Under the pieces are notes generated by a model. That model was not told where the DNA came from. It saw nothing but the letters and a program-made list of their open reading frames with translations, and did not search any database. A stretch of 64,000 nucleotides of DNA from positions 1 through 64,000 of the forward strand of contig JARFIW010001667.1 of assembly GCA_036346225.1 (NCBI GenBank), written 5' to 3'. Of this stretch, positions 1-64,000 are shown piece after piece; position 1 is the stretch's first letter; each line of letters begins with the position of its first letter. Both the position numbers and the translations under genes were made by a program. The DNA comes from Platerodrilus igneus. Its lineage: Eukaryota; Arthropoda; Insecta; Coleoptera; Lycidae.

Positions 1-882
1 TTAAATAGGTCTATAAAATTGCCACTATTATCTTTATCGCTATTATTTAAATTAAGAGATTCTCGATGAGCTCTAAATGCCAGATTATGTGAAGCTAAGT
101 AGTTAATTATATCAATCAACCTTTCAAACAAGTTGTACCAATACTTTTGCGATTCTTTAACCAGTTTCTCGTTTTCTGCATTTATTGTTTTTCCGTGTTT
201 AATTCCTTTATAAAATTCAATCCATTTAATCATGCACACCATGTGTCCATGACTTTGTTCATGTCTTTGCAATATTCGACTCCAATCTTTCCAGTCGCAA
301 CATCCTTCTTTTACCATCTGTTCGCAAATGGGAAAAGAGTTTACATGGAAAGCAATAAACTTTATCTTCAGATATAGAGTAAACTAACCACCTGTGATGT
401 TGGTTTTCCCCATTACTCAATTTTCTATTAAAGTGGAATTTAGAAAAATGTCTATTATTATCGTCCCTGGGATAACTTTCGTCAGACGTTTCTAGGTTTT
501 GGTGAGGACTGTTTTGAATTAAGTCATGACGCTGCGAGTCCGTTATTGGAAATACCCACTTCCCCGGATCAGAATCCATAAACAACGCTGTGAAATGGGC
601 TGCTTGTTTTTGAATCATTGAGTCACGAATGTTGTCGTCACAGTCTAACTTTTTACTATTACTGGTTTCAGAGACTTGAATAACTGTAGATTCTACCAGC
701 TCTGGATCTAAAGTTGGTTCAGAAACTTGTACAAGAGAGTCATCAGACTTTAATGTTATTATAGTACCGACCAGTCCTGATGAAGGTTTCTTAAAAAGTT
801 TTAACATACTGGAACTCATGGTTTGGTAGGACAGAGCCTTTTCAACTTTTTCCTTTTTCTTTTTGACGCACCAGGTTCCCAT
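1..882 (-). pseudogene. ZMYM1/TTF-type hAT transposase-like, N-terminal part, frameshifted
   Basis: An open frame runs from 882 down to 259. Its last third has the layout of a TTF-type zinc finger as found at the N-terminus of ZMYM1-like hAT transposases: an R-x-F region, an NGE...HRWLVYS stretch, then VYCFPCKLFSH with two metal-binding cysteines. The frame then ends out of register. A second minus frame from about 315 to 1 continues the family pattern: DWSRILQRHEQSH, then a W-x-E/x-L-V region, NYLASHNLAFRAHRES and GNFIDLF at the window edge. One frameshift near 300-320 therefore separates the zinc finger from the start of the DUF4371/RNase H-like part. The catalytic region lies off the window. 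The family role would be DNA cut-and-paste transposition, but this copy is not translatable as one protein. The family is recognised from motif order only. Confidence 0.72.
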
Positions 883-2594
883 TTCCTACCTATATCTCTG
901 TTTCTAGAAGGCCCTCCTGACATTATAATGACGATATCAAATATAAAAAGCAAACACGCTTATACCAGCGCAGATTAAATGCAAAAAGCTTTGAATATTA
1001 TATATAACCGACTTAAAATAGAGGAAGTAACTTAATAATTAATTATATAAAAAATTTAATTAACACATGTAATTCACATCATACCCAATGTAAAATGTAT
1101 GCATGTAATCCAAACAATATTAGCACAGAAGCTTTTAGTAATTATAATCAAAAATACTAACAATTATAGATTCTTTATCTTTATTTTAACTACGCGTTAC
1201 TTTAGTCGTTGGTTATAACTTCATACTAAGAGTAATTTAACTACACACTTCACGTATAAACAACAACTGAACGTCCGTAACAATTTACGCAAGTTATGTA
1301 TCCCCCAATTATCTATATGTATTGAATATATTGAATCTAATAAGAATTATTAGAAATTGTTAAATAAAGTATAAGTTCATAGCAACAATGTAATACAAGG
1401 ATAACCCAGAGAGGTTATCGACAGTTCATGAGAACGGACATGCAACTTTGCATCCGAGAGGGCAGTGATACTGCAGGTGGCAGGTCACAGGCGGTTAACA
1501 TACCGCAATTACTTAGAAATAAGATTGTTACAATGTAATAAAGTGTACAATTAAGAGAAAAGCAGACATGAGAGTTCCCACAGCCGTGTGAGGGGCAGGT
1601 TATTATAAAAAGCCCGGGAGCTCAAGGCCCGGTAGTCAGTCTTCGAACTCCATACTTTGTTGTTTAAGCTACTCAATTGAGTCAGTCTGAGTACTACAGC
1701 TTTTGCATTGTTGTCTACCTAGACTACTCGCCTTAGTACAATTAATATTATTTTGATTAAAGTTATTATATTTTACAGTTATTCAAAATTCCATTGTAAT
1801 TTCTGTTTAAGAATCAATAAAAATTGTTAAGAGTTTTCGGAATTGTTTTTAAAAACACCGCTCCAAAGGCCCGAACCTTAACTCGCATACAGTTTAAGAC
1901 GGACAAAGGAGGGTGGTTTAGTTTTGCCTGTAATTGTATACAAAGGGAGGGGGTGGTATCGACCTAATACGTACCTGTACTTTAAACACTATACTATATT
2001 TGTATTAAACTTGTTTAAGTCATCTTGACTGCATTGTTAAATGTTAGATGTTTGAATATGCGAAAGTGTAAAAGCCTACATAAGCAAAATATAATTATCA
2101 AACAAAAAAGTGCGCGATGTGCTATACTTATAAAAAAAGTATAGAATGGTGCCTTGCAGCGGTCCTAGCAGTAAAAAGACGACTGACTTTTTCAAGCAAC
2201 TACAAGAATAGCAGTAGCGCAGAGAAAGGGTATGCATGTATTATACAGCGCACTGTTACTATAAAATATGTTATTTTACGGGTAGCTCGAACGTGTAATT
2301 GATCACGACTTATAGCTCCATCGGTGGTTTAAAAATTCTGAGACCATTGTCGTTTGAAAAATGTTTGGAAATTATCAGAACGGGAGCGGGTTGAAGTATA
2401 GATGGATAGATGGATGATTAACCGAGCTTTCTACCTTTTACGAGGGAATCGGAAGTTGACAGACATCAAGCATCTAATTCTCTATTTGAGTGGTATCGAG
2501 TACTTGTCGGTTCTAGAAATAATTACGTGCTACCGACCGCTATGCGGAAGATTTGGTTCTAGGAAATGAGCAACTTTGGCATTAATCCTAATTG
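883..2594. other. Non-coding stretch with one LTR-like promoter patch
   Basis: I found no supportable gene. At 1601-1640 a TATAAAA box precedes a GC-richer block and a CAGT initiator-like sequence (about 1634-1645), and an AATAAA signal follows near 1817. That spacing is typical of an LTR retrotransposon LTR, so a solo LTR near 1390-1890 is possible. I could not find matching termini or a target duplication. Confidence 0.3.
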
Positions 2595-4102
2595 TGTAAT
2601 AAATATATTTGCCTACTGCGTGAGGGTAGCCAATTCTCAATAAATAATAAATGGGCAGGACATCCAGCACTATAATACCCTCACGTTTCGGGACATTGCC
2701 TCGCAAGCTGCTGCAATCGGTGAGAGGGGGGAGTTCATTAAATAACAACACACTAAGACGAAATTCGGATTGTTTTATTAAATGGGCTACCAACTAAAAC
2801 TTCACCTAATTACATATGAAAACAAACATATACAGTAATTAACTTTATTTACAATAGGGCGCCACCATGGGAATTAAACGGCCCATGGACCAATCGCGGT
2901 AACAGCTCTCGTCGCACTTCGTCCGTGGGCGATGAACCAAAATTGCAGAACGGAAAATAAGTCACTTCACAGGGGCTAATCTTTTAAAGTCTCCGGCTAG
3001 CACAAACACAACTTAACTATACTTAACTAAAATACTTATTTTTGAATATTAATACAGTTACGGGTGCAAACACCCCAATAACAAAAATTAAGTAACGCTA
3101 CCCTAGTCTACTTAACTTGCATAGTGCGACGACCCTTCTTTAACCACGGGGTCCTCAACAACAGGAAAAATACAACCTTCACAAGGGTCAAATAGTACAG
3201 TAACGGGACTCCTGATCGGAGCTTTGCATACTCAGGTAGTCTCGTGGCTTAGTGATTACAGGCCTCAGACAAACATCAAAACAACAATAAAAATAGAAGA
3301 CCCTTCTAAAGCAATGCGGTCTCTAAAACAATACTTTAACGGAATCTATTTACTAGAACTGAGCTTTAACCCGACGTTGTATTTTGTGGAAATCGACAGG
3401 TACTGTATTTAAACAAATAATGGAATTATGATGCATAACACAGCCTTGAGTTCATGGTAATACCACATATACTATCTACTTACTCAGAAAAATAACTAAC
3501 TTAGAACATAACGGCACGCACTTGACTTAGAGAAATAAAACCCATCACTCAAACTTGCAAGTAACCGCCAGCTTTTGATTCTAACGCGTCTGGAAATAAA
3601 CAACCCCGTTTTCCCCCGGCTGACATCCTTATATACCTTTAAGTTATTTGAAAAATAACCCCTTGCCTAGCTCTCATACTCGACAAAGGATACGCCGGTC
3701 GTAAATCTTTAAGATTAATTAAACTGCCAATTGCACTAAGATAGCCACACAAGTAGCTCTCGGAACTAATTTTTAGTTGAGTACTCCGCTAATTGAAACT
3801 TTCCTTCCGACCACCCTGACATAAATAAGGTCCTAGAACATGATTGACATCTAATCATAGATAGCAACTAATCTGACATGTTTAGGGCCTTTCAAGTAAA
3901 GTGCCTTTAGAAAAATTAATTAACTCTTGGATTATATCTTCCTGGAACTTCGCTAGGACGCTACTTGGGTGATCTTGCAGCCGTTTACAATTGCAAACAT
4001 ATTTATGCTACATGACCTTCATTCTAATAATTAGAGTGCTAAAATTAAACTAAAAAATAACTATAATAGAACTATTAGAGCGTATTAAAACAGTATGTTA
4101 CA
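2595..4102 (-). repeat. 3' LTR of Gypsy 1
   Basis: Near-identical partner of 7777-9284, same length, TGT...ACA termini. It lies directly downstream (minus sense) of the polypurine tract. Confidence 0.92.
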
Positions 4103-4122
4103 CAGCCCCCCTCGAAAAATTG
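4103..4122 (-). other. Polypurine tract of Gypsy 1
   Basis: On the minus strand the bases before the 3' LTR read TTTTTCGAGGGGGGCTG and then TGTAAC of the LTR. A purine tract in this position primes plus-strand DNA synthesis in LTR elements. Confidence 0.75.
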
Positions 4123-4184
4123 AAATTGCTCTTAGGAATTTCAAGAAAATTGAAAAAATAAATGTAGAAATCAACCGCAAATGT

Positions 4185-6247
4185 TTAAGACAACTGAGTC
4201 TTTTCAGACAATTGGCGGAAGGAAAAAATAAAAAAATTGGAAAATAAAATATTAGTGAGGTCTTGGACGACTTCGTCTAAAGAAAAATTTAAAGTATTAA
4301 TAGCATAGGCTCCACTAGGAGCTCGGGATAATGTATCTGGTACCACATTAAATTTACCCTTCCTGTGGATAACTTCGAAATCAAATTGTTGGAGTTTCAC
4401 ACTCCATCTAGCTAAACGTCCCGCAGGATCTTTTAAGTTGTGGAGCCAAATTAAGGAATGATGGTCCGTGATGATCTTAAAATGAGTTCCTTCAATATAT
4501 GGTCGGAATTTTTGAATAGCAAAACACACCGCCAAAAGTTCCCGTTCTGTGACTGAATAATTTTTCTCTGCTGAATTTAAACTGCGAGAAGCATAAGCAA
4601 TTACATGTTCTTCGTCTCCTTCTCCCTGAGTTAAAACGCAGCCAACGCCGTAATTTGAGGCGTCACATTGTAAAGAAAAAACTTTCGAAAAATCAAGACT
4701 CCTTAAAACAGGAGCCTTTGTAAGAACGTCTTTAATTTTTTCAAACGAAATAAGAGCTTCGTCCGTCCATTTAATCGCTTGCGATTTTCTCTTTCCCTTT
4801 AATAAACCATTGATAGGTGCTATAATTGTGGCAAAATCCAAAACAAAACGCCTATACCAAGAGCACATACCGGTGAAACGTTTTATTTCAGTGGCTGTCT
4901 TGGGTTGAGGAAAATTTACAATTGCGTCAATTTTTGCTGGGTCAGTTCGGAGACCATCTTTATTCACAATATATCCCAGATATTGTAACTCTGGTTTACA
5001 AAACTCACATTTTGAAATGTTAATAGTTAAATTAGCGCTTTTCAACTTTTCATACACTTCGTTCAGAATTCTAATATGCTCCTTAAATGTGCTTGAAATA
5101 ATAATTATATCATCTAAATAAACAAATACCGATTGGGATAATGAAAAATCAAAAATAGAGTCTATGAGCCTCTGTAATGTGCCTGGAGCATTAGCCAAAC
5201 CCATGGGCATTACATTATATTGAAATAATCCGCGCCTTGGGACAGTAAAGACTGTTTTTTCCTTGCTTTCGTCACTCAAGGGCAATTGCCAGAAGGCTTT
5301 TTTTAAATCGATTGAACTGAGATATTTCGCATTGCGTAATCTATCAAGAATGTCATTTACAAACGGAATGGGATACGCGTCTTTTTTTGTAATTGAATTT
5401 AATCGTTTAGCGTCAAAACATACACGAAATTCACCTTTTGCTTTTTTCTTTACTAATAGCATGGGGGAGTTCCACGGGCTATTGCTTGGACTAATAATGC
5501 CCTGTTCAAGCATCGCATCAATTTCTTTATTAGCATGTTCCAGCATCGCCGGTGATAATGGGTAATACCTTTGTTTAATTGGTTCAATGTCCTCCGTTTT
5601 AATATGATGTGAAATTTTAGTGGTTCGGCCTAAGGTAGGACGATCCAGGGATTGAAATAAAGAAATAACATTGTTTAATTCAATTTTCTGGTCTTCATTT
5701 AAATCGGCCATAACTTTAATGAAATTTAATTTATTCGTTTCCGCAGAATAAGCATAAAATTCATTTTTTAAAAAATCTACTTTCAATTCAAATAATTGAC
5801 AAAAAGCAATCCCTAACGTTAGGGTACACTCTATTGAGTCGGAAACTAAAACATTTAAAGACCGAGTAACTCCGTTTATAGTCAAGGGCAAATTAATTGA
5901 TCCTAAAATTGATTGTGAAGTGCCATCTGCGGTTGTTAATATAGACGTTTTTACATTTTTAATTAATTCTAACTTATATTTATCCAATAAACACAGACCA
6001 TGTCTGCCTAAAATAGAGGTATTCGCCCCGGAATCCAACAGTGCGGTATAAGTTTCCTTAAATATCTCGATATTAATATAAGGTCTTGTATCACCTTTTA
6101 CTTTATAAAAATTTGAAAAAACCTTAGATGATTTACAAAAATTTTTAACTTTTACTAACCACTCCGACCACGTCTTTTTATCAGTAGCAATATTATTAAA
6201 CGAGGAAAAGCAACGGCTGCCTACGCGCTTTCCTGTCCTTAGTTTTT
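4185..6247 (-). pseudogene. Gypsy 1 pol: protease-RT-RNase H, no integrase
   Basis: The frame is open from the gag overlap near 6247 to a stop at 4185. Domains in order are an aspartic protease with LLDSGANTSILG (just above 6038), reverse transcriptase with FRVCFDAKRLN, SSIDLKKAFWQLPL and the catalytic FVYLDDIIII, then RNase H with LQCDASNYGVG, ERELLAVCFAI and ITDHHSLIWL, ending at PDTLSRAPSG. Only about 45 further codons follow. The HHCC zinc finger and DDE core of integrase are absent and the 3' LTR begins 82 bp later, so the loss is an internal deletion. The ORF itself is free of stops, which makes it the best preserved pol in the window. It is expressed from gag by -1 frameshifting if the site at 6242-6248 works. 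Listed as a pseudogene because the element is incomplete. Confidence 0.88.
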
Positions 6248-7606
6248 TGCATTATTTGAGCAGTTTGGACAATTTGTGGACGTAACTTCCCGCTGCCCAC
6301 AAGAATAACAAAATATTTCGCGTTTCTCCGGACAAGTATGAAACGAGTGACCGCGTCTTTTACAGTTGAAACAAATTGTCGAAAATTTTGCTGTGTTTTT
6401 AAAATAATTCGAAACGCCGGACCGTGGTAAATTATTATTAGAAAATGAACTCTGTCGAACTTGGCGTTCTTAGATAACTGGTACGTTGGCAGAATCAGAA
6501 TGTTCCTGTTTAATAAAATTAGGAGGCTTAATGTCTTCTAAAACCTTACAACGAGAAATCAAGTGGGAAATGTCAGTCACATCAACTAACGCCAGTTGCG
6601 TGGCATAAAAAGTCTGTAAATTTCTTTTAATAATTTTTATTTGTTCCCGGACTGGAATGGAATCTTCTAATTGAAAAAATAAATTTACCATGTTTGAAAT
6701 ATAAATGATAGGTGATTCCTCGGCGCCTTGCCGTTTAGATTTAATTAACATTAAAAGATTCTCTGCATAATCGGCTGAAAGAAAATCTTGTTTTAATTTA
6801 GAAATTAATTGTTCCCATGAATTTACTGTACATCGCGTTGCTCTATACCAATCCAATGCTGAACTGGTGAAAAGATCAATAGCCCCTTCGAAAAGGTCAT
6901 CTGACGAAACTTTTCTTGCAACTTGCAGTTCCTTGACGCGTTGAATAAAATTTAAAACCGATATAGAATCAGACTCACCCGAAAATTGTAATCCCCACTT
7001 GTGGATCGGGACTGAAATCGTTGTTTTATTCAAGGACTTAATTAGAGTACCTAAATCATTACTAGAAATCGAAACCGATGGGGTATTAATGGAAGAAACC
7101 GTTGATGCTCCAGGGCATAAAACCTCTGCTGTTGGTGTTATTGTAGGATCTTTATTATCACTAGCCGAACAATAAGAAGGGTTTTCACTAACCTCGTTTT
7201 CCCCGTTTACCTGTTCTAAAATCTCAAAAGCTCTAATGCACTAAGAATGCAGTTCTTTGTGTACCTCTGAAAATTCACTATCGAAATTGACATAATTTAG
7301 TCTCTTTGTTACATGAATTAATCTCGTGTTAAGTTTAATATAATCTTTCTTTTTAAGGAGAATGGTAAAAGAATTTAAAATGTTTTCTAATTCAAAAATC
7401 TTAAGTTTTAATAATTCAATTTCGTCCTTTTGAACGATTTCAATTTTTTCATACTTAGAAAAAACATTACTGTCGACTTTCTCAACAATGAGTTTTGTAC
7501 GCAATAATTTTCGCTTTTCTAACACACTTAACTTTGTTGGTTCAACGTTTCTAATTAAAAGCTCGTGACTAAGCTCGTCGCTTCTTAATGCTTCCACTAC
7601 ATACAT
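6239..7606 (-). pseudogene. Gypsy 1 gag, two in-frame stops
   Basis: Three open segments lie in one frame. ATG at 7604-7606 starts MYVVEALRSDEL, matching the short alpha-helical start (DEL..EL..R) common in insect Gypsy gag. A coiled-coil stretch rich in E, K and L follows. A TAG at 7238-7240 interrupts. The frame resumes through the capsid region (around 7033-6470, with SSALDWYRATR and FLSADYAEN). A TAA at 6467-6469 interrupts again. The tail carries two zinc knuckles at about 6250-6375: CFNCKRRGHSFHTC is a standard CCHC, and the second (CYSCGQ...NCPNC) lacks the usual histidine. The frame ends at TAA 6239-6241. Gag forms the particle and binds RNA. The stops are single-codon changes in an otherwise open frame. 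Confidence 0.8.
6242..6248 (-). promoter_or_regulatory. -1 ribosomal frameshift slippery heptamer (A AAA AAC)
   Basis: The gag frame reads GCA AAA AAC TAA. The heptamer A AAA AAC has the X XXY YYZ form and the gag stop TAA (6239-6241) follows immediately. Slipping back one base continues without a stop into the protease frame: 65 codons separate GGA at 6231-6233 from the codon at 6036-6038, in the same frame. A downstream stimulatory pseudoknot was not assessed. Confidence 0.8.
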
Positions 7607-7757
7607 GATTAAATAAAAGGTAAATGTCCACAATAGCAAAACCTGTTGCTAAATCACTAATATTAAACTGTTAATTCTGCCTAAATACTTAATAGTAATA
7701 TAGAAATAAAACAATCTAAAACTTCGTCCGTGTGTTGTTTACCATATTTAAAATTTT

Positions 7758-7775
7758 AACCACGTTAATGCGCCA
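7758..7775 (-). other. tRNA primer binding site of Gypsy 1
   Basis: One base inside the 5' LTR the minus strand reads TGGCGCATTAACGTGG. The TGG start, complementary to a tRNA CCA end, and the position are diagnostic. The priming tRNA is not assigned. Confidence 0.7.
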
Positions 7776-7776
7776 G

Positions 7777-9284
7777 TGTAATAAATATATTTACCTACCG
7801 CGTGAGGGTAGCCAATTCTCAATAAATAATAAATGGGCAGGACATCCAGCACTATAATACCCTCACGTTTCGGGACATTGCCTCGCAAGCTGCTACAATC
7901 GGCGAGAGGGGGGAGTTCATTAAATAACAACACACTAAGACGAAATTCGGATTGCTTTATTAAATGGGCTACCAACTAAAACTTCACCTAATTACATATG
8001 AAAACAAACATATACAGTAATTAACTTTATTTACAATAGGGCGCCACCATGGGAATTAAACGGCCCATGGACCAATCGCGGTAACAACTCTCGTCGCACT
8101 TTGTCCGTGGGCGATAAACCAAAATTGCAGAACGGAAAATAAGTCACTTCACAGGGGCTAATCTTTTAAAGTCTTCGGCTAGCACAAACACAACTTAACT
8201 ATACTTAACTAAAATACTTATTTTTGAATATTAATACAGTTACGGGTGCAAACACCCCAATAACAAAAATTAAGTAACGCTACCCTAGTCTACTTAACTT
8301 GCATAGTGCGACGACCCTTCTTTAACCACGGGGTCCTCAACAACAGGAAAAATACGACCTTCGCAAGGGTCAAATAGTACAGTAACGCGACTCCTGATCG
8401 GAGCCTTACGTATTCAGGTAGTCTCGTGGCTTAGTGCTTACAGGCCTCAGACAAACGTCGAAACAACAATAAAAATAGAAGACCCTTCTAAAGCGATGCG
8501 GTCTCTAAAACAATACTTTAACGGGATCTATTTACTAGAACTGAGCTTTAACCCGACGTTGTATTTTGTGGAAATCGACAGGTACTGTATTTAAACAAAT
8601 AATGGAATTATGATGCATAACACAGCCTTGAGTTCATGGTAATACCACATATACTAATTACTTACTCAGAAAAATAACTAACTTAGAACATAACGGCACG
8701 CACTTGACTTAGAGAAATAAAACCCATCACTCAAACTTGCAAGTAACCGCCAACTTTTGATTCTAGCGCGTCTGGAAATAAACAACCCCGTTTTCCCCCG
8801 GCTGACATCCTTATATACCTTTAATTTATTTGAAAAATAACCCCTTGCCTAGCTCTCATACTCGACAAAGGATACGCCGGTCGTAAATCTTTAAGATTAA
8901 TTAAACTGCCATTTGCACTAAGATAGCCACACAAGTAGCTCTCGGAACTAATTTTTAGTTGAGTACTCCGCTAATTGAAACCTTCCTTCCGACCACCCTG
9001 ACATAAATAAGGTCCTAGAATATGATTGACGTCTAATCATAGATAGCAACTAATCTGACATATTTAGTGCCTTTCAAGTAAAGTGCCTTTAGAAAAATTA
9101 ATTAACTCTTGGATTATATCTTCCTGGAACTTCGCTAGGACGCTACTTGGGTGATCTTGCAGCCGTTTACAATTGCAAACATATTTATGCTACATGACCT
9201 TCATTCTAATAATTAGAATGCTAAAATTAAACTAGAAAATAACTATAATAGAACTATTAGAGCGTATTAAAACAGTATGTTACA
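7777..9284 (-). repeat. 5' LTR of Gypsy 1
   Basis: Direct repeat of 2595-4102 with TGT...ACA ends. The flank ATTG at 9285-9288 matches the other side of the element. Confidence 0.92.
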
Positions 9285-9393
9285 ATTGGTTTAGCAAGCG
9301 CTTGTGCACTCTTCGAGTGTCTTCGGCAATCTTCGATTATTTCCAAAATGTATATATACCACGGCGCTATCCATGGAAGCTGGCCGAAGATAA

Positions 9394-9704
9394 ATGTCAT
9401 CCGAAAATATTTCTCATTGCAACTCTTGTGGTGCTTCCTATACCTGGAAAAATGCTCTCAAACGGCACCAGAACAAATGTCGTGGTATACCATTGTCCAC
9501 GGTTAGCTTATACATCTGTCAGCAGCAAAGGACTTAAACTGTGGGTCCTGCGGTATCGCTTTTACGAGGATAGACAACTTACTGCGGCACAAGGAAAAAC
9601 AGCACGGTATGTCATTAAGCCGTAAACGTTCAGCTCCGCCAGCTGTTAAAGGGTCTTGTACGAAACAACCACAAATTCTATGTAAAGTATTCAATTTCGT
9701 TATT
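9394..9704 (+). pseudogene. Decayed copy of Polinton-type POLB N-terminal zinc-finger region
   Basis: ATG at 9394 opens a frame encoding a C2HC finger (CNSCGASYTWKNALKRHQNKC, first cysteine about ten codons in). It soon hits stops (TAA near 9532). The DNA matches 10252-10560 closely, including the spacing to a degenerate second finger and a conserved K-x-LCKV-like tail. It is a shorter, more decayed duplicate of the next feature, lying right after Gypsy 1. Confidence 0.62.
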
Positions 9705-10251
9705 TAAAACAAATTAAATTTTAATCTATAATTAGCCGCGCCCGCAAAATGAGAAACTAATGGTTAAATTTAATGCCGCTAAGCATATATTTACTTGGTG
9801 ATTCATTTAGAAAATATTCAAGCCTGCCATTTCCGAAAATATGACGTAGAAGTTATTTAAAATTAAATTGCTTTATTAGTAAGTATCCTGTAGACAACAA
9901 GGTTAGTATCCCTTTGGGAATTATTAATATGAACGCTATGCGATTGCTGAACCGTATAACATGGAAGACGTTTCCGGCGTTTCTACTAACTGCATTCGCA
10001 GCATGGACGATGCGAACCAGGCGCATGCATTGGTGCTAAATGTACTGGACGAGCAGCAAGGATTGGCAAAAGATGACGTCATTTAGTTCCCCGCTGAATC
10101 CTTAACTTCGTTCGGCTGTCTTCGGAAACCTTCGGTTTGCATTCTATAGGGTACATAAAGCAGGTACGCAAGAGTAAACTTTTTAGTTATAAGTTAGTTC
10201 GCTTACAAGTTTCACCAAAGTCCTATAGTGCTGATTTTGTTTTGTACTAAA
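9705..10251. other. No gene seen between the two POLB-like fragments
   Basis: No supportable ORF. The last part (10090-10140) contains TTCGGCTGTCTTCGG, which resembles 9317-9340 upstream of the first fragment, so part of the spacer belongs to the duplicated unit. Confidence 0.4.
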
Positions 10252-11035
10252 ATGCTCTCCGAAAATCTTTTTAACTGCAACTCTTGCGGTGCTTTCTATA
10301 CCTGGAAAAATGCTCTCAAACGGCACCAGAACAAATGTAGTGGTGTAACATCGTCCACGGTTAAGCTTATACATCCGTCAGCAGCAAAGTACTTAAACTG
10401 TGTGTCTTGCGGTATCGCTTTTACGAGAATGGACAACTTACTGCGATACAAGGAAAAACAGCACGATATGTCATTAAGCCGGATACGTTCAGCTCTGCCA
10501 GCTGTTATAGGGTCTTGTACAAAACAACCACAAATCCTGTGTAAAGTATGCGATTTCGAAATGGAAAAGACTACCTATGCCGCACACTTGAGAAGCAACA
10601 GATATAAAAATGCAGCAGTTGCCGCTACTAGCGACGATGGTGTAGAAATTGTTAGTACAGCGTTTAACAACCGTATGGCTAGCTATTGCATAAAGAACAC
10701 CAGTGTCGACGATAGAGTGTCCGAGTTTCTTTGGAAGCAGAAATAGTGGTTTATTCGATTACTTAATGAAAAAAGAACAGAAGATACAGCAATAGAAGCT
10801 AAATTCCGAACTCTACAGCGTCTACACAAAAATGGGGGAAGAGACTACCGATGTGAAATCCTTTAACACAAAAATATGGTTATAACGTCTTCTAGTAACC
10901 TGGAAAATATGTACGAGGTTTTAAGCGAAACCATGAGAACAAAATTAGAGGAATTTGAAACACGTGGGTACGGTTGGTCTTTGGAAAAGATGCTCTATTT
11001 AGAAATAGATATTAATGAGTATAAGCCGATATAAT
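10252..11035 (+). pseudogene. N-terminal region of Polinton/Maverick-type DNA polymerase B, broken
   Basis: ATG at 10252 matches the ATG of the 9394 copy and is preferred over the upstream in-frame 10228. Residues show three zinc-finger-like units: CNSCGAFYTWKNALKRHQNKC, then CVSCGIAFTRMDNL, then CKVCDFEMEKTTYAAHLRSN. FNNRMASYCIKN follows, a motif I know from the N-terminal extension of arthropod Polinton polymerases. A TAG at 10744-10746 ends the first frame. After a gap, KSFNTKNM and then NLENMYEVLSE and GYGWSLEKMLYLEIDINEY (to 11030) follow, needing one frameshift near 10870. The last block corresponds to DLGWTIQEVLHLKVNIN in the POLB at 41 kb of this window. The exonuclease and polymerase domains are missing. 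It is a 5' fragment from a different Polinton than the one at 41-64 kb. Confidence 0.68.
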
Positions 11036-11179
11036 GAGTTCTAGGTTGAGAATAAAATTTGTGAATATGTATTTAGAAATGTGGTTTACAAAATTTAAAC
11101 TGTATTAGTAAAAATTGTCTGTAATAAAAAGTTTTGAGAATGGTTTTCAGATTTTCCTTTAGGTATGAGCTGCAGAAAA

Positions 11180-11970
11180 GTTACAATTTAGAGGGTGTGT
11201 GTAAAACGGTAAGGGGTGGTTCGATTATAAATCTATTTACAGATTCGGATTCTGCGTAAAATTCTAGACTAATTTGATGTATCGCATGGCTAAACAATTT
11301 ATAAGGACGGTTGGAAATCGCTACCAGCAAAAAAAATCTTGAAATAAGGATAGCTCCCTGGGGGATGATGCAATCTAAAAAATTCCTAGAGATTTGGGTA
11401 TCTGAGAAAAATCTAATATTAATTGATACCAAACAAGACATATTTTATCTCAAAATATGAGCTATACAGGATAGAAAGTATGGTATGACATTAAAAGCGA
11501 GTAGTGGTGCGGTGGCGGTATGCTCGCAAGAAGATATGTGTGTAAAACGGTAAAGGGTGTTCCTATTTCAAATTTGTTTAGAGATTCGGATTGTGCATAA
11601 AATTCTAGACTAATTTGATGTATTGCATGGTTAAAAGAATTTTATAGGGACGGTCAGAAATCGCTGCCGCTAAAAAATCTTAAAATGAGGGTAGTTCCCT
11701 GGGGGATGATGCTACTCAAAAAATTCTTAGAAATTCAGGTAGCTGAGAAAATTCTAATATTAATTGATACCAAACTAGACAGATTTATCTCGTCGGTGGA
11801 AATGGCTAGTCGAAGAAAACTATTTATTTCAGAATGTTAGCGGTAAAAAAATCTTAAAACTGGGGTAGCTCCCTGGGGAATGATGCTATCTAAAAAATTC
11901 CTAAAAATTTGGGTAGCTGAGAAAAATCTAATATTAATTGATACCAAACAGTATAGATTTATCTCGTGGG
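11180..11970. repeat. Three imperfect tandem repeats, period about 340 then 174 bp
   Basis: The block GTGTGTAAAACGGTAA occurs at about 11198 and 11538. A second shared block, TAGCTCCCTGGGG-ATGATGC, occurs near 11351, 11692 (with TTCCC) and 11866, followed each time by TCTAATATTAATTGATACCA. The first two units are near full length. The third contains only the 3' half. No coding content. Confidence 0.75.
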
Positions 11971-13004
11971 TGGAAATGTGAAGAAAGATATATCTCGCGG
12001 GTGGAAAGAATGCGGGTGTGACGTAATAAAAATGGTTGATGTGGGGGTGTCCGAGCAAGGAAGAGAGCAAGGAGGGGACAAGGAAAAGATTCATCTCCTC
12101 ATTTCCTCCTTATGGGGATTTACATGTAAATTTGGTCCAGATGAGTGAGGAAATGAGGGATTCTGGAGGAAATGAGGCAGCAGTTCAACTAATTTTCCTC
12201 TGCTACTGCGGCATTTAAACTAGTCAGTCCTTCTACATGTGTTTTACCGAGTTTCGTTTTAGTTCGAAATGCGTCCCCACGAACGTCTTGCTTAGGCGAT
12301 CTAACACTCTCAGGTCTTTCGTCTCCAGATTTTAAAATTGACAGATGCTCAGTAGAACTCAGTAGCAACTCCAAGCATATACATTTCATTGTTGTGAGAC
12401 GCAATTAGATTGATTTTCGACGGTGATGCTGTTTTGGTGCATTTAGGTTTACGTATGCTTTTCCAATCATGTCCTTACCGCACCAAAACAAAGCTATCTA
12501 CTGGAAGAACTGGAAAAGGCCTTTGCAAACGTACTTCAGAACATTTAGTTTCAACAATTTTGCCGAGGTTTATGTCAATTTATTCATTAAGATTATCGGA
12601 GTGTGTTTCGAGATGAAAATAGGTGAAATTCTTTATTAACGTCATTGATGTTATTAGTTACCTCGGTAATGAAATGCGTTACAGTCCTTATTTGTGTAGT
12701 CAGACAAAAGTGCAATCTCAGAGGTAGCTTCCGGTTCAGACTGATCCATATCATCTCGCGGCCGATGTTGGTCATCTCTCTCATTCATGTTTAAAGTACT
12801 ATGGTCTTTTAAAATCGTTTTAGTGCGTGAAGTACGTTTAGTGAAAGGCGTTTTAGAGTTTTAAATTGTAACACCGATAATGATCTACAGGTCTCGCAAA
12901 CCCATGGGAATTTGTGCAATTTTGAACGTTCTTACGTGGATCGTAAGGTATTGACTATGAAAGTAAACAAACAAACTTCGATTATGAAAAAATCTTTTTT
13001 TGGC
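11971..13004. other. No recognisable gene
   Basis: Short frames on both strands, all under 75 codons, none with a recognisable domain. It lies between the tandem repeat and the LINE fragment and may include decayed LINE 5' sequence. Confidence 0.35.
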
Positions 13005-13129
13005 TACTTGCAGACGTTCATTAACTGAATATTCCCTACCTACTATGCCAAGCAGGACGTTAGCCGTTACGGCATATGCCGATGATGTATCCAATTTTAT
13101 ATCTAACAATCAAGATTTTGAAGTATTTC
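13005..13129 (+). pseudogene. LINE (L1/Tx1-like) reverse transcriptase, catalytic fragment
   Basis: The plus frame reads ...SLPTMPSRTLAVTAYADD VSNFISNNQDFEVF and then runs into a TA repeat. The AYADDV box is the catalytic motif of non-LTR reverse transcriptases, and the hydrophobic run and DF after it fit the L1/Tx1-like pattern. Upstream homology fades before 13005. The next part of the domain (SGSELN, GFWAGKW) is found 16 kb away at 29105, so this is the left half of a split LINE. Confidence 0.6.
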
Positions 13130-13142
13130 AATATATGTATGT

Positions 13143-13164
13143 GTATATATATATACATACATAC

Positions 13165-13212
<48 letters not shown>
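13143..13212. repeat. (TA)n tract, LINE / Gypsy B junction
   Basis: Dinucleotide repeat with CATA interruptions, lying between the LINE RT fragment and the first base of the Gypsy B LTR. Confidence 0.95.
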
Positions 13213-13214
<2 letters not shown>

Positions 13215-15396
13215 CTTTGAATGTCCCTAAAGACCAATCGAGTCCCAAGCTTGGGAGCCATAAAAGTGCAGAGGATGAGCTCTTAATTAAATTGAGCCCC
13301 AGCATTGGGCCGTCATAAAAGTGCAGTGGATGCTTGTGGATTATGCTTCTGCGAAAGTTACATAAATATTTTCCTAAAAATGCAAAAAAGATCTTCCATT
13401 ATCTCTGGAACGCCCCCTTATTTTGCATACCACGGCTAGCTCTAAAATCTGCTCCTTCATAGATACTTACTATACTAAGTTCGCTCTTTCTCACTGATAC
13501 TACCAAATAAAATTACCACTTAAATAATTCAACGAAACATACAACCTTTTATTCATACAAACTAAAAGTTTCTGTTACCAGTTAAATATTTACACATTCG
13601 GATATACAGCTTCATAAAATATTACAATCTCAACCATTATAACCTTTTAAATTTCAAAACTTTAATTTATTTCAACAAATTTAGTTTTATATAAGTAGAT
13701 GGGCCTGTCTTGAAACCCTAAGTTGAATTTTACTCTGGTTTATCGTGAGCGCAGTATAAACCCTGTTACTCTAAATGCATAAGTACATCGCATCTTTGTT
13801 TATAACAACCCTAAGGACCTGTTTACTCTTTACATCAAACTTTTCCGTCATTTATTTTCACCTTTATATAATAAATACAAATTGTCCTTTACATATACCC
13901 TTTAAATTAGCTTTTATGTTCATAAAATACACACCCAATGTGTCAAATCACTCTAGCACAAAATAACAGCACAAAATGTTCAAGCAATAACAATAAAAAT
14001 TAATTTCGTTACCTGGAGTAAGCTTTTTTCATCGTCACCTCTGAAGATGTTGTCCAACAAAACCTCGTCGTTGTTTTCATACACCTCTTTGCTATATGTC
14101 CATTAAACTCATTTTCAATCGCTATCCAAGTCTCTGCAGACGCTTTTAATGTTTCTACCCATATAATTGTCCAAACCAAGTTAATCACCTTCCGCATCTA
14201 CCAAACACCTAGCACCCTCGTTCCAAAAATTTCTCTAAGCACGCTTACCTTAGTAACATCCTCCGTTAGTTCTTTGAATGTAGCTACAGCACCGTCTACA
14301 AAATAGCACCCACTTTTAATTAACTTTCGACGGACTGTACTAACACCGTTTTATAAAATTTTACACTTGGATGTTACCGTGAGAGCTAAGCGAAGTCAAA
14401 AAAAGTAAGAGAGCCCTACTACGTTTTCTAGTGTATTTATAATGGTCAATACACACCTCCTGCACCCTATTTCAATCGAAAAACTCCCTTACCGTAATCG
14501 ATTCTGAAATCTTTATACGCAACAAACTTTGTAAAACTTAGAATTCTCACTCCATCGTTGCTTTAGTCCGAAACACTGGTTAACAAAATACAACGGTCGC
14601 GATCTTCTTGAAATTTTCTCTCACCCCCTAGCACTCAACCAATTACAAACATTTCTCCCATTCTTATGTCTAGCCTTCAACTATCTTACCCTCGTCTAAC
14701 TTATATTCGTTGTCTCTTTTACAATCCCACTTTAGCAACATAAAGTCGATATTGTGGTTGACCTCCAAATTTTGTCGCGTACTTTAAACGAGTGTTTTAC
14801 CCAACGTCTATTATATGTGATCCTTGTCTGCTTTATGCTACCGATATCCCGTCCCAACTTGCTTTCAAACCACCTGTTGTATTCGTAGCCTTTGCATCGT
14901 CCGTTGACTAAATTTCTACAGAATTATGTTCCAACGTACATTCGGGTTCCTTGAACTTGTTTATTTATCTGTCCGGCCTTCTCTAAATCAACTGTCCGTT
15001 TGAAGTCGTATTTTTTATTTTGTTCCACCTGTAGAATTTCTTAGGATTTATTTTTAACAACCGCTTGTTTAGTTAAATGGAAAATATGCGTTTACATTAT
15101 TGATTTTATAAAAAAGCTCTCCTTATTATTTGATATGCTTGATTTACAACCTTTAAAATATTAAAGCTAATTACATTCGTATCATGCTTGAGCTTTCACG
15201 TACTACAAAGCCTCTACACTTATGCAAATTTAACATTCCGATTTATTACTACCAATATATGCTATAATCCGTCCGTTTTAATGTCAAAACTAATTAATTT
15301 AGCGCGTAAATATATTATTTTTATTTTCAATATACACGGTTGTTACAAACTTATTCTCTCGACCTATCTATCCCTCTTAACCTATAACTTACACGA
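13213..15396 (-). repeat. 3' LTR of Gypsy B, with about 1.05 kb extra sequence
   Basis: 13213-14010 aligns to 20229-21024 and 15060-15396 aligns to 21025-21356. The extra segment lies between. The first 100 bases hold two tandem GAGYCC...GGG motifs resembling primer-binding junctions. The inner edge is uncertain by about 5 bases. Confidence 0.75.
14011..15060 (-). other. Segment present only in the left B LTR, with a Myb/SANT-like shadow
   Basis: Relative to the right LTR this is an insertion, or a deletion in the other copy, with ACC at both edges (microhomology or a 3-bp duplication). The minus frame 14197-14009 contains AETWIAIENEFNGHI, reminiscent of the W...EFN helix of Myb/SANT-like proteins linked to Harbinger elements, but it decays at once. 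The identity of the insert is unresolved. Confidence 0.3.
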
Positions 15397-15400
15397 TATA

Positions 15401-16029
15401 ATCCCCCTATTTCAATTCGATAAACAACTCCTCGAGTTTTCCTTGAATTTAAATATGAAGACTAATACCTACTAACTAACCTTATATGATATTTATACAC
15501 ACCTATCTATTTATCTAACTCTACCTATACCTATCTATCCAACCTATCACTCTTTATCTAACCTATTCCTACCTATTTTTATCTATCTCTAATTATTTCT
15601 GTTTATCTACACCTATCTTTATTTATAACTATCTATTCACACCTATCACTACTTATTAACTATGTATTTCTATCTGTCACTAACTCTTCACACCTATTTT
15701 TATTTATTTACCTTTACTTTTGTCGATCACTATCTCTTTATTCAACTCACTTCTATTCATCTATACCTATCTTCCCTTATTTCTATTTATTTAAGTTCTT
15801 TCTACTTATGTACAGCTATTTGTACTTACCATTACCTAGTACACCTATCACTAACTATTCACACCTATCACTATTTGTTACTCTAACTATTCACACCTAA
15901 TTCTATCTCTACCTCTAACTATCTCCCCTTATTTATCATATTCCTAATTATACTTCTCTATCTACACCTATCTCTATCCCTATTTATTTAAAACTAACTC
16001 TATCTATTAACCTATCCTTATATTTCCAT
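15401..16029 (-). other. Purine tract and degenerate CTAT-rich stretch of Gypsy B
   Basis: Begins with the purine tract (minus strand). From about 15480 it is a degenerate CCTATCTAT/CACCTATC low-complexity array, purine-rich on the coding strand. No gene. Confidence 0.6.
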
Positions 16030-16484
16030 CTAAGTGTTATTTTCCTCATTTGGTCGCTCCTCTGGTGAATATGGAAATAGCAGGCTCACATGAAATTTTC
16101 CCCTCTCGGCCTGTATCTCCAGAGCTCCTAATACATAAGAACACTCCCCTACGATCTCCCCAATCTGAAATGGTCCTATGTGGGGCAAATGTAGCTTAGC
16201 ACAAGTCATTATTTCTCGCCTGCTTACTCTTAAATTCCTCACTATTACCATGTCTCAAATTTTTAATTTCCCCTTTTACGAATTCGGGCGTTCATCTTTT
16301 GTACATATTTTTCAGCTCTTTTTCTTAATTTCTCTCTGACATTAATCAATAATTGCTGAAATTCATTTTCTGGAGGCACAATCTGCCAAGGTCTATCAGG
16401 GTATTGCTGTTTAATCAGCATTATGGGATTTGTTTCTGTCACCGTGCTTGGGGTTTCATTTATAGATGATTCAACTTTAGACAA
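16030..16484 (-). pseudogene. Gypsy B integrase C-terminal region, two fragments
   Basis: Frames 16484-16263 and 16251-16030 give a basic helical stretch (REKLRKRAEKYVQKMNAR) followed in another frame by KLHLPHIGPFQIGEIVGECS, the GPF/Y-type fold at the end of Gypsy integrase. It lies just before the purine-rich 3' region. Confidence 0.6.
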
Positions 16485-16597
16485 ATTGTTCTCCCATAAT
16501 CGATGATCTTTGTATGATGCCAGAAGTAAGAGTTTTACGGTCTCTTGAATATATCTCTCAGCTGGGTTCGCCTGAGGATGTCTTATGCTGCAGAAAA

Positions 16598-17322
16598 TTA
16601 CCTTAACATTTTGTTGATCCCAATAGTTAATAAATCGCTGATTATTAAAATAAGTCGCATTATCTGCACACGTTTAAATTTTCCAACCTCTCTACAATAC
16701 AACTCTAATTTTTTATTAGTTTCCACCGTGCTACACTCTTTGGTCGGGTACAATTTGATAAATTTCGAAAAAATGTCTATAATTATTAGTACATGTTGAT
16801 GACCCTTCTTACCCCTAACAAAATTACTCAAGTAATCAATCGCAAATAAGTCCAGCGGGTTTTGTACCTGTATGCTCTGTATTACATCCTGACTAGTGTG
16901 ATTTTTGTACTTGCCTACTGTACATAGATGACATGACTTGATTACTGACTTTACGATATCAATATGTTTAATCGAAAAAAATCTTTTCCTAAACATTAGC
17001 AAAAGTTCCTAATGCATATGTGTCTATACCTAACATGAAGATCTGTCACAATCAGCTCAGTTTGTACCCTAGCTACTACATATAATTCAAGAGTATGTAC
17101 CCTCTTGCACAAAAATCCATTTATCGTCCTGTAGTTCTTAAACTCCGGTTCGGATTCCAATCGTCTTTTGATGAGTAGTAGCTCTTCACTTCTGGCCTGG
17201 TTCCTCCGCATCTCTTCCTGTCCATATATGGATTCATCTTGTAGCAGTATATTCATGGCAATCACGATGTCACACGGCTTTTTGTTTTCGTTGTCTTTGC
17301 TGCGATTGAACGTCAAAGTCAA
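16598..17322 (-). pseudogene. Gypsy B integrase: zinc finger and DDE core, frameshifted
   Basis: 17322-16996 covers the RNase H to integrase linker and NGFLCKR-like start. The next frame, 17002-16598, holds KSCHLCTVGK (CxxC half of the HHCC finger), then PLDLFAIDYLSNF and HVLIIIDIFSKFIKLYP, the first aspartate region of the catalytic core. The core ends near 16598 with TIGINKMLR in a decayed region. Integrase would join element DNA to the target. Not functional. Confidence 0.72.
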
Positions 17323-17897
17323 ACTCTTGCAGCAACAAACCCCATCGATACACTCTATTGTGTAAAAATCGCGTATTCATCAGTGCACACAACGCTGAAT
17401 GGTCCGTTTCAATGAGAAAATGCCGACCTATGAGATAAAATTTCAGTTTGCTTACACCAAATACCACTACTGCCATCTCCTTTTCACGAATTGTGTAATT
17501 TAATTCATGCGGCTTCAGTGTCCGAAACAAACGATAAGGGAACCTCCTTGCCATCTTGAATTTGATACAATTCTGCCGCTAAGGCACAATCCAATGCATC
17601 CGTACGTAATACAAATCCTACATCAAATCTGGGATGCCTCAAAATTAGTTGTTCGTGAAACTGCTCCAACAGGGTTAAATATACTGCCCCTTGGCTCTCT
17701 GACCATTTCCATTTGATTCCTTTCTTTAAAAGTTTGAACAGCGGCCCTGCCTTCTCTGAAAATGCTGGTACAAACTTATTGTAAAAATTGAAAACTCGCA
17801 AAAATGCTCGTAGTTTTCTTATATTATTTGGTCTCGAATATTTTAGAATTTCTGACAATTTTTCCTTGTCTATACACATACCCTCATGACTTACCAC
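17270..17897 (-). pseudogene. Gypsy B RT thumb and RNase H, two frames
   Basis: 17897-17505 encodes the connection after the RT (LRAFLRVFNFYNKFVPAFSE, a GxxxYYRRFI-like tract) and the start of RNase H (VLRTDALDCALAAELYQ). A frameshift leads to 17554-17270 with LNYTIREKEMAVVVFGVSKL and FLIETDHSALCALMN, the E and D catalytic positions of RNase H. Confidence 0.75.
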
Positions 17898-19029
17898 ATA
17901 TCCTTAAAATTTTACTGTTTTTGAAATAGAACTCACATTTGTCAATGTTTAACCTTAATCCTGCCAACTTCAGCTTTAGTAAAACCCTCTCTAAATGAGA
18001 ATAAGGTTCCTTTTCAGTTTGGCTAAAAATCAAAATATTATCCACATAATGTATGCAAAGCTCATACGCACCTAGAATTGCCTGCAGGGCCTTAATTAAT
18101 GCTGCACTTGACGTCGACAAACCATATGGTACTACTTTAAAGTTGTACACCTTTCCTTCCACGGAAAACCCCGTATAACTTCTAGATTCTTTGTGTAGTG
18201 GACTTAGCCAGCAAGAATTCCTTAAATCTAATTTGCTAAATATAAATTTGCCACTTAATCTTGTCAAAAGTGTGTCCATGGTCGGTGGACAATGAAATTG
18301 TAGTTTCGTCCGCTGATTAATCTTCCTTGCATCCAAACATAAACGAATACTATTATCTTTTTTCTTAACCACAACTAATGAATTTATAAAATGTGTATTT
18401 GAGAACTTAATTATGCCATCATTCAACATCCTCATCAACTCCTGATTCACCTGATCCTTATATGCTGCCGGTATCGGATATACTTTTGCATTAAATGGTT
18501 CTGAATTGTCTACCTCTAAAACTTGTTCGTAATTTAACGCTGTGCTTACCTCTGCTCCTACTAAATCCGAATGTTTTTTCAATAACGCTTGTACCTCTTC
18601 TAACTTTCCTTCAGGACATTTAATTGTGTCAATCTTTTTCACCTCTCCTTCATCTAACTTCATAACATTAATACATAACCCCGTGTCATCTTCTGTGACC
18701 TCATTACTAGCCTTCCAGGGCAATATCCTATCCTTAATCCTTACTACCTTCCTTTCCATATCTACAATTAATCTTAACTTTACCATACAATCGACCCTTA
18801 ATATCCCTTTAAATTTCAATCTAGGTGCAATTATAAATTCCTGGTCACAGCTTACTGAACCTAACTCTACTTTCAATACAACCACGCTATTCACTACCGC
18901 AAATCTCTTTTTATTCGGCGCTACCAGATGACTTCTTTTTATAGGCATAATCCTGTCACACACCTTTTCCTTAATTTCGTTGACGAATTCCTCCGATACT
19001 AAACTCGCATCAGCTCCAGAATCCAGCAA
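17884..19029 (-). pseudogene. Gypsy B protease and reverse transcriptase
   Basis: The frame starts at the protease active site (LDSGADASLVSEEF) and runs through a linker into the RT: NSIRLCLDARKINQRT, IFSKLDLRNSCWLSPL, VVPYGLSTSSAALIKAL, and the catalytic box LCIHYVDNILIFSQTE. The second catalytic aspartate of YVDD is asparagine here, which would abolish polymerisation. The frame ends shortly after at 17884. gag lies upstream in another frame. Confidence 0.82.
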
Positions 19030-19281
19030 CGATCCTAAATTTTAATCAAAAATTTTAACATCTGTTATTGGCAAACAAAAATTTTCCTTAATTTCTGGCT
19101 CAACTTTTTCTTCAATTTTTAAAAATTCCCTAGGATGTTCGTACTTGTACACAAGTAAATCTAGTGGTTTGTCCTTGTTTAAAATTCCTGTCCTTGTCTA
19201 CTTTCCCTACTAGGTCCTTGTCGTTCAACTACTTCAGCATAGGTCCGTGGCGTCTCTACTCTATTTGTCCTATCATTTTCC

Positions 19282-19584
19282 CTAGTTGGTGTCATCGTCT
19301 GTGTCCCACCTCATGTCCGGTGAACTATTCTGCCTTTGTACCATCGGTCTTGGTGCGGGTCCTCTACCTACACTGTTGCTACAGAAGAATGTCCGTCTTT
19401 GTTCCCAGTTCGGTCTTGTATTAAAATTAAAATTTGTCCCCCGTCTTTGATAATTGTTGCTTCTGTTCTCAAATCTAACTGTGTTTACCTGTCTTTCCCT
19501 ATTCTTGCGAGGTCGTCCACTACTCACATCGTCATACCTTTGCAGGTACTCTAAAAACATTTCTCTATCTACTATGTTTTGCAA
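19282..19584 (-). pseudogene. Gypsy B gag, C-terminal basic tail
   Basis: REMFLEYLQRYDDV ends the capsid helix bundle. An R/N/Q-rich tail with RPRKNRERQ and RPNWEQRR follows. No CCHC knuckle is visible, as in element C, whose gag also ends in an N/R/Q-rich tail. Confidence 0.6.
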
Positions 19585-19630
19585 CGCTACGTGTTACCGA
19601 ACTTCAACCTCAAAGTGTCGTGAAAGGTAT

Positions 19631-19996
19631 TTAATAATTTGTCAACGGTGGGCTTAGTTGTTTAGCTATGCTGTACTTTCGTATAGCATACTGTTCCCTA
19701 CTTCCTGCATATTCACCCTTAAACTTCCCTGTAATCAAGTCGTCACGTACTTGATCCTGTCTGTGATCGCTCCAGCAATGTTTCAAAAATTTATCTTCAA
19801 ACTTACTATACGTTTCTATCTCCTGTCCTATAAGATTATACCAGGCCTCAGCATGGTCTTTCAATAATGTTTTTACTATATTTAATTTTGCCTGTTCGTC
19901 AAATAAACTTCCTACTAAGCTCCTAACATTATTTATAAAAATCTGCGGGTTTACTCTACTATCCCCGTAAAATTTCATTTGTTGTTCTAGTGACAT
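19631..19996 (-). pseudogene. Gypsy B gag, capsid region
   Basis: EAWYNLIGQEIETYSKFEDKFL and SREQYAIRKYSIAKQL match the retrotransposon gag capsid pattern and resemble TREEYVIENYNQARHLIP in element C. The frame is separated from the downstream tail by a shift near 19600. Confidence 0.68.
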
Positions 19997-20204
19997 ATTG
20001 CCTGTAATTGCCTGCTTCCTTCATTTTTTCTGATTTTTCAAATAACACACTATCGTCACTTCCAATTTCTACTCGTTCACTCCTAAGCCACTCCTTTCTC
20101 TGCATACACTCAAAAATATTTACAAATTTACTCTACACCCACACTCTCACTCAGCTCGCCAGTTTCCTTTAATAAAACTTTTAATTTTATTTGGAAATTG
20201 AGCC

Positions 20205-20222
20205 CTCACGTTCGGGTCGCCA
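20205..20222 (-). other. tRNA primer binding site of Gypsy B
   Basis: Minus strand TGGCGACCCGAACGTGAG begins six bases inside the right LTR. The TGGCGACCC start fits complementarity to an arginine-type tRNA 3' end, which I infer rather than verify. Confidence 0.6.
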
Positions 20223-20228
20223 TAAAAT

Positions 20229-21356
20229 TGCTGTGAATTTCCCTAAAGACCAATCGAGTCCCACGCTTGGGAACTATAAAAGTGCAGTGGATGAGCTCTA
20301 CAGTAAATCGAGCCCCAGCATTGGGCCGTCATAAAAGTGCAGAGGATGTCTCTGGATTATGCTCCTGCGAAAGTTACATAAATATTTTCCTGAAAAAAAA
20401 AATTTTCCAATACCTCTGGAACGCCGCCTTATTTTTGCATACCACGGCTGGCTTTAAAATCTGCTACTTCACAGATATTTAGCATCCTAAGTTCGCTCTT
20501 TCTCACTGATACTACCAAATAAAATTACCACTCAAATAATTCAACGAAACATACAATCTTTTATTCATACAAACTAAAAGTTTCCGTTACCAGTTAAATA
20601 TTTACACAATCGGATATACAGTTTCATAAAATATTACAATCTCAACCATTAAAACCTTTTAAATGTCAAGACTTTAATTTATTTCAAAAAATTTTGTTTT
20701 ATATAAGTAGATGGGCCTGTCTTGAAACTCTAAATAGAATTTTACTTTGGTCTACCGTGAGCTCAGTATAAACTCTGTTACTCTAAATGCATAAGTACAT
20801 CGCATCTTTGTTTTTAACAACCCTCAAGACTCGTTTATTTTTTACATCAAACTTTTTCCGTCATTTACTTACACCTTTAAATAATAAATACAAATTGTCC
20901 TTTACATATACCCTTCAAATTAGCTTTTATGTTCATAAAATACACACCCAATTTGTCAAATCACTCTAGCACAAAATAACAGCAAAAAATGTTCAAGCAA
21001 TAACAATAAAAATTAATTTTGTTACCGCTTGTTTAGTTAAATGAAAAATATGCGTTTCCATTATTGATTTTATACAAAAGCTCTCATTATTTGATGTGCT
21101 TGATTTACAACCTTTAAAATATTAAAGCTAATTACATTCGTATCATCCTTGAACTTTCACGTACTACAAAGACTCTACACTTATGCAAATTTAACATTCC
21201 GATTTATTACTACCAATGTATGCTATTATTAATCCGTTTTAATGTCAAAACTAATTAATTTGGCGCGTAAATAAATTATTCCTATTTTCTATATACACGG
21301 TCGTTACAAACTTATTCTCTCGACCTATCTATCCCTCTTAACCTATAACTTACACG
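20229..21356 (-). repeat. 5' LTR of Gypsy B
   Basis: Starts TGCTGTGAATTT and ends ...CTTACACGA against a (TA)n tract. Matches the left LTR except for the 1.05-kb segment. Confidence 0.8.
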
Positions 21357-21390
21357 AAAATATATATATGTATATATATATTATATATAT
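21357..21390. repeat. (TA)n tract, Gypsy B / A1 junction
   Basis: Interrupted TA repeat between the end of the B LTR and the TACTCAAATT terminus of A1. Confidence 0.9.
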
Positions 21391-23451
21391 TACTCAAATT
21401 TAGACCCGGGTGGAAAATTAATTAACGACATCAAATAATTTTAATCACCCTGTATAAAGAAACAAATAGAAATTACGTGCGAAATTTTATATTAATTAAT
21501 TCAATTTTTAAGTAACGGGTATTAAACAAAGTGTACAAATAATAATTAAATATATAATTAGTATTCGGTAAAAATTAAAGGGTAGAAGTCAATGCCATTT
21601 ATTATTATTTTAATTAGAGTTAATTGAACCATTATTAATAATATAATAAGCATAAAAGCCTGTGAAAATCCAAGGTTAAAATACCATGAAATAAATCTCG
21701 GAGAATTATGTTAAAACGTTCATTAGGACCACACACCTGCAAACTTTTAAATGTTAAATTCTAATAATTTGTTTGGATAAACATGCAGATTCTACGTATA
21801 TTGGAAACGGTCGGATGTTTGGTTATTTTACTGACGTAGGAACTCACGTGGAGTTATATAGCAGATAGTAAAGAATATCGATTTGTACCACTAAGACCAG
21901 GTTAGGAAAGGGACGGATAAAATGCGCAAAACAGAGACACGGATAATAGAAGGCAGGATTTAGCAACGTCACGAGGGTTACGATTGGTGGAAATAAGATG
22001 CAGATATGAGAGGTGGAAACATATCAATCTCTATACGGAATTGATTAATTGTTCTCGGACGTGTTTGCGAGTCGTGTAGAAAATTCTTGGATTTTCAACT
22101 TGGACGTGTGCAAATTTAGGAGAATAGCTGTGCCGGACTGTCGAAAGGGGAACGTAGAATGCGAAATTCTAAAAATTGTCCGTTGCGAGACAAAACCGAC
22201 GGGCAGGCGAGCCATTATATAAACCCGTGTTTATAGGTGTTTCTCTCTCTTAGATTTTTGAATTATTTCGATACTTTAAACAGTTTTGCTCGTTATCTTT
22301 TTGATTATTTGATATTGTAAGTAGAATACGTGGTGATTACATGCTACACTAAAAGTTATTAGTACACTGTAAGAAGATAAATGAAGGTAACAAAGTCTAG
22401 TTATATTTGCGGGTATTACTGTACCAATTATCTAAAGTAGTAGCGATAAATAAATACATTGAAGTATGCAGCTTTCTATAGCGTAAACGAATTATGAATT
22501 GCTTTGCTATTTTTCGGGAGTGAGTAAATCAAGTGTTATTAGTAAACGTGATTGGATCCACAAAACAAGACTTAGATATACATAGATGAGTTCCGGAAAA
22601 GCCCTGAAACAATTTTAGATGAATGGTGGTGTACAAAAATTTTAAAAGCGTTCAGAATCTGAAGCTGTAAACATAAACCCAGTTGGAATGGTGTGATTAA
22701 CAAAGTCCAATGTACATTGAAGCCACGAGTGCAGTAATCTTCAGGTAAATTATGCAATTTTGTTCGATCTTAGATGTGGTGGTGTGTGTTGAATATCTTT
22801 ATAATTTGTTTGATTAAAAATGGACAGTATTAAATTTGTATAAACATCAAACTTTAATTTTAAGGTAAAATTTTCTTGTATAAGTAGAAAGGAGTATTTA
22901 TCAGGTTTATGTTTTGATTATGATGAAATTTTGGGTCTGTCTTTGAGCTCAATTAGACTAACCGGTTCAATTAACGTAAAGGGATGGGAAATGCTCCCTT
23001 TTATTCAGACTCCGGTCTGCAAATATTGTTTATTTAATTAGTATGCATCCTACAAGGACTTTAATTCTGGATGAAAATTAAAATGATGACAAATTTGAAC
23101 TTGAAATCTTATGATCCTGAAATTTATTCTGAAATTTAATTTTGAAATTTTAATGTATTATGAATATTGATGTAATTAGAGTTAACGTTGATGTTTGTGG
23201 TAGGAATGTGTTTGTTTTTTATGAATGAGGATGAAAGTTTTATCTAGGTGAGCAGCCGAGGCAGAAAGAGTAAAGAGGCAATTCAACAGGGCGAGAATCA
23301 CAGCAAATCTTGGTGCCCAATTCGAGAGGCTCGAATATTTTTTTTTACTCTGGTGAGGCTTTTTGTAGGTATCATAGCATATTCTTGACGGCCCAACGCT
23401 GGGGCTCGATTCGAAAACCGTAGTTCCCGAATAATGGCAAGAATCACAGCA
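21391..23451 (+). repeat. LTR-like element A, copy 1
   Basis: One of four related 2.1-kb repeats with ends TACTCAAATTTAGACC and AATCACAGCA. In this orientation it has a TATA box (TATATAAA, about 22216) and, near the 3' end, sequences like TTGGTGCCCAATTC and TGACGGCCCAACGCTGGGG that resemble LTR/primer-binding-site junctions. It is therefore best read as a solo LTR or LTR derivative. No ORF supported. TA repeats abut both ends. Confidence 0.6.

Positions 23452-23456
<5 letters not shown>

Positions 23457-23496
<40 letters not shown>
23457..23496. repeat. (TA)n tract, A1 / PLE junction
   Basis: Pure TA repeat between the CACAGCA end of A1 and the left end of the Penelope-like element. Confidence 0.95.
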
Positions 23497-23499
<3 letters not shown>

Positions 23500-23556
23500 T
23501 TAGTATAGATATCGGGGAAGCAGTCAATCTTGTCAAATTAATCAAACACTCTTTTA

Positions 23557-23601
23557 ATTATTCGAGCTTTCGATAAATTTATTATCTTCTTCAGGAATCT
23601 A
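23557..23601 (-). ncRNA. Hammerhead-like ribozyme motif, left PLE arm
   Basis: Minus strand has ATTC, CTGAAGA, a GATAA...TTATC hairpin, GAAA, then an AGCT palindrome and C-GAAT. The order and core match a type I hammerhead with minimal stem III, as known from Penelope-like elements. One extra A between the core and stem II makes activity uncertain. Confidence 0.45.
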
Positions 23602-24061
23602 ATAAATGCACATGAAAATAAATAATGTGTGCTGCTACTTAATACTACTTACGTTTATGTGAGTTTATAAATACATACAGCTATGGAAGTTGGACATTCA
23701 TTCAAGAATAAGAACAAACATGTCAGAAGTGACAGATGTTTACATAACCTAATTTTGTTGTTTAAACTAATGTAGTATAATTAAAGGTGTAAAAGTTGAC
23801 TAAACTATAATTGTAGGTATACAAGTTGACTAGACTAAAGTGTTGTAAATTAATTAAGGGAAGAAGTGGTCAAATATCTTAAATTTATTACCTAAGTTAG
23901 TACTTTCTACATAAATATGTAAAACTATAACGAGAACCATGCTAAATCCTGGAATATCGAAGTTGATGGCTATTCTTTTCTTATAAAGGACAATAAATAA
24001 GAATAAATGTTGCTTAAATTTTGAGTATCTGTTTTCTTGTTTAAAGAATTGCATTTTAACG

Positions 24062-24388
24062 TTATAGCAACCATTTCCAAAAATAATCGTTTACGATAAT
24101 GCTTTTCTCTAAAAACAATTTTGATATTGGCGCCATTGAATGTCCTGTCTCAATTACATGAGAAGAAAGAGCGTAAGATTTAATTCCTATTTTACAGTCA
24201 CTTTTATGTGAACTATGTCTGGCTGAAAGCCATCTAGACGTTTGTCCAACATAAAGGCTTTGGCAATCGAGACAGCGCACTTCATAGACCAAACCTGATT
24301 CCTGTAATTGTGGAGTGCGATCTTTTATTTTAGAAAATATATTCTTAATAGTGAGTACTGTTTTGTTGGTAATTCTTATATTGGGCAA
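24062..24388 (-). pseudogene. PLE GIY-YIG endonuclease, inverted partial copy
   Basis: Repeats the C-terminal endonuclease of the plus-strand copy (LVYEVRCLDCQS, YVGQTSRWLSARHSSHKSDC) with a handful of residue changes, one of which replaces the proline of VPCLDC. After SHVIETGHSM the frame diverges (small indel). It has no reverse transcriptase of its own. Confidence 0.8.
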
Positions 24389-24699
24389 ATCCTTAAATAT
24401 GTGGGCTAGTTTGTTTGTGAAGTTTTGTATATATGGGAGTGTATAAAATAATGAAGCTGTTTCAGAACTGCTATTATTATTGCTACTATGTAATGATAAA
24501 ATGGTTCTTGTATTTTCTGATTCAGATAATGTGTTAAATAATAATTTATTTATTAATCTAGGTGGGTAAGAATTTTGGATAAGTAGGTTTTTTAATTTGG
24601 TTAAATTATTTTTTTATAGGTATGGTGTTATAATGATACAACTACACTAATACCATTCAACAAAAAGTTAACAAACTCAGATCAGGCTTAAAAAAATTC

Positions 24700-25577
24700 A
24701 AAACATTACTTCAGAAGAAGCAAAAAAATTGACAATTTATGATTCTGTTGCGCCCAAGTTTTATGGGCTTCCTAAAATACATAAGCCGACACTCACACTT
24801 CGACCAATAATTTCATCAATTTCAGCACTTAATTAAAAAATTGCAGAAATAGTTACTAACATACTTACCAATGCTTACAATACTAACATTTCGTATTAAG
24901 TAAAAGATTATTTCAATTGTTCTAATTTTATTAATGAATACAAAATTCCAGAAGGGTATGTGTTGATTACCTTAGATGTGGTTTCCCTTTTCGATAATAT
25001 TCCAACTGAACTCGTGTAAAACACTATTGAAAATCATTGGGAAACAATTAGTTCCCACTGTAACATAAATAAAAACAATTTTATCGATTTGGTTGAATTT
25101 GTTTTCAACTCAACGTACTTCACATTCAATAATATCTACTATAAACAGACCGTGGGGACTCCTATGGGGGCTACCCTATCTCCTATAATTGCTCAATATG
25201 TTATGGATGATCTACTCGACACATGTATGTCCAAATTAAAGTTTGAATGTCCATTTTTTAAGAAGTACGTTGATGACTTGATATGCAGTATTCCCAAAGG
25301 AAAAGGTGAGGAAGTACTTCAACTTTTCAACTCATACAATTCATTTATTCAGTTCACTATTGAGGAAGAGAAAAACAACAGCGTCTCGTTTTTAGATATG
25401 CAAATAATTAGAACTAAAAATAATATTCTTATCAGCAATTGGGATCGTAAACTTATATCACCAGGAAGATACTTGAACTTTCATTTGTATCATCCTTTGA
25501 AAACGAAAATCAACCTAGTACTAGGAATGAAAAAACGGGTTGTATCATTATCACACCATACCTATAAAAAAAAATAA
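24700..25577 (+). pseudogene. PLE reverse transcriptase, in-frame stops
   Basis: The frame reads LTIYDSVAPKFYGLPKIHKP, then LRPIISSISA, LITLDVVSLFDNIP, TVGTPMGATLSPIIAQYVMD and FKKYVDDLICSIP, the ordered RT motifs of Penelope elements including the catalytic YVDD. Three stops lie before 25089 (after SALN, NISY and PTELV), and the last 163 codons are open. The RT N-terminus is missing. It would copy the element RNA at a nicked target. Confidence 0.85.
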
Positions 25578-26217
25578 TTTAACCAAATTAAAAAACCTAC
25601 TTATCCAAAACTCTTACCCACCTAGATTAATAAATAAATTATTATTTAACACATTATCTGAATCAGAAAATACAAGAACCATTTTATCATTACATAGTAG
25701 CAATAATAATAGCAGTTCTGAAACAGCTTCATTATTTTATACACTCCCATATATACAAAACTTCACAAACAAACTAGCCCACATATTTAAGGATTTGCCC
25801 AATATAAGAATTACCAACAAAACAGTACTCACTATTAAGAATATATTTTCTAAAATAAAAGATCGCACTCCACAATTACAGGAATCAGGTTTGGTCTATG
25901 AAGTGCCCTGTCTCGATTGTCAAAGCCCTTATGTTGGACAAACGTCTAGATGGCTTTCAGCCAGACATAGTTCACATAAAAGTGACTGTAAAAGAGGAAT
26001 TAAATCTTACGTTCTTTCTTCTCACGTAATTGAGACAGCACATTCAATGGATTACGCCAATACCAAAATTGTTTTTAGAGAAAAGCATTATCGTAAACGA
26101 TTGTTTTTGGAAATGGTTGCTATAACGTTAAAATCAAATTCTTTAAACAAGAAAACAGATACTCAAAATTTAAGCAACATTTATTTTTATTTATTGTCCC
26201 TTATTAGAAAAGAATAG
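25540..26217 (+). pseudogene. PLE linker and GIY-YIG endonuclease
   Basis: Follows the RT with a 38-bp frame overlap, so one frameshift separates the two domains. The region IRITNKTVLTIKNIFSKIKD is the linker. LVYEVPCLDCQSPYVGQTSR is the GIY-YIG module with its CxxC, then SARHSSHKSDC and HVIETAHSM with the conserved H. The glycine of GIY is represented by L-V-Y, a divergence seen in some PLEs. The endonuclease nicks target DNA for priming. Confidence 0.83.
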
Positions 26218-26582
26218 CCATCAACTTCGATATTCCAGGATTTAGCATGGTTCTCTTTATAGTTTTACATATTTATATAGAAAGTACTAACTTAGGTAAT
26301 AAATTTAAGATATTTGACCACCTCTCCCCTTAATTAATTTACAACACTTTAGTCTAGTCAACTTGTATACCTACAATTATAGTTTAGTCAACCTTTACAC
26401 CTTTAATTATACTGCATTAGTTTAAACAACAAAATTAGGTTATGTAAACATCTGTCACTTCTGACATGTTTGTTCTTAATCTTGAATGAATGTCCAACTT
26501 CCATAGCTGTATGTCTTTATAAACTCACATAAACTTAAGTAGTATTAAGTAGCAGCACACATTATTTATTTTCATATGCATT

Positions 26583-26630
26583 TATTAGATTCCTGAAGAA
26601 GATAATGAATTTATCGAAAGCTCGAATGAT
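26583..26630 (+). ncRNA. Hammerhead-like ribozyme motif, right PLE arm
   Basis: CTGAAGA at 26593-26599, a GATAA...TTATC hairpin, GAAA, AGCT and C-GAAT. It is the mirror of the motif in the left arm. Same caveat about the extra A. Confidence 0.45.
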
Positions 26631-26713
26631 TAAAAGAGTGTTTGCTTACTTTGACAAGATTGACTGCTTTCCCGATATCTATACAAAATTTCAAACGGTC
26701 GATATATCTTATT

Positions 26714-26723
26714 GGAATCACAG

Positions 26724-26767
<44 letters not shown>

Positions 26768-26777
26768 CTGTGATTCC
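26714..26777. repeat. (TA)n tract with flanking inverted GGAATCACAGC
   Basis: GGAATCACAGC at 26714-26724 is the exact inverse of GCTGTGATTCC just after the tract (26725-26765). The whole 64 bases can fold into one hairpin. It marks the PLE / A2 junction. Confidence 0.85.
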
Positions 26778-28971
26778 TTCTGATATTCATTCGAGCCCCA
26801 CATATTGGGCGTCAAGTTTATGCTGTGAAACCTACAAAAAGCTTCGCCAGTTTCCTGGAATAAAATCACAAAAATTTTATTTTGAACTTGAGCCTCACTT
26901 TTGGGCGCTACGATTTGCTGTGATTCTCTTCTGATAATCCCCTCTTTACTCTTTCCGCTTCGGCTGCTCACCTAGATAAAACTTTCGTCCTCATTCATAA
27001 AAAAAACAAACACATTCCTACCACAAACATCAACGTTAACTCTATTTACATCAATATTCATAATACATTAAATCTTCAAAATTAAATTTCAGCATAAATA
27101 TCAGTATCATAAAATTTCAAGTTTAAATTTGTCATCAGTTTAATTTGCATCCAGAATTAAAGTCCTTGTAGGATGCCTACTAATTAATTTAACAATATTT
27201 GCAGACCTGAGTCTGAATAAAAGGGAGCATCTTCCACCCCTTTACGTTAATTGAACCGGTTAGTCTAATTGAGCTCAAAGACAGACCCAAATTTTCATCA
27301 TAATCAAAACATAAACTGCTAAATACTCCTTTCTACTAAAACAAGAAAATTTTACCTTAAAATTAAAAGTTGTTGTTCATACAAATTCATTACTGTCCAT
27401 TTTTTTTATCAAATAAATTATAAAGATATCCAACACACACCAAAACATCAAAGTTCGAACAAAATTGTATAATTTACCTGAAGGTTACTGCACTAGTGGC
27501 TTCAATGTACATCGTCCTTGCTAATTTCACCATTCCAACTGGGTTATGTTTCCGTTTTCAGATTCCTGGTCGCCTTTTAAAATTCCTCTACAACACCATT
27601 CGTTTAAAAAGTTTCAGGGCTTCTCAGGAACGCATCTATGTATATCTAAATCTTGTTTCGTGGATCCAATCACGTTTACAAATAACATTTGATTATTAAC
27701 ACCCCCGAAAAATAGCACTGAAATTCATAATTCTTTCACGCTATACCCCAAAACTGCCTACTTTTGTTTATTCATTTATCGTTACAAATTTGGATACTTG
27801 GTACAGTAATACCCTCAAATATAACTAGACTTTATTACCTTGTGTCTTCTTTTCTAAGTGCACTAATGCCTAATAACTAGTATCGTAGCACGTAAAGAGC
27901 AAACTGTTTTAAAGTATTCAATAATCACAAAATATAAGAGCAAACTGGTTAAAGTATTCAATCAAAATCGAAAATCTAAGAGAGCGAAACTGTTTAAAGT
28001 CCGGGTTTATATAACAGCCTTGCCTGCATGTCGCTTTTGTCCCGCAACGGACAATTTCTAGAATTTCGCATTCTACGTTCCCTTTTCGATATCTCGGCAC
28101 GCGATTCTACAAAATTTGCACACGCGCCAGTTGAAAATCTAAGAAATTTTCACCCGGCACGCAACGCGTCCGAGAATAACTAATTAATTTTGTATAGAAA
28201 TCGTTACGTTTACACCTCTCATATCTGTATCTTATTACAACCAATCGTTTCCTCGTGACGTTGCTCAAATCACGACTTTTATTATCTGTGTCTCTGCCTT
28301 GCGCATTTTATCTGTCTTTTTCTAACTTGGCCTTAGTGCTGCAAATCGATACTTTTTACTATCGGTTATTTCAGTCCACGTGGATCCATATGTTAATATA
28401 AGCTACGGTTTATCCGACCGTTTGTAATATACGCAGAATCTGCATGTTTATCAGCTCAAATTTATTAGAATTTGACATTTAAAATACGCAGGTGTTCAAT
28501 CGTAACATAATTCTCAGAGCTTTATTTCATGGTATTTTAATCTTGGATTTTTACAGGCTTTTATGCTTATTATATCTTGATAATCGTTCAATTAACTCCA
28601 ATTAAAATAATAATGAATGGCATTGACTTCTACCTTTTAATTTTTAGTGAATATTAATTAAATATTAATTATTATTTGTACATTTTGTTTAATACTCGTT
28701 ACTTAAAATTGAATTAATTAATATAAATTTTGCACGTAATTTCTATTTGTTTCTTGGAACAATTAAATTATACACGTTGAGCATTTTAATTTTGCTTCTT
28801 TTTATAGAAAGCGTCTAGTGGATATTTTAAATCCCTTATTTTTATTGAAACGAATAAATTTTTATGCTCCCCGTTTTTATAACGCGTACTTCTTCCCAAA
28901 GCTTCCTTATACACGGTGATTAAAATTATTTGATGTAATTAATTAATTTTCTACCCTGGTCTAAATTTGAG

Positions 28972-28973
<2 letters not shown>
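26766..28973 (-). repeat. LTR-like element A, copy 2
   Basis: Inverse of copy 1: TGCTGTGATTCC at the left, GGTCTAAATTTGAGTA at the right, and a TATA box on the minus strand (about 28007-28014). It keeps an additional TGCTGTGA...GAGCC module near its left end (26766-26930), with three CACAGCA/primer-site-like junctions in a row. No ORF supported. Confidence 0.6.
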
Positions 28974-29016
<43 letters not shown>

Positions 29017-29056
29017 ATATACTTATATATATTTATATATGTATGTATATAATATA

Positions 29057-29098
<42 letters not shown>

Positions 29099-29104
29099 AT
29101 ATAC
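28974..29104. repeat. (TA)n tract, A2 / LINE junction
   Basis: Long interrupted TA repeat with internal GTATATAATATACTTATA duplications, directly before LINE coding sequence resumes. Confidence 0.95.
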
Positions 29105-29900
29105 TTATTCCAGATAATCTGGGTCTGAACTAAATGTCAAAATGTCAAAAAATCGAAAGGGGTTCTGGGCTGGGAAATGGATATTAAGAAAGGCACGCCA
29201 TTAACTTTGCAATGGGATTCAACTACTATAACAACTCTACAGGTAACAGATTTTCCAACAATATCGACGATAATGTTAACCATGCATTTGAAGGAATGTT
29301 AGAACAAATTGGCCAGACGCTATTAAAATGGTTTTATTAAAAGGAAAAAAGGTTATCATAAATTAGTATGTTGCAGCCAAACTATGCCATACTTTACAAA
29401 TCCTACCCCTAACTGAACATCATCTTGAAGCACTTCAACGCAAGTTTGTTAACTTTTTTATGAAAAGGCAAACACTGGACTTCGCAAAAAAAATTTATGT
29501 CTACCGGTGTACCAAGAGAGGCTAGTTTAGTACAGGTGCCTTCAAAGTAAAAGCTTTTCGAATTATTTTGGCAGAAAGGTATATAACTCTAATAGAAAGG
29601 CCACATTGGAAATCACTAATGGAGTACATGTTAAAAAAATCAAATAGTCCTAAAGCTTCATGGCAAACCTTCTTTCTGGGTGACAAAAGCTTAATACATG
29701 AAAATACACCTTCATTTACTATTTCACTACTTAGTGCAACAAATTCGGTAAATATAAGAACCACACATTTTCCTCGAGATCAACAAGATATACTGGGGGT
29801 ATCAACAGCAAGTTTTAAATTAATTAAAGCTTCTATCCTTCCTATTTTTAACGAATTAGTAAGGCAAACATAAATACGGTTAGGATCTTACCAAGAATGT
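29105..29900 (+). pseudogene. LINE (L1/Tx1-like) RT thumb and downstream region, right half
   Basis: The first codons give SGSELNVK and then GFWAGKW, the block that follows the YADD box in L1/Tx1-like LINEs. KKGTPLTLQWDS, LLKW and further on KGKHWT, VPSKVKAFRIILAERYI and PKASWQTFF follow in several frames. The longest clean frame is 29568-29873. It continues the RT fragment at 13005-13129 with only about ten residues unaccounted for. Three or more frameshifts are present. Confidence 0.55.
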
Positions 29901-31418
29901 TAAATGGATAGAGGAAAACACACCTAATAAAAGCTTTTATTTAGACATTCAAAAACATGAACTTATGATGCAATTTCGAAAAATAAGGGCATTTCACTCA
30001 CCGGATAGCCGAAAACGCCACTGTCAGCACTCATAGAAAAATAGAAACATTTGAATCAAAACGTAAAAATATTACAAAAATTACAAGAAACCATTATGTG
30101 TTCAACTTACTCAATAATACCACATCAAATAATTGATAATTATTGGGCAGAAGAGAAAGTATTGTGACACGTATACTTTAGTTACTTAACACTCGGTTAT
30201 ATGTCAGATATTACTTGGACACTAGCAAAAGGATTGTAACGGTAGACCCGAACTACATATAACACGGATGCCGTGATAGCAATAGTTGTAGATTAGGGTC
30301 GGGGAGAAGTAACAAACCTAAAAAACGATCAGCACTGCAATCCGCTGGAAGAAACACGGTATAGTAAACCTACAAATACAATTAACTACGGCAGGATATT
30401 CATCTGTCAGATAAACGCTCAAAGGTAATATATGAAAGCAACATTAAGCAGGGTATTAGTTCCGCCTATGATGGTTGGGTTTAACAGGTCACTTCCAAAT
30501 GCCTACTATTAATACAATACGTGAACATGAATAATTAAGTCTAGTGTTTTCTTTAAATAAAAGGGCTACTATAATTCTGTGTTAAGTACTCAGAGGTAAT
30601 AAATGTTGTCAAAGTAGTTCACAAGAGAAACCGCCAAGGTGGCGTACAAGCGTGGACTCACAAGCTCGTTGATTCTAAGCTATCAATGTTGAAACTATGT
30701 AAATATACATAGTTTCAACATTGATAGCTTAAAATCAACGAGCTTGTGAGTCCGCTGTACAATTAGTTTATGCACAACTTAGGGTACATATACAATAGGA
30801 GTTGAATAGTAAAACACTAGTTCTATTACAACGGTCGTGTGCTTACTAGGAGCACCCATGTACCTTGGAAGTAGCTATTCCATTTTAAGAACTCTATATT
30901 TCCTGCATCTAATCGTACAATAGGTATGGATACTAATGGTCATAAGGTTGATACGTTAGAAAAATACAGATTTGTTTACATAAGACTTCTTTATCTATCT
31001 CTTACTTGTTAAATAACTAGTCCAAAGTAAACAGAGAATAGAAAAAACTTATTTGGGTAATAGGTTAATCCTGTAGTACGTGTACAGTATAGGATGGTCA
31101 GCAAAGCATAGATCATAATCCAAAAGCAATAGTAGCTACATCAGCGAGATGGAAGGTTCACATCTCATCAACAACGGAATCCATCTAAACCCAACAAGAA
31201 CCTAGCAATCGCACACAAATAGGTTGGATATACAAAGTGTGTATGCGTTTGGTTACCCGTTTAAATCTACGGTAATGTTAAAAAGGACATTATATTTGCT
31301 TTAAATAGTCAAGTACAACAGGAAATAAACAGCAAGATATCTATTTTTTTTGATAACCTTTTTAAAACTAGTAAAGATGACAAGTAGTTGCTTAGATCTA
31401 AACAAGCACAAGTTATCA

Positions 31419-31419
<1 letters not shown>
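29901..31419. other. No gene seen; contains a strong hairpin
   Basis: Decayed sequence, possibly the LINE 3' end in its first part. Apart from the inverted repeat at 30654-30753 I see no structure. Confidence 0.4.
30654..30753. repeat. Near-perfect 48-bp inverted repeat with 4-nt loop
   Basis: Arms 30654-30701 and 30706-30753 pair over 48 positions with a single mismatch, around the loop AATA. Outer bases are GGACTCACAAGC and GCTTGTGAGTCC. Confidence 0.92.

Positions 31420-31467
<48 letters not shown>
31420..31467. repeat. (TA)n tract, left edge of the hammerhead repeat
   Basis: Pure TA repeat. Confidence 0.95.
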
Positions 31468-31470
<3 letters not shown>

Positions 31471-31634
31471 ACAAGTTATTTGCAGTCCGCAATAAGAAAA
31501 TTGTATATAGTAAGATGTATCTGTAAACAAACTCTTATGAAAATAATAAAGCCATTGACAAATACAAATCGGGCTGGTAGTTATATAGCCATTAAAAAAA
31601 CATTAGCTTTATTACTTCATAGGGGAGGAAACAT

Positions 31635-31675
31635 CCACTGACCATGGTTTCGGCTTGTTAGCCTCGTCAGAGTGG
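31635..31675 (-). ncRNA. Type I hammerhead ribozyme, copy a
   Basis: Minus strand order: stem I CCACT, core CTGACGA, stem II GGCT-AACA-AGCC, GAA, stem III ACC-AT-GGT (self-complementary), cleavage C, stem I AGTGG. All core bases and all three helices are perfect. Predicted cleavage is 3' of the C opposite 31640. The 3-bp stem III suggests activity as a dimer. Confidence 0.85.
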
Positions 31676-32115
31676 AATAGTTCCCAAGAACCCTATGAAG
31701 TAATCGAAGCTATTATAATGATATAATTTCGAAACAATCACTGTACTATGGCAAAAGTAAATAAAACCGCCATCAGGTGATAAAACACCAACACTACTAA
31801 AGTGTGGAAGTACAGAATTGAACCGAAAGTACATAATAAATTTTATAAATGACTATAAAAGTACGTCTGGCCTTTGAGATTTGCGGAATGTTACAGCAAA
31901 ATTTATTTGCATACGTAACAAACCTTCTCGTGGCGACACCCGGGTTCATTATTATTATGTAGTTTCGGTTCAATTCTGTACTTCCACACTTTAGTAGTGT
32001 TGGTGTTTTATCACCTGATGGCGGTTTTATTTACTTTTGCCATAGTACAGTGCTTGTTCCGAAATTATATCATTATAATAGCTTCGATTACTTCATAGGG
32101 TTCTTGGAAACTATT

Positions 32116-32156
32116 GCACTCTGACGAGGCTAACAAGCCGAAACCATGGTCAGTGG
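32116..32156 (+). ncRNA. Type I hammerhead ribozyme, copy b
   Basis: Same core and stems II and III as copy a. Stem I is GCACT/AGTGG, losing its outermost pair. Predicted cleavage is after C32151. Confidence 0.82.
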
Positions 32157-32625
32157 ATGTTTCCTCCCCTATGAAGTAATAAAGCTAATGTTTTGTTAAT
32201 GGCTATATAACTACCAGCCCGATTTGTATTTGTCAATGGCTTTTATTATTTTCATAAGAGTTTGTTTACAGATACATCTTACTTCATATACAATTTTCTT
32301 ATTGCGGACTGCAAATAACTTGTCTTTGTTTATTTGAATTGCCCTTGGGGCATGAACCCGGGTGTCGCCACGAGAAGGTTTGTTACATATGCAAATAAAT
32401 TTTGCTGTAACATTCCGCAAATCTCAAAGGCCAGACGTACTTTTATAGTCATTTATAAAATTTATTATGTAGTTTCGGTTCAATTCTGTACTTCCACACT
32501 TTAGTAGTGTTGGTGTTTTATCACCTGATGGCGGTTTTATTTACTTTTGCCATAGTACAGTGATTGTTTCGAAATTATATCATTATAATAGCTTCGATTA
32601 CTTCATAGGGTTCTTGGGAACTATT

Positions 32626-32666
32626 CCACTCTGACAAAGCTAACAAGCCGAAACCATGGTCAGTGG
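32626..32666 (+). ncRNA. Hammerhead ribozyme, copy c, mutated core
   Basis: The core reads CTGACAA instead of CTGACGA, so the catalytic G8 position is lost. The first stem II pair is also broken (AGCT/AGCC). Likely inactive. Confidence 0.8.
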
Positions 32667-32792
32667 ATGTTTCCTCCCCTATGAAGTAATAAAGCTAATG
32701 TTTTGTTAATGGCTATATAACTACCAGCCCGATTTGTATTTGTCAATGGCTTTTATTATTTTCATAAGAGTTTGTTTACAGATACATCTTAC

Positions 32793-32796
<4 letters not shown>

Positions 32797-32835
<39 letters not shown>
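32797..32835. repeat. (TA)n tract, right edge of the hammerhead repeat
   Basis: Pure TA repeat. Confidence 0.95.
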
Positions 32836-32841
<6 letters not shown>

Positions 32842-33475
32842 CTATGGTTTACTTAGTTACCACGTATTACGGGTTTATGAGATGTGCAAACAGTGTTAAC
32901 GTGCTAGTGAACTATAATTGAGAGGATTTTCTAAGAGACAGGCGCTGAACGTAACAAATCCCCTCCAATCAAAACGTCGTGATAGGAAAACAAAAGCAAC
33001 AAAGCAGGCAGTACAGTACTAATAAAAAGTAAAAACAAAAAAAATTCGTTTGAGAAAATCCAAAGAAAAGCAAAAAACCAACAAAAATTAACTTACATCC
33101 GGTTCGAGTGACCTATATACATCAATAGGATGAACCAAAAAAAATTTGCTTAAGAAAACTACAAGAAACACTCAAAAACCAACAAAAGAGCTTTTATTCG
33201 GCTCGAAGCACAAGTATACCCAACTAAATCTAAAATTTTAAAGGACAAAAGAAAAGGAAAAGTAGAAGGTTGCAATCATCAAAGCAAAGATGGAATGGTC
33301 TAACACTGAAGAAAAGTTATAGGAGGAGGATATCTCTAGTAAAGACAAAGTAAAGTGTTCAACTTCAAGAAAAGAGATTGGTTTCTCTTGAAGAAACCCA
33401 AAGTAAGAAAAGGAACGAGGAAGAAAACCAACGGTACAAAAGAAAGTGTGAGTGAGTGTGTGTGAGTAGTAGGGT
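32836..33475. other. No gene seen
   Basis: A-rich sequence with two loose repeats of AAAACCAACAAAA (about 33075 and 33175). No supportable ORF. Confidence 0.4.
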
Positions 33476-33560
33476 AAGGCCGGTCTGACTTCAAAACGGT
33501 GTACGCGTATGTTTTTCCATGTAACATACGCGTGCACCGTTTTGAATCTAGACCGGCCTT
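33476..33560. repeat. 36-bp inverted repeat with 13-nt loop (MITE-like)
   Basis: AAGGCCGGTCTGA... at 33476-33511 pairs with 33525-33560, with about four mismatches. GACCGGCCTTATA recurs at about 33606 and a shorter ACGTGTGT/ACACACGT hairpin follows at 33634-33657. The cluster looks like a palindromic MITE or its tandem remains. Confidence 0.8.
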
Positions 33561-33778
33561 ATATACTTTCAATGTAAAATATGTGTGGACATGTTTTGAA
33601 GTCAGACCGGCCTTATACTACTTTCAATGGAACATACGTGTGTGACTTCAAAACACACGTGTGCTACGTTGAAAAATGTAAGTGCAGTGAAAATGTGGAG
33701 CTGTTTTGAATTCGGTCTTCTAGCGAGAAGTTATAAAATAGGTCAGATGCAAAATATCGCATTCAAGTCAATTGTGTT

Positions 33779-34453
33779 TAATTAAAGTGGATTCTGATTT
33801 ATGTTTTTTACTTTTCTTTAGAGCCGGCAAATACACATAGGACGGTTTGACTTCAAAGTGTGCCCAACAGTAGGAAAAGCAGCGGCGGTAATCAAGGTCA
33901 ATCCTATCTAATATAAGTGAAAAATCTTTGACTATCAATTATAACAACATAAATTAGTTAACGGAGTGTTGTGTGTAAGATAGAAGCAAGTAATTAAATG
34001 CAATATGGATTTTAATACTCTTAATAAAACCGCATATCGCAAACCTTATGTAAATTCAAAAGATCTTGTAGTGAATAAGAGGTTTGAAGTTTTGAAAGTG
34101 GAACTGTCAAGACAAAATATGGAGAAAGAGTATTAGTGGAAACAGAATAGGTCAAAAGTATATTGCCATTGAGATATTTTAAATACCTTCAAGCACATGG
34201 TAAAACAATTAAATGAAAGTATTGGCTTGAACAAACACGTATACATAACTAGTAAAGGTATCGATCGGTCTAACTGTCAACATAGAATTTTCAGAATAAT
34301 ATGTCACTATTCTAAGAAATTAGTTTATTATAATAATATACAACTTGTTTTTTACTGTTTATTTTATTATAACACATCTAAGTCGATTGTGTAAAGAATG
34401 CTGTATTTAATTAAAGTGGGTTCTGATTTATGTGTATTTTACTTTGAGGTTAC
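33779..34453. repeat. 44-bp direct repeats bracketing a small ORF
   Basis: TTAATTAAAGTGGRTTCTGA and following bases occur at about 33779-33822 and again at about 34410-34453, flanking the small coding remnant at 34005. They could be short terminal repeats or a segmental duplication. Confidence 0.5.
34005..34230 (+). pseudogene. Decayed small TE-associated ORF
   Basis: ATG 34005 opens 43 codons (MDFNTLNKTAYRK..., stop 34134-34136). In the next frame KYGERVLVETE, a stop, and ILPLRYFKYLQ follow. The sequence SKDLVVNKRFEVLKVEL...KYGERVLV...LPLRYF resembles short single-domain ORFs that recur in arthropod transposons (a 'TKYG..hhV.L....hhLP.RY' pattern). I know the pattern but not a function. One frameshift and one stop. 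Confidence 0.35.
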
Positions 34454-34555
34454 TACCTTGTTTAGAGAATGACTTGTTTCAAAAAATAAACTTTTATAAA
34501 ATACTTTTATTTACAAATTATTGAATATTTTGATCTAACTATTTACAGTTAAAAT

Positions 34556-34950
34556 CTAACTATTTGTAAATGAAGAAGTATCTATTAACTCCCGTTCTTG
34601 AAGTACCTTCTGCTCTCTTGCAGCCAGTTCCTCTCTTTTTTGCTTTATTATTTCTAGTTCCAAATCTAGACGACGCAGTAGCTTCTCTCCACGCTTTTTA
34701 AATGCATTAAGCAACTCTACTGTGTCATCTTCGTAGGATTTGTCATCTTCACAGCAAACAGCCATATTAGGTCCTGCACATAACTTTTTCATAGCCAACA
34801 TGTTTTTGCCGGATCTGTGAGCATAACATAACAGATTATTGTAGATTCCACTTTTCTTTTGTATACTACCTGATGTTTCTGAGAGGATCAGAATGTGCCA
34901 ACGATCCAACGATAGCCTCAGAATTTCCAGAATGGTTTTTTGATCCTAAT
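34556..34950 (-). CDS. Unrecognised ORF with C-terminal charged helix, possibly a 3' exon
   Basis: The frame runs from about 34950 (after a TTAGATTAG acceptor-like sequence) to the stop at 34556. No ATG start is present near the beginning, so an upstream exon would be needed. The middle has cysteines (LCAGPNMAVCC), then an acidic patch EDDKSYEDD. The last 45 residues (KRGEKLLRRLDLELEIIKQKREELAAREQ) form a strong amphipathic, coiled-coil-like helix, as at the C-terminus of Myb/SANT-type TE-associated proteins. That resemblance is weak. An intronic spacer and a short upstream frame (MSESAARVVVVS, about 35112) could be exon 1. No function proposed. Confidence 0.35.
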
Positions 34951-35404
34951 CTAATGTAACTTACAAATTAGTAGTGTTTGCATAAACATAAATATATTCC
35001 AACGTACATGTATGGTTCTGCTTTACTATGACGTTGATCATTGGTACATCTAATTTCGAGCAGAGGAACTGGCTGCGGTGAAACAACAACGACACGAGCG
35101 GCAGACTCGGACATTTCATTGCTCTTAAAACGCGCAAATCTATCAATATTAAAACACATGTATAAATGTAAAAAAGCACTAACCGTGATATATATATTAC
35201 GTCACTATCAAAAATAGCAGCAGCATCAAGTTTGAGGTGAAGAACCAAAAACTTCTTTAATCAAGTCTTCGTTAGAATGAAATATAAATTGTTCTAGAAC
35301 TTTTACACTATCGTGGTACTGCTACCATTTTTGATCAATGATAAGTTACTCATTTTGTAAAGTTGATAGTAGTAACTAATAATTATACAAGAGCTCTGAT
35401 TGAA
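34951..35404. other. No certain gene
   Basis: May hold the upstream exon suggested for the 34556-34950 ORF. Otherwise featureless. Confidence 0.3.
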
Positions 35405-35505
35405 TACTGTTGGTAAAATCTACGTGAAGTATTTTTATTAAATAAGAAACTGGCCTGTTAGAAAAAAATTAAAAATTTGCATCGTTTTCTGAAAAAATTG
35501 CAAAT
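35405..35505. repeat. Dispersed 100-bp repeat S, copy 1
   Basis: TACTGTTGGTAAAATCTACG and the next 80 bases match 44637-44735, inside the insertion that splits the Polinton polymerase. It ends close to a TA tract. Confidence 0.8.
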
Positions 35506-35513
35506 GAAAATGT

Positions 35514-35562
<49 letters not shown>
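35514..35562. repeat. (TA)n tract
   Basis: Pure TA repeat beginning about ten bases after the S repeat. Confidence 0.95.
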
Positions 35563-35565
<3 letters not shown>

Positions 35566-35796
35566 GCGATGTAATCTATTCTAATGAATAAAAAACAGTA
35601 TGTAAGCAAATATAATTATGCCTCAGCAGAAATAAAGAATTGCAAAGAAGGCACAGAGTAAAATAAAAAACCTAAATTAGTTAAATGTCGTTTAAATTAA
35701 TGCGATGCAAATGGCTCTTAACTAATACAGTAATATAGAATAAGTTACAGATTATTGGTGACACAATTTACTTTTCAGTAAAACTGAAAAAAATTT

Positions 35797-35800
<4 letters not shown>

Positions 35801-35835
<35 letters not shown>
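35801..35835. repeat. (TA)n tract, left edge of A3
   Basis: Pure TA repeat abutting TGCTGTGAAACC. Confidence 0.95.
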
Positions 35836-35837
<2 letters not shown>

Positions 35838-37976
35838 CTGTGAAACCTCTTGAATTACCTGGTCTGTTGATTTTCTTCTGTTAATCGCCTCGGCTGCTCC
35901 TCTAGATAACTTTCATCCTCATACATAACAAAAACAAACACATTCCTACCACAAACATCAACGTCAACTCTATTTACATCAATATTCACAATACATTAAA
36001 ATTTCAAAATTAATATTCAGCATAAATTTTTAATATCGGAAAATTTCAAAATTAAATTTATTATCATTTTAATGTGCATCCAGAATTAAAGTCCTTGTTG
36101 GATGCCTACTAATTAATATAACAATATAAGCAGACCGAGTCTGAGTATAAAGGAGCATCTACCACCCTTTACGTTAATTAACCAGGTTCGTCTAATTGAG
36201 CTCAAAGACATACCCATATTTTCATCATAATTCAGAACATCAATACTAAATACCCTTTCTACTTAAACAAGCAAATTTCATCTTAAAATTAAAATTTTAT
36301 GGTTAGTACAATTTCACTAATGTCCATTTAAAGTAAATCAATTATAAAGTTATTCAACACACACAAAATGTCAAACAAAATAGTATAATTTACCTAAAGG
36401 TTACTGTCCTCAAAGCTTCAATGTACATCGTCCCTTTAGTAATCACACCATTCCAACAGGATTATATTTACGGCTTCTAATTCTCAACGCTTTTAAAATT
36501 TTCTCCATCACCCTTTATTTAAAGTTGTTTCTGGGCTTTTCCGGAACTCATCTGTGTATATCTGACCCTTGTTTCGTGGATCCAGACACGTATTTGAACC
36601 ATTTAATTATTAACACCCCGAAAAATAGCAAAGAAATTCATGCGTCTTTCACCAATATACGCCAAAACTGCCTACTTTTGTGTATACATTTGTCGTTGTA
36701 AATTTTGCTAATTGGTACAGTGATCCTAAATTTTATTACCTTGTATCTAAGTGCACTGAAGTACATTCATGTTAGCACGTAAATAACAAACTATTTTGAA
36801 TCACTAAAATATACGAGCAAAATTTTAAATTATTTTATCAAACTAAAATGCACTGTTTAACATCTTGAATCAAGTCGCGGATGTAAGAGCTTTTAACGCA
36901 TCGAATAGTCAAAAGTCTAAGAGGCCGAAATTCATATTACCACCGGTATATATAGCGAATAGCCGGCACGTCGCTTTTGTCCTCAAAACAGACAATTCTT
37001 AAGAATTTCTCATTCTATGTTCCCAGTACGTCGCTCGCGCGTCGGTTTTTACGAATTTTTCACTCGCCCCACTTAAATCTCAGAAATTCTCACACGGCAC
37101 GCAAACATGTCCGAGAAAAACTAATTAATTTTGTACAGAAATTGTTGTTTCTACCTCTGATATTTGCATCCTATTTTCAACCAATTGTGACCCTCGTGAC
37201 GTTGCTTAAATCACGCCTTTTACTATATGTGTCTTTGCTTGACGCATTTTCTCTTTCCTTTTCTAACCTGTTCGTATTGGTGCAAATTGATATTCTTTAT
37301 TATCGATTATATTTTAGTCCATGTGGACTATCTGGGTTAAATAACCCCGAATCGCACCTTCTCGTGAATATTAAGCCCCGGTTTCTCCAAGATTCTTTGA
37401 AACCATTTGTTATCTACAAAATTTACGCCGTATGTGATATTTAAACTACGCAGGTGTTCAAAATAATATTAATTCTCAGAGCTTTTTAAATAAACCCTGT
37501 TTTGTATTTCGTGCTAAAGCATCTGACCGTTTCCAATATCCTTAGAATCGACATGTTTATCTAAACAAATTAAACTGAAATTGCCTTTTAAAATACGCAG
37601 GTGTGTTCAAACATCCTACTTCTAACTAACACTTCTAGGATTTGCATTTTAGTGGGTTTTTACAAGTTTCTGTAGATATTATCTGTACGTTTTGTTCAAT
37701 ACCGGTTACTTGAAATAGAGTTAATTAAGATAAATTTTGCACGTAATTTCCATTTGTTTAGGAATAATTACATTACACGCAGAGCTTTTTAATACTGCTT
37801 CTTTTGATATAAAGCGTCTTGTACATGATTCAAATTTCTTATGTTTAATGAAACTAATAAATTTTTATGCTTCACGGTTTTAATAACGCGTATTATCTAA
37901 TAATATTCATTATACACGGTGATTAAAATTATTTGATGTGATTATTTAATTTTCTACCCTGGTCTAAATATGAGTA
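35836..37976 (-). repeat. LTR-like element A, copy 3
   Basis: Same family and orientation as A2: TGCTGTGAAACC to TCTAAATATGAGTA, with a TATA-like box on the minus strand near 36943. The 468-bp plus frame at 36977 lies inside the repeat without family similarity and is not called as a gene. Confidence 0.6.
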
Positions 37977-37991
37977 ATATATATATTACTC
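37972..37991. repeat. Centre of the A3/A4 palindrome
   Basis: GAGTAATATATATATTACTC is a perfect 20-bp palindrome joining the two A copies tail to tail with no other sequence between them. Confidence 0.92.
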
Positions 37992-40073
37992 AAATTTAGA
38001 CCAGGGTAGAAAATTAATAAAAAGCATCAAATAATTTTAATCACCGTGTATAAGGAAGCTTTGGGTAATAATACGCTTCATTTAAAGGCATATTGGATAA
38101 ATTCGTCATTTACTTCTAAACATAGGGTTTATATTGTTTAGATATTGTTAAACACCGTGTATATCAGAGCAGTGGAAAATGGTACGCTTTATTAAAGGCC
38201 TACTGTGTAGATTTAAATCATTCAATTAGAATGTAGGGTTTGTATATAATCATAATCAACGTGTAAAAGAAAGTAATGTAAAATTTCATTAGATAATACG
38301 CATTACTAAAACCGTGGAGCATAAAAATTTATTCTTTTCGTTAAAAATAAGAGGTTTAGATTATTCACTGGACGCTTTCTATAAAAAGAAGCAGAGTTAA
38401 AATGTTCAACTTGTATTTAATTTAATCTTTCCAAGTACTAAAACTATCGAGAAATTAGAACGACGTGGGAAAGTCACGTAAGAGCCTTCAGCGTATTAGA
38501 ACTAAGAACACCTGCAAAAGATAACGATGTATATGATAGTCGATAAGCGTCAAGCTATATGAGCGCAAGTAAGAAAGCAAGTTTGTGGTATAAAGACAAA
38601 GGGAATGCATTGGTAGTTAAATGAGGGGAAATATGTAAAACAAGAGCACTGGTTGTAGATAGAATGAACAGACTAGATTGGCGATTAAGGTTGAAATAAG
38701 ATGCAAACATGAGAGGTAGAAGCATATGAGTTTCTATATAAAATTAATTAGTTGTTCGCGGACGTGTGCGAGGCGTGTGGAAATTTCTTAGATTTCAACT
38801 CGGACGAGTGCAGTAGAATCATTGTACCGAGACATCGGAAGGGAAAATAGAATGCGAATTTCTGAAAATCGTCCGTCGCGGGACGAAATTCGACTTACAA
38901 GCGAGCCATTATATAAACCCGTGCTGATAGGAGTTTAGCTCTCTTTTATTTTTGATTATATTCGATACTTCAAGCGGTCTCTCTTTATTTTTGATTTTAT
39001 TCGATACTTCAAGCAGAATACATGGTGATTACGTGCTACGATACAAGTTATTATGCATTAGTGCACTTAGAGAAGATAGATGAAGGTAATAAAGTCTAGT
39101 TATATTTGCGGGTATTACTGTACCAATTATCCAAATTAGTAACGATAAATAAATAAATAGAAGTATGCAGTTTTGGTATAGCGTGAAAGTATTATGAATT
39201 TCAGTGCTATTTTTCGGGAGTGTTAGTAATCAAGTGTTATTCGTAAACGTGATTGGATCCACAAAACAAGATTTAGATATACATAGATGAGTTCCTGAGA
39301 AGCCCTGAAATCTTTTAGACAAATGGTGGTGTAGAAAAATTTTAAAGGCGGCCAGAAATCCGAGGACGTAAACATAACCCAGTTGGAATGGTGTGATTAA
39401 CAAAGGACGATGTACATTGGAGCCACGAGTGCATTAACCTGCAGGTAACTTATGCATTGTTGTTCTATCTTAGATGTTTTGGTGTGTGTTGAATATCTTT
39501 ATAATTTGTTTGATAAAGATGGACAGTAGTAAATTTGTATAAACAACAAGTTTTGAATTTTAAGGTAAAATTTTCTTGTATAAGTAGAAAGGAGTATTTA
39601 TCAAGTTTATGTTTTGGATTATGATGAAAATTTGGGACTGTCTTTGAGCTCAATTAGACTAACTTGTTAAATTAACGTAAAGGGGTGGGAGATGCTCCCT
39701 TTTATTTAGACTCAGGTCTGCAAATATTGTTTATTTAATTAGTATGCATCCTATAAGGACTCTAATTCTGGATGGAAATTAAAATGATGGCAAATTTGAA
39801 CTTGAAATTTTATAATGCTGAAATTTATGCTGAAATTTAATTTTGAAATTTTAATGTATTACGAATACTGATGTAAATAGAGTTAACGTTGATGTTTGTG
39901 GTAGGAATGTGTTTGTTTTTTTTTTTATGAATGAGGATGAAAGTCTTAACTAGGTGAGCAGCCGAGGCGGAAAGAGTAAAGAGGCAATTATCAGAAAAGA
40001 TTCAACGGACAAGAGAATCACAGCAAATCTTGGCGCTCAATTCGTGAGGCTCGATTCTTATAAAAATTCACAG
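37987..40073 (+). repeat. LTR-like element A, copy 4
   Basis: Mirror image of copy 3, starting TACTCAAATTTAGACC. TATA box near 38909-38916 (TATATAAA). It ends in a CACAGCAAATCTTGGCGCTC module and a truncated ATTCACAG against a TA tract. Confidence 0.6.
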
Positions 40074-40078
40074 AAATA

Positions 40079-40129
<51 letters not shown>
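40074..40129. repeat. (TA)n tract, A4 / Polinton side
   Basis: Long TA repeat ending TATATAG, followed by GTATGTTG. Confidence 0.95.
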
Positions 40130-40131
<2 letters not shown>

Positions 40132-40959
40132 TATGTTGTAATTGTGTGTTTACATTGAAAGCGTTTACACGACTCATGCTACATCATGAAATTCTTTCAT
40201 TGTCAAGGTACTGCAATATATAGCTTACAATAAATTAAATTACACGACGTTAATTGAATTATAAAACTGCAGAATGTTTTTTAATACTGGTTTTAAAAAA
40301 CAAAATTGTGTACCTTATCACAACCAGAAAACGGAATTCTATTTATAATAGGTACAAGATCGCTTTTGTTAACCTTTCATTTGCACATAGCCATGAGTGT
40401 GTAAATTAATAAACAAAATTGACAGTTTTTTCTGAAAATTTTTTATATGTAACCATAAAATAAAAATAGTACTGTACTGCTAGCATATTTTCCGTACACA
40501 CGAGAATAAATACACAGTCCTGTAAGAATATTACTACTGTACTGCAAGCAAGCATATTTTCCGTAAACACATGGTGAATGAAATGATACAAAGTCGTCGT
40601 CGTGTCGATGCAACTGTTAATAAAAGGACATCAGATACTATGTTTATTAAAACTGGATTTGTTGGAAATTAAAAATTCATTGTTAATTTTTCTGCTGAAT
40701 ATTCTTTAAGAATTAAACCATTCATGCTTGAAAATCGTCTTGAATCAGAACGTAAATAAAAACGTCTTTAACAATTGCATCCAAAGCAATTCGCTATGCA
40801 ATTATTTTGATTCCATAGAAATAAATATTATTGCATTATAACATTTTTTATATGCTAATTCTTTTACAGTTGTTTGCTTATGTCAGATGATATTTATGTA
40901 TAAATAGCCAATAAATCTCTACATATATTAAGTAGTGTAGTGTAGTGATTGTATAGAAC
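40130..40959. other. Probable Polinton left end, non-coding
   Basis: Lies between the TA tract and POLB, where the left terminal inverted repeat of the Polinton should be. CTGTACTGCWAGCATATTTT occurs twice (about 40474 and 40536), a local duplication. A plus-strand patch at 40590-40760 has short coding-like runs with stops that I do not recognise. The partner repeat would lie right of the window. Confidence 0.35.
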
Positions 40960-43900
40960 ATGAATTCTGAAACAGTAGCCGAAGTTAGTAGTGATATTTT
41001 AAAGTTAACAGTAAAATGTATGAATCTTATCAAATCAGTTGACGAAAATATGAAACACATGATAATTCTAAAGACAAACATAAGTTTATTAAAGCTTGCG
41101 ATCAAAACAAAGTATACGAAGACAATCGCTAGGAATTTCGTAGTAGGCTGGAGTCTAATCTGGCACATCTTAAAAGTTACCTTGTACGATTCAGACACTT
41201 GAAACGCTCTTTGGAATACCCAGGTAAAGGTAGTGATGCAACGCTTTATAGAGGTCATATTTGACATTTGATTTGGCATGATTTACAATCATGTTTTGAA
41301 AGTCGAATAATTACGGGACTTATTACCAATTTAAGCTATAAAGATCCTCTAGTGTTCTTAGACAAGGCGTTCGCTAGTTTTAAACGTCAATGTTGAAAGT
41401 TAATGTAATATTGACCGCTAACTTTGTTAAGCCTACAACTGGTGAAATAGATTTGAAGACGTTTCCTACTGCAAATCGTCACATCGATATAAACACCAAT
41501 CTCAAGCAGTGGTATAAGGAGAACGTATTGGACAAGATATCGAAGCGATTGGAAGAATTTAGTGAAAAGGATTTAGGTTGGACAATCCAAGAAGTTTTAC
41601 ACTTGAAGGTAAATATAAACAATCATGATCCGCTTAAAGGAGGGTGTTCAACGTTTGTTCCGGTTTCGGACTTTATAGCAAAAAAATGAGCTGTGGTAAA
41701 TGTAATAAATAACGACCAACATTGCTTTCTTTGGGCCTTGGTTTCCGCTTTACATCCTGCTAAACAAAATATTCATAGAATATCTAGCTATCCACATTTT
41801 GATACAGTATTACGCTACAATTTAATTCAGTTTCCAATCACCTTAAAAAACATAAAAAAAATTGAGAAGCTCAACAATCTCGCAATTAACTTATATTGTG
41901 TAGAAAATACTAAAATACTGCCATTTTGTTTAAGTGAAAATTTAGGAAAAATAGAACCTATTAATCTGTTAGTTTTAAATAATAATGATTCCTTACAATA
42001 TTCTCGTCCGACAAATGCTAATGAAAATCACTTTCATTTTACTTGGATTAAGGATATGTCAAAATTATTTGCAAAACAGTTGTCTTCATATCACCACAAA
42101 TTTTTTTTTTTGTTATAGATGTTTAAATAATTTTAGTATAGCGGCATTACTTAAGCATCATTCGAATCATTGCGAAAAACAGAATACTTGCTCAATAAGA
42201 TTATCCAAAGAATCCCAAAAGTATCTAAAATTTAAACATTTCCACTACCAAGAAAAGGTATCATTTGTAGTTTATGCAGATCTCGAATGTATATTAGAAC
42301 CATGCAATGAGCCAAAGGTAATATTAAACACAGTTCGTTACCAAAGACATATACCCTTTGGTGTAGCGTACTATTTGAAATGTTCGTATGATAATAAATA
42401 TTCCAAATTTCAATTGTAACGCGGAAAGGATTGTATAGAATGGTTTGTTGCTCAATTGAAACTGATTTCAGAAACGACGAATAAAATTTTCTGTAACCCA
42501 AAACCTATTAATCCTTTAACAGAAGAACAATATTCAGCATTTAAATTTGCCCCTCACTGTCACATATGCAATAAACCTTTTAGTATAGATGATATTAGAG
42601 TTCGCGATCACTGTCACTTTACAGGTAAATTTCGAGTAGCGGTTCATCAAGATTGCAACATCAATTATCACAATTCTTATATGATACCAGTAGTTTTTCA
42701 TAACTTATCAGGATACGATTCACATTTCATTATTAAAGAAATCGCGTTAGGGTTATCAGGTTCGTTAAGCATTCTACCAATAAATAAGGAAAAATACATA
42801 TCTTTTACAAAATATGTAAAAGGTACGAAAGTTAGTTTTAGATTTATCGATTCATTCAGATTTATGACATCTAGCATCGAAAAATTAGCTTTCTACTTAG
42901 ATGATAATAAAAAATCCATCACCAGGGAAAATTGTAACACTGATAATGAGTTTCGGTTACTTACGCGTAAAAGCATATTTCCCTATGATTACATTAACTT
43001 TTGGGGTAGGCTCAATGAAACCAATTTAACCTGTAAAACAGCATTCTTTAATCGTTTGCGCAATGAAGAAGTTTCAGATAAAGACTACAATCATGCCAAA
43101 CACGTTTAGCAAGCAATTAATATAAAAACACTAGGGGACTATTCAGACCTATATTTAAAAACAGATGTACTGCTCTTGACTGATATATTTGAAAACTTTA
43201 GAAAAACTTGTATGTTTACGTATAAGTTAGATCCACTTCACTACTTTACGACTCCTGGTTTAGCTCTAGATGCAATGTTAAAAAGGACGAACGTTAAACT
43301 CGAGTTGCTTACTGATATTGAGAAAATAATGTTTTTAGAACGGGGAATTGGTGGTGGCGTTTCTCAATGTTCGAATATTTATACCAAAGCAAAAAACAGA
43401 TATATGAATGCAGATTATGATCCGAATTTCGATTCTAAATATTTAATGTATTTTGATGTTAATAATTTATGTGGGGCTGCAATGTCTGAATATCTTCCAT
43501 AGGGAGAATTTTAATTTTTAGATGGCACCAATCCAGATATAGTACGTTTAGACATACTTAATATTCCCGATGATTCTGATGTAGGATATATTTTTGAATG
43601 CGATTTACACTACCCAGTATCTTTACATGAAATTCACAGTGACTTACCGTTGGCGCCTGAACATATGATACCACTAGTACCTTCTAATAAATAAAACCTA
43701 AAAAAATTACTTACAACTTTATATCCAAAACTCAACTATATTATTCACTACAAGAATTTAAAAATGTATTTAAGCTACAGTTTAGAACTGAAAAGGATTC
43801 ATAAGGTTCTTCGGTTTAAACAAGCTCCTTGGTTAAAAGAATACATTGATTTGAATACGAAATTAAGACAACAGTCAAAAAACAGATTCGATATATGCTT

Positions 43901-44910
43901 CTATAAAAATATGATAAATTCGGTTTATGGAAAAATGATGGAAAACGTACAGAAATGGAAAGATGTGAAATTAGTGACCGAATGGGAAGGACGGTTTGGA
44001 GCGCGTAGTTACATAGCGAAACCTAATTTTTACAGTTGCACTGTGTTAGACAAAGATCTTGTCTTAATAGAAATGAATAAATTAGAGGTTTATTTAAACA
44101 AACTCATTTATGCAGGTTTCTCTATTCTAAATATTTCGAAAACCTATTTATATGAATTTCACTATAGTTATATAAAATCGCAATTTGCTTACAAAGCAAA
44201 GCTTCTGTACACAGATACGGATAGTTTGATATACGAGTTTAGCGTTGAAGATATTTACTCTTATATCAAACAAGATATTCATAGATTTGATACTTCCGAT
44301 TACGACCCCCATAACAAATATCATATCCCATTATCAAATACAAAGGTTCCTGGTATTATGAAAGATGAAAACAATGGTGATATCATGCTAGAGTTTGTAG
44401 GGCTTAGATCTAAAATGTACACTTACAGAGTTCAAGATAGGGTAATAAAAACGTCAAAGGGATCTTCTTTAGCAAGTATTAAGCAAATTTCTTTTGATGA
44501 TTATAAGAATGCTTTGTTTTATAAACAGACTGTACAGAAACAGCAATGTTTAATTAGATCAGTCAAACCATTACGTTTGACTGAAAGAACTTGACTTTTA
44601 TACATTTTTTAATCGATATAATATACTTTTTTTCTATACTGTTGGTAAAATCTACGTGAAGTATTTATATTAAATAATAAACTGACCTGTTAGAAAAAAT
44701 TAAAAATTTGCATCGTTTTCTGAAAAAAAATTGCATACTTTTTTCAGTACAACTGAAAGAACTTGACTTTTATACATTTTTTTTAATCGATATCAGACTG
44801 TACAGAAACAGTAATGTTTAATTAGATCAGTCAAACATGATGTGTTTACTATAAAACAAAACAAAATTGTTCTTAATCCAAGTGATGATTAAAGAATTCT
44901 TAGGACCTCA
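40960..44910 (+). pseudogene. POLB: Polinton protein-primed family B DNA polymerase, heavily broken
   Basis: Motifs run in order across shifted frames. The N-terminal extension has EFRSRLESNLAHLKSYLVRF, CFESRIITGLITNL, NVILTANFVKPTTGEIDLKT, DLGWTIQEVLHLKVNIN and CFLWALVSALHP. A C..C...H..C finger lies near 42116-42175. Exonuclease I is VVYADLECIL (about 42270). A Cys/His cluster is RVRDHCHFTGKFR. Exonuclease II is HNLSGYDSHFI. Motif A is [17 protein letters not shown] (43450-43500, with C where Y is usual). Motif B is NMINSVYGKMMEN and motif C is YTDTDSLIY (about 44208). I count at least three frameshifts and eight in-frame stops (for example TAG after CNHAKHV at about 43108, TAG/TAA after SEYLP). 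A 225-bp insertion splits the last 40 codons. It would replicate the linear element with a protein primer. Dead copy. Confidence 0.88.
44526..44836. repeat. Insertion in POLB flanked by 43-bp direct repeats, holding repeat S
   Basis: 44526-44568 and 44794-44836 are the same 43 bases of POLB coding sequence with one mismatch. The 225 bases between contain another pair of direct repeats, CTGAAAGAACTTGACTTTTA at about 44581 and 44754, and 44637-44735 matches repeat S at 35405. Removing the insert and one repeat brings POLB motifs back together. Confidence 0.85.
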
Positions 44911-45507
44911 ACCACTGATACTAAACCTTGGGGGTAAAACTATACACTCAGAAGTGACTTGTAAAGCTTCAACCACTAGCTCAAATAAATAATGCAATTT
45001 ATTTTATCCCGATTAACATATAATATTTTTTTAGTTATAAAAACTTCAATGTTATGTTTATACCTGCACAAGTACACCGTTTTCTTTTTTGGATGTGTCT
45101 AAAAATAGGATACCTTTCAATCTGTTCGAGTTGAACTATATAAGTATAAATGTATTGTAGAGAAAAATAGTAGTAACCGTTCTGTTAAAAAAAATCCAGT
45201 TTGTTATTAACATACCAGTTAGTTTATTTAAGAAATGTATAACAAAACTTTTATTTAAATTGCTTATAAATATTAGCCGGTCTACTGACCCTATTTGAAA
45301 ATGTTTATGACTGTTTACTACTAAATCACTTAATAATTCCAACATGTAAAAAATATTTAAGCAAAAATTATTATTATAACCCATTAACCATCAAACATTT
45401 GATATTGTAAAAAACATGTAAAATAATAAATAGACTGTGATTGCTAAAGATTTATTGTTTTTTCTCTTTTCTTCATAATTTGTAAAGGTACAGTAATAAT
45501 AAAGAAA
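44911..45507. other. Spacer between POLB and capsid gene
   Basis: Converging 3' ends of POLB (+) and the capsid gene (-). AT-rich. A 82-codon minus frame (45384-45136) has no recognisable content. Confidence 0.4.
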
Positions 45508-46722
45508 TCATAATATTCTTATGCTGTTTGAGAGTGGATTGTATTTGACTATCTTATCATGAAGTATAAGGCAATGACAAGATGTATTTGGCAAAACGTT
45601 TCTACTAGTTCCAAATTCTAATCTAATATCGACAGTACCAGATTTTAACGCTTCGTTTTGTCTAGAACAATCTATGACTACTAATGGCGCAATACTTCGT
45701 AAATCTTCAGGGTTAAAAAGTGGCTCATTTTCTTTTTCGTAGTATGATTGCTGAAACTGGGCATACATCTCATATAACAACGCAGTTTGTTTATTCTCGA
45801 ACTTCAAATTTAAGTTATCGTACGGGAAAATTTCCGAATTTAAATAGAGTTTCATGTTGGTTAAATAGCAATGATCAAAACGACTGTAGTTGCTCATGTA
45901 TCTATTTTTTTGGTTAGTTTGGAAACCAACAATCACAAATCTTGGTTTTTCTAATTGTGTTGTTGTTTTAATGTTCCATGTATGACGTTGCGTTTTTTGT
46001 AGAAGTTAATATTCATGCAACTCCCATCCTCTAAACAGAATATGCAAATCCTGATTTTGTGCAACGCATTCTATTAAATTAATTCGTTGAGTATCATCAA
46101 CGGCTACGTGCGGCATTTTCCATAAAACTTTGTTTAAAACAACTTTTATTTCTTCATCGGGTGTAGGATTAATTATAGCATTAGTATCAAAACTAGAACG
46201 TAGTAAAACTAACTTATGGCGGAGATTTAAAATAACTTTTTTAAACTCTTTGCATAATCCGAGAGCCATTGAAAAATTTATTGCAACGTTAAAATTCCCA
46301 TTGGCATCAACTATTTGCGAATCATCCATAGGAAACCACCCAGCGTTTTGTAAATGTTTACTTTGATTGCTATTATATGAAACATATCCCTTCATTATAG
46401 ACGTTAATCCAGGATTCCGAACACGATCTACAATGACACCACCAATCTCATATCTAATTTTATCAAAAAGCAGCAAAACCCCATTATTTACAAACTTTGC
46501 TGTCTGAAACGGCGTTCCATCTGTTTTAATTAATTTGCCTTCTATGTACAGCATACTCTTTGATGGTAAGGTGTAAACATCTTGTTGTTGTATAGGGATT
46601 CGAATTTCATTATTATTGTTTAAAGATGTGTTAGCATAAGGCTGATGAGTATGTTTTTCAATATTATCAATTGCATTGTCGAAGTAAACTTTTTCACGCA
46701 CGTTCAGTATTTCACTATTCAT
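45508..46722 (-). pseudogene. MCP: Polinton major capsid protein (double jelly-roll), one frameshift
   Basis: ATG 46722 opens MNSEILNVREKVYFDNAIDN. Conserved pieces follow: SMLYIEGKLIKTDG, FDKIRYEIGGVIVDRVRNPG, MKGYVSYN and IECVAQNQDLHILFRGWELHEY, ending at 46006. The frame shifts just after HEY and resumes with QKTQRHTWNIKTTTQLEKP, PRFVIVGFQTNQKNRYMSN, SRFDHCYLTNMKLYLNSEIF and APLVVIDCSRQNEALKSG to 45508. That is the layout of the arthropod Polinton/adintovirus capsid protein. The full length of about 400 residues is right if the single shift is ignored. It would form pseudo-hexameric capsomers. Its minus-strand neighbours are the other virion genes. Confidence 0.85.
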
Positions 46723-46872
46723 TCTACTTTTTAATTAAATAAATGCAGTTTTAACGATTGTAGAAACTGCCGGTTTTGTGTTGTGAACGGTTTTGAAACA
46801 ATCAATTGAGTGTCGATTGCTTTGAAATTTCTAGTATTTATAGTAATTCTTGACATGTTGCGTGCATTATAC

Positions 46873-47627
46873 TTAATACTCATGGTTATTGTAGATTTTT
46901 TTTAAATGCAACCTTACAGTTAGCAGTTCTCCTCTGAAATTAACTAAATTTCTATTTTGATCTAACACTTTAACTATTATTTCATTTATTATACGTGACC
47001 TGATTGGTAGATATAAAATCGTAGGTAGGCACTCGACAATTTTAAAACCTGCAGGTACTTGAGGAAAAAATTCATGTATTACATGGGCTGGTTTAATATT
47101 TAAATAGGATCCACTTGCAATATTAGAATCGATTAAAACTGCATTCACTTTACAAATGTTGATCGCGTAGCCTGCTTGATGCGTGGCATATGATAGCAAT
47201 TTTCGTGGATTGAGACCGAGTATAGAACCAATTGAATTCTTTTTGGTAAAATCCACATCTTCACTACATTTAATACTACATTTAAGTGTATTATTGTCAG
47301 CTGTAATTTCTATATACACTGGCGTCTTTCTATAGCGCTTTGTGATTGTTTCATACGACCACGCCATCTTTTATCGCCTAAAGCTTTTTGAAGATATTTA
47401 TTAATTTCTCTAATTTTATAAGCACCTTCAGGTATTTCTATGAATTCTCCGTTAGATCCATAATAAAATTTATGATTGATTCCTTTTTCAATGTTTGGAA
47501 TTGTGTTATAAAACTCAAAATTTGTTAATTCTAATACGTACTCCGAATCATTACCCAAGTTTATAGGCGGATTAAAGTTGCTTGTTAAAACTGAAGTGTT
47601 TCCCGTTAGAGTAAAAGTGTACGACAT
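46873..47627 (-). pseudogene. Polinton minor capsid (penton-like) protein, one frameshift
   Basis: ATG 47627 (MSYTFTLTGNTSVLTSNF) leads to YVLELTNFEFYNTIPNIEK, FYYGSNGEFIEIPEGAYKIR and INKYLQKALG, then the frame is lost near 47320-47370. It resumes with VYIEITADNNTLKCSIKCSE, VDFTKKNSIGSILGLNPR, SGSYLNIKPAHVIHEFFPQV and VNFRGELLTVRLHLKK, stop 46873. This matches the second, single jelly-roll capsid gene (PY in early Polinton naming) found next to the major capsid gene. It is expected to form capsid vertices. Confidence 0.8.
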
Positions 47628-47646
47628 GACAACTTCATACGCAGTT

Positions 47647-48092
47647 CTATGTACTGCTTAGAAATTGTAAGCATAAATGTCTGCAAAACACAGTACCGTA
47701 CGATTGTTCTTGGTTAAAGTTATAAAGAATTTTACATTTACTCTCGCTGTTCAAATAACTTATCAACTCTGTTGGCGGTCGCAGGTTTCCGTAGCTGTCA
47801 ATAGCGCTACTACCGTATTTTTATAAGAGGTCCAATGCGTGCCTAAACCTTCTATTCCATCTAAATTAATTATACCACATTTTTTTAAATTAACTTTCTT
47901 GGGAAGATTGTTTCCCATGAACACTCCACGGAAATATGGTACTTCTATTTGCTTAACAAACTCTATTAATTTTACATTGCTTAGTGCTCCATTAGGTAAA
48001 ATCAAGTTGCGTTCCTTTGAGGTTTTGCTGGGGCTAAAAAAAGACCAAAACCTTTTTATAAGGTTTGATGTACATGCCGTTTCCGACTGCAA
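47647..48092 (-). pseudogene. PRO: Polinton adenain-like cysteine protease, one frameshift
   Basis: IEFVKQIEVPYFRGVFMGNN, then KKCGIINLDGIEGLGTHWTS with the catalytic histidine in GTHW. After THWTSYKN the frame shifts (around 47815). DSYGNLRPP, NQEQS and FCRHLCLQFL (catalytic cysteine) continue to the stop at 47647-47649. The H...D...Q...C order matches adenovirus-type C5 maturation proteases. No clear ATG: the frame is open from 48092 and overlaps the upstream gene, and the first methionine is inside GVFM, so the start was lost or is non-canonical. It would cleave virion precursors. Confidence 0.8.
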
Positions 48093-48816
48093 TGTCCTCC
48101 ATTGCCTTGTTATGACGTTGTTTTTCCGCTAGTTGTTCCTTAGCTATTTTAGTATCTGAAACTGCTTTTGCAACAGCAGCTACACTTCCAGTAAGAGAAC
48201 CAAGGGCGCTTAGGCCTGCAAAAATTGATATTAGTGGTAGAAAACCCCCTGTTTTAGGAATTGATATAATACGAGCTGATTTAATATGCTTCTTTTGTTT
48301 TGCTGTATTGGCGGCCTTAATTGCTATGTTGATTGCATCCATAATATTAGATCCTGCTTGTTTGATAATACTTTTAATACCTAGCGTACTTCTTATTTTA
48401 CGTTTCTTTATCAGTTTTCTTATTTTATTGATATGTTTTTTTGTTCTCAGCGATGCACAGGCACCCATACCAAGTTTTACTTTAGCTTTTATTGCGGTAG
48501 CTACTCCAAATGCTGCTGCTTTTTCACCTATAGACGAGTCACCAGAATTTATTCTTTCTGTAGCTAACTGAGCTAACTTCGAATCTGCTTGATGGCGTTT
48601 AGATAGATCCTTTTCTTTGGAGTATGCAATATCGTGCTCCTTACAAGCTTCGTCTAAGTTGTTTATTCCCTAGTCTCCCCGAGCTAACTGTTTGATTAGT
48701 TTTCTGCCCGGACCGCAAAATTTGTAACCCGGAATATGCGCTTCAAATGGTAACTTGTTAATTACAGTATTTAACAGTCCGTTCCCAGTAGTTTTAGAAT
48801 TATTATATGTAATCAT
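48034..48816 (-). pseudogene. PLA2-like / pX-like virion protein of the Polinton, one in-frame stop
   Basis: ATG 48814-48816 opens one frame to the stop at 48034 (783 bp), broken only by TAG at 48670-48672. N-terminal residues carry PFEAHIPGYKFCGPGRKLIK (calcium-loop-like YxFCGPG) and, just after the stop, NNLDEACKEHDIAYSKEKD with the HD catalytic pair of phospholipase A2-like domains used by several virus groups to breach membranes. A basic linker follows. RIISIPKTGGFLPLISIFAG then begins a glycine/alanine-rich hydrophobic segment, and RHNKAMEDIAVGNGMYIKPY the tail. GGFLP resembles an adenain-type cleavage context, fitting processing by the neighbouring protease. The domain reading is by motif; membrane activity is inferred. 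Confidence 0.75.
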
Positions 48817-48897
48817 TAGCGGACAACTGTCCTCTCAAGCTGTGCAGTAAATAAATAAAATATTGTGAATTAATGATTCTTTATATACTCGCCGTTT

Positions 48898-48900
<3 letters not shown>

Positions 48901-48945
<45 letters not shown>
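48901..48945. repeat. (TA)n tract, left edge of Gypsy C
   Basis: Pure TA repeat in the divergent intergenic region of the Polinton. Its continuation is at 60893. Confidence 0.95.
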
Positions 48946-48948
<3 letters not shown>

Positions 48949-50541
48949 GGTGTATTTTTGGACTGGGGTTTTATTACGACATAGAAAGTGGGAGGTTTTA
49001 ATTTTAAAGGGGGAATTGGAGATTTCTTCGGGTTATAGGTTAAGGTAGTTTTAAGTTTGCCCAAAAGACTCGACAAGACCATCATTAGAAATTTTAAATT
49101 AGTTATAGTATGTGTAAATAAAAACAATATGCATGGCAGTATGTAGTAACAACAAAAGGTAGCATGTGCTACATCTACATATAATCAAATAAACAGGTTA
49201 GCTTAGAAAATGATTAAAAGAGATATCATAGTGGGTAAAAAGAAAATATTAGGTATAGATGTGTGCTGTTATAGGTTACCTGTGAAAATTTAGTGAAAAT
49301 TTAATTAGTTGACGAATAATTTATGAATACAAAGACTTGTATAAAAATGAGCTTTGTGTAAATTTAGTGAAAATAAGTGTTTTTATAATAGAGAGTAGAA
49401 ATAATGTATTAGAGAAGATATTAGAAGAAGAGATTATTGTTGAAGAAAGAATTTTGAGATTGATATGAAAACAGAATATTTGGACACATTGTATATAGAT
49501 ATTAATTAATGGAAATGTATTTAGAAGTTCCTTCAAGTTATGATTGATTGGTTGTCTTTGAAACAAAAAAATAGAAAGGCAAATTAAATTCATGTCTGTC
49601 ATTTGAAGTCTAGTTAAAATTGAATCCAAGTGTAGACAAGAAGATTTCAAACCGCTAGAAAACAAATCCGGAAACAATAGAATAATCAGCTTGTCAAGGA
49701 GTAAGTGCAGTTTAAAATACAGAAAAAGTTATGAATAAACCAACCAAAAGATGGACCTTTTTGAGGTGTATGAACCCAGGACAAAAACAACATATAAAGG
49801 AAAGTAGATTATTAATTTTAATTATATTGGTATCTTTCAGAGTTACCAGACACTAATGATACCAGTAATCATAGTATATGTATTGTTATTTAGATTAGGT
49901 CCTGGAGGAAATTCCAAGCCGATCTTTTAAAATACTCAATAAAACTTCCTAGCGATTTCGTCATTTTCAGTAAACAATATTTGTCAAAATTAGTTGACAG
50001 ATGCGAGATTGAAAGGAGGTTTTATACTTATTTTGCAATTTACTAATACGTACTGAGGTTGTAGTGAGAAACTTGCTGTGACGAGTTACCCTGAAAAGAA
50101 ATTCAAAGATTGGCGCAATTGGAAATAAGAGGAGGAGGATATATTCTCTGAAGGAAATTGCTGTTTTGAACGATAAAATAATACGCTGCTAACAGGATTC
50201 CAAACGTAAGTGTTTAAACAATTTTAATATTGTTTCGATCCTATTTTGTGACACTGTCCTAAGTAAAGATAAGTCAATTAGTAAACAAATACAAAGTTAC
50301 ATGTGGACCTGATCCTCCCTGAGATCGTCGAAGAAAATGATAAATTTAGCTAGCCGGAATCTTTATTTTTATTAAAGATTCAACCATAAAAACTCATTGC
50401 TCTTATTAATTATTTGATTAATAGATTTAAAATACCATACAAAATTATAAAGGGCCATTATTTTATTTGAAACAATTTAAGATTTTAATTTAAAATAAAA
50501 TAGAGTTAAATATTACAAACATAACGAAAGGAAGTATTACA
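48946..50541 (+). repeat. Gypsy C LTR 1
   Basis: TGTGGTGTAT...GTATTACA. Lacks a 72-bp block (after GGTTACCTG, about 49287) that LTR 2 and LTR 3 carry. Confidence 0.92.
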
Positions 50542-50551
50542 TAAAAGAAAT

Positions 50552-50569
50552 TGGCGTCCATCGTGTAGG
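50552..50569 (+). other. Primer binding site, Gypsy C unit 1
   Basis: TGGCGTCCATCGTGTAGG ten bases after LTR 1. The same sequence occurs at 55729-55746 after LTR 2. Confidence 0.7.
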
Positions 50570-51003
50570 CTACAGAAAATATAGCTGTAAAAGCTCATAC
50601 AGAAAATTTGAAATGTGACATTTAAGTTAGATTTGTATAATAAAGAAGTGTCACTGAAAATTTGTTTGATTTTGTTGATTTTATAACATATAGGTATTAG
50701 AGCAAGATAATTGTAACCCGTAATTGTACATTAATTCCGAAACTAAATAGTGGTGGGGCCAATACAAAATAAATTTGTCTAAAATAATGGATAAACAAGA
50801 CTTTTTTTAACAAGATCTGGAAGAAAATACGGACGGAAAGATGATGTGATAGAACCAGTAGTTCAAGGTGAACAGAGTGAAAGAGAGATCAATATAGAAG
50901 TTCTAAGTGAACCGGAAATTGACACCGAACCACAGGTAATTATTATGGAACGAAGGAGAATTCCGGAATACAAGAAAATACGGGTACCGGTGAAAATCCT
51001 GAC

Positions 51004-52542
51004 ATGCACATGATTTTGAGTTTTCTAAAAGGAATGAGTACAAAACTCGAAGGTATGGATATAAAGCTTGAGGGGAAGTTTATTGAAGTGAAGGAAAGCC
51101 AACGAGAGTTAGCTGTCAAATTAGAAGATAATCAAAGAAAATTAACCCAACAATTAGGAGAACACATGGAAAATTTCAAATTAGAGATTCGACAACAAGT
51201 GCAAAACTTTAGAACTTCGTTAAGAGCAGATTTCCAAGAAGATGTGATAAAAGTTAGACAGGAATTTCGAGATAAAATTATAGCCAACAATGAGATTATC
51301 AATTTAGAAGTAGAAGGTATGAGAAAGGAGGTCCAGACCATTGAGACTCGAAATGAAGAGAGGTATGCACAAGCGTTAACCATTTTAAATCAAAATAAGG
51401 AAGAAGAGGTAAAATTTAGGCAAGATTTGGTACAACACTTGGAAACAAACAGAAGTGAAGTAAATGTCAATTTAGAAACGTTTGAAAGAACTGTCACCGA
51501 ATTACAAAACAAGGTTAGGAATTCTGAACATGGTCAATTGACAGGGTGCAGTCATGTCAACGATTATAAACTTACGCGAGAAATATTGCCAAAATTTGAA
51601 GGATGAAAATGGGAACAGCCGATGTCTTTTCTGGAGAAGTTAGATGTGCTAGTCAAACATGAAAAGGAGGCGGTAAAGTTTCAAATAATTAATTCAACAC
51701 TGATTGGAAATGCTGAAAAATGGCATGGGATTGTTAAAGGTACGTATGGTAATTATGAAGAATTTAGACAATTATTTATGGAGCAGTACTGGAGTAATTC
51801 GCAACAAAGGGGTATACGTATCAATCTCATTTCAGTAACGTATGGAAAATATGGTGGTACAAGAGAAGAATACGTGATTGAAAACTACAATCAAGCAAGA
51901 CATTTAATACCAAAGATGTTGGAGCAAGACATCATACAATTGTTGGGACGACATTTGGATAATGAGATAAACAAGGCAATTGCGATTCAAAATGTTAAAG
52001 ACCTTAAGGAATTTTTAGAAATCATTCGAAATTATGACATGGCTAGGTCAATAGAAGAAGAAAAAAATGCTCAAAACAGACAGTCTAATGAAAACAGGGA
52101 TAGACTAAATTTTAAAATTAAATATATGGACCGACAGAGGGCATTAAATGGAAGGAATTTCCAGGAAAATACGGGAAGATTCCACAGAAATAATTTTCGA
52201 CCGCCGTTATACAACAACAGGTACACGGACCGATTCTACCAACAACAACCGCAAGGACAAAGATATGAATTCTGGATTATGAATGATCAAAGGGGAGACC
52301 ATGGATATGCTCCACAGCAAGTGAGAAGTCAGGATCGATATAATAGCAACGTGCAGCCTAGAAATAATGATAATTTGCAAAACAATGTTCAGAAATATCG
52401 AGGAGGACCAGGAGAAGGCAACGCACGCATACAACAAGTGATGGTGTCAAACTCTGATGAAAGAAGCGACGATAAAATGAAAATAGTTCAGAAACACCCA
52501 GAGGGCCTGAATCATGGGCTAAAGAGAACTTCGATTTATTAA
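51004..52542 (+). pseudogene. Gypsy C gag, unit 1, split by TGA
   Basis: 51004-51606 is a long coiled coil (MSTKLEGMDIKLEGKFIEVK and onward). TGA at 51604-51606 interrupts. The same frame continues with KWEQPMSFLEKLDVLVKHE, IGNAEKWHGIVKGTYGNYEE, FMEQYWSNSQQRGIRINLIS and TREEYVIENYNQARHLIP (capsid), then a long N/R/Q-rich tail to 52542 with no zinc knuckle. Coding sequence also extends upstream of 51004, but the true start is unresolved because of a T-run. 319 codons after the stop are open. Confidence 0.8.
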
Positions 52543-53160
52543 ATGGGGAGGTTACTTCTAAATACAATTTCGTATAATTTTAAAGATGTTTTGTTAGGAC
52601 TTAGTTTTAGTAATAAAAGAAAGTTGCCATTTATTTATGTAGTTTTAGATGGGTGTAAATATTTAGCCTTGGTAGATAGTGGGTCAGAATTATCATTAAA
52701 ACATGCAAAGTTAGTTGCCGAACATAAGGAGACATTAGGAAAAGAATATATGGAATAAAGAGGATTCATCTATGGTCTGCAATGAAGGGGAAATTGTCAT
52801 CGATAAATAAAATGGCTTGTGTCAAGAGTTATATGAATGAAGAGAATTTGGGAGAAGCAGAATTTTAACTGTTGAAGGTTTATGCATGGACATGATAATT
52901 GGTGTGGATATGATGGAAAGATTTGGTATATTGATTAATAAAAAGAAAAATGGGTGGAAATACAAGGAAGAAGTGAAATAGGTGTGGATCAAGGAATGAA
53001 AGGTTGTATGGTGCCATCGATATTAAGGAAGTATAGACAGGAGTGGATAACTAATAAGGGTGATATGGATATGAATGAAAATATGATAGATAAAAAGTTG
53101 GACAAGAAAAGTCTGGAAGAGTTGAAACAAGAGAATGTAATAATTGTATGCAGTTTATTT
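52543..53160 (+). pseudogene. Gypsy C protease, unit 1
   Basis: FIYVVLDGCKYLALVDSGSE holds the DSG active site of a retropepsin. The frame breaks at 52758. Downstream, LCMDMIIGVDMMERFGI-like pieces of the protease C-terminal half appear in other frames. Confidence 0.65.
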
Positions 53161-53249
53161 TAAAGGGTTTTTAAGGAGGAACAAATAGGGACACAAGATC
53201 AAGATATTAAAATAAGGCTGAGTTAGGTAATAGATAAACATGTTGGGTT

Positions 53250-53856
53250 GTTTAATGAAGAGATACGTTTTGCAGAGAAATATGTTCATAAATTAGAGAT
53301 TATAGATGATAAAAGGGTTTTATACAAAAATATATCTGATTCCATATCAATTAAGGAGTAGGGTGAAAGAACAGATAAAGATGATGGTGCAAAATGGAAT
53401 AATTGAGTCGGCGAAAGATACATGGGACATTCGGACATGTAGGAATGAGAAAAACGATGTTGATATTTTGGGAAGTTTTTTTTTTTGAAGAATGATATTC
53501 AGATTGCAATTCATGGAATTAAACCATGTAGACCGTGGAGAAATCAGAATGAGTTAATAGACATAACAGATTTATTTATAAAAGCAAGGGATAAAATAAA
53601 TAAGAAAAGGGATAAATTCTTAATGAAGGAGAACAATAAAATAAGGAAACGGACATTGTCAAATATAGGAAATTCGGTGATATCAAACTTAGAAAAGAAA
53701 ATATGCGCAAAATTGTTGTATTCATATGCAGGTCCATTTAAAATAAACAAAATATTTGCGGATGGAAATGTTTTTGAGTTAGTAAATGAAAGTGGACAGA
53801 ATATGGGTCGTTTCTATATTAATTTGTTACATCCTGTACAAGGTATTATTATGTGA
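53250..53856 (+). pseudogene. Gypsy C pol remnant, unit 1: RT start joined to integrase end
   Basis: IYLIPYQLRSRVKEQIKMMV and NGIIESAKD are the first residues of a Gypsy RT. Directly after them another frame gives GHVGMRKTM, the integrase zinc-finger end. 53485-53856 gives the integrase C-terminus (AKLLYSYAGPFKINKIFADG, GRFYINLLHPVQ). The RT catalytic core, RNase H and integrase core are gone. Not autonomous. Confidence 0.78.
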
Positions 53857-54050
53857 ACTCAACACAGTTAGAAAAGTATGTTCTAAAAAAAAGGGGGTTC
53901 TTTTCTGGAACTTCAATACTGGTTAAAAAAATTAAACAAAATTCAAAATAAAATACAATTTTTTCTAAACTATAACCTCTAAAAATAGCGTATTTGTCAC
54001 GGTGTAAAATTTACTTTTTTTAAATTTTATTTAAGTTTGGTGGGGCTTTT

Positions 54051-55718
54051 TGTGGTGTATTTTTGGACTGGGGTTTTATTACGGCATAGAAAGTGGGAGG
54101 TTTTAATTTTAAAGGGGGAATTGGAGATTTCTCCGGGTTATAGGTTAAGGTAGTTTTAAGTTTGCCCAAAAGACTCGACAAGCGATCATTAGAAATATTA
54201 AGTTAGTTATAGTATGTGTAAATAAAAACAATATGCATGGCAGTATGTAGTAACAACAAAAGGTAGCATGTGCTACATCTACATATCATCAAATAAATAG
54301 GTTAGCTTAGAAAATGATTAAAAGAGATATCATAGTGGGTAAAAAGAAAATATTAGGTATAGAAGTGTGCTGTTATAGGTTACCTGGGTGATGAAAAACA
54401 TAAATAAAGGGTCTTTTTACAAACAATTCTTCAAAGTGTATAGTGATAAGAAATTGTGAAAATTTAGTGAAAATTTAATTAGTTGACGAATAATTTATGA
54501 ATACAAAGACTTGTATAAAATGAGCTTTGTGTAAATTTAGTGAAAATAAGTGATTTTATAATAGAGTAGAAATAAGGTATTAGACAAGATATTAGAAGAA
54601 GAGATTATTGTTGAAGAAAGAATTTTGAGATTGATATGAAAACAGAATATTTGGACACATTGTATATAGATATTAATTAATGGAAATGTATTTAGAAGTT
54701 CTTTCAAGTTATGATTGATTGGTTGTCTTTGAAACAAAAAAATAAAAAGTCAAATTAAATTCATGTCTGTCATTTGAAGTCTAGTTAAAATTAAATCCAA
54801 GTGTAGACAAGAAGATTTCAAACCGCTAGAAAACAAATCCGGAAACAATAGAATAATCAGCTTGTCAAGGAATAAGTGCAGTTTAAAATACAGAAAAAGT
54901 TATGAATAAACCAACCAAAAGATGGACCTTTTTGAGGTGTATGAACCCAGGACAAAAACAACATATAAAGGAAAGTAGATTATTAATTTTAATTATATTG
55001 GTATTTTTCAGGGTTACCAGACACTAATGATACCAGTAATCATAGTATATGTATTGTTATTTAGATTAGGTCCTGGAGGAAATTCCAAGCCGATCTTTTA
55101 AAATACTCAATAAAACTTCCTAGCGATTTCGTCATTTTCAGTAAACAATATTTGTCAAAATTAGTTGACAGATGCGAGATTGAAAGGAGGTTTTATACTT
55201 ATTTTGCAATTTACTAATACGTACTGAGGTTGTAGTGAGAAACTTGCTGTGACGAGTTACCCTGAAAAGAAATTCAAAGATTGGCGCAATTGGAAATAAG
55301 AGGAGGAGGATATATTCTCTGAAGGAAATTGCTGTTTTGAACGATAAAATAATACGCTGCTAACAGGATTCCAAACGTAAGTGTTTAAACAATTTTAATA
55401 TTGTTTCGATCCTATTTTGTGACACTGTCCTAAGTAAAGATAAGTCAATTAGTAAACAAATACAAAGTTACATGTGGACCTGATCCCTCCCTGAGATCGT
55501 CGAAGAGAAAATGATAAATTTAGCTAGCCGGAATCTTTATTTTTATTAAAGATTCAACCATAAAAAAACTCATTGCTCTTATTAATTATTTGATTAATAG
55601 ATTTAAAATACCATACAAAATTATAAAGGGCCATTATTTTATTTGAAACAATTTAAGATTTTAATTTAAAATAAAATAGAGTTAAATATTACAAACATAA
55701 CGAAAGGGAAGTATTACA
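54051..55718 (+). repeat. Gypsy C LTR 2, chimeric
   Basis: 5' part shares the 72-bp block and variants with LTR 3. The 3' part (from about 55240) shares variants with LTR 1. Confidence 0.9.
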
Positions 55719-56023
55719 TAAAAGAAATTGGCGTCCATCGTGTAGGCTACAGAAAATATAGCTGTAAAAAGCTCATACAGAAAATTTGAAATGTGACATT
55801 TAAGTTAGATTTGTATAATAAAGAAGTGTCACTGAAAATTTGTTTGATTTTGTTGATTTTATAACATATAGGTATTAGAGCAAGATAATTGTAACCCGTA
55901 ATTGTACATTAATTCCGAAACTAAATAGTGGTGGGGCCAATACAAAATAAATTTGTCTAAAATAATGGATAAACAAGACTTTTTTTAACAAGATCTGGAA
56001 GAAAATACGGACGGAAAGATGAT

Positions 56024-57718
56024 GTGATAGAACCAGTAGTTCAAGGTGAACAGAGTGAAAGAGAGATCAATATAGAAGTTCTAAGTGAACCGGAAATTGA
56101 CACCGAACCACAGGTAATTATTATGGAACGAAGGAGAATTCCGGAATACAAGAAAAATACGGGTACCGGTGAAAATCCTGACATGCACATGATTTTGAGT
56201 TTTCTAAAAGGAATGAGTACAAAACTCGAAGGTATGGATATAAAGCTTGAGGGGAAGTTTATTGAAGTGAAGGAAAGCCAACGAGAGTTAGCTGTCAAAT
56301 TAGAAGATAATCAAAGAAAATTAACCCAACAATTAGGAGAACACATGGAAAATTTCAAATTAGAGATTCGACAACAAGTGCAAAACTTTAGAACTTCGTT
56401 AAGAGCAGATTTCCAAGAAGATGTGATAAAAGTTAGACAGGAATTTCGAGATAAAATTATAGCCAACAATGAGATTATCAATTTAGAAGTAGAAGGTATG
56501 AGAAAGGAGGTCCAGACCATTGAGACTCGAAATGAAGAGAGGTATGCACAAGCGTTAACCATTTTAAATCAAAATAAGGAAGAAGAGGTAAAATTTAGGC
56601 AAGATTTGGTACAACACTTGGAAACAAACAGAAGTGAAGTAAATGTCAATTTAGAAACGTTTGAAAGAACTGTCACCGAATTACAAAACAAGGTTAGGAA
56701 TTCTGAACATGGTCAATTGACAGGGTGCAGTCATGTCAACGATTATAAACTTACGCGAGAAATATTGCCAAAATTTGAAGGATGAAAATGGGAACAGCCG
56801 ATGTCTTTTCTGGAGAAGTTAGATGTGCTAGTCAAACATGAAAAGGAGGCGGTAAAGTTTCAAATAATTAATTCAACACTGATTGGAAATGCTGAAAAAT
56901 GGCATGGGATTGTTAAAGGTACGTATGGTAATTATGAAGAATTTAGACAATTATTTATGGAGCAGTACTGGAGTAATTCGCAACAAAGGGTATACGTATC
57001 AATCTCATTTCAGTAACGTATGGAAAATATGGTGGTACAAGAGAAGAATACGTGATTGAAAACTACAGTCAAGCAAGACATTTAATACCAAAGATGTTGG
57101 AGCAAGACATCATACAATTGTTGGGACGACATTTGGATAATGAGATAAACAAGGCAATTGCGATTCAAAATGTTAAAGACCTTAAGGAATTTTTAGAAAT
57201 CATTCGAAATTATGACATGGCTAGGTCAATAGAAGAAGAAAAATGCTCAAAACAGACAGTCTAATGAAAACAGGGATAGACTAAATTTTAAAATTAAATA
57301 TATGGACCGACAGAGGGCATTAAATGGAAGGAATTTCCAGGAAAATACGGGAAGATTCCACAGAAATAATTTTCGACCGCCGTTATACAACAACAGGTAC
57401 ACGGACCGATTCTACCAACAACAACCGCAAGGACAAAGATATGAATTCTGGATTATGAATGATCAAAGGGGAGACCATGGATATGCTCCACAGCAAGTGA
57501 GAAGTCAGGATCGATATAATAGCAACGTGCAGCCTAGAAATAATGATAATTTGCAAAACAATGTTCAGAAATATCGAGGAGGACCAGGAGAAGGCAACGC
57601 ACGCATACAACAAGTGATGGTGTCAAACTCTGATGAAAGAAGCGACGATAAAATGAAAATAGTTCAGAAACACCCAGAGGGCCTGAATCATGGGCTAAAG
57701 AGAACTTCGATTTATTAA
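56024..57718 (+). pseudogene. Gypsy C gag, unit 2, TGA plus frameshifts
   Basis: Same domains as unit 1. The N-terminal coiled-coil frame is longer here (open from 56024) because one A differs near 56156. It ends at the same TGA (56783-56785). Two further shifts, at a G run near 56990 and an A run near 57243, break the capsid part. The R/Q-rich tail closes at 57718. Confidence 0.78.
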
Positions 57719-58345
57719 ATGGGGGAGGGTTACTTCTAAATACAATTTCGTATAATTTTAAAGATGTTTTGTTAGGACTTAGTTTTAGTAATAAAAGAAA
57801 GTTGCCATTTATTTATGTAGTTTTAGATGGGTGTAAATATTTAGCCTTGGTAGATAGTGGGTCAGAATTATCATTAATACATGCAAAGTTAGTTGCCGAA
57901 CATAAGGAGACATTAGGAAAAAGAATATATGGAATAAAGAGGATTCATCTATGGTCTGCAATGAAGGGGAAATTGTCATCGATAAATAAAATGGCTTGTG
58001 TCAAGAGTTATATGAATGAAGAGAATTTGGGAGAAGCAGAATTTTAACTGTTGAAGGTTTATGCATGGACATGATAATTGGTGTGGATATGATGGAAAGA
58101 TTTGGTATATTGATTAATAAAAAGAAAAATGGGTGGAAATACAAGGAAGAAGTGAAATAGGTGTGGATCAAGGAATGAAAGGTTGTATGGTGCCATCGAT
58201 ATTAAGGAAGTATAGACAGGAGTGGATAACTAATAAGGGTGATATGGATATGAATGAAAATATGATAGATAAAAAGTTGGACAAGAAAAGTCTGGAAGAG
58301 TTGAAACAAGAGAATGTAATAATTGTATGCAGTTTATTTTAAAGG
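57719..58345 (+). pseudogene. Gypsy C protease, unit 2
   Basis: YLALVDSGSELSLIHAKLV as in unit 1. A one-base difference near 57922 shifts the end of the first frame. No intact protease. Confidence 0.62.
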
Positions 58346-58426
58346 GTTTTTAAGGAGGAACAAATAGGGACACAAGATCAAGATATTAAAATAAGGCTGA
58401 GTTAGGTAATAGATAAACATGTTGGG

Positions 58427-59033
58427 TTGTTTAATGAAGAGATACGTTTTGCAGAGAAATATGTTCATAAATTAGAGATTATAGATGATAAAAGGGTTTT
58501 ATACAAAATATATCTGATTCCATATCAATTAAGGAGTAGGGTGAAAGAACAGATAAAGATGATGGTGCAAAATGGAATAATTGAGTCGGCGAAAGATACA
58601 TGGGACATTCGGACATGTAGGAATGAGAAAAACGATGTTGATATTTTGGGAAGTTTTTTTTTTTGAAGAATGATATTCAGATTGCAATTCATGGAATTAA
58701 ACCATGTAGACCGTGGAGAAATCAGAATGAGTTAATAGACATAACAGATTTATTTATAAAAGCAAGGGATAAAATAAATAAGAAAAGGATAAATTCTTAA
58801 TGAAGGAGAACAATAAAATAAGGAAACGGACATTGTCAAATATAGGAAATTCGGTGATATCAAACTTAGAAAAGAAAATATGCGCAAAATTGTTGTATTC
58901 ATATGCAGGTCCATTTAAAATAAACAAAATATTTGCGGATGGAAATGTTTTTGAGTTAGTAAATGAAAGTGGACAGAATATGGGTCGTTTCTATATTAAT
59001 TTGTTACATCCTGTACAAGGTATTATTATGTGA
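58427..59033 (+). pseudogene. Gypsy C pol remnant, unit 2
   Basis: HKLEIIDDKRVLYKIYLIPY leads straight into the RT start in one frame here, so this copy is slightly better preserved than unit 1. The deletion joint and the integrase C-terminus (to 59033) are the same. Confidence 0.76.
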
Positions 59034-59225
59034 ACTCAACACAGTTAGAAAAGTATGTTCTAAAAAAAAGGGGGTTCTTTTCTGGAACTTCAATACTGGT
59101 TAAAAAAATTAAACAAAATTCAAAATAAAATACAATTTTTCTAAACTATAACCTCTAAAATAGCGTATTTGTCACGGTGTAAAATTTACTTTTTTTAAAT
59201 TTTATTTAAGTTTGGTGGGGCTTTT

Positions 59226-60889
59226 TGTGGTGTATTTTTGGACTGGGGTTTTATTACGGCATAGAAAGTGGGAGGTTTTAATTTTAAAGGGGGAATTGGA
59301 GATTTCTCCGGGTTATAGGTTAAGGTAGTTTTAAGTTTGCCCAAAAGACTCGACAAGCGATCATTAGAAATATTAAGTTAGTTATAGTATGTGTAAATAA
59401 AAACAATATGCATGGCAGTATGTAGTAACAACAAAAGGTAGCATGTGCTACATCTACATATCATCAAATAAATAGGTTAGCTTAGAAAATGATTAAAAGA
59501 GATATCATAGTGGGTAAAAAGAAAATATTAGGTATAGAAGTGTGCTGTTATAGGTTACCTGGGTGATGAAAAACATAAATAAAGGGTCTTTTTACAAACA
59601 ATTCTTCAAAGTGTATAGTGATAAGAAATTGTGAAAATTTAGTGAAAATTTAATTAGTTGACGAATAATTTATGAATACAAAGACTTGTATAAAAATGAG
59701 CTTTGTGTAAATTTAGTGAAAATAAGTGATTTTATAATAGAGAGTAGAAATAAGGTATTAGACAAGATATTAGAAGAAGAGATTATTGTTGAAGAAAGAA
59801 TTTTGAGATTGATATGAAAACAGAATATTTGGACACATTGTATATAGATATTAATTAATGGAAATGTATTTAGAAGTTCTTTCAAGTTATGATTGATTGG
59901 TTGTCTTTGAAACAAAAAAATAAAAAGTCAAATTAAATTCATGTCTGTCATTTGAAGTCTAGTTAAAATTAAATCCAAGTGTAGACAAGAAGATTTCAAA
60001 CCGCTAGAAAACAAATCCGGAAACAATAGAATAATCAGCTTGTCAAGGAATAAGTGCAGTTTAAAATACAGAAAAAGTTATGAATAAACCAACCAAAAGA
60101 TGGACCTTTTTGAGGTGTATGAACCCAGGACAAAAACAACATATAAAGGAAAGTAGATTATTAATTTTAATTATATTGGTATTTTCAGGGTTACCAGACA
60201 CTAATGATACCAGTAATCATAGTATATGTATTGTTATTTAGATTAGGTCCTGGAGGAAATTCCAAGCCGATCTTTTAAAATACTCAATAAAACTTCCTAG
60301 CGATTTCGTCATTTTCAGTAAACAATATTTGTCAAAATTAGTTGACAGATGCGAGATTGAAAGGAGGTTTTATACTTATTTTGCAATTTACTAATACGTA
60401 CTGAGGTTGTAGTGAGAACCTTGCTGTGACGAGTTACCCTGAAAAGAAATTCAAAGATTGGCGCAATTGGGAATAAAAGGAGGATATAATCTCTGAAGGA
60501 AATAGCTGTTTTGAACGATAAAATAATACGCTGCTAACAGGATTCCAAACGTAAGTGTTTAAACAATTTTAATATTGTTTTGATCCTATTTTGTGACACT
60601 GTCCTAAATAAAGATAAGTCAATTAGTAAACAAATACAAAGTTACATGTGGACCTGATTCCTCCCTGAGATCGTCGAAGAGAAAATGATAAATTTAGCTA
60701 GCCGGAATCTTTATTTTTATTAAAGATTCAACCATAAAAAAACTCATTGCTCTTATTAATTATTTGATTAATAGATTTAAAATACCATACAAAATTATAA
60801 AGGGCCATTATTTTATTTGAAACAATTTAAAATTTTAATTTAAAATAAAATAGTCATAAATATTACAAACATAACGAAAGGGAAGTATT

Positions 60890-60892
<3 letters not shown>
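59226..60892 (+). repeat. Gypsy C LTR 3
   Basis: TGTGGTGTAT...GTATTACA. Has private variants in its last 500 bases (for example GGGAATAAAAGGAGG near 60468). Confidence 0.92.
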
Positions 60893-60933
<41 letters not shown>

Positions 60934-60969
60934 TATATATATGTATATATCTATATATATATATATATA
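60893..60969. repeat. (TA)n tract, right edge of Gypsy C
   Basis: Interrupted TA repeat directly before the Polinton ATPase promoter region. Confidence 0.95.
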
Positions 60970-61007
60970 ATTCCACTTTTTTACAGTCGAATTTAGTACT
61001 TGCAAAC

Positions 61008-61695
61008 ATGCGTGTTGTGAAACAACCAACATCTTTAACCATAAACAATAATGACATTGACGTGCAATCCTTAGCTAAAAAGAAAAAACATAGCGTTCTT
61101 CTGCCTTCATCTATTCGATGTCTAGTTGTTGGTCCATCAAATTGCGGTAAAACGAACGTTATGATTGGGTTGATAGAACATCCTAATGGTTTAAAGTTTG
61201 AAAACGTATATGTTTATTCTAAATCACTTTATCAACCAAATTATCAATACCTTGAAAGTCTACTGCGACCAATAAAAGGATCAAATATTATACATTTTCC
61301 AGTTCTGATAATATTATATCACCATCTGATGCTCGAAATAATTCTATATTTGTTTTTGATGTGTAGCTTGCGATAAACAAGGTATCATTAGGGAATACTT
61401 TAGTATGAAGCGTCAAAAACAAGTAGACAGTTTTTACCTTTGTCAAAGTTATACTCGTATATACCTAAGCACTTACTGCGTGATAATCTAATTTTTTAGT
61501 TTTATTTAAACAAGATGATTTAAACTTAAAACACATATATGACGATCACGTCAATACTGACATGAAGTATGATAAATTCCGTGAAATTTGTGCTGCTTGT
61601 TGGCAAGACAAATACGGTTTCTTAGTTGTAGACAAGGATGGTGATCCAGGTCGAGGAAGGTACCAAATAGGTTTTTATCACTTCATATATATTTA
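61008..61695 (+). pseudogene. ATP: Polinton FtsK/HerA-type packaging ATPase, frameshifted
   Basis: ATG 61008 starts MRVVKQPTSLTINNNDID. SIRCLVVGPSNCGKTNVMIG holds Walker A (G at 61131). The first frame ends at 61376. The continuation is in other frames: NNSIFVFD at Walker B (a three-base or larger loss removes part of the usual FDD), DKQGIIREYFSMKR, DSFYLCQSYTRI, then DKYGFLVVDKDGDP to about 61695. At least three shifts. It would pump element DNA into capsids. First gene right of the Gypsy C array. Confidence 0.82.
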
Positions 61696-61763
61696 AACCT
61701 TGAGAGACGCAAGTATCGTTATTATCCAAGAATTTTTTGTATTAACCATAAACTTTTTACGCT

Positions 61764-62801
61764 ATGAACAAGGAGGCGATAAAACTTAAAAAAAATTTAA
61801 TTAAGAAAAGAAACATTGTAAAAAACAAATTGCGCCAGATAAAAGATAGTGAAGTCGTTCAAGTGGAATCAATCTTACCCATAACATCGCGATTAGAAAC
61901 TATTGCTAATAAACTGGATGGGGAAAGTGTGGTAAAGAAAGAAAAATTTAAAGAAGAAGAAGAACTGCCTCATAGCAGTGTAAAAACGATTAAACCTAAA
62001 TTGCTAGAAAGGAACGTTGACTATATTGATTCGCCAGTTATTGCTCAGCATATACCGAATATAAAAAATGATTCCATAGATGAAGATGATGATGATGATG
62101 ATGATGTTGATAAAGAATATGAAGCAGAAGTTAATCGAAATGCTCAAGAAGCCCAGGAATATATACAAAGCTTTGCCGATTAACCTGGTATGACACATTA
62201 TCTCGAACAGCTACATCCGCTACCTCCAGAATATATTTACAATATGTTTAAGGATGTTAAGAACGAATTTGATCATAAATATGGTATTAGGTTTAACCCT
62301 GATTCAAATGGTCTTATGATAGGCAATTCGAATTTCGTGCTGGATGATGAAAATGTTCTAATAAATGATTTGAAATATAAAGGTACTCCTGGATTATACG
62401 AACTGCTGTTTGAAAAATATCCTGTCGGGTACAGACTGCAAGATCCAAAGTCATACCTTGATATTGTGAAAAGAACAAGTGCTAATAGAAGATATTATTC
62501 TGAAACAGAACAAATTCAGAATAATAATTCATATAAATACAAAAATATAATATCTACATTAAACATACTTCCCCAAACACCTCGTAGACCTAGAACATTA
62601 CCCTACAGAAAGCATCCTAGAGACGGTATGACGATGGAAGTATCAAATAACGCCATAGATTATTTATATTGGAATGATCTCAATGAACTTGTTGATAGAT
62701 TACGGCTTTTAGTTTCATCTCAGACTGCTGGACACACAGGTCACGGCAACATAATAAATCCGATTATTGAAAAATTGCGCAAGGCGAAAGTGATTAGATG
62801 A
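61764..62801 (+). pseudogene. Conserved Polinton protein with GHTGH motif, one in-frame stop
   Basis: 61764-62183 (coiled, charged; polyaspartate at about 62080-62105) and 62190-62801 are in the same frame, separated by TAA at 62181-62183. The second part has HYLEQLHPLPPEYIYNMF, YKGTPGLYELLFEKYPVGYR and YWNDLNELVDRLRLL followed by AGHTGHGN, IIEKLRKAKVI. This block recurs in arthropod Polintons next to the ATPase. The function is unknown to me. An alternative reading is two genes with a 6-bp gap, since the second has its own ATG. Confidence 0.68.
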
Positions 62802-62802
62802 T

Positions 62803-63246
62803 ATGACAATTGACAAATTTGGAAGGCACTTGAATAACCCTAAAATAGATATAAGTGAACAGGAATATGAAAACAAAAATGAAGGTTTTGAAATCTTGAT
62901 TGAGTACAAGTTACATACGTTACATTACAAAGTAGTAGCAACGCTTTATCCTAGTACATTCCTCGACAGTTGCAAGACATTCCTTATTTTCAACATTAAA
63001 CATAATTATGAATTTCCTTATGAGGAAGCAGTCATTGAGAATATTAAAGGATACCCGCAAGACATTGAAATTCTTATAAACAAAAAAAGTTATGTAATTG
63101 CACAGTTACAAGGATTTTTGCTTAAACGTATGGATGTAATCAGCTTTCGTGACAGCGGTGCTATCATAAACAATACCACAATGTTTATTGATTTTATTTT
63201 AAAAGTTCCTTTTAAAGCAAGTGGAGCCCTCGACATTCAAACATAG
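62803..63246 (+). CDS. Unrecognised Polinton ORF, 147 aa, intact
   Basis: Begins two bases after the previous stop (MTIDKFGRHLNNPKIDISEQ). Predicted as a mixed alpha/beta protein with KSYVIAQLQGFLLKRMDVISFRD near the C-terminus. No domain recognised, no transmembrane segment. It is one of the few undamaged Polinton frames. Tight spacing suggests co-expression with the upstream gene. Confidence 0.6.
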   Translation: MTIDKFGRHLNNPKIDISEQEYENKNEGFEILIEYKLHTLHYKVVATLYPSTFLDSCKTFLIFNIKHNYEFPYEEAVIENIKGYPQDIEILINKKSYVIAQLQGFLLKRMDVISFRDSGAIINNTTMFIDFILKVPFKASGALDIQT

Positions 63247-63297
63247 AAGTATTTATTAATTGTATTTAATAAATCCTGATTAGAAAAAACAAGTATT

Positions 63298-64000
63298 ATG
63301 ATAGTTGCTCAATCAAAAGTGAAAGAGGATATAGTAAATGAACTTTATAAGCCAGCAAGAATAAATTTCAAGAGACGCAAAGTGATAGTAAAAGGTTTAA
63401 ATGACCTTCTTCAGACTGATTTGATTGAAATGCTACCATATTTGCAAACAAACAAAGGATTTAAATACATTTTAGTAGATATTAATTGTTTCTCCAAATA
63501 CGTATGGGCTGTACCACTTAAAAGTAAAACGGGTATTGATGTTACTGCTGCAATGAAAACAATTTTAAATAAATTTAAAAATCCATCAGGAAATTTGCAG
63601 TCTGATTTTGGTAAAGAATATTAAAACAAACACTTTCAATCCTTAATGCAGACATATGGCATAAACCGTTATAGTGTTTTTTCTACAAAGAAAGCATGCA
63701 TTGTGGAACGTGCAATTAGAACTTTAACGGGAAAAATGTGGCGCTTGTTTAACCTGAACGGTTCTTGCAATTGGATAAAAAAATTTAAGCGATATTGGGA
63801 AACAATACAACACAGTACTATCGGCGTCAAACCTGTAAAAGTTAATAAATCAAATGAAAAAACTACTATTAAATCATCATTTACCCACATCAAACTTGCA
63901 ACCAAAATACCAAAATATTTAATTAAAGACAGTGTGAAGATTAGTAAACACAGGGAAGCATTTACGAAAGGTTACACGCCAAACTGGTCAAATAAAATTT
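63298..64000 (+). pseudogene. INT: Polinton retroviral-type integrase, in-frame stop, runs off the window
   Basis: Open from ATG 63298. LLQTDLIEMLPYLQTNKGFK and ILVDINCFSKYVWAVPLKSK give the first two core aspartates (D in LIEM context and D of VDI). LQSDFGKEY carries the next conserved D/E region and is followed by TAA (63622-63624). The frame continues HFQSLMQTYGINRYSVFSTK, CIVERAIRTLTGKMW (catalytic glutamate) and a C-terminal KYLIKDSVKISKHREAF SH3/chromo-like part to the edge. It would join the linear Polinton to host DNA. Highest similarity is expected to Polinton, not Gypsy, integrases. Confidence 0.82.

What the first reader, a model, noticed from the sequence alone, without database searches (positions are those of the whole stretch)
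31468..32796. Hammerhead ribozyme array: retrozyme-like repeat with 510-bp unit
Three copies of a type I hammerhead occur in one non-coding array, one on the minus strand and two on the plus strand 510 bp apart. Copies a and b keep every core base. Stem I (CCACT/AGTGG), stem II (GGCT/AGCC) and a 3-bp self-complementary stem III (ACC/GGT) are all present. Copy c has lost the core G. Animal retrozymes and Penelope-like elements are known carriers of such ribozymes. The mixed inverted and tandem layout between TA tracts, and the lack of any ORF, make this a plausible undescribed family that could give rise to small circular RNA.
Basis: partly seen in the sequence, partly recalled or inferred. Interest (0 to 1): 0.88.

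Follow-up and report, generated by a model that had tools for sequence, protein, structure and literature searches.

The report
Ribozyme retroelement with Penelope-type insertion ends
This is one copy of a small non-coding jumping element that carries a self-cutting RNA, and the shape of its genomic insertions suggests that the enzyme of a different, protein-coding jumping element (Penelope) copies it into the genome, an open question for this kind of element.

Summary
Window 31468-32795 holds three type I hammerhead copies: one on the minus strand, two on plus 510 bp apart, the last dead at G8. No dinucleotide shuffle of the window gives such a motif (0 in 200). The unit belongs to a dispersed family: 523 ribozyme motifs with at most 2 mismatches, control 0. 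A divergent subfamily has 645.

The odd layout is the main result. Insertions abut (TA)n and often have two head-to-head arms. Each arm usually ends outward at one of two unit positions, 134 or 176. The rule "one end of each kind" was noted on 8 insertions and then held in 14 of 14 new ones with both ends readable; overall 23 of 24. The two arms share sequence variants more than permuted arms do (0 of 2000). This is the Penelope-like element (PLE) "tail" signature, for which two in vitro reverse-transcription start sites are published. A PLE 5 kb away shows it too.

Best reading: a non-autonomous metazoan retrozyme, larger than published ones (510 versus 170-400 nt), copied by PLE machinery from a multimeric or circular RNA. 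Cleavage, circles and enzyme were not tested.

The parts
31420..31467 (.). (TA)24 tract, left
31468..31949 (-). left (inverted) arm; 3' end outward at unit position 176 (tailed end), inner 5' end at unit position 201
31634..31676 (-). hammerhead copy a, intact core; predicted cleavage between 31640 and 31639
31950..31951 (.). head-to-head junction, 2-bp filler; joins unit position 201 to 311
31952..32795 (+). right arm, 1.66 units; 3' end outward at unit position 134 (tailless end)
32117..32155 (+). hammerhead copy b, intact core; predicted cleavage between 32151 and 32152
32285..32285 (+). internal copy of start site 1 (unit position 134)
   Evidence: unit position; placed in the window by arithmetic
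32299..32327 (+). tail element, unit 148-176, ending at start site 2; 28/29 and 29/29 identical in the two arms of a divergent insertion (L030)
   Evidence: placed in the window by arithmetic
32152..32661 (+). one complete 510-bp unit, predicted cleavage site to predicted cleavage site
32626..32666 (+). hammerhead copy c, G8 to A, predicted inactive
32796..32835 (.). (AT)20 tract, right
23498..24642 (-). neighbour Penelope-like element, inverted arm, tailless outward end, next to (AT)n 23452-23496
24643..26714 (+). neighbour Penelope-like element, direct arm: RT piece (RVT_1, 25020-25577), endonuclease-like piece 25531-26217 (no Pfam hit; GIY-YIG by eye), tailed outward end, 10 bp from (TA)n 26725-26765
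26593..26628 (+). hammerhead-like motif in the PLE, by eye: CUGAAGA, stem II, GAA, palindrome AGCU, C17
   Evidence: string placed; structure by eye, not tested

Best explanation
The feature is one insertion of a non-autonomous, non-coding metazoan retrozyme with a 510-nt unit. A transcript is cut at type I hammerheads into unit-length RNA, probably through paired (dimeric) hammerheads because stem III is an 8-nt palindrome with only a 2-nt loop (inferred). A Penelope-like RT/endonuclease cuts both strands of an AT-rich, mostly (TA)n, target and starts reverse transcription inside the RNA at one of two sites 42 nt apart, one site on each target end (the ends are shown, the enzyme is inferred). 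The two cDNAs grow towards each other, run past one unit when the template is circular or multimeric, stop at variable places and are joined with up to 4 bp of overlap or some filler bases. This gives the inverted arms, the tandem units and the outward-facing 3' ends.
For: Ends: in 29 inverted insertions, 53 of 58 outer ends lie at unit 129-139 or 172-182 (53 counted by hand). In the 24 with both ends in those ranges, 23 carry one of each; the rule was written down from 8 insertions before the second set was fetched, and that set, picked by a ribozyme-only pattern, gives 14 of 14. Junction gaps run from -4 to +16, 18 of 24 between -2 and +4; arms exceed one unit in 20 of 46. Arms of one insertion share 17 non-consensus sites against a permuted mean of 3.8 and maximum of 12, 0 of 2000 reaching 17; alleles at sites 255, 281 and 282 (281 and 282 adjacent, so not independent) agree in 8/8, 7/7 and 9/9. 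Variants found in both arms and in no other locus: L024, L033, L035, L066; L015 has one seen once elsewhere. The PLE 5 kb away has an inverted 1151-bp arm and two alternative 3' ends about 25 nt apart, one of each. Published: an anole PLE starts reverse transcription at two internal sites, cuts both strands of AT-rich DNA, and its genomic tail matches the interval between the sites (PMC11167929). Ribozyme: 137 copies keep C3 134, U4 137, G5 136, A6 137, G8 135, A9 136, G12 132, A13 137, A14 136, C17 137. Two core strands cofold as the double hammerhead at -29.2 kcal/mol; one strand folds at -11.1.
Against: No Rfam hammerhead family reaches its cut-off, and the single-strand fold lacks stem III. 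No RNA, cleavage or circle was seen. No PLE whose own tail matches the retrozyme's was found; 3' regions of other PLE families could not be fetched. L016 has two tailed ends (172/173); it shares its right flank with L017 (139/173). Five of 29 inverted insertions have an outer end elsewhere, one of them cut by the locus end. Single-arm insertions exist, and in about half of them (TA)n is seen only at the 3' side (L020, L025, L026, L027, L030 first site, L041), so I cannot exclude that part of the (TA)n is made or attached during insertion; no empty site was seen. Between the two arms 103 variant sites are not shared against 17 shared, and same-arm divergence averaged over loci (1.5%) is no lower than between loci (1.5%). 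Among six PLE insertions with both arms visible, one (L063) shows no tailed end, and that sample came from a query that includes the tail. In the anole study start sites did not differ between top and bottom strand in bulk, and ribozyme mutants did not affect insertion in vitro. No target-site duplication can be read in (TA)n.
Confidence: 0.78

Rival explanations
1. A hammerhead-bearing satellite spread at DNA level (unequal exchange, extrachromosomal circles), with no reverse transcription.
For: Long direct arrays exist, about 36 units in L009-L010 with within-array divergence of 0.6%.
Against: Dispersed insertions with outward 3' ends at two fixed positions and scattered inner ends; DNA circles predict scattered breakpoints on both sides.
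Confidence: 0.06
2. The retrozyme is mobilised by a LINE (non-LTR) enzyme by ordinary target-primed reverse transcription with occasional twin priming.
For: Twin priming by LINEs also gives inverted 5' parts (recalled). The literature leaves LINEs open as carriers (PMC7229834). A (TA)n at the 3' side alone in several single-arm copies could be read as a 3' repeat tail.
Against: Two internal 3' ends used one per side in 23 of 24 insertions; the neighbouring PLE has the same anatomy.
Confidence: 0.08
3. The second arm is made by self-priming: the first cDNA folds back and is copied, giving an inverted repeat.
For: Self-priming has been proposed for PLE inverted repeats (PMC3846280, passages), and it would also explain shared variants.
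Against: It predicts equal outer ends and palindromic inner junctions. Here the outer ends differ in 23 of 24, arm lengths are unequal, and junctions commonly join different unit positions such as 201 and 311.
Confidence: 0.03
4. A version of the best explanation without a circle: same enzyme, but the two arms come from linear multimeric RNA, or from two RNAs of one source locus.
For: An anole PLE used unprocessed RNA and did not need ribozyme cleavage in vitro (PMC11167929); a homogeneous source array would also give shared variants.
Against: Variants shared by both arms (L015, L024, L033, L035, L066) are simplest with one template, but a common source locus is not excluded.
Confidence: 0.38

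Closest known systems
Metazoan non-LTR retrozymes (Cervera and de la Pena 2020, PMC7229834; Results part 1 of 3, Discussion and passages read)
   Same: Type I hammerhead, non-coding, tandem units from few to many, low GC, dispersed in many copies.
   Different: Unit of 510 nt against about 170-400; head-to-head arms with two fixed outward ends next to (TA)n are not described in the parts I read ('inverted' and 'target site' occur 0 times in its main text). RNA not examined here.
Penelope-like elements with pseudo-LTRs and optional tail (Arkhipova 2013, PMC3846280, passages; Frangieh 2024, PMC11167929, parts 1-2 of 4)
   Same: Inverted arms, optional 3' tail at one of the inverted pLTRs, 5' truncation, AT-rich target, hammerhead, two RT start sites.
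   Different: No RT or endonuclease ORF here; the ribozyme has a long stem I with internal loops; the two sites lie 134 and 176 nt downstream of the predicted cleavage site.
Hammerhead satellites of newts and retrozymes of axolotl (recalled, and PMC7229834 parts read)
   Same: Weak stem III, so probably works as a dimer.
   Different: Different unit size; insertion anatomy not compared.

Membership tests
Metazoan non-LTR retrozyme | type I hammerhead with conserved core | tested here: met
   by motif, since Rfam's cut-off is not reached; activity not tested
Metazoan non-LTR retrozyme | tandem units, multicopy, dispersed | tested here: met
Metazoan non-LTR retrozyme | no coding capacity | tested here: met
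   longest ORF wholly inside the element 69 aa
Metazoan non-LTR retrozyme | unit of about 170-400 nt | tested here: not met
   510 nt; the same paper's discussion speaks of circles of 150 to over 1000 nt from repeats flanked by hammerheads
Metazoan non-LTR retrozyme | low GC (<50%) | tested here: met
   2-kb bins that hold the element: 0.341 and 0.349
Metazoan non-LTR retrozyme | no LTR, PBS or PPT | not tested
   no search for PBS or PPT was made
Metazoan non-LTR retrozyme | expressed as circular RNA | not testable with these tools
   no RNA data
Metazoan non-LTR retrozyme | target-site duplications, when present, longer than 4 bp | tested here: inconclusive
   flanks are mostly (TA)n, duplications unreadable
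Penelope-like element | RT plus GIY-YIG endonuclease ORF | tested here: not met
   no long ORF in the element; it is not a PLE
Penelope-like element | inverted arms with outward 3' ends and optional tail at one of them | tested here: met
   23 of the 24 inverted insertions with both ends at canonical sites have one tailed and one tailless end
Penelope-like element | AT-rich target | tested here: met
   22 of the 24 have alternating TA on both sides (by eye); the right flank of L016/L017 is other AT-rich DNA

The most novel reading that the evidence does not exclude
One retrozyme RNA circle is copied at the same time by the two reverse-transcriptase subunits of a PLE dimer sitting side by side on it, about 42 nt apart, each primed by one strand of the same cut (TA)n. 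Two polymerases cannot start on the same nucleotide of one RNA, so each two-armed insertion has one tailed and one tailless end. This would explain the long-known optional tail of Penelope elements and would make the retrozyme a natural read-out of PLE mechanism.
Probability: 0.38. Interest if true: 0.82.

Novelty: new variant of a known kind. Interest (0 to 1): 0.66.

Why it matters
[quoted passage not shown] The two-site, one-of-each end signature is such a diagnostic. It can be checked in any well assembled animal genome and tested with a purified PLE protein. The unequal-ends rule and the shared variants of the two arms also constrain how Penelope elements integrate.

Tried and rejected
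Rfam at gathering and permissive thresholds: no accepted hammerhead match. A regular-expression scan of all loci for variant hammerheads printed nothing because my lazy pattern cut stem III short; one search uses a corrected scan on the window only. Folding the tail region alone gave no significant structure (z 0.47 and 0.25), so the hairpin that I see there by eye is not supported by energy; its support is sequence conservation, and other parts of the unit are also well conserved between subfamilies. Higher divergence at the 5' end of the alignment may come from truncated copies and was not read as relaxed selection. I first took stem II of the divergent subfamily as compensatory evidence; on recount it is thin (see full report). 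Self-priming and LINE carriage: see rivals.

Sample and drops. L009-L028 came from a ranked DNA query spanning the tail, which favours insertions with a tailed copy; L029-L048 are the first 20 clusters in contig order of a ribozyme-only pattern, and L066-L068 are three later ones chosen because both strands were visible in the list (two of L029-L048, L032 and L045, also appear in the ranked list). Counts are given for both sets. Not in the 24: five inverted insertions without two canonical ends (L011, L012, L014, L030, L036), L029 (ends 176/139, but arms split by about 320 bp), L032 second site (rearranged, 72-82% identical), L068, L021, other single-arm rows, and L009-L010 (not part). Orientation counts were made by eye from capped lists: 14 of 14 mixed-strand ribozyme clusters among the listed places of the 523, and 10 of 10 opposite-strand GIY-YIG pairs within 5 kb among the 149 listed matches, run minus then plus. 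PLE loci: L055 dropped (right end outside the fetched DNA), L060 dropped (weak minus match), L056 and L064 are parts of loci already counted.

Full report
WHAT IS THERE. Window 31468-32795 is a non-coding element between (TA)24 and (AT)20. It has a left arm on the minus strand (about 0.95 unit) and a right arm on the plus strand (1.66 units), joined head to head with a 2-bp filler at 31950-31951. The repeat unit, counted from the predicted ribozyme cleavage site, is 510 bp. Copies a (31634-31676, minus) and b (32117-32155, plus) are intact type I hammerheads; copy c has lost G8. The scan gives 0 hits in 200 dinucleotide shuffles of the 64 kb, both strands. Rfam gives nothing at its own cut-offs and only a weak RF00008 match among hammerhead families at E up to 10.

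THE FAMILY. The window lies in an unnamed 2.71-Gb genome. A 231-bp query found 1510 first-look candidates, of which 40 were scored, giving 42 matches at 99-100%. The exact 36-nt ribozyme core occurs 341 times (control 0). A 28-nt part occurs 523 times with up to 2 mismatches (control 0), and the corresponding 26-nt stretch of a divergent subfamily 645 times (control 0). In 137 aligned copies from the window and 40 fetched loci the catalytic positions are nearly invariant.

THE DIVERGENT SUBFAMILY. It was read in L030, L021 and L032, about 72-89% identical to the window's unit. Only the two L030 copies have an intact core, CUGAAGA and GAA; the copies in L021 and L032 are damaged. Stem III is the palindrome ACCGGCCGGU in L030 and ACCGGU in L032, against ACCAUGGU in the window; it is imperfect in L021. 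Stem II differs at its first pair, G-C in the window, A-U in L021, G-U in L032 and a U-U mismatch in L030, and gains one U-A pair; the other pairs are unchanged. So the pairing is largely kept, but evidence by covariation is thin. Between the window's unit and L030 the tail element (148-176) is 28/29 and 29/29 identical, the whole aligned length 311/366 and 232/287, the ribozyme side 460-510 37/51 in both, and 340-450 100/110 and 50/54. The tail is thus the best-kept stretch of those compared, but not the only one.

RNA FOLDING. Two core strands cofold into the double hammerhead at -29.2 kcal/mol; one strand folds at -11.1 and without the proper stem III. A unit (the one that carries the dead copy c) folded as a circle reaches -146.2 kcal/mol against -98.5 (sd 5.3) for 30 single-base shuffles.

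THE INSERTION SIGNATURE. I mapped arms and ends at the window and at 41 fetched loci. Twenty-nine insertions have a minus arm followed by a plus arm. Of their 58 outer ends, 53 fall at unit 129-139 or 172-182; the exact last element bases are 134 (CTTACTTC) and 176 (CTTGTCTTT), 42 nt apart. Twenty-four insertions have both ends in these ranges, and 23 of these have one end of each class (one-sided binomial 1.5e-6 for a 50:50 draw). I had noted the rule on 8 insertions before I fetched the second set, which gives 14 of 14; the first set gives 9 of 10. The exception, L016, ends at 172 and 173; L017, about 20 kb away with the same right flank, ends at 139 and 173. Inner ends are scattered over the unit, and junctions have -4 to +16 bp. 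The tailed arm is the longer one in 10 of 23. Twenty of 46 arms exceed one unit, which one linear monomer could not give. Single-arm insertions also occur; several have (TA)n only on the 3' side, so it is not shown that all of the (TA)n was there before.

ONE TEMPLATE PER INSERTION. In 26 loci with both arms (one, L036, with no overlap), the arms share 17 non-consensus sites; shuffling arms between loci gives 3.8 on average, 12 at most, and never 17 in 2000 trials. At three common polymorphic sites, two of them adjacent, the arms agree in 8 of 8, 7 of 7 and 9 of 9 loci. Variants confined to one locus and present in both its arms occur in L024, L033, L035 and L066; L015 has one that is seen once elsewhere. 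Against this, 103 variant sites are not shared, as later mutation would give. Within-array divergence is 0.6% and 0.9% in the two long arrays; over all loci the same-arm mean is 1.5%, equal to the 1.5% between loci, and the opposite-arm mean is 1.1%. So the arms come from one RNA, or from RNAs of one homogeneous locus; these data cannot separate the two.

THE PENELOPE CONNECTION. About 5 kb away, 23498-26714 is a Penelope-like element: an RT piece (RVT_1, E 8e-8), an endonuclease-like piece with no Pfam hit that I read as GIY-YIG by eye, a 1151-bp inverted arm, and (TA)n next to the left end and 10 bp from the right end. Its outward ends fall at 26688 (tailless) and about 26714 (tailed). Of six PLE insertions with both arms visible, four have one clean end of each class (window, L057, L061, L065); L058 has one tailed end and a tailless end about 10 nt short; L063 has no tailed end and its left end stops about 14 nt short. 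These loci came from a query that includes the tail or were chosen from its list, so tailed copies are favoured. The arms of the PLE copies also share private variants: 4 in the window, 3 in L055, 1 in L061 and 0 in L057, L058, L060 and L063; 164 pairs of arms from different loci average 0.33 per kb, with up to 2 sites in one pair among the top ones printed. The PLE has a hammerhead-like motif at 26593, read by eye. GIY-YIG matches are abundant in the genome.

COMPARISON WITH THE LITERATURE. Frangieh et al. 2024 (PMC11167929, parts 1-2 of 4 read) showed for an anole PLE that reverse transcription starts at two adjacent internal sites, that both strands of AT-rich DNA are cut, and that the optional genomic tail equals the interval between the sites; they saw no difference in start site between strands in bulk, and ribozyme mutants did not affect insertion in vitro. 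Arkhipova et al. [quoted passage not shown] The retrozyme shows the same pattern with a 42-nt tail. Cervera and de la Pena 2020 (PMC7229834, Results part 1 of 3, Discussion, passages) describe animal retrozymes of 170-400 nt and name PLEs as a strong candidate carrier; the 2020 review (PMC7761336, passages) says that no motif reveals the carrier. I saw no report of PLE-type ends on a retrozyme in the listings of searches or in the passages read; subscription papers are mostly not held, and four papers on PLEs or their hammerheads that I tried were not available.

CLAIMS AND THEIR BASIS. Shown: ribozyme anatomy, family size, two outer end sites, the one-of-each rule in this sample, shared variants of arms, the same architecture in the neighbouring PLE. 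Inferred: self-cleavage, dimer action, circularity, copying by a PLE protein, two polymerases on one RNA. Not known: host species, expression, and which PLE family is the partner.

Noticed in passing
window 41690-48669 and 60849-63246: Maverick/Polinton-like genes: a DNA polymerase B piece (PF03175, just over its cut-off), double jelly-roll capsid pieces (PF21738, two adjoining ORFs) and a phospholipase-A2-like ORF (PF08398) in the first stretch; the two ORFs tested in the second stretch had no Pfam hit and are assigned by eye only.
   Followed up: partly
window 4185-7648: Retroelement ORFs, Gypsy-type by eye, with RT and RNase H in the 688-aa one.
   Followed up: no
window 50923-52542 and 55973-57718: Gag-like (by eye) coding stretches that read nearly identical about 5 kb apart.
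   Followed up: no
window 30654-30753: 48-bp inverted repeat, 98% complementary, with a 4-nt spacer, about 700 bp from the element.
   Followed up: no
window 26714-26777, L057, L061, L058: (TA)n tracts are in places framed by ATCACAGC or GCTGTGAT, suggesting that these TA tracts sit inside another palindromic repeat family.
   Followed up: no
L009-L010: About 36 retrozyme units in direct orientation over 18.8 kb, broken by poly-T stretches, without an inverted arm in the fetched DNA.
   Followed up: partly
L016 and L017, C1087: Two insertions about 20 kb apart share the right flank and end but differ at the left end and inner junction.
   Followed up: partly
genome G000: GIY-YIG matches are abundant (6529 first-look candidates, 150 scored), with open frames up to 641 aa around them, so some PLE copies may be intact.
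   Followed up: no
window 33514-33642: 55-bp tandem repeat, 2.4 copies.
   Followed up: no
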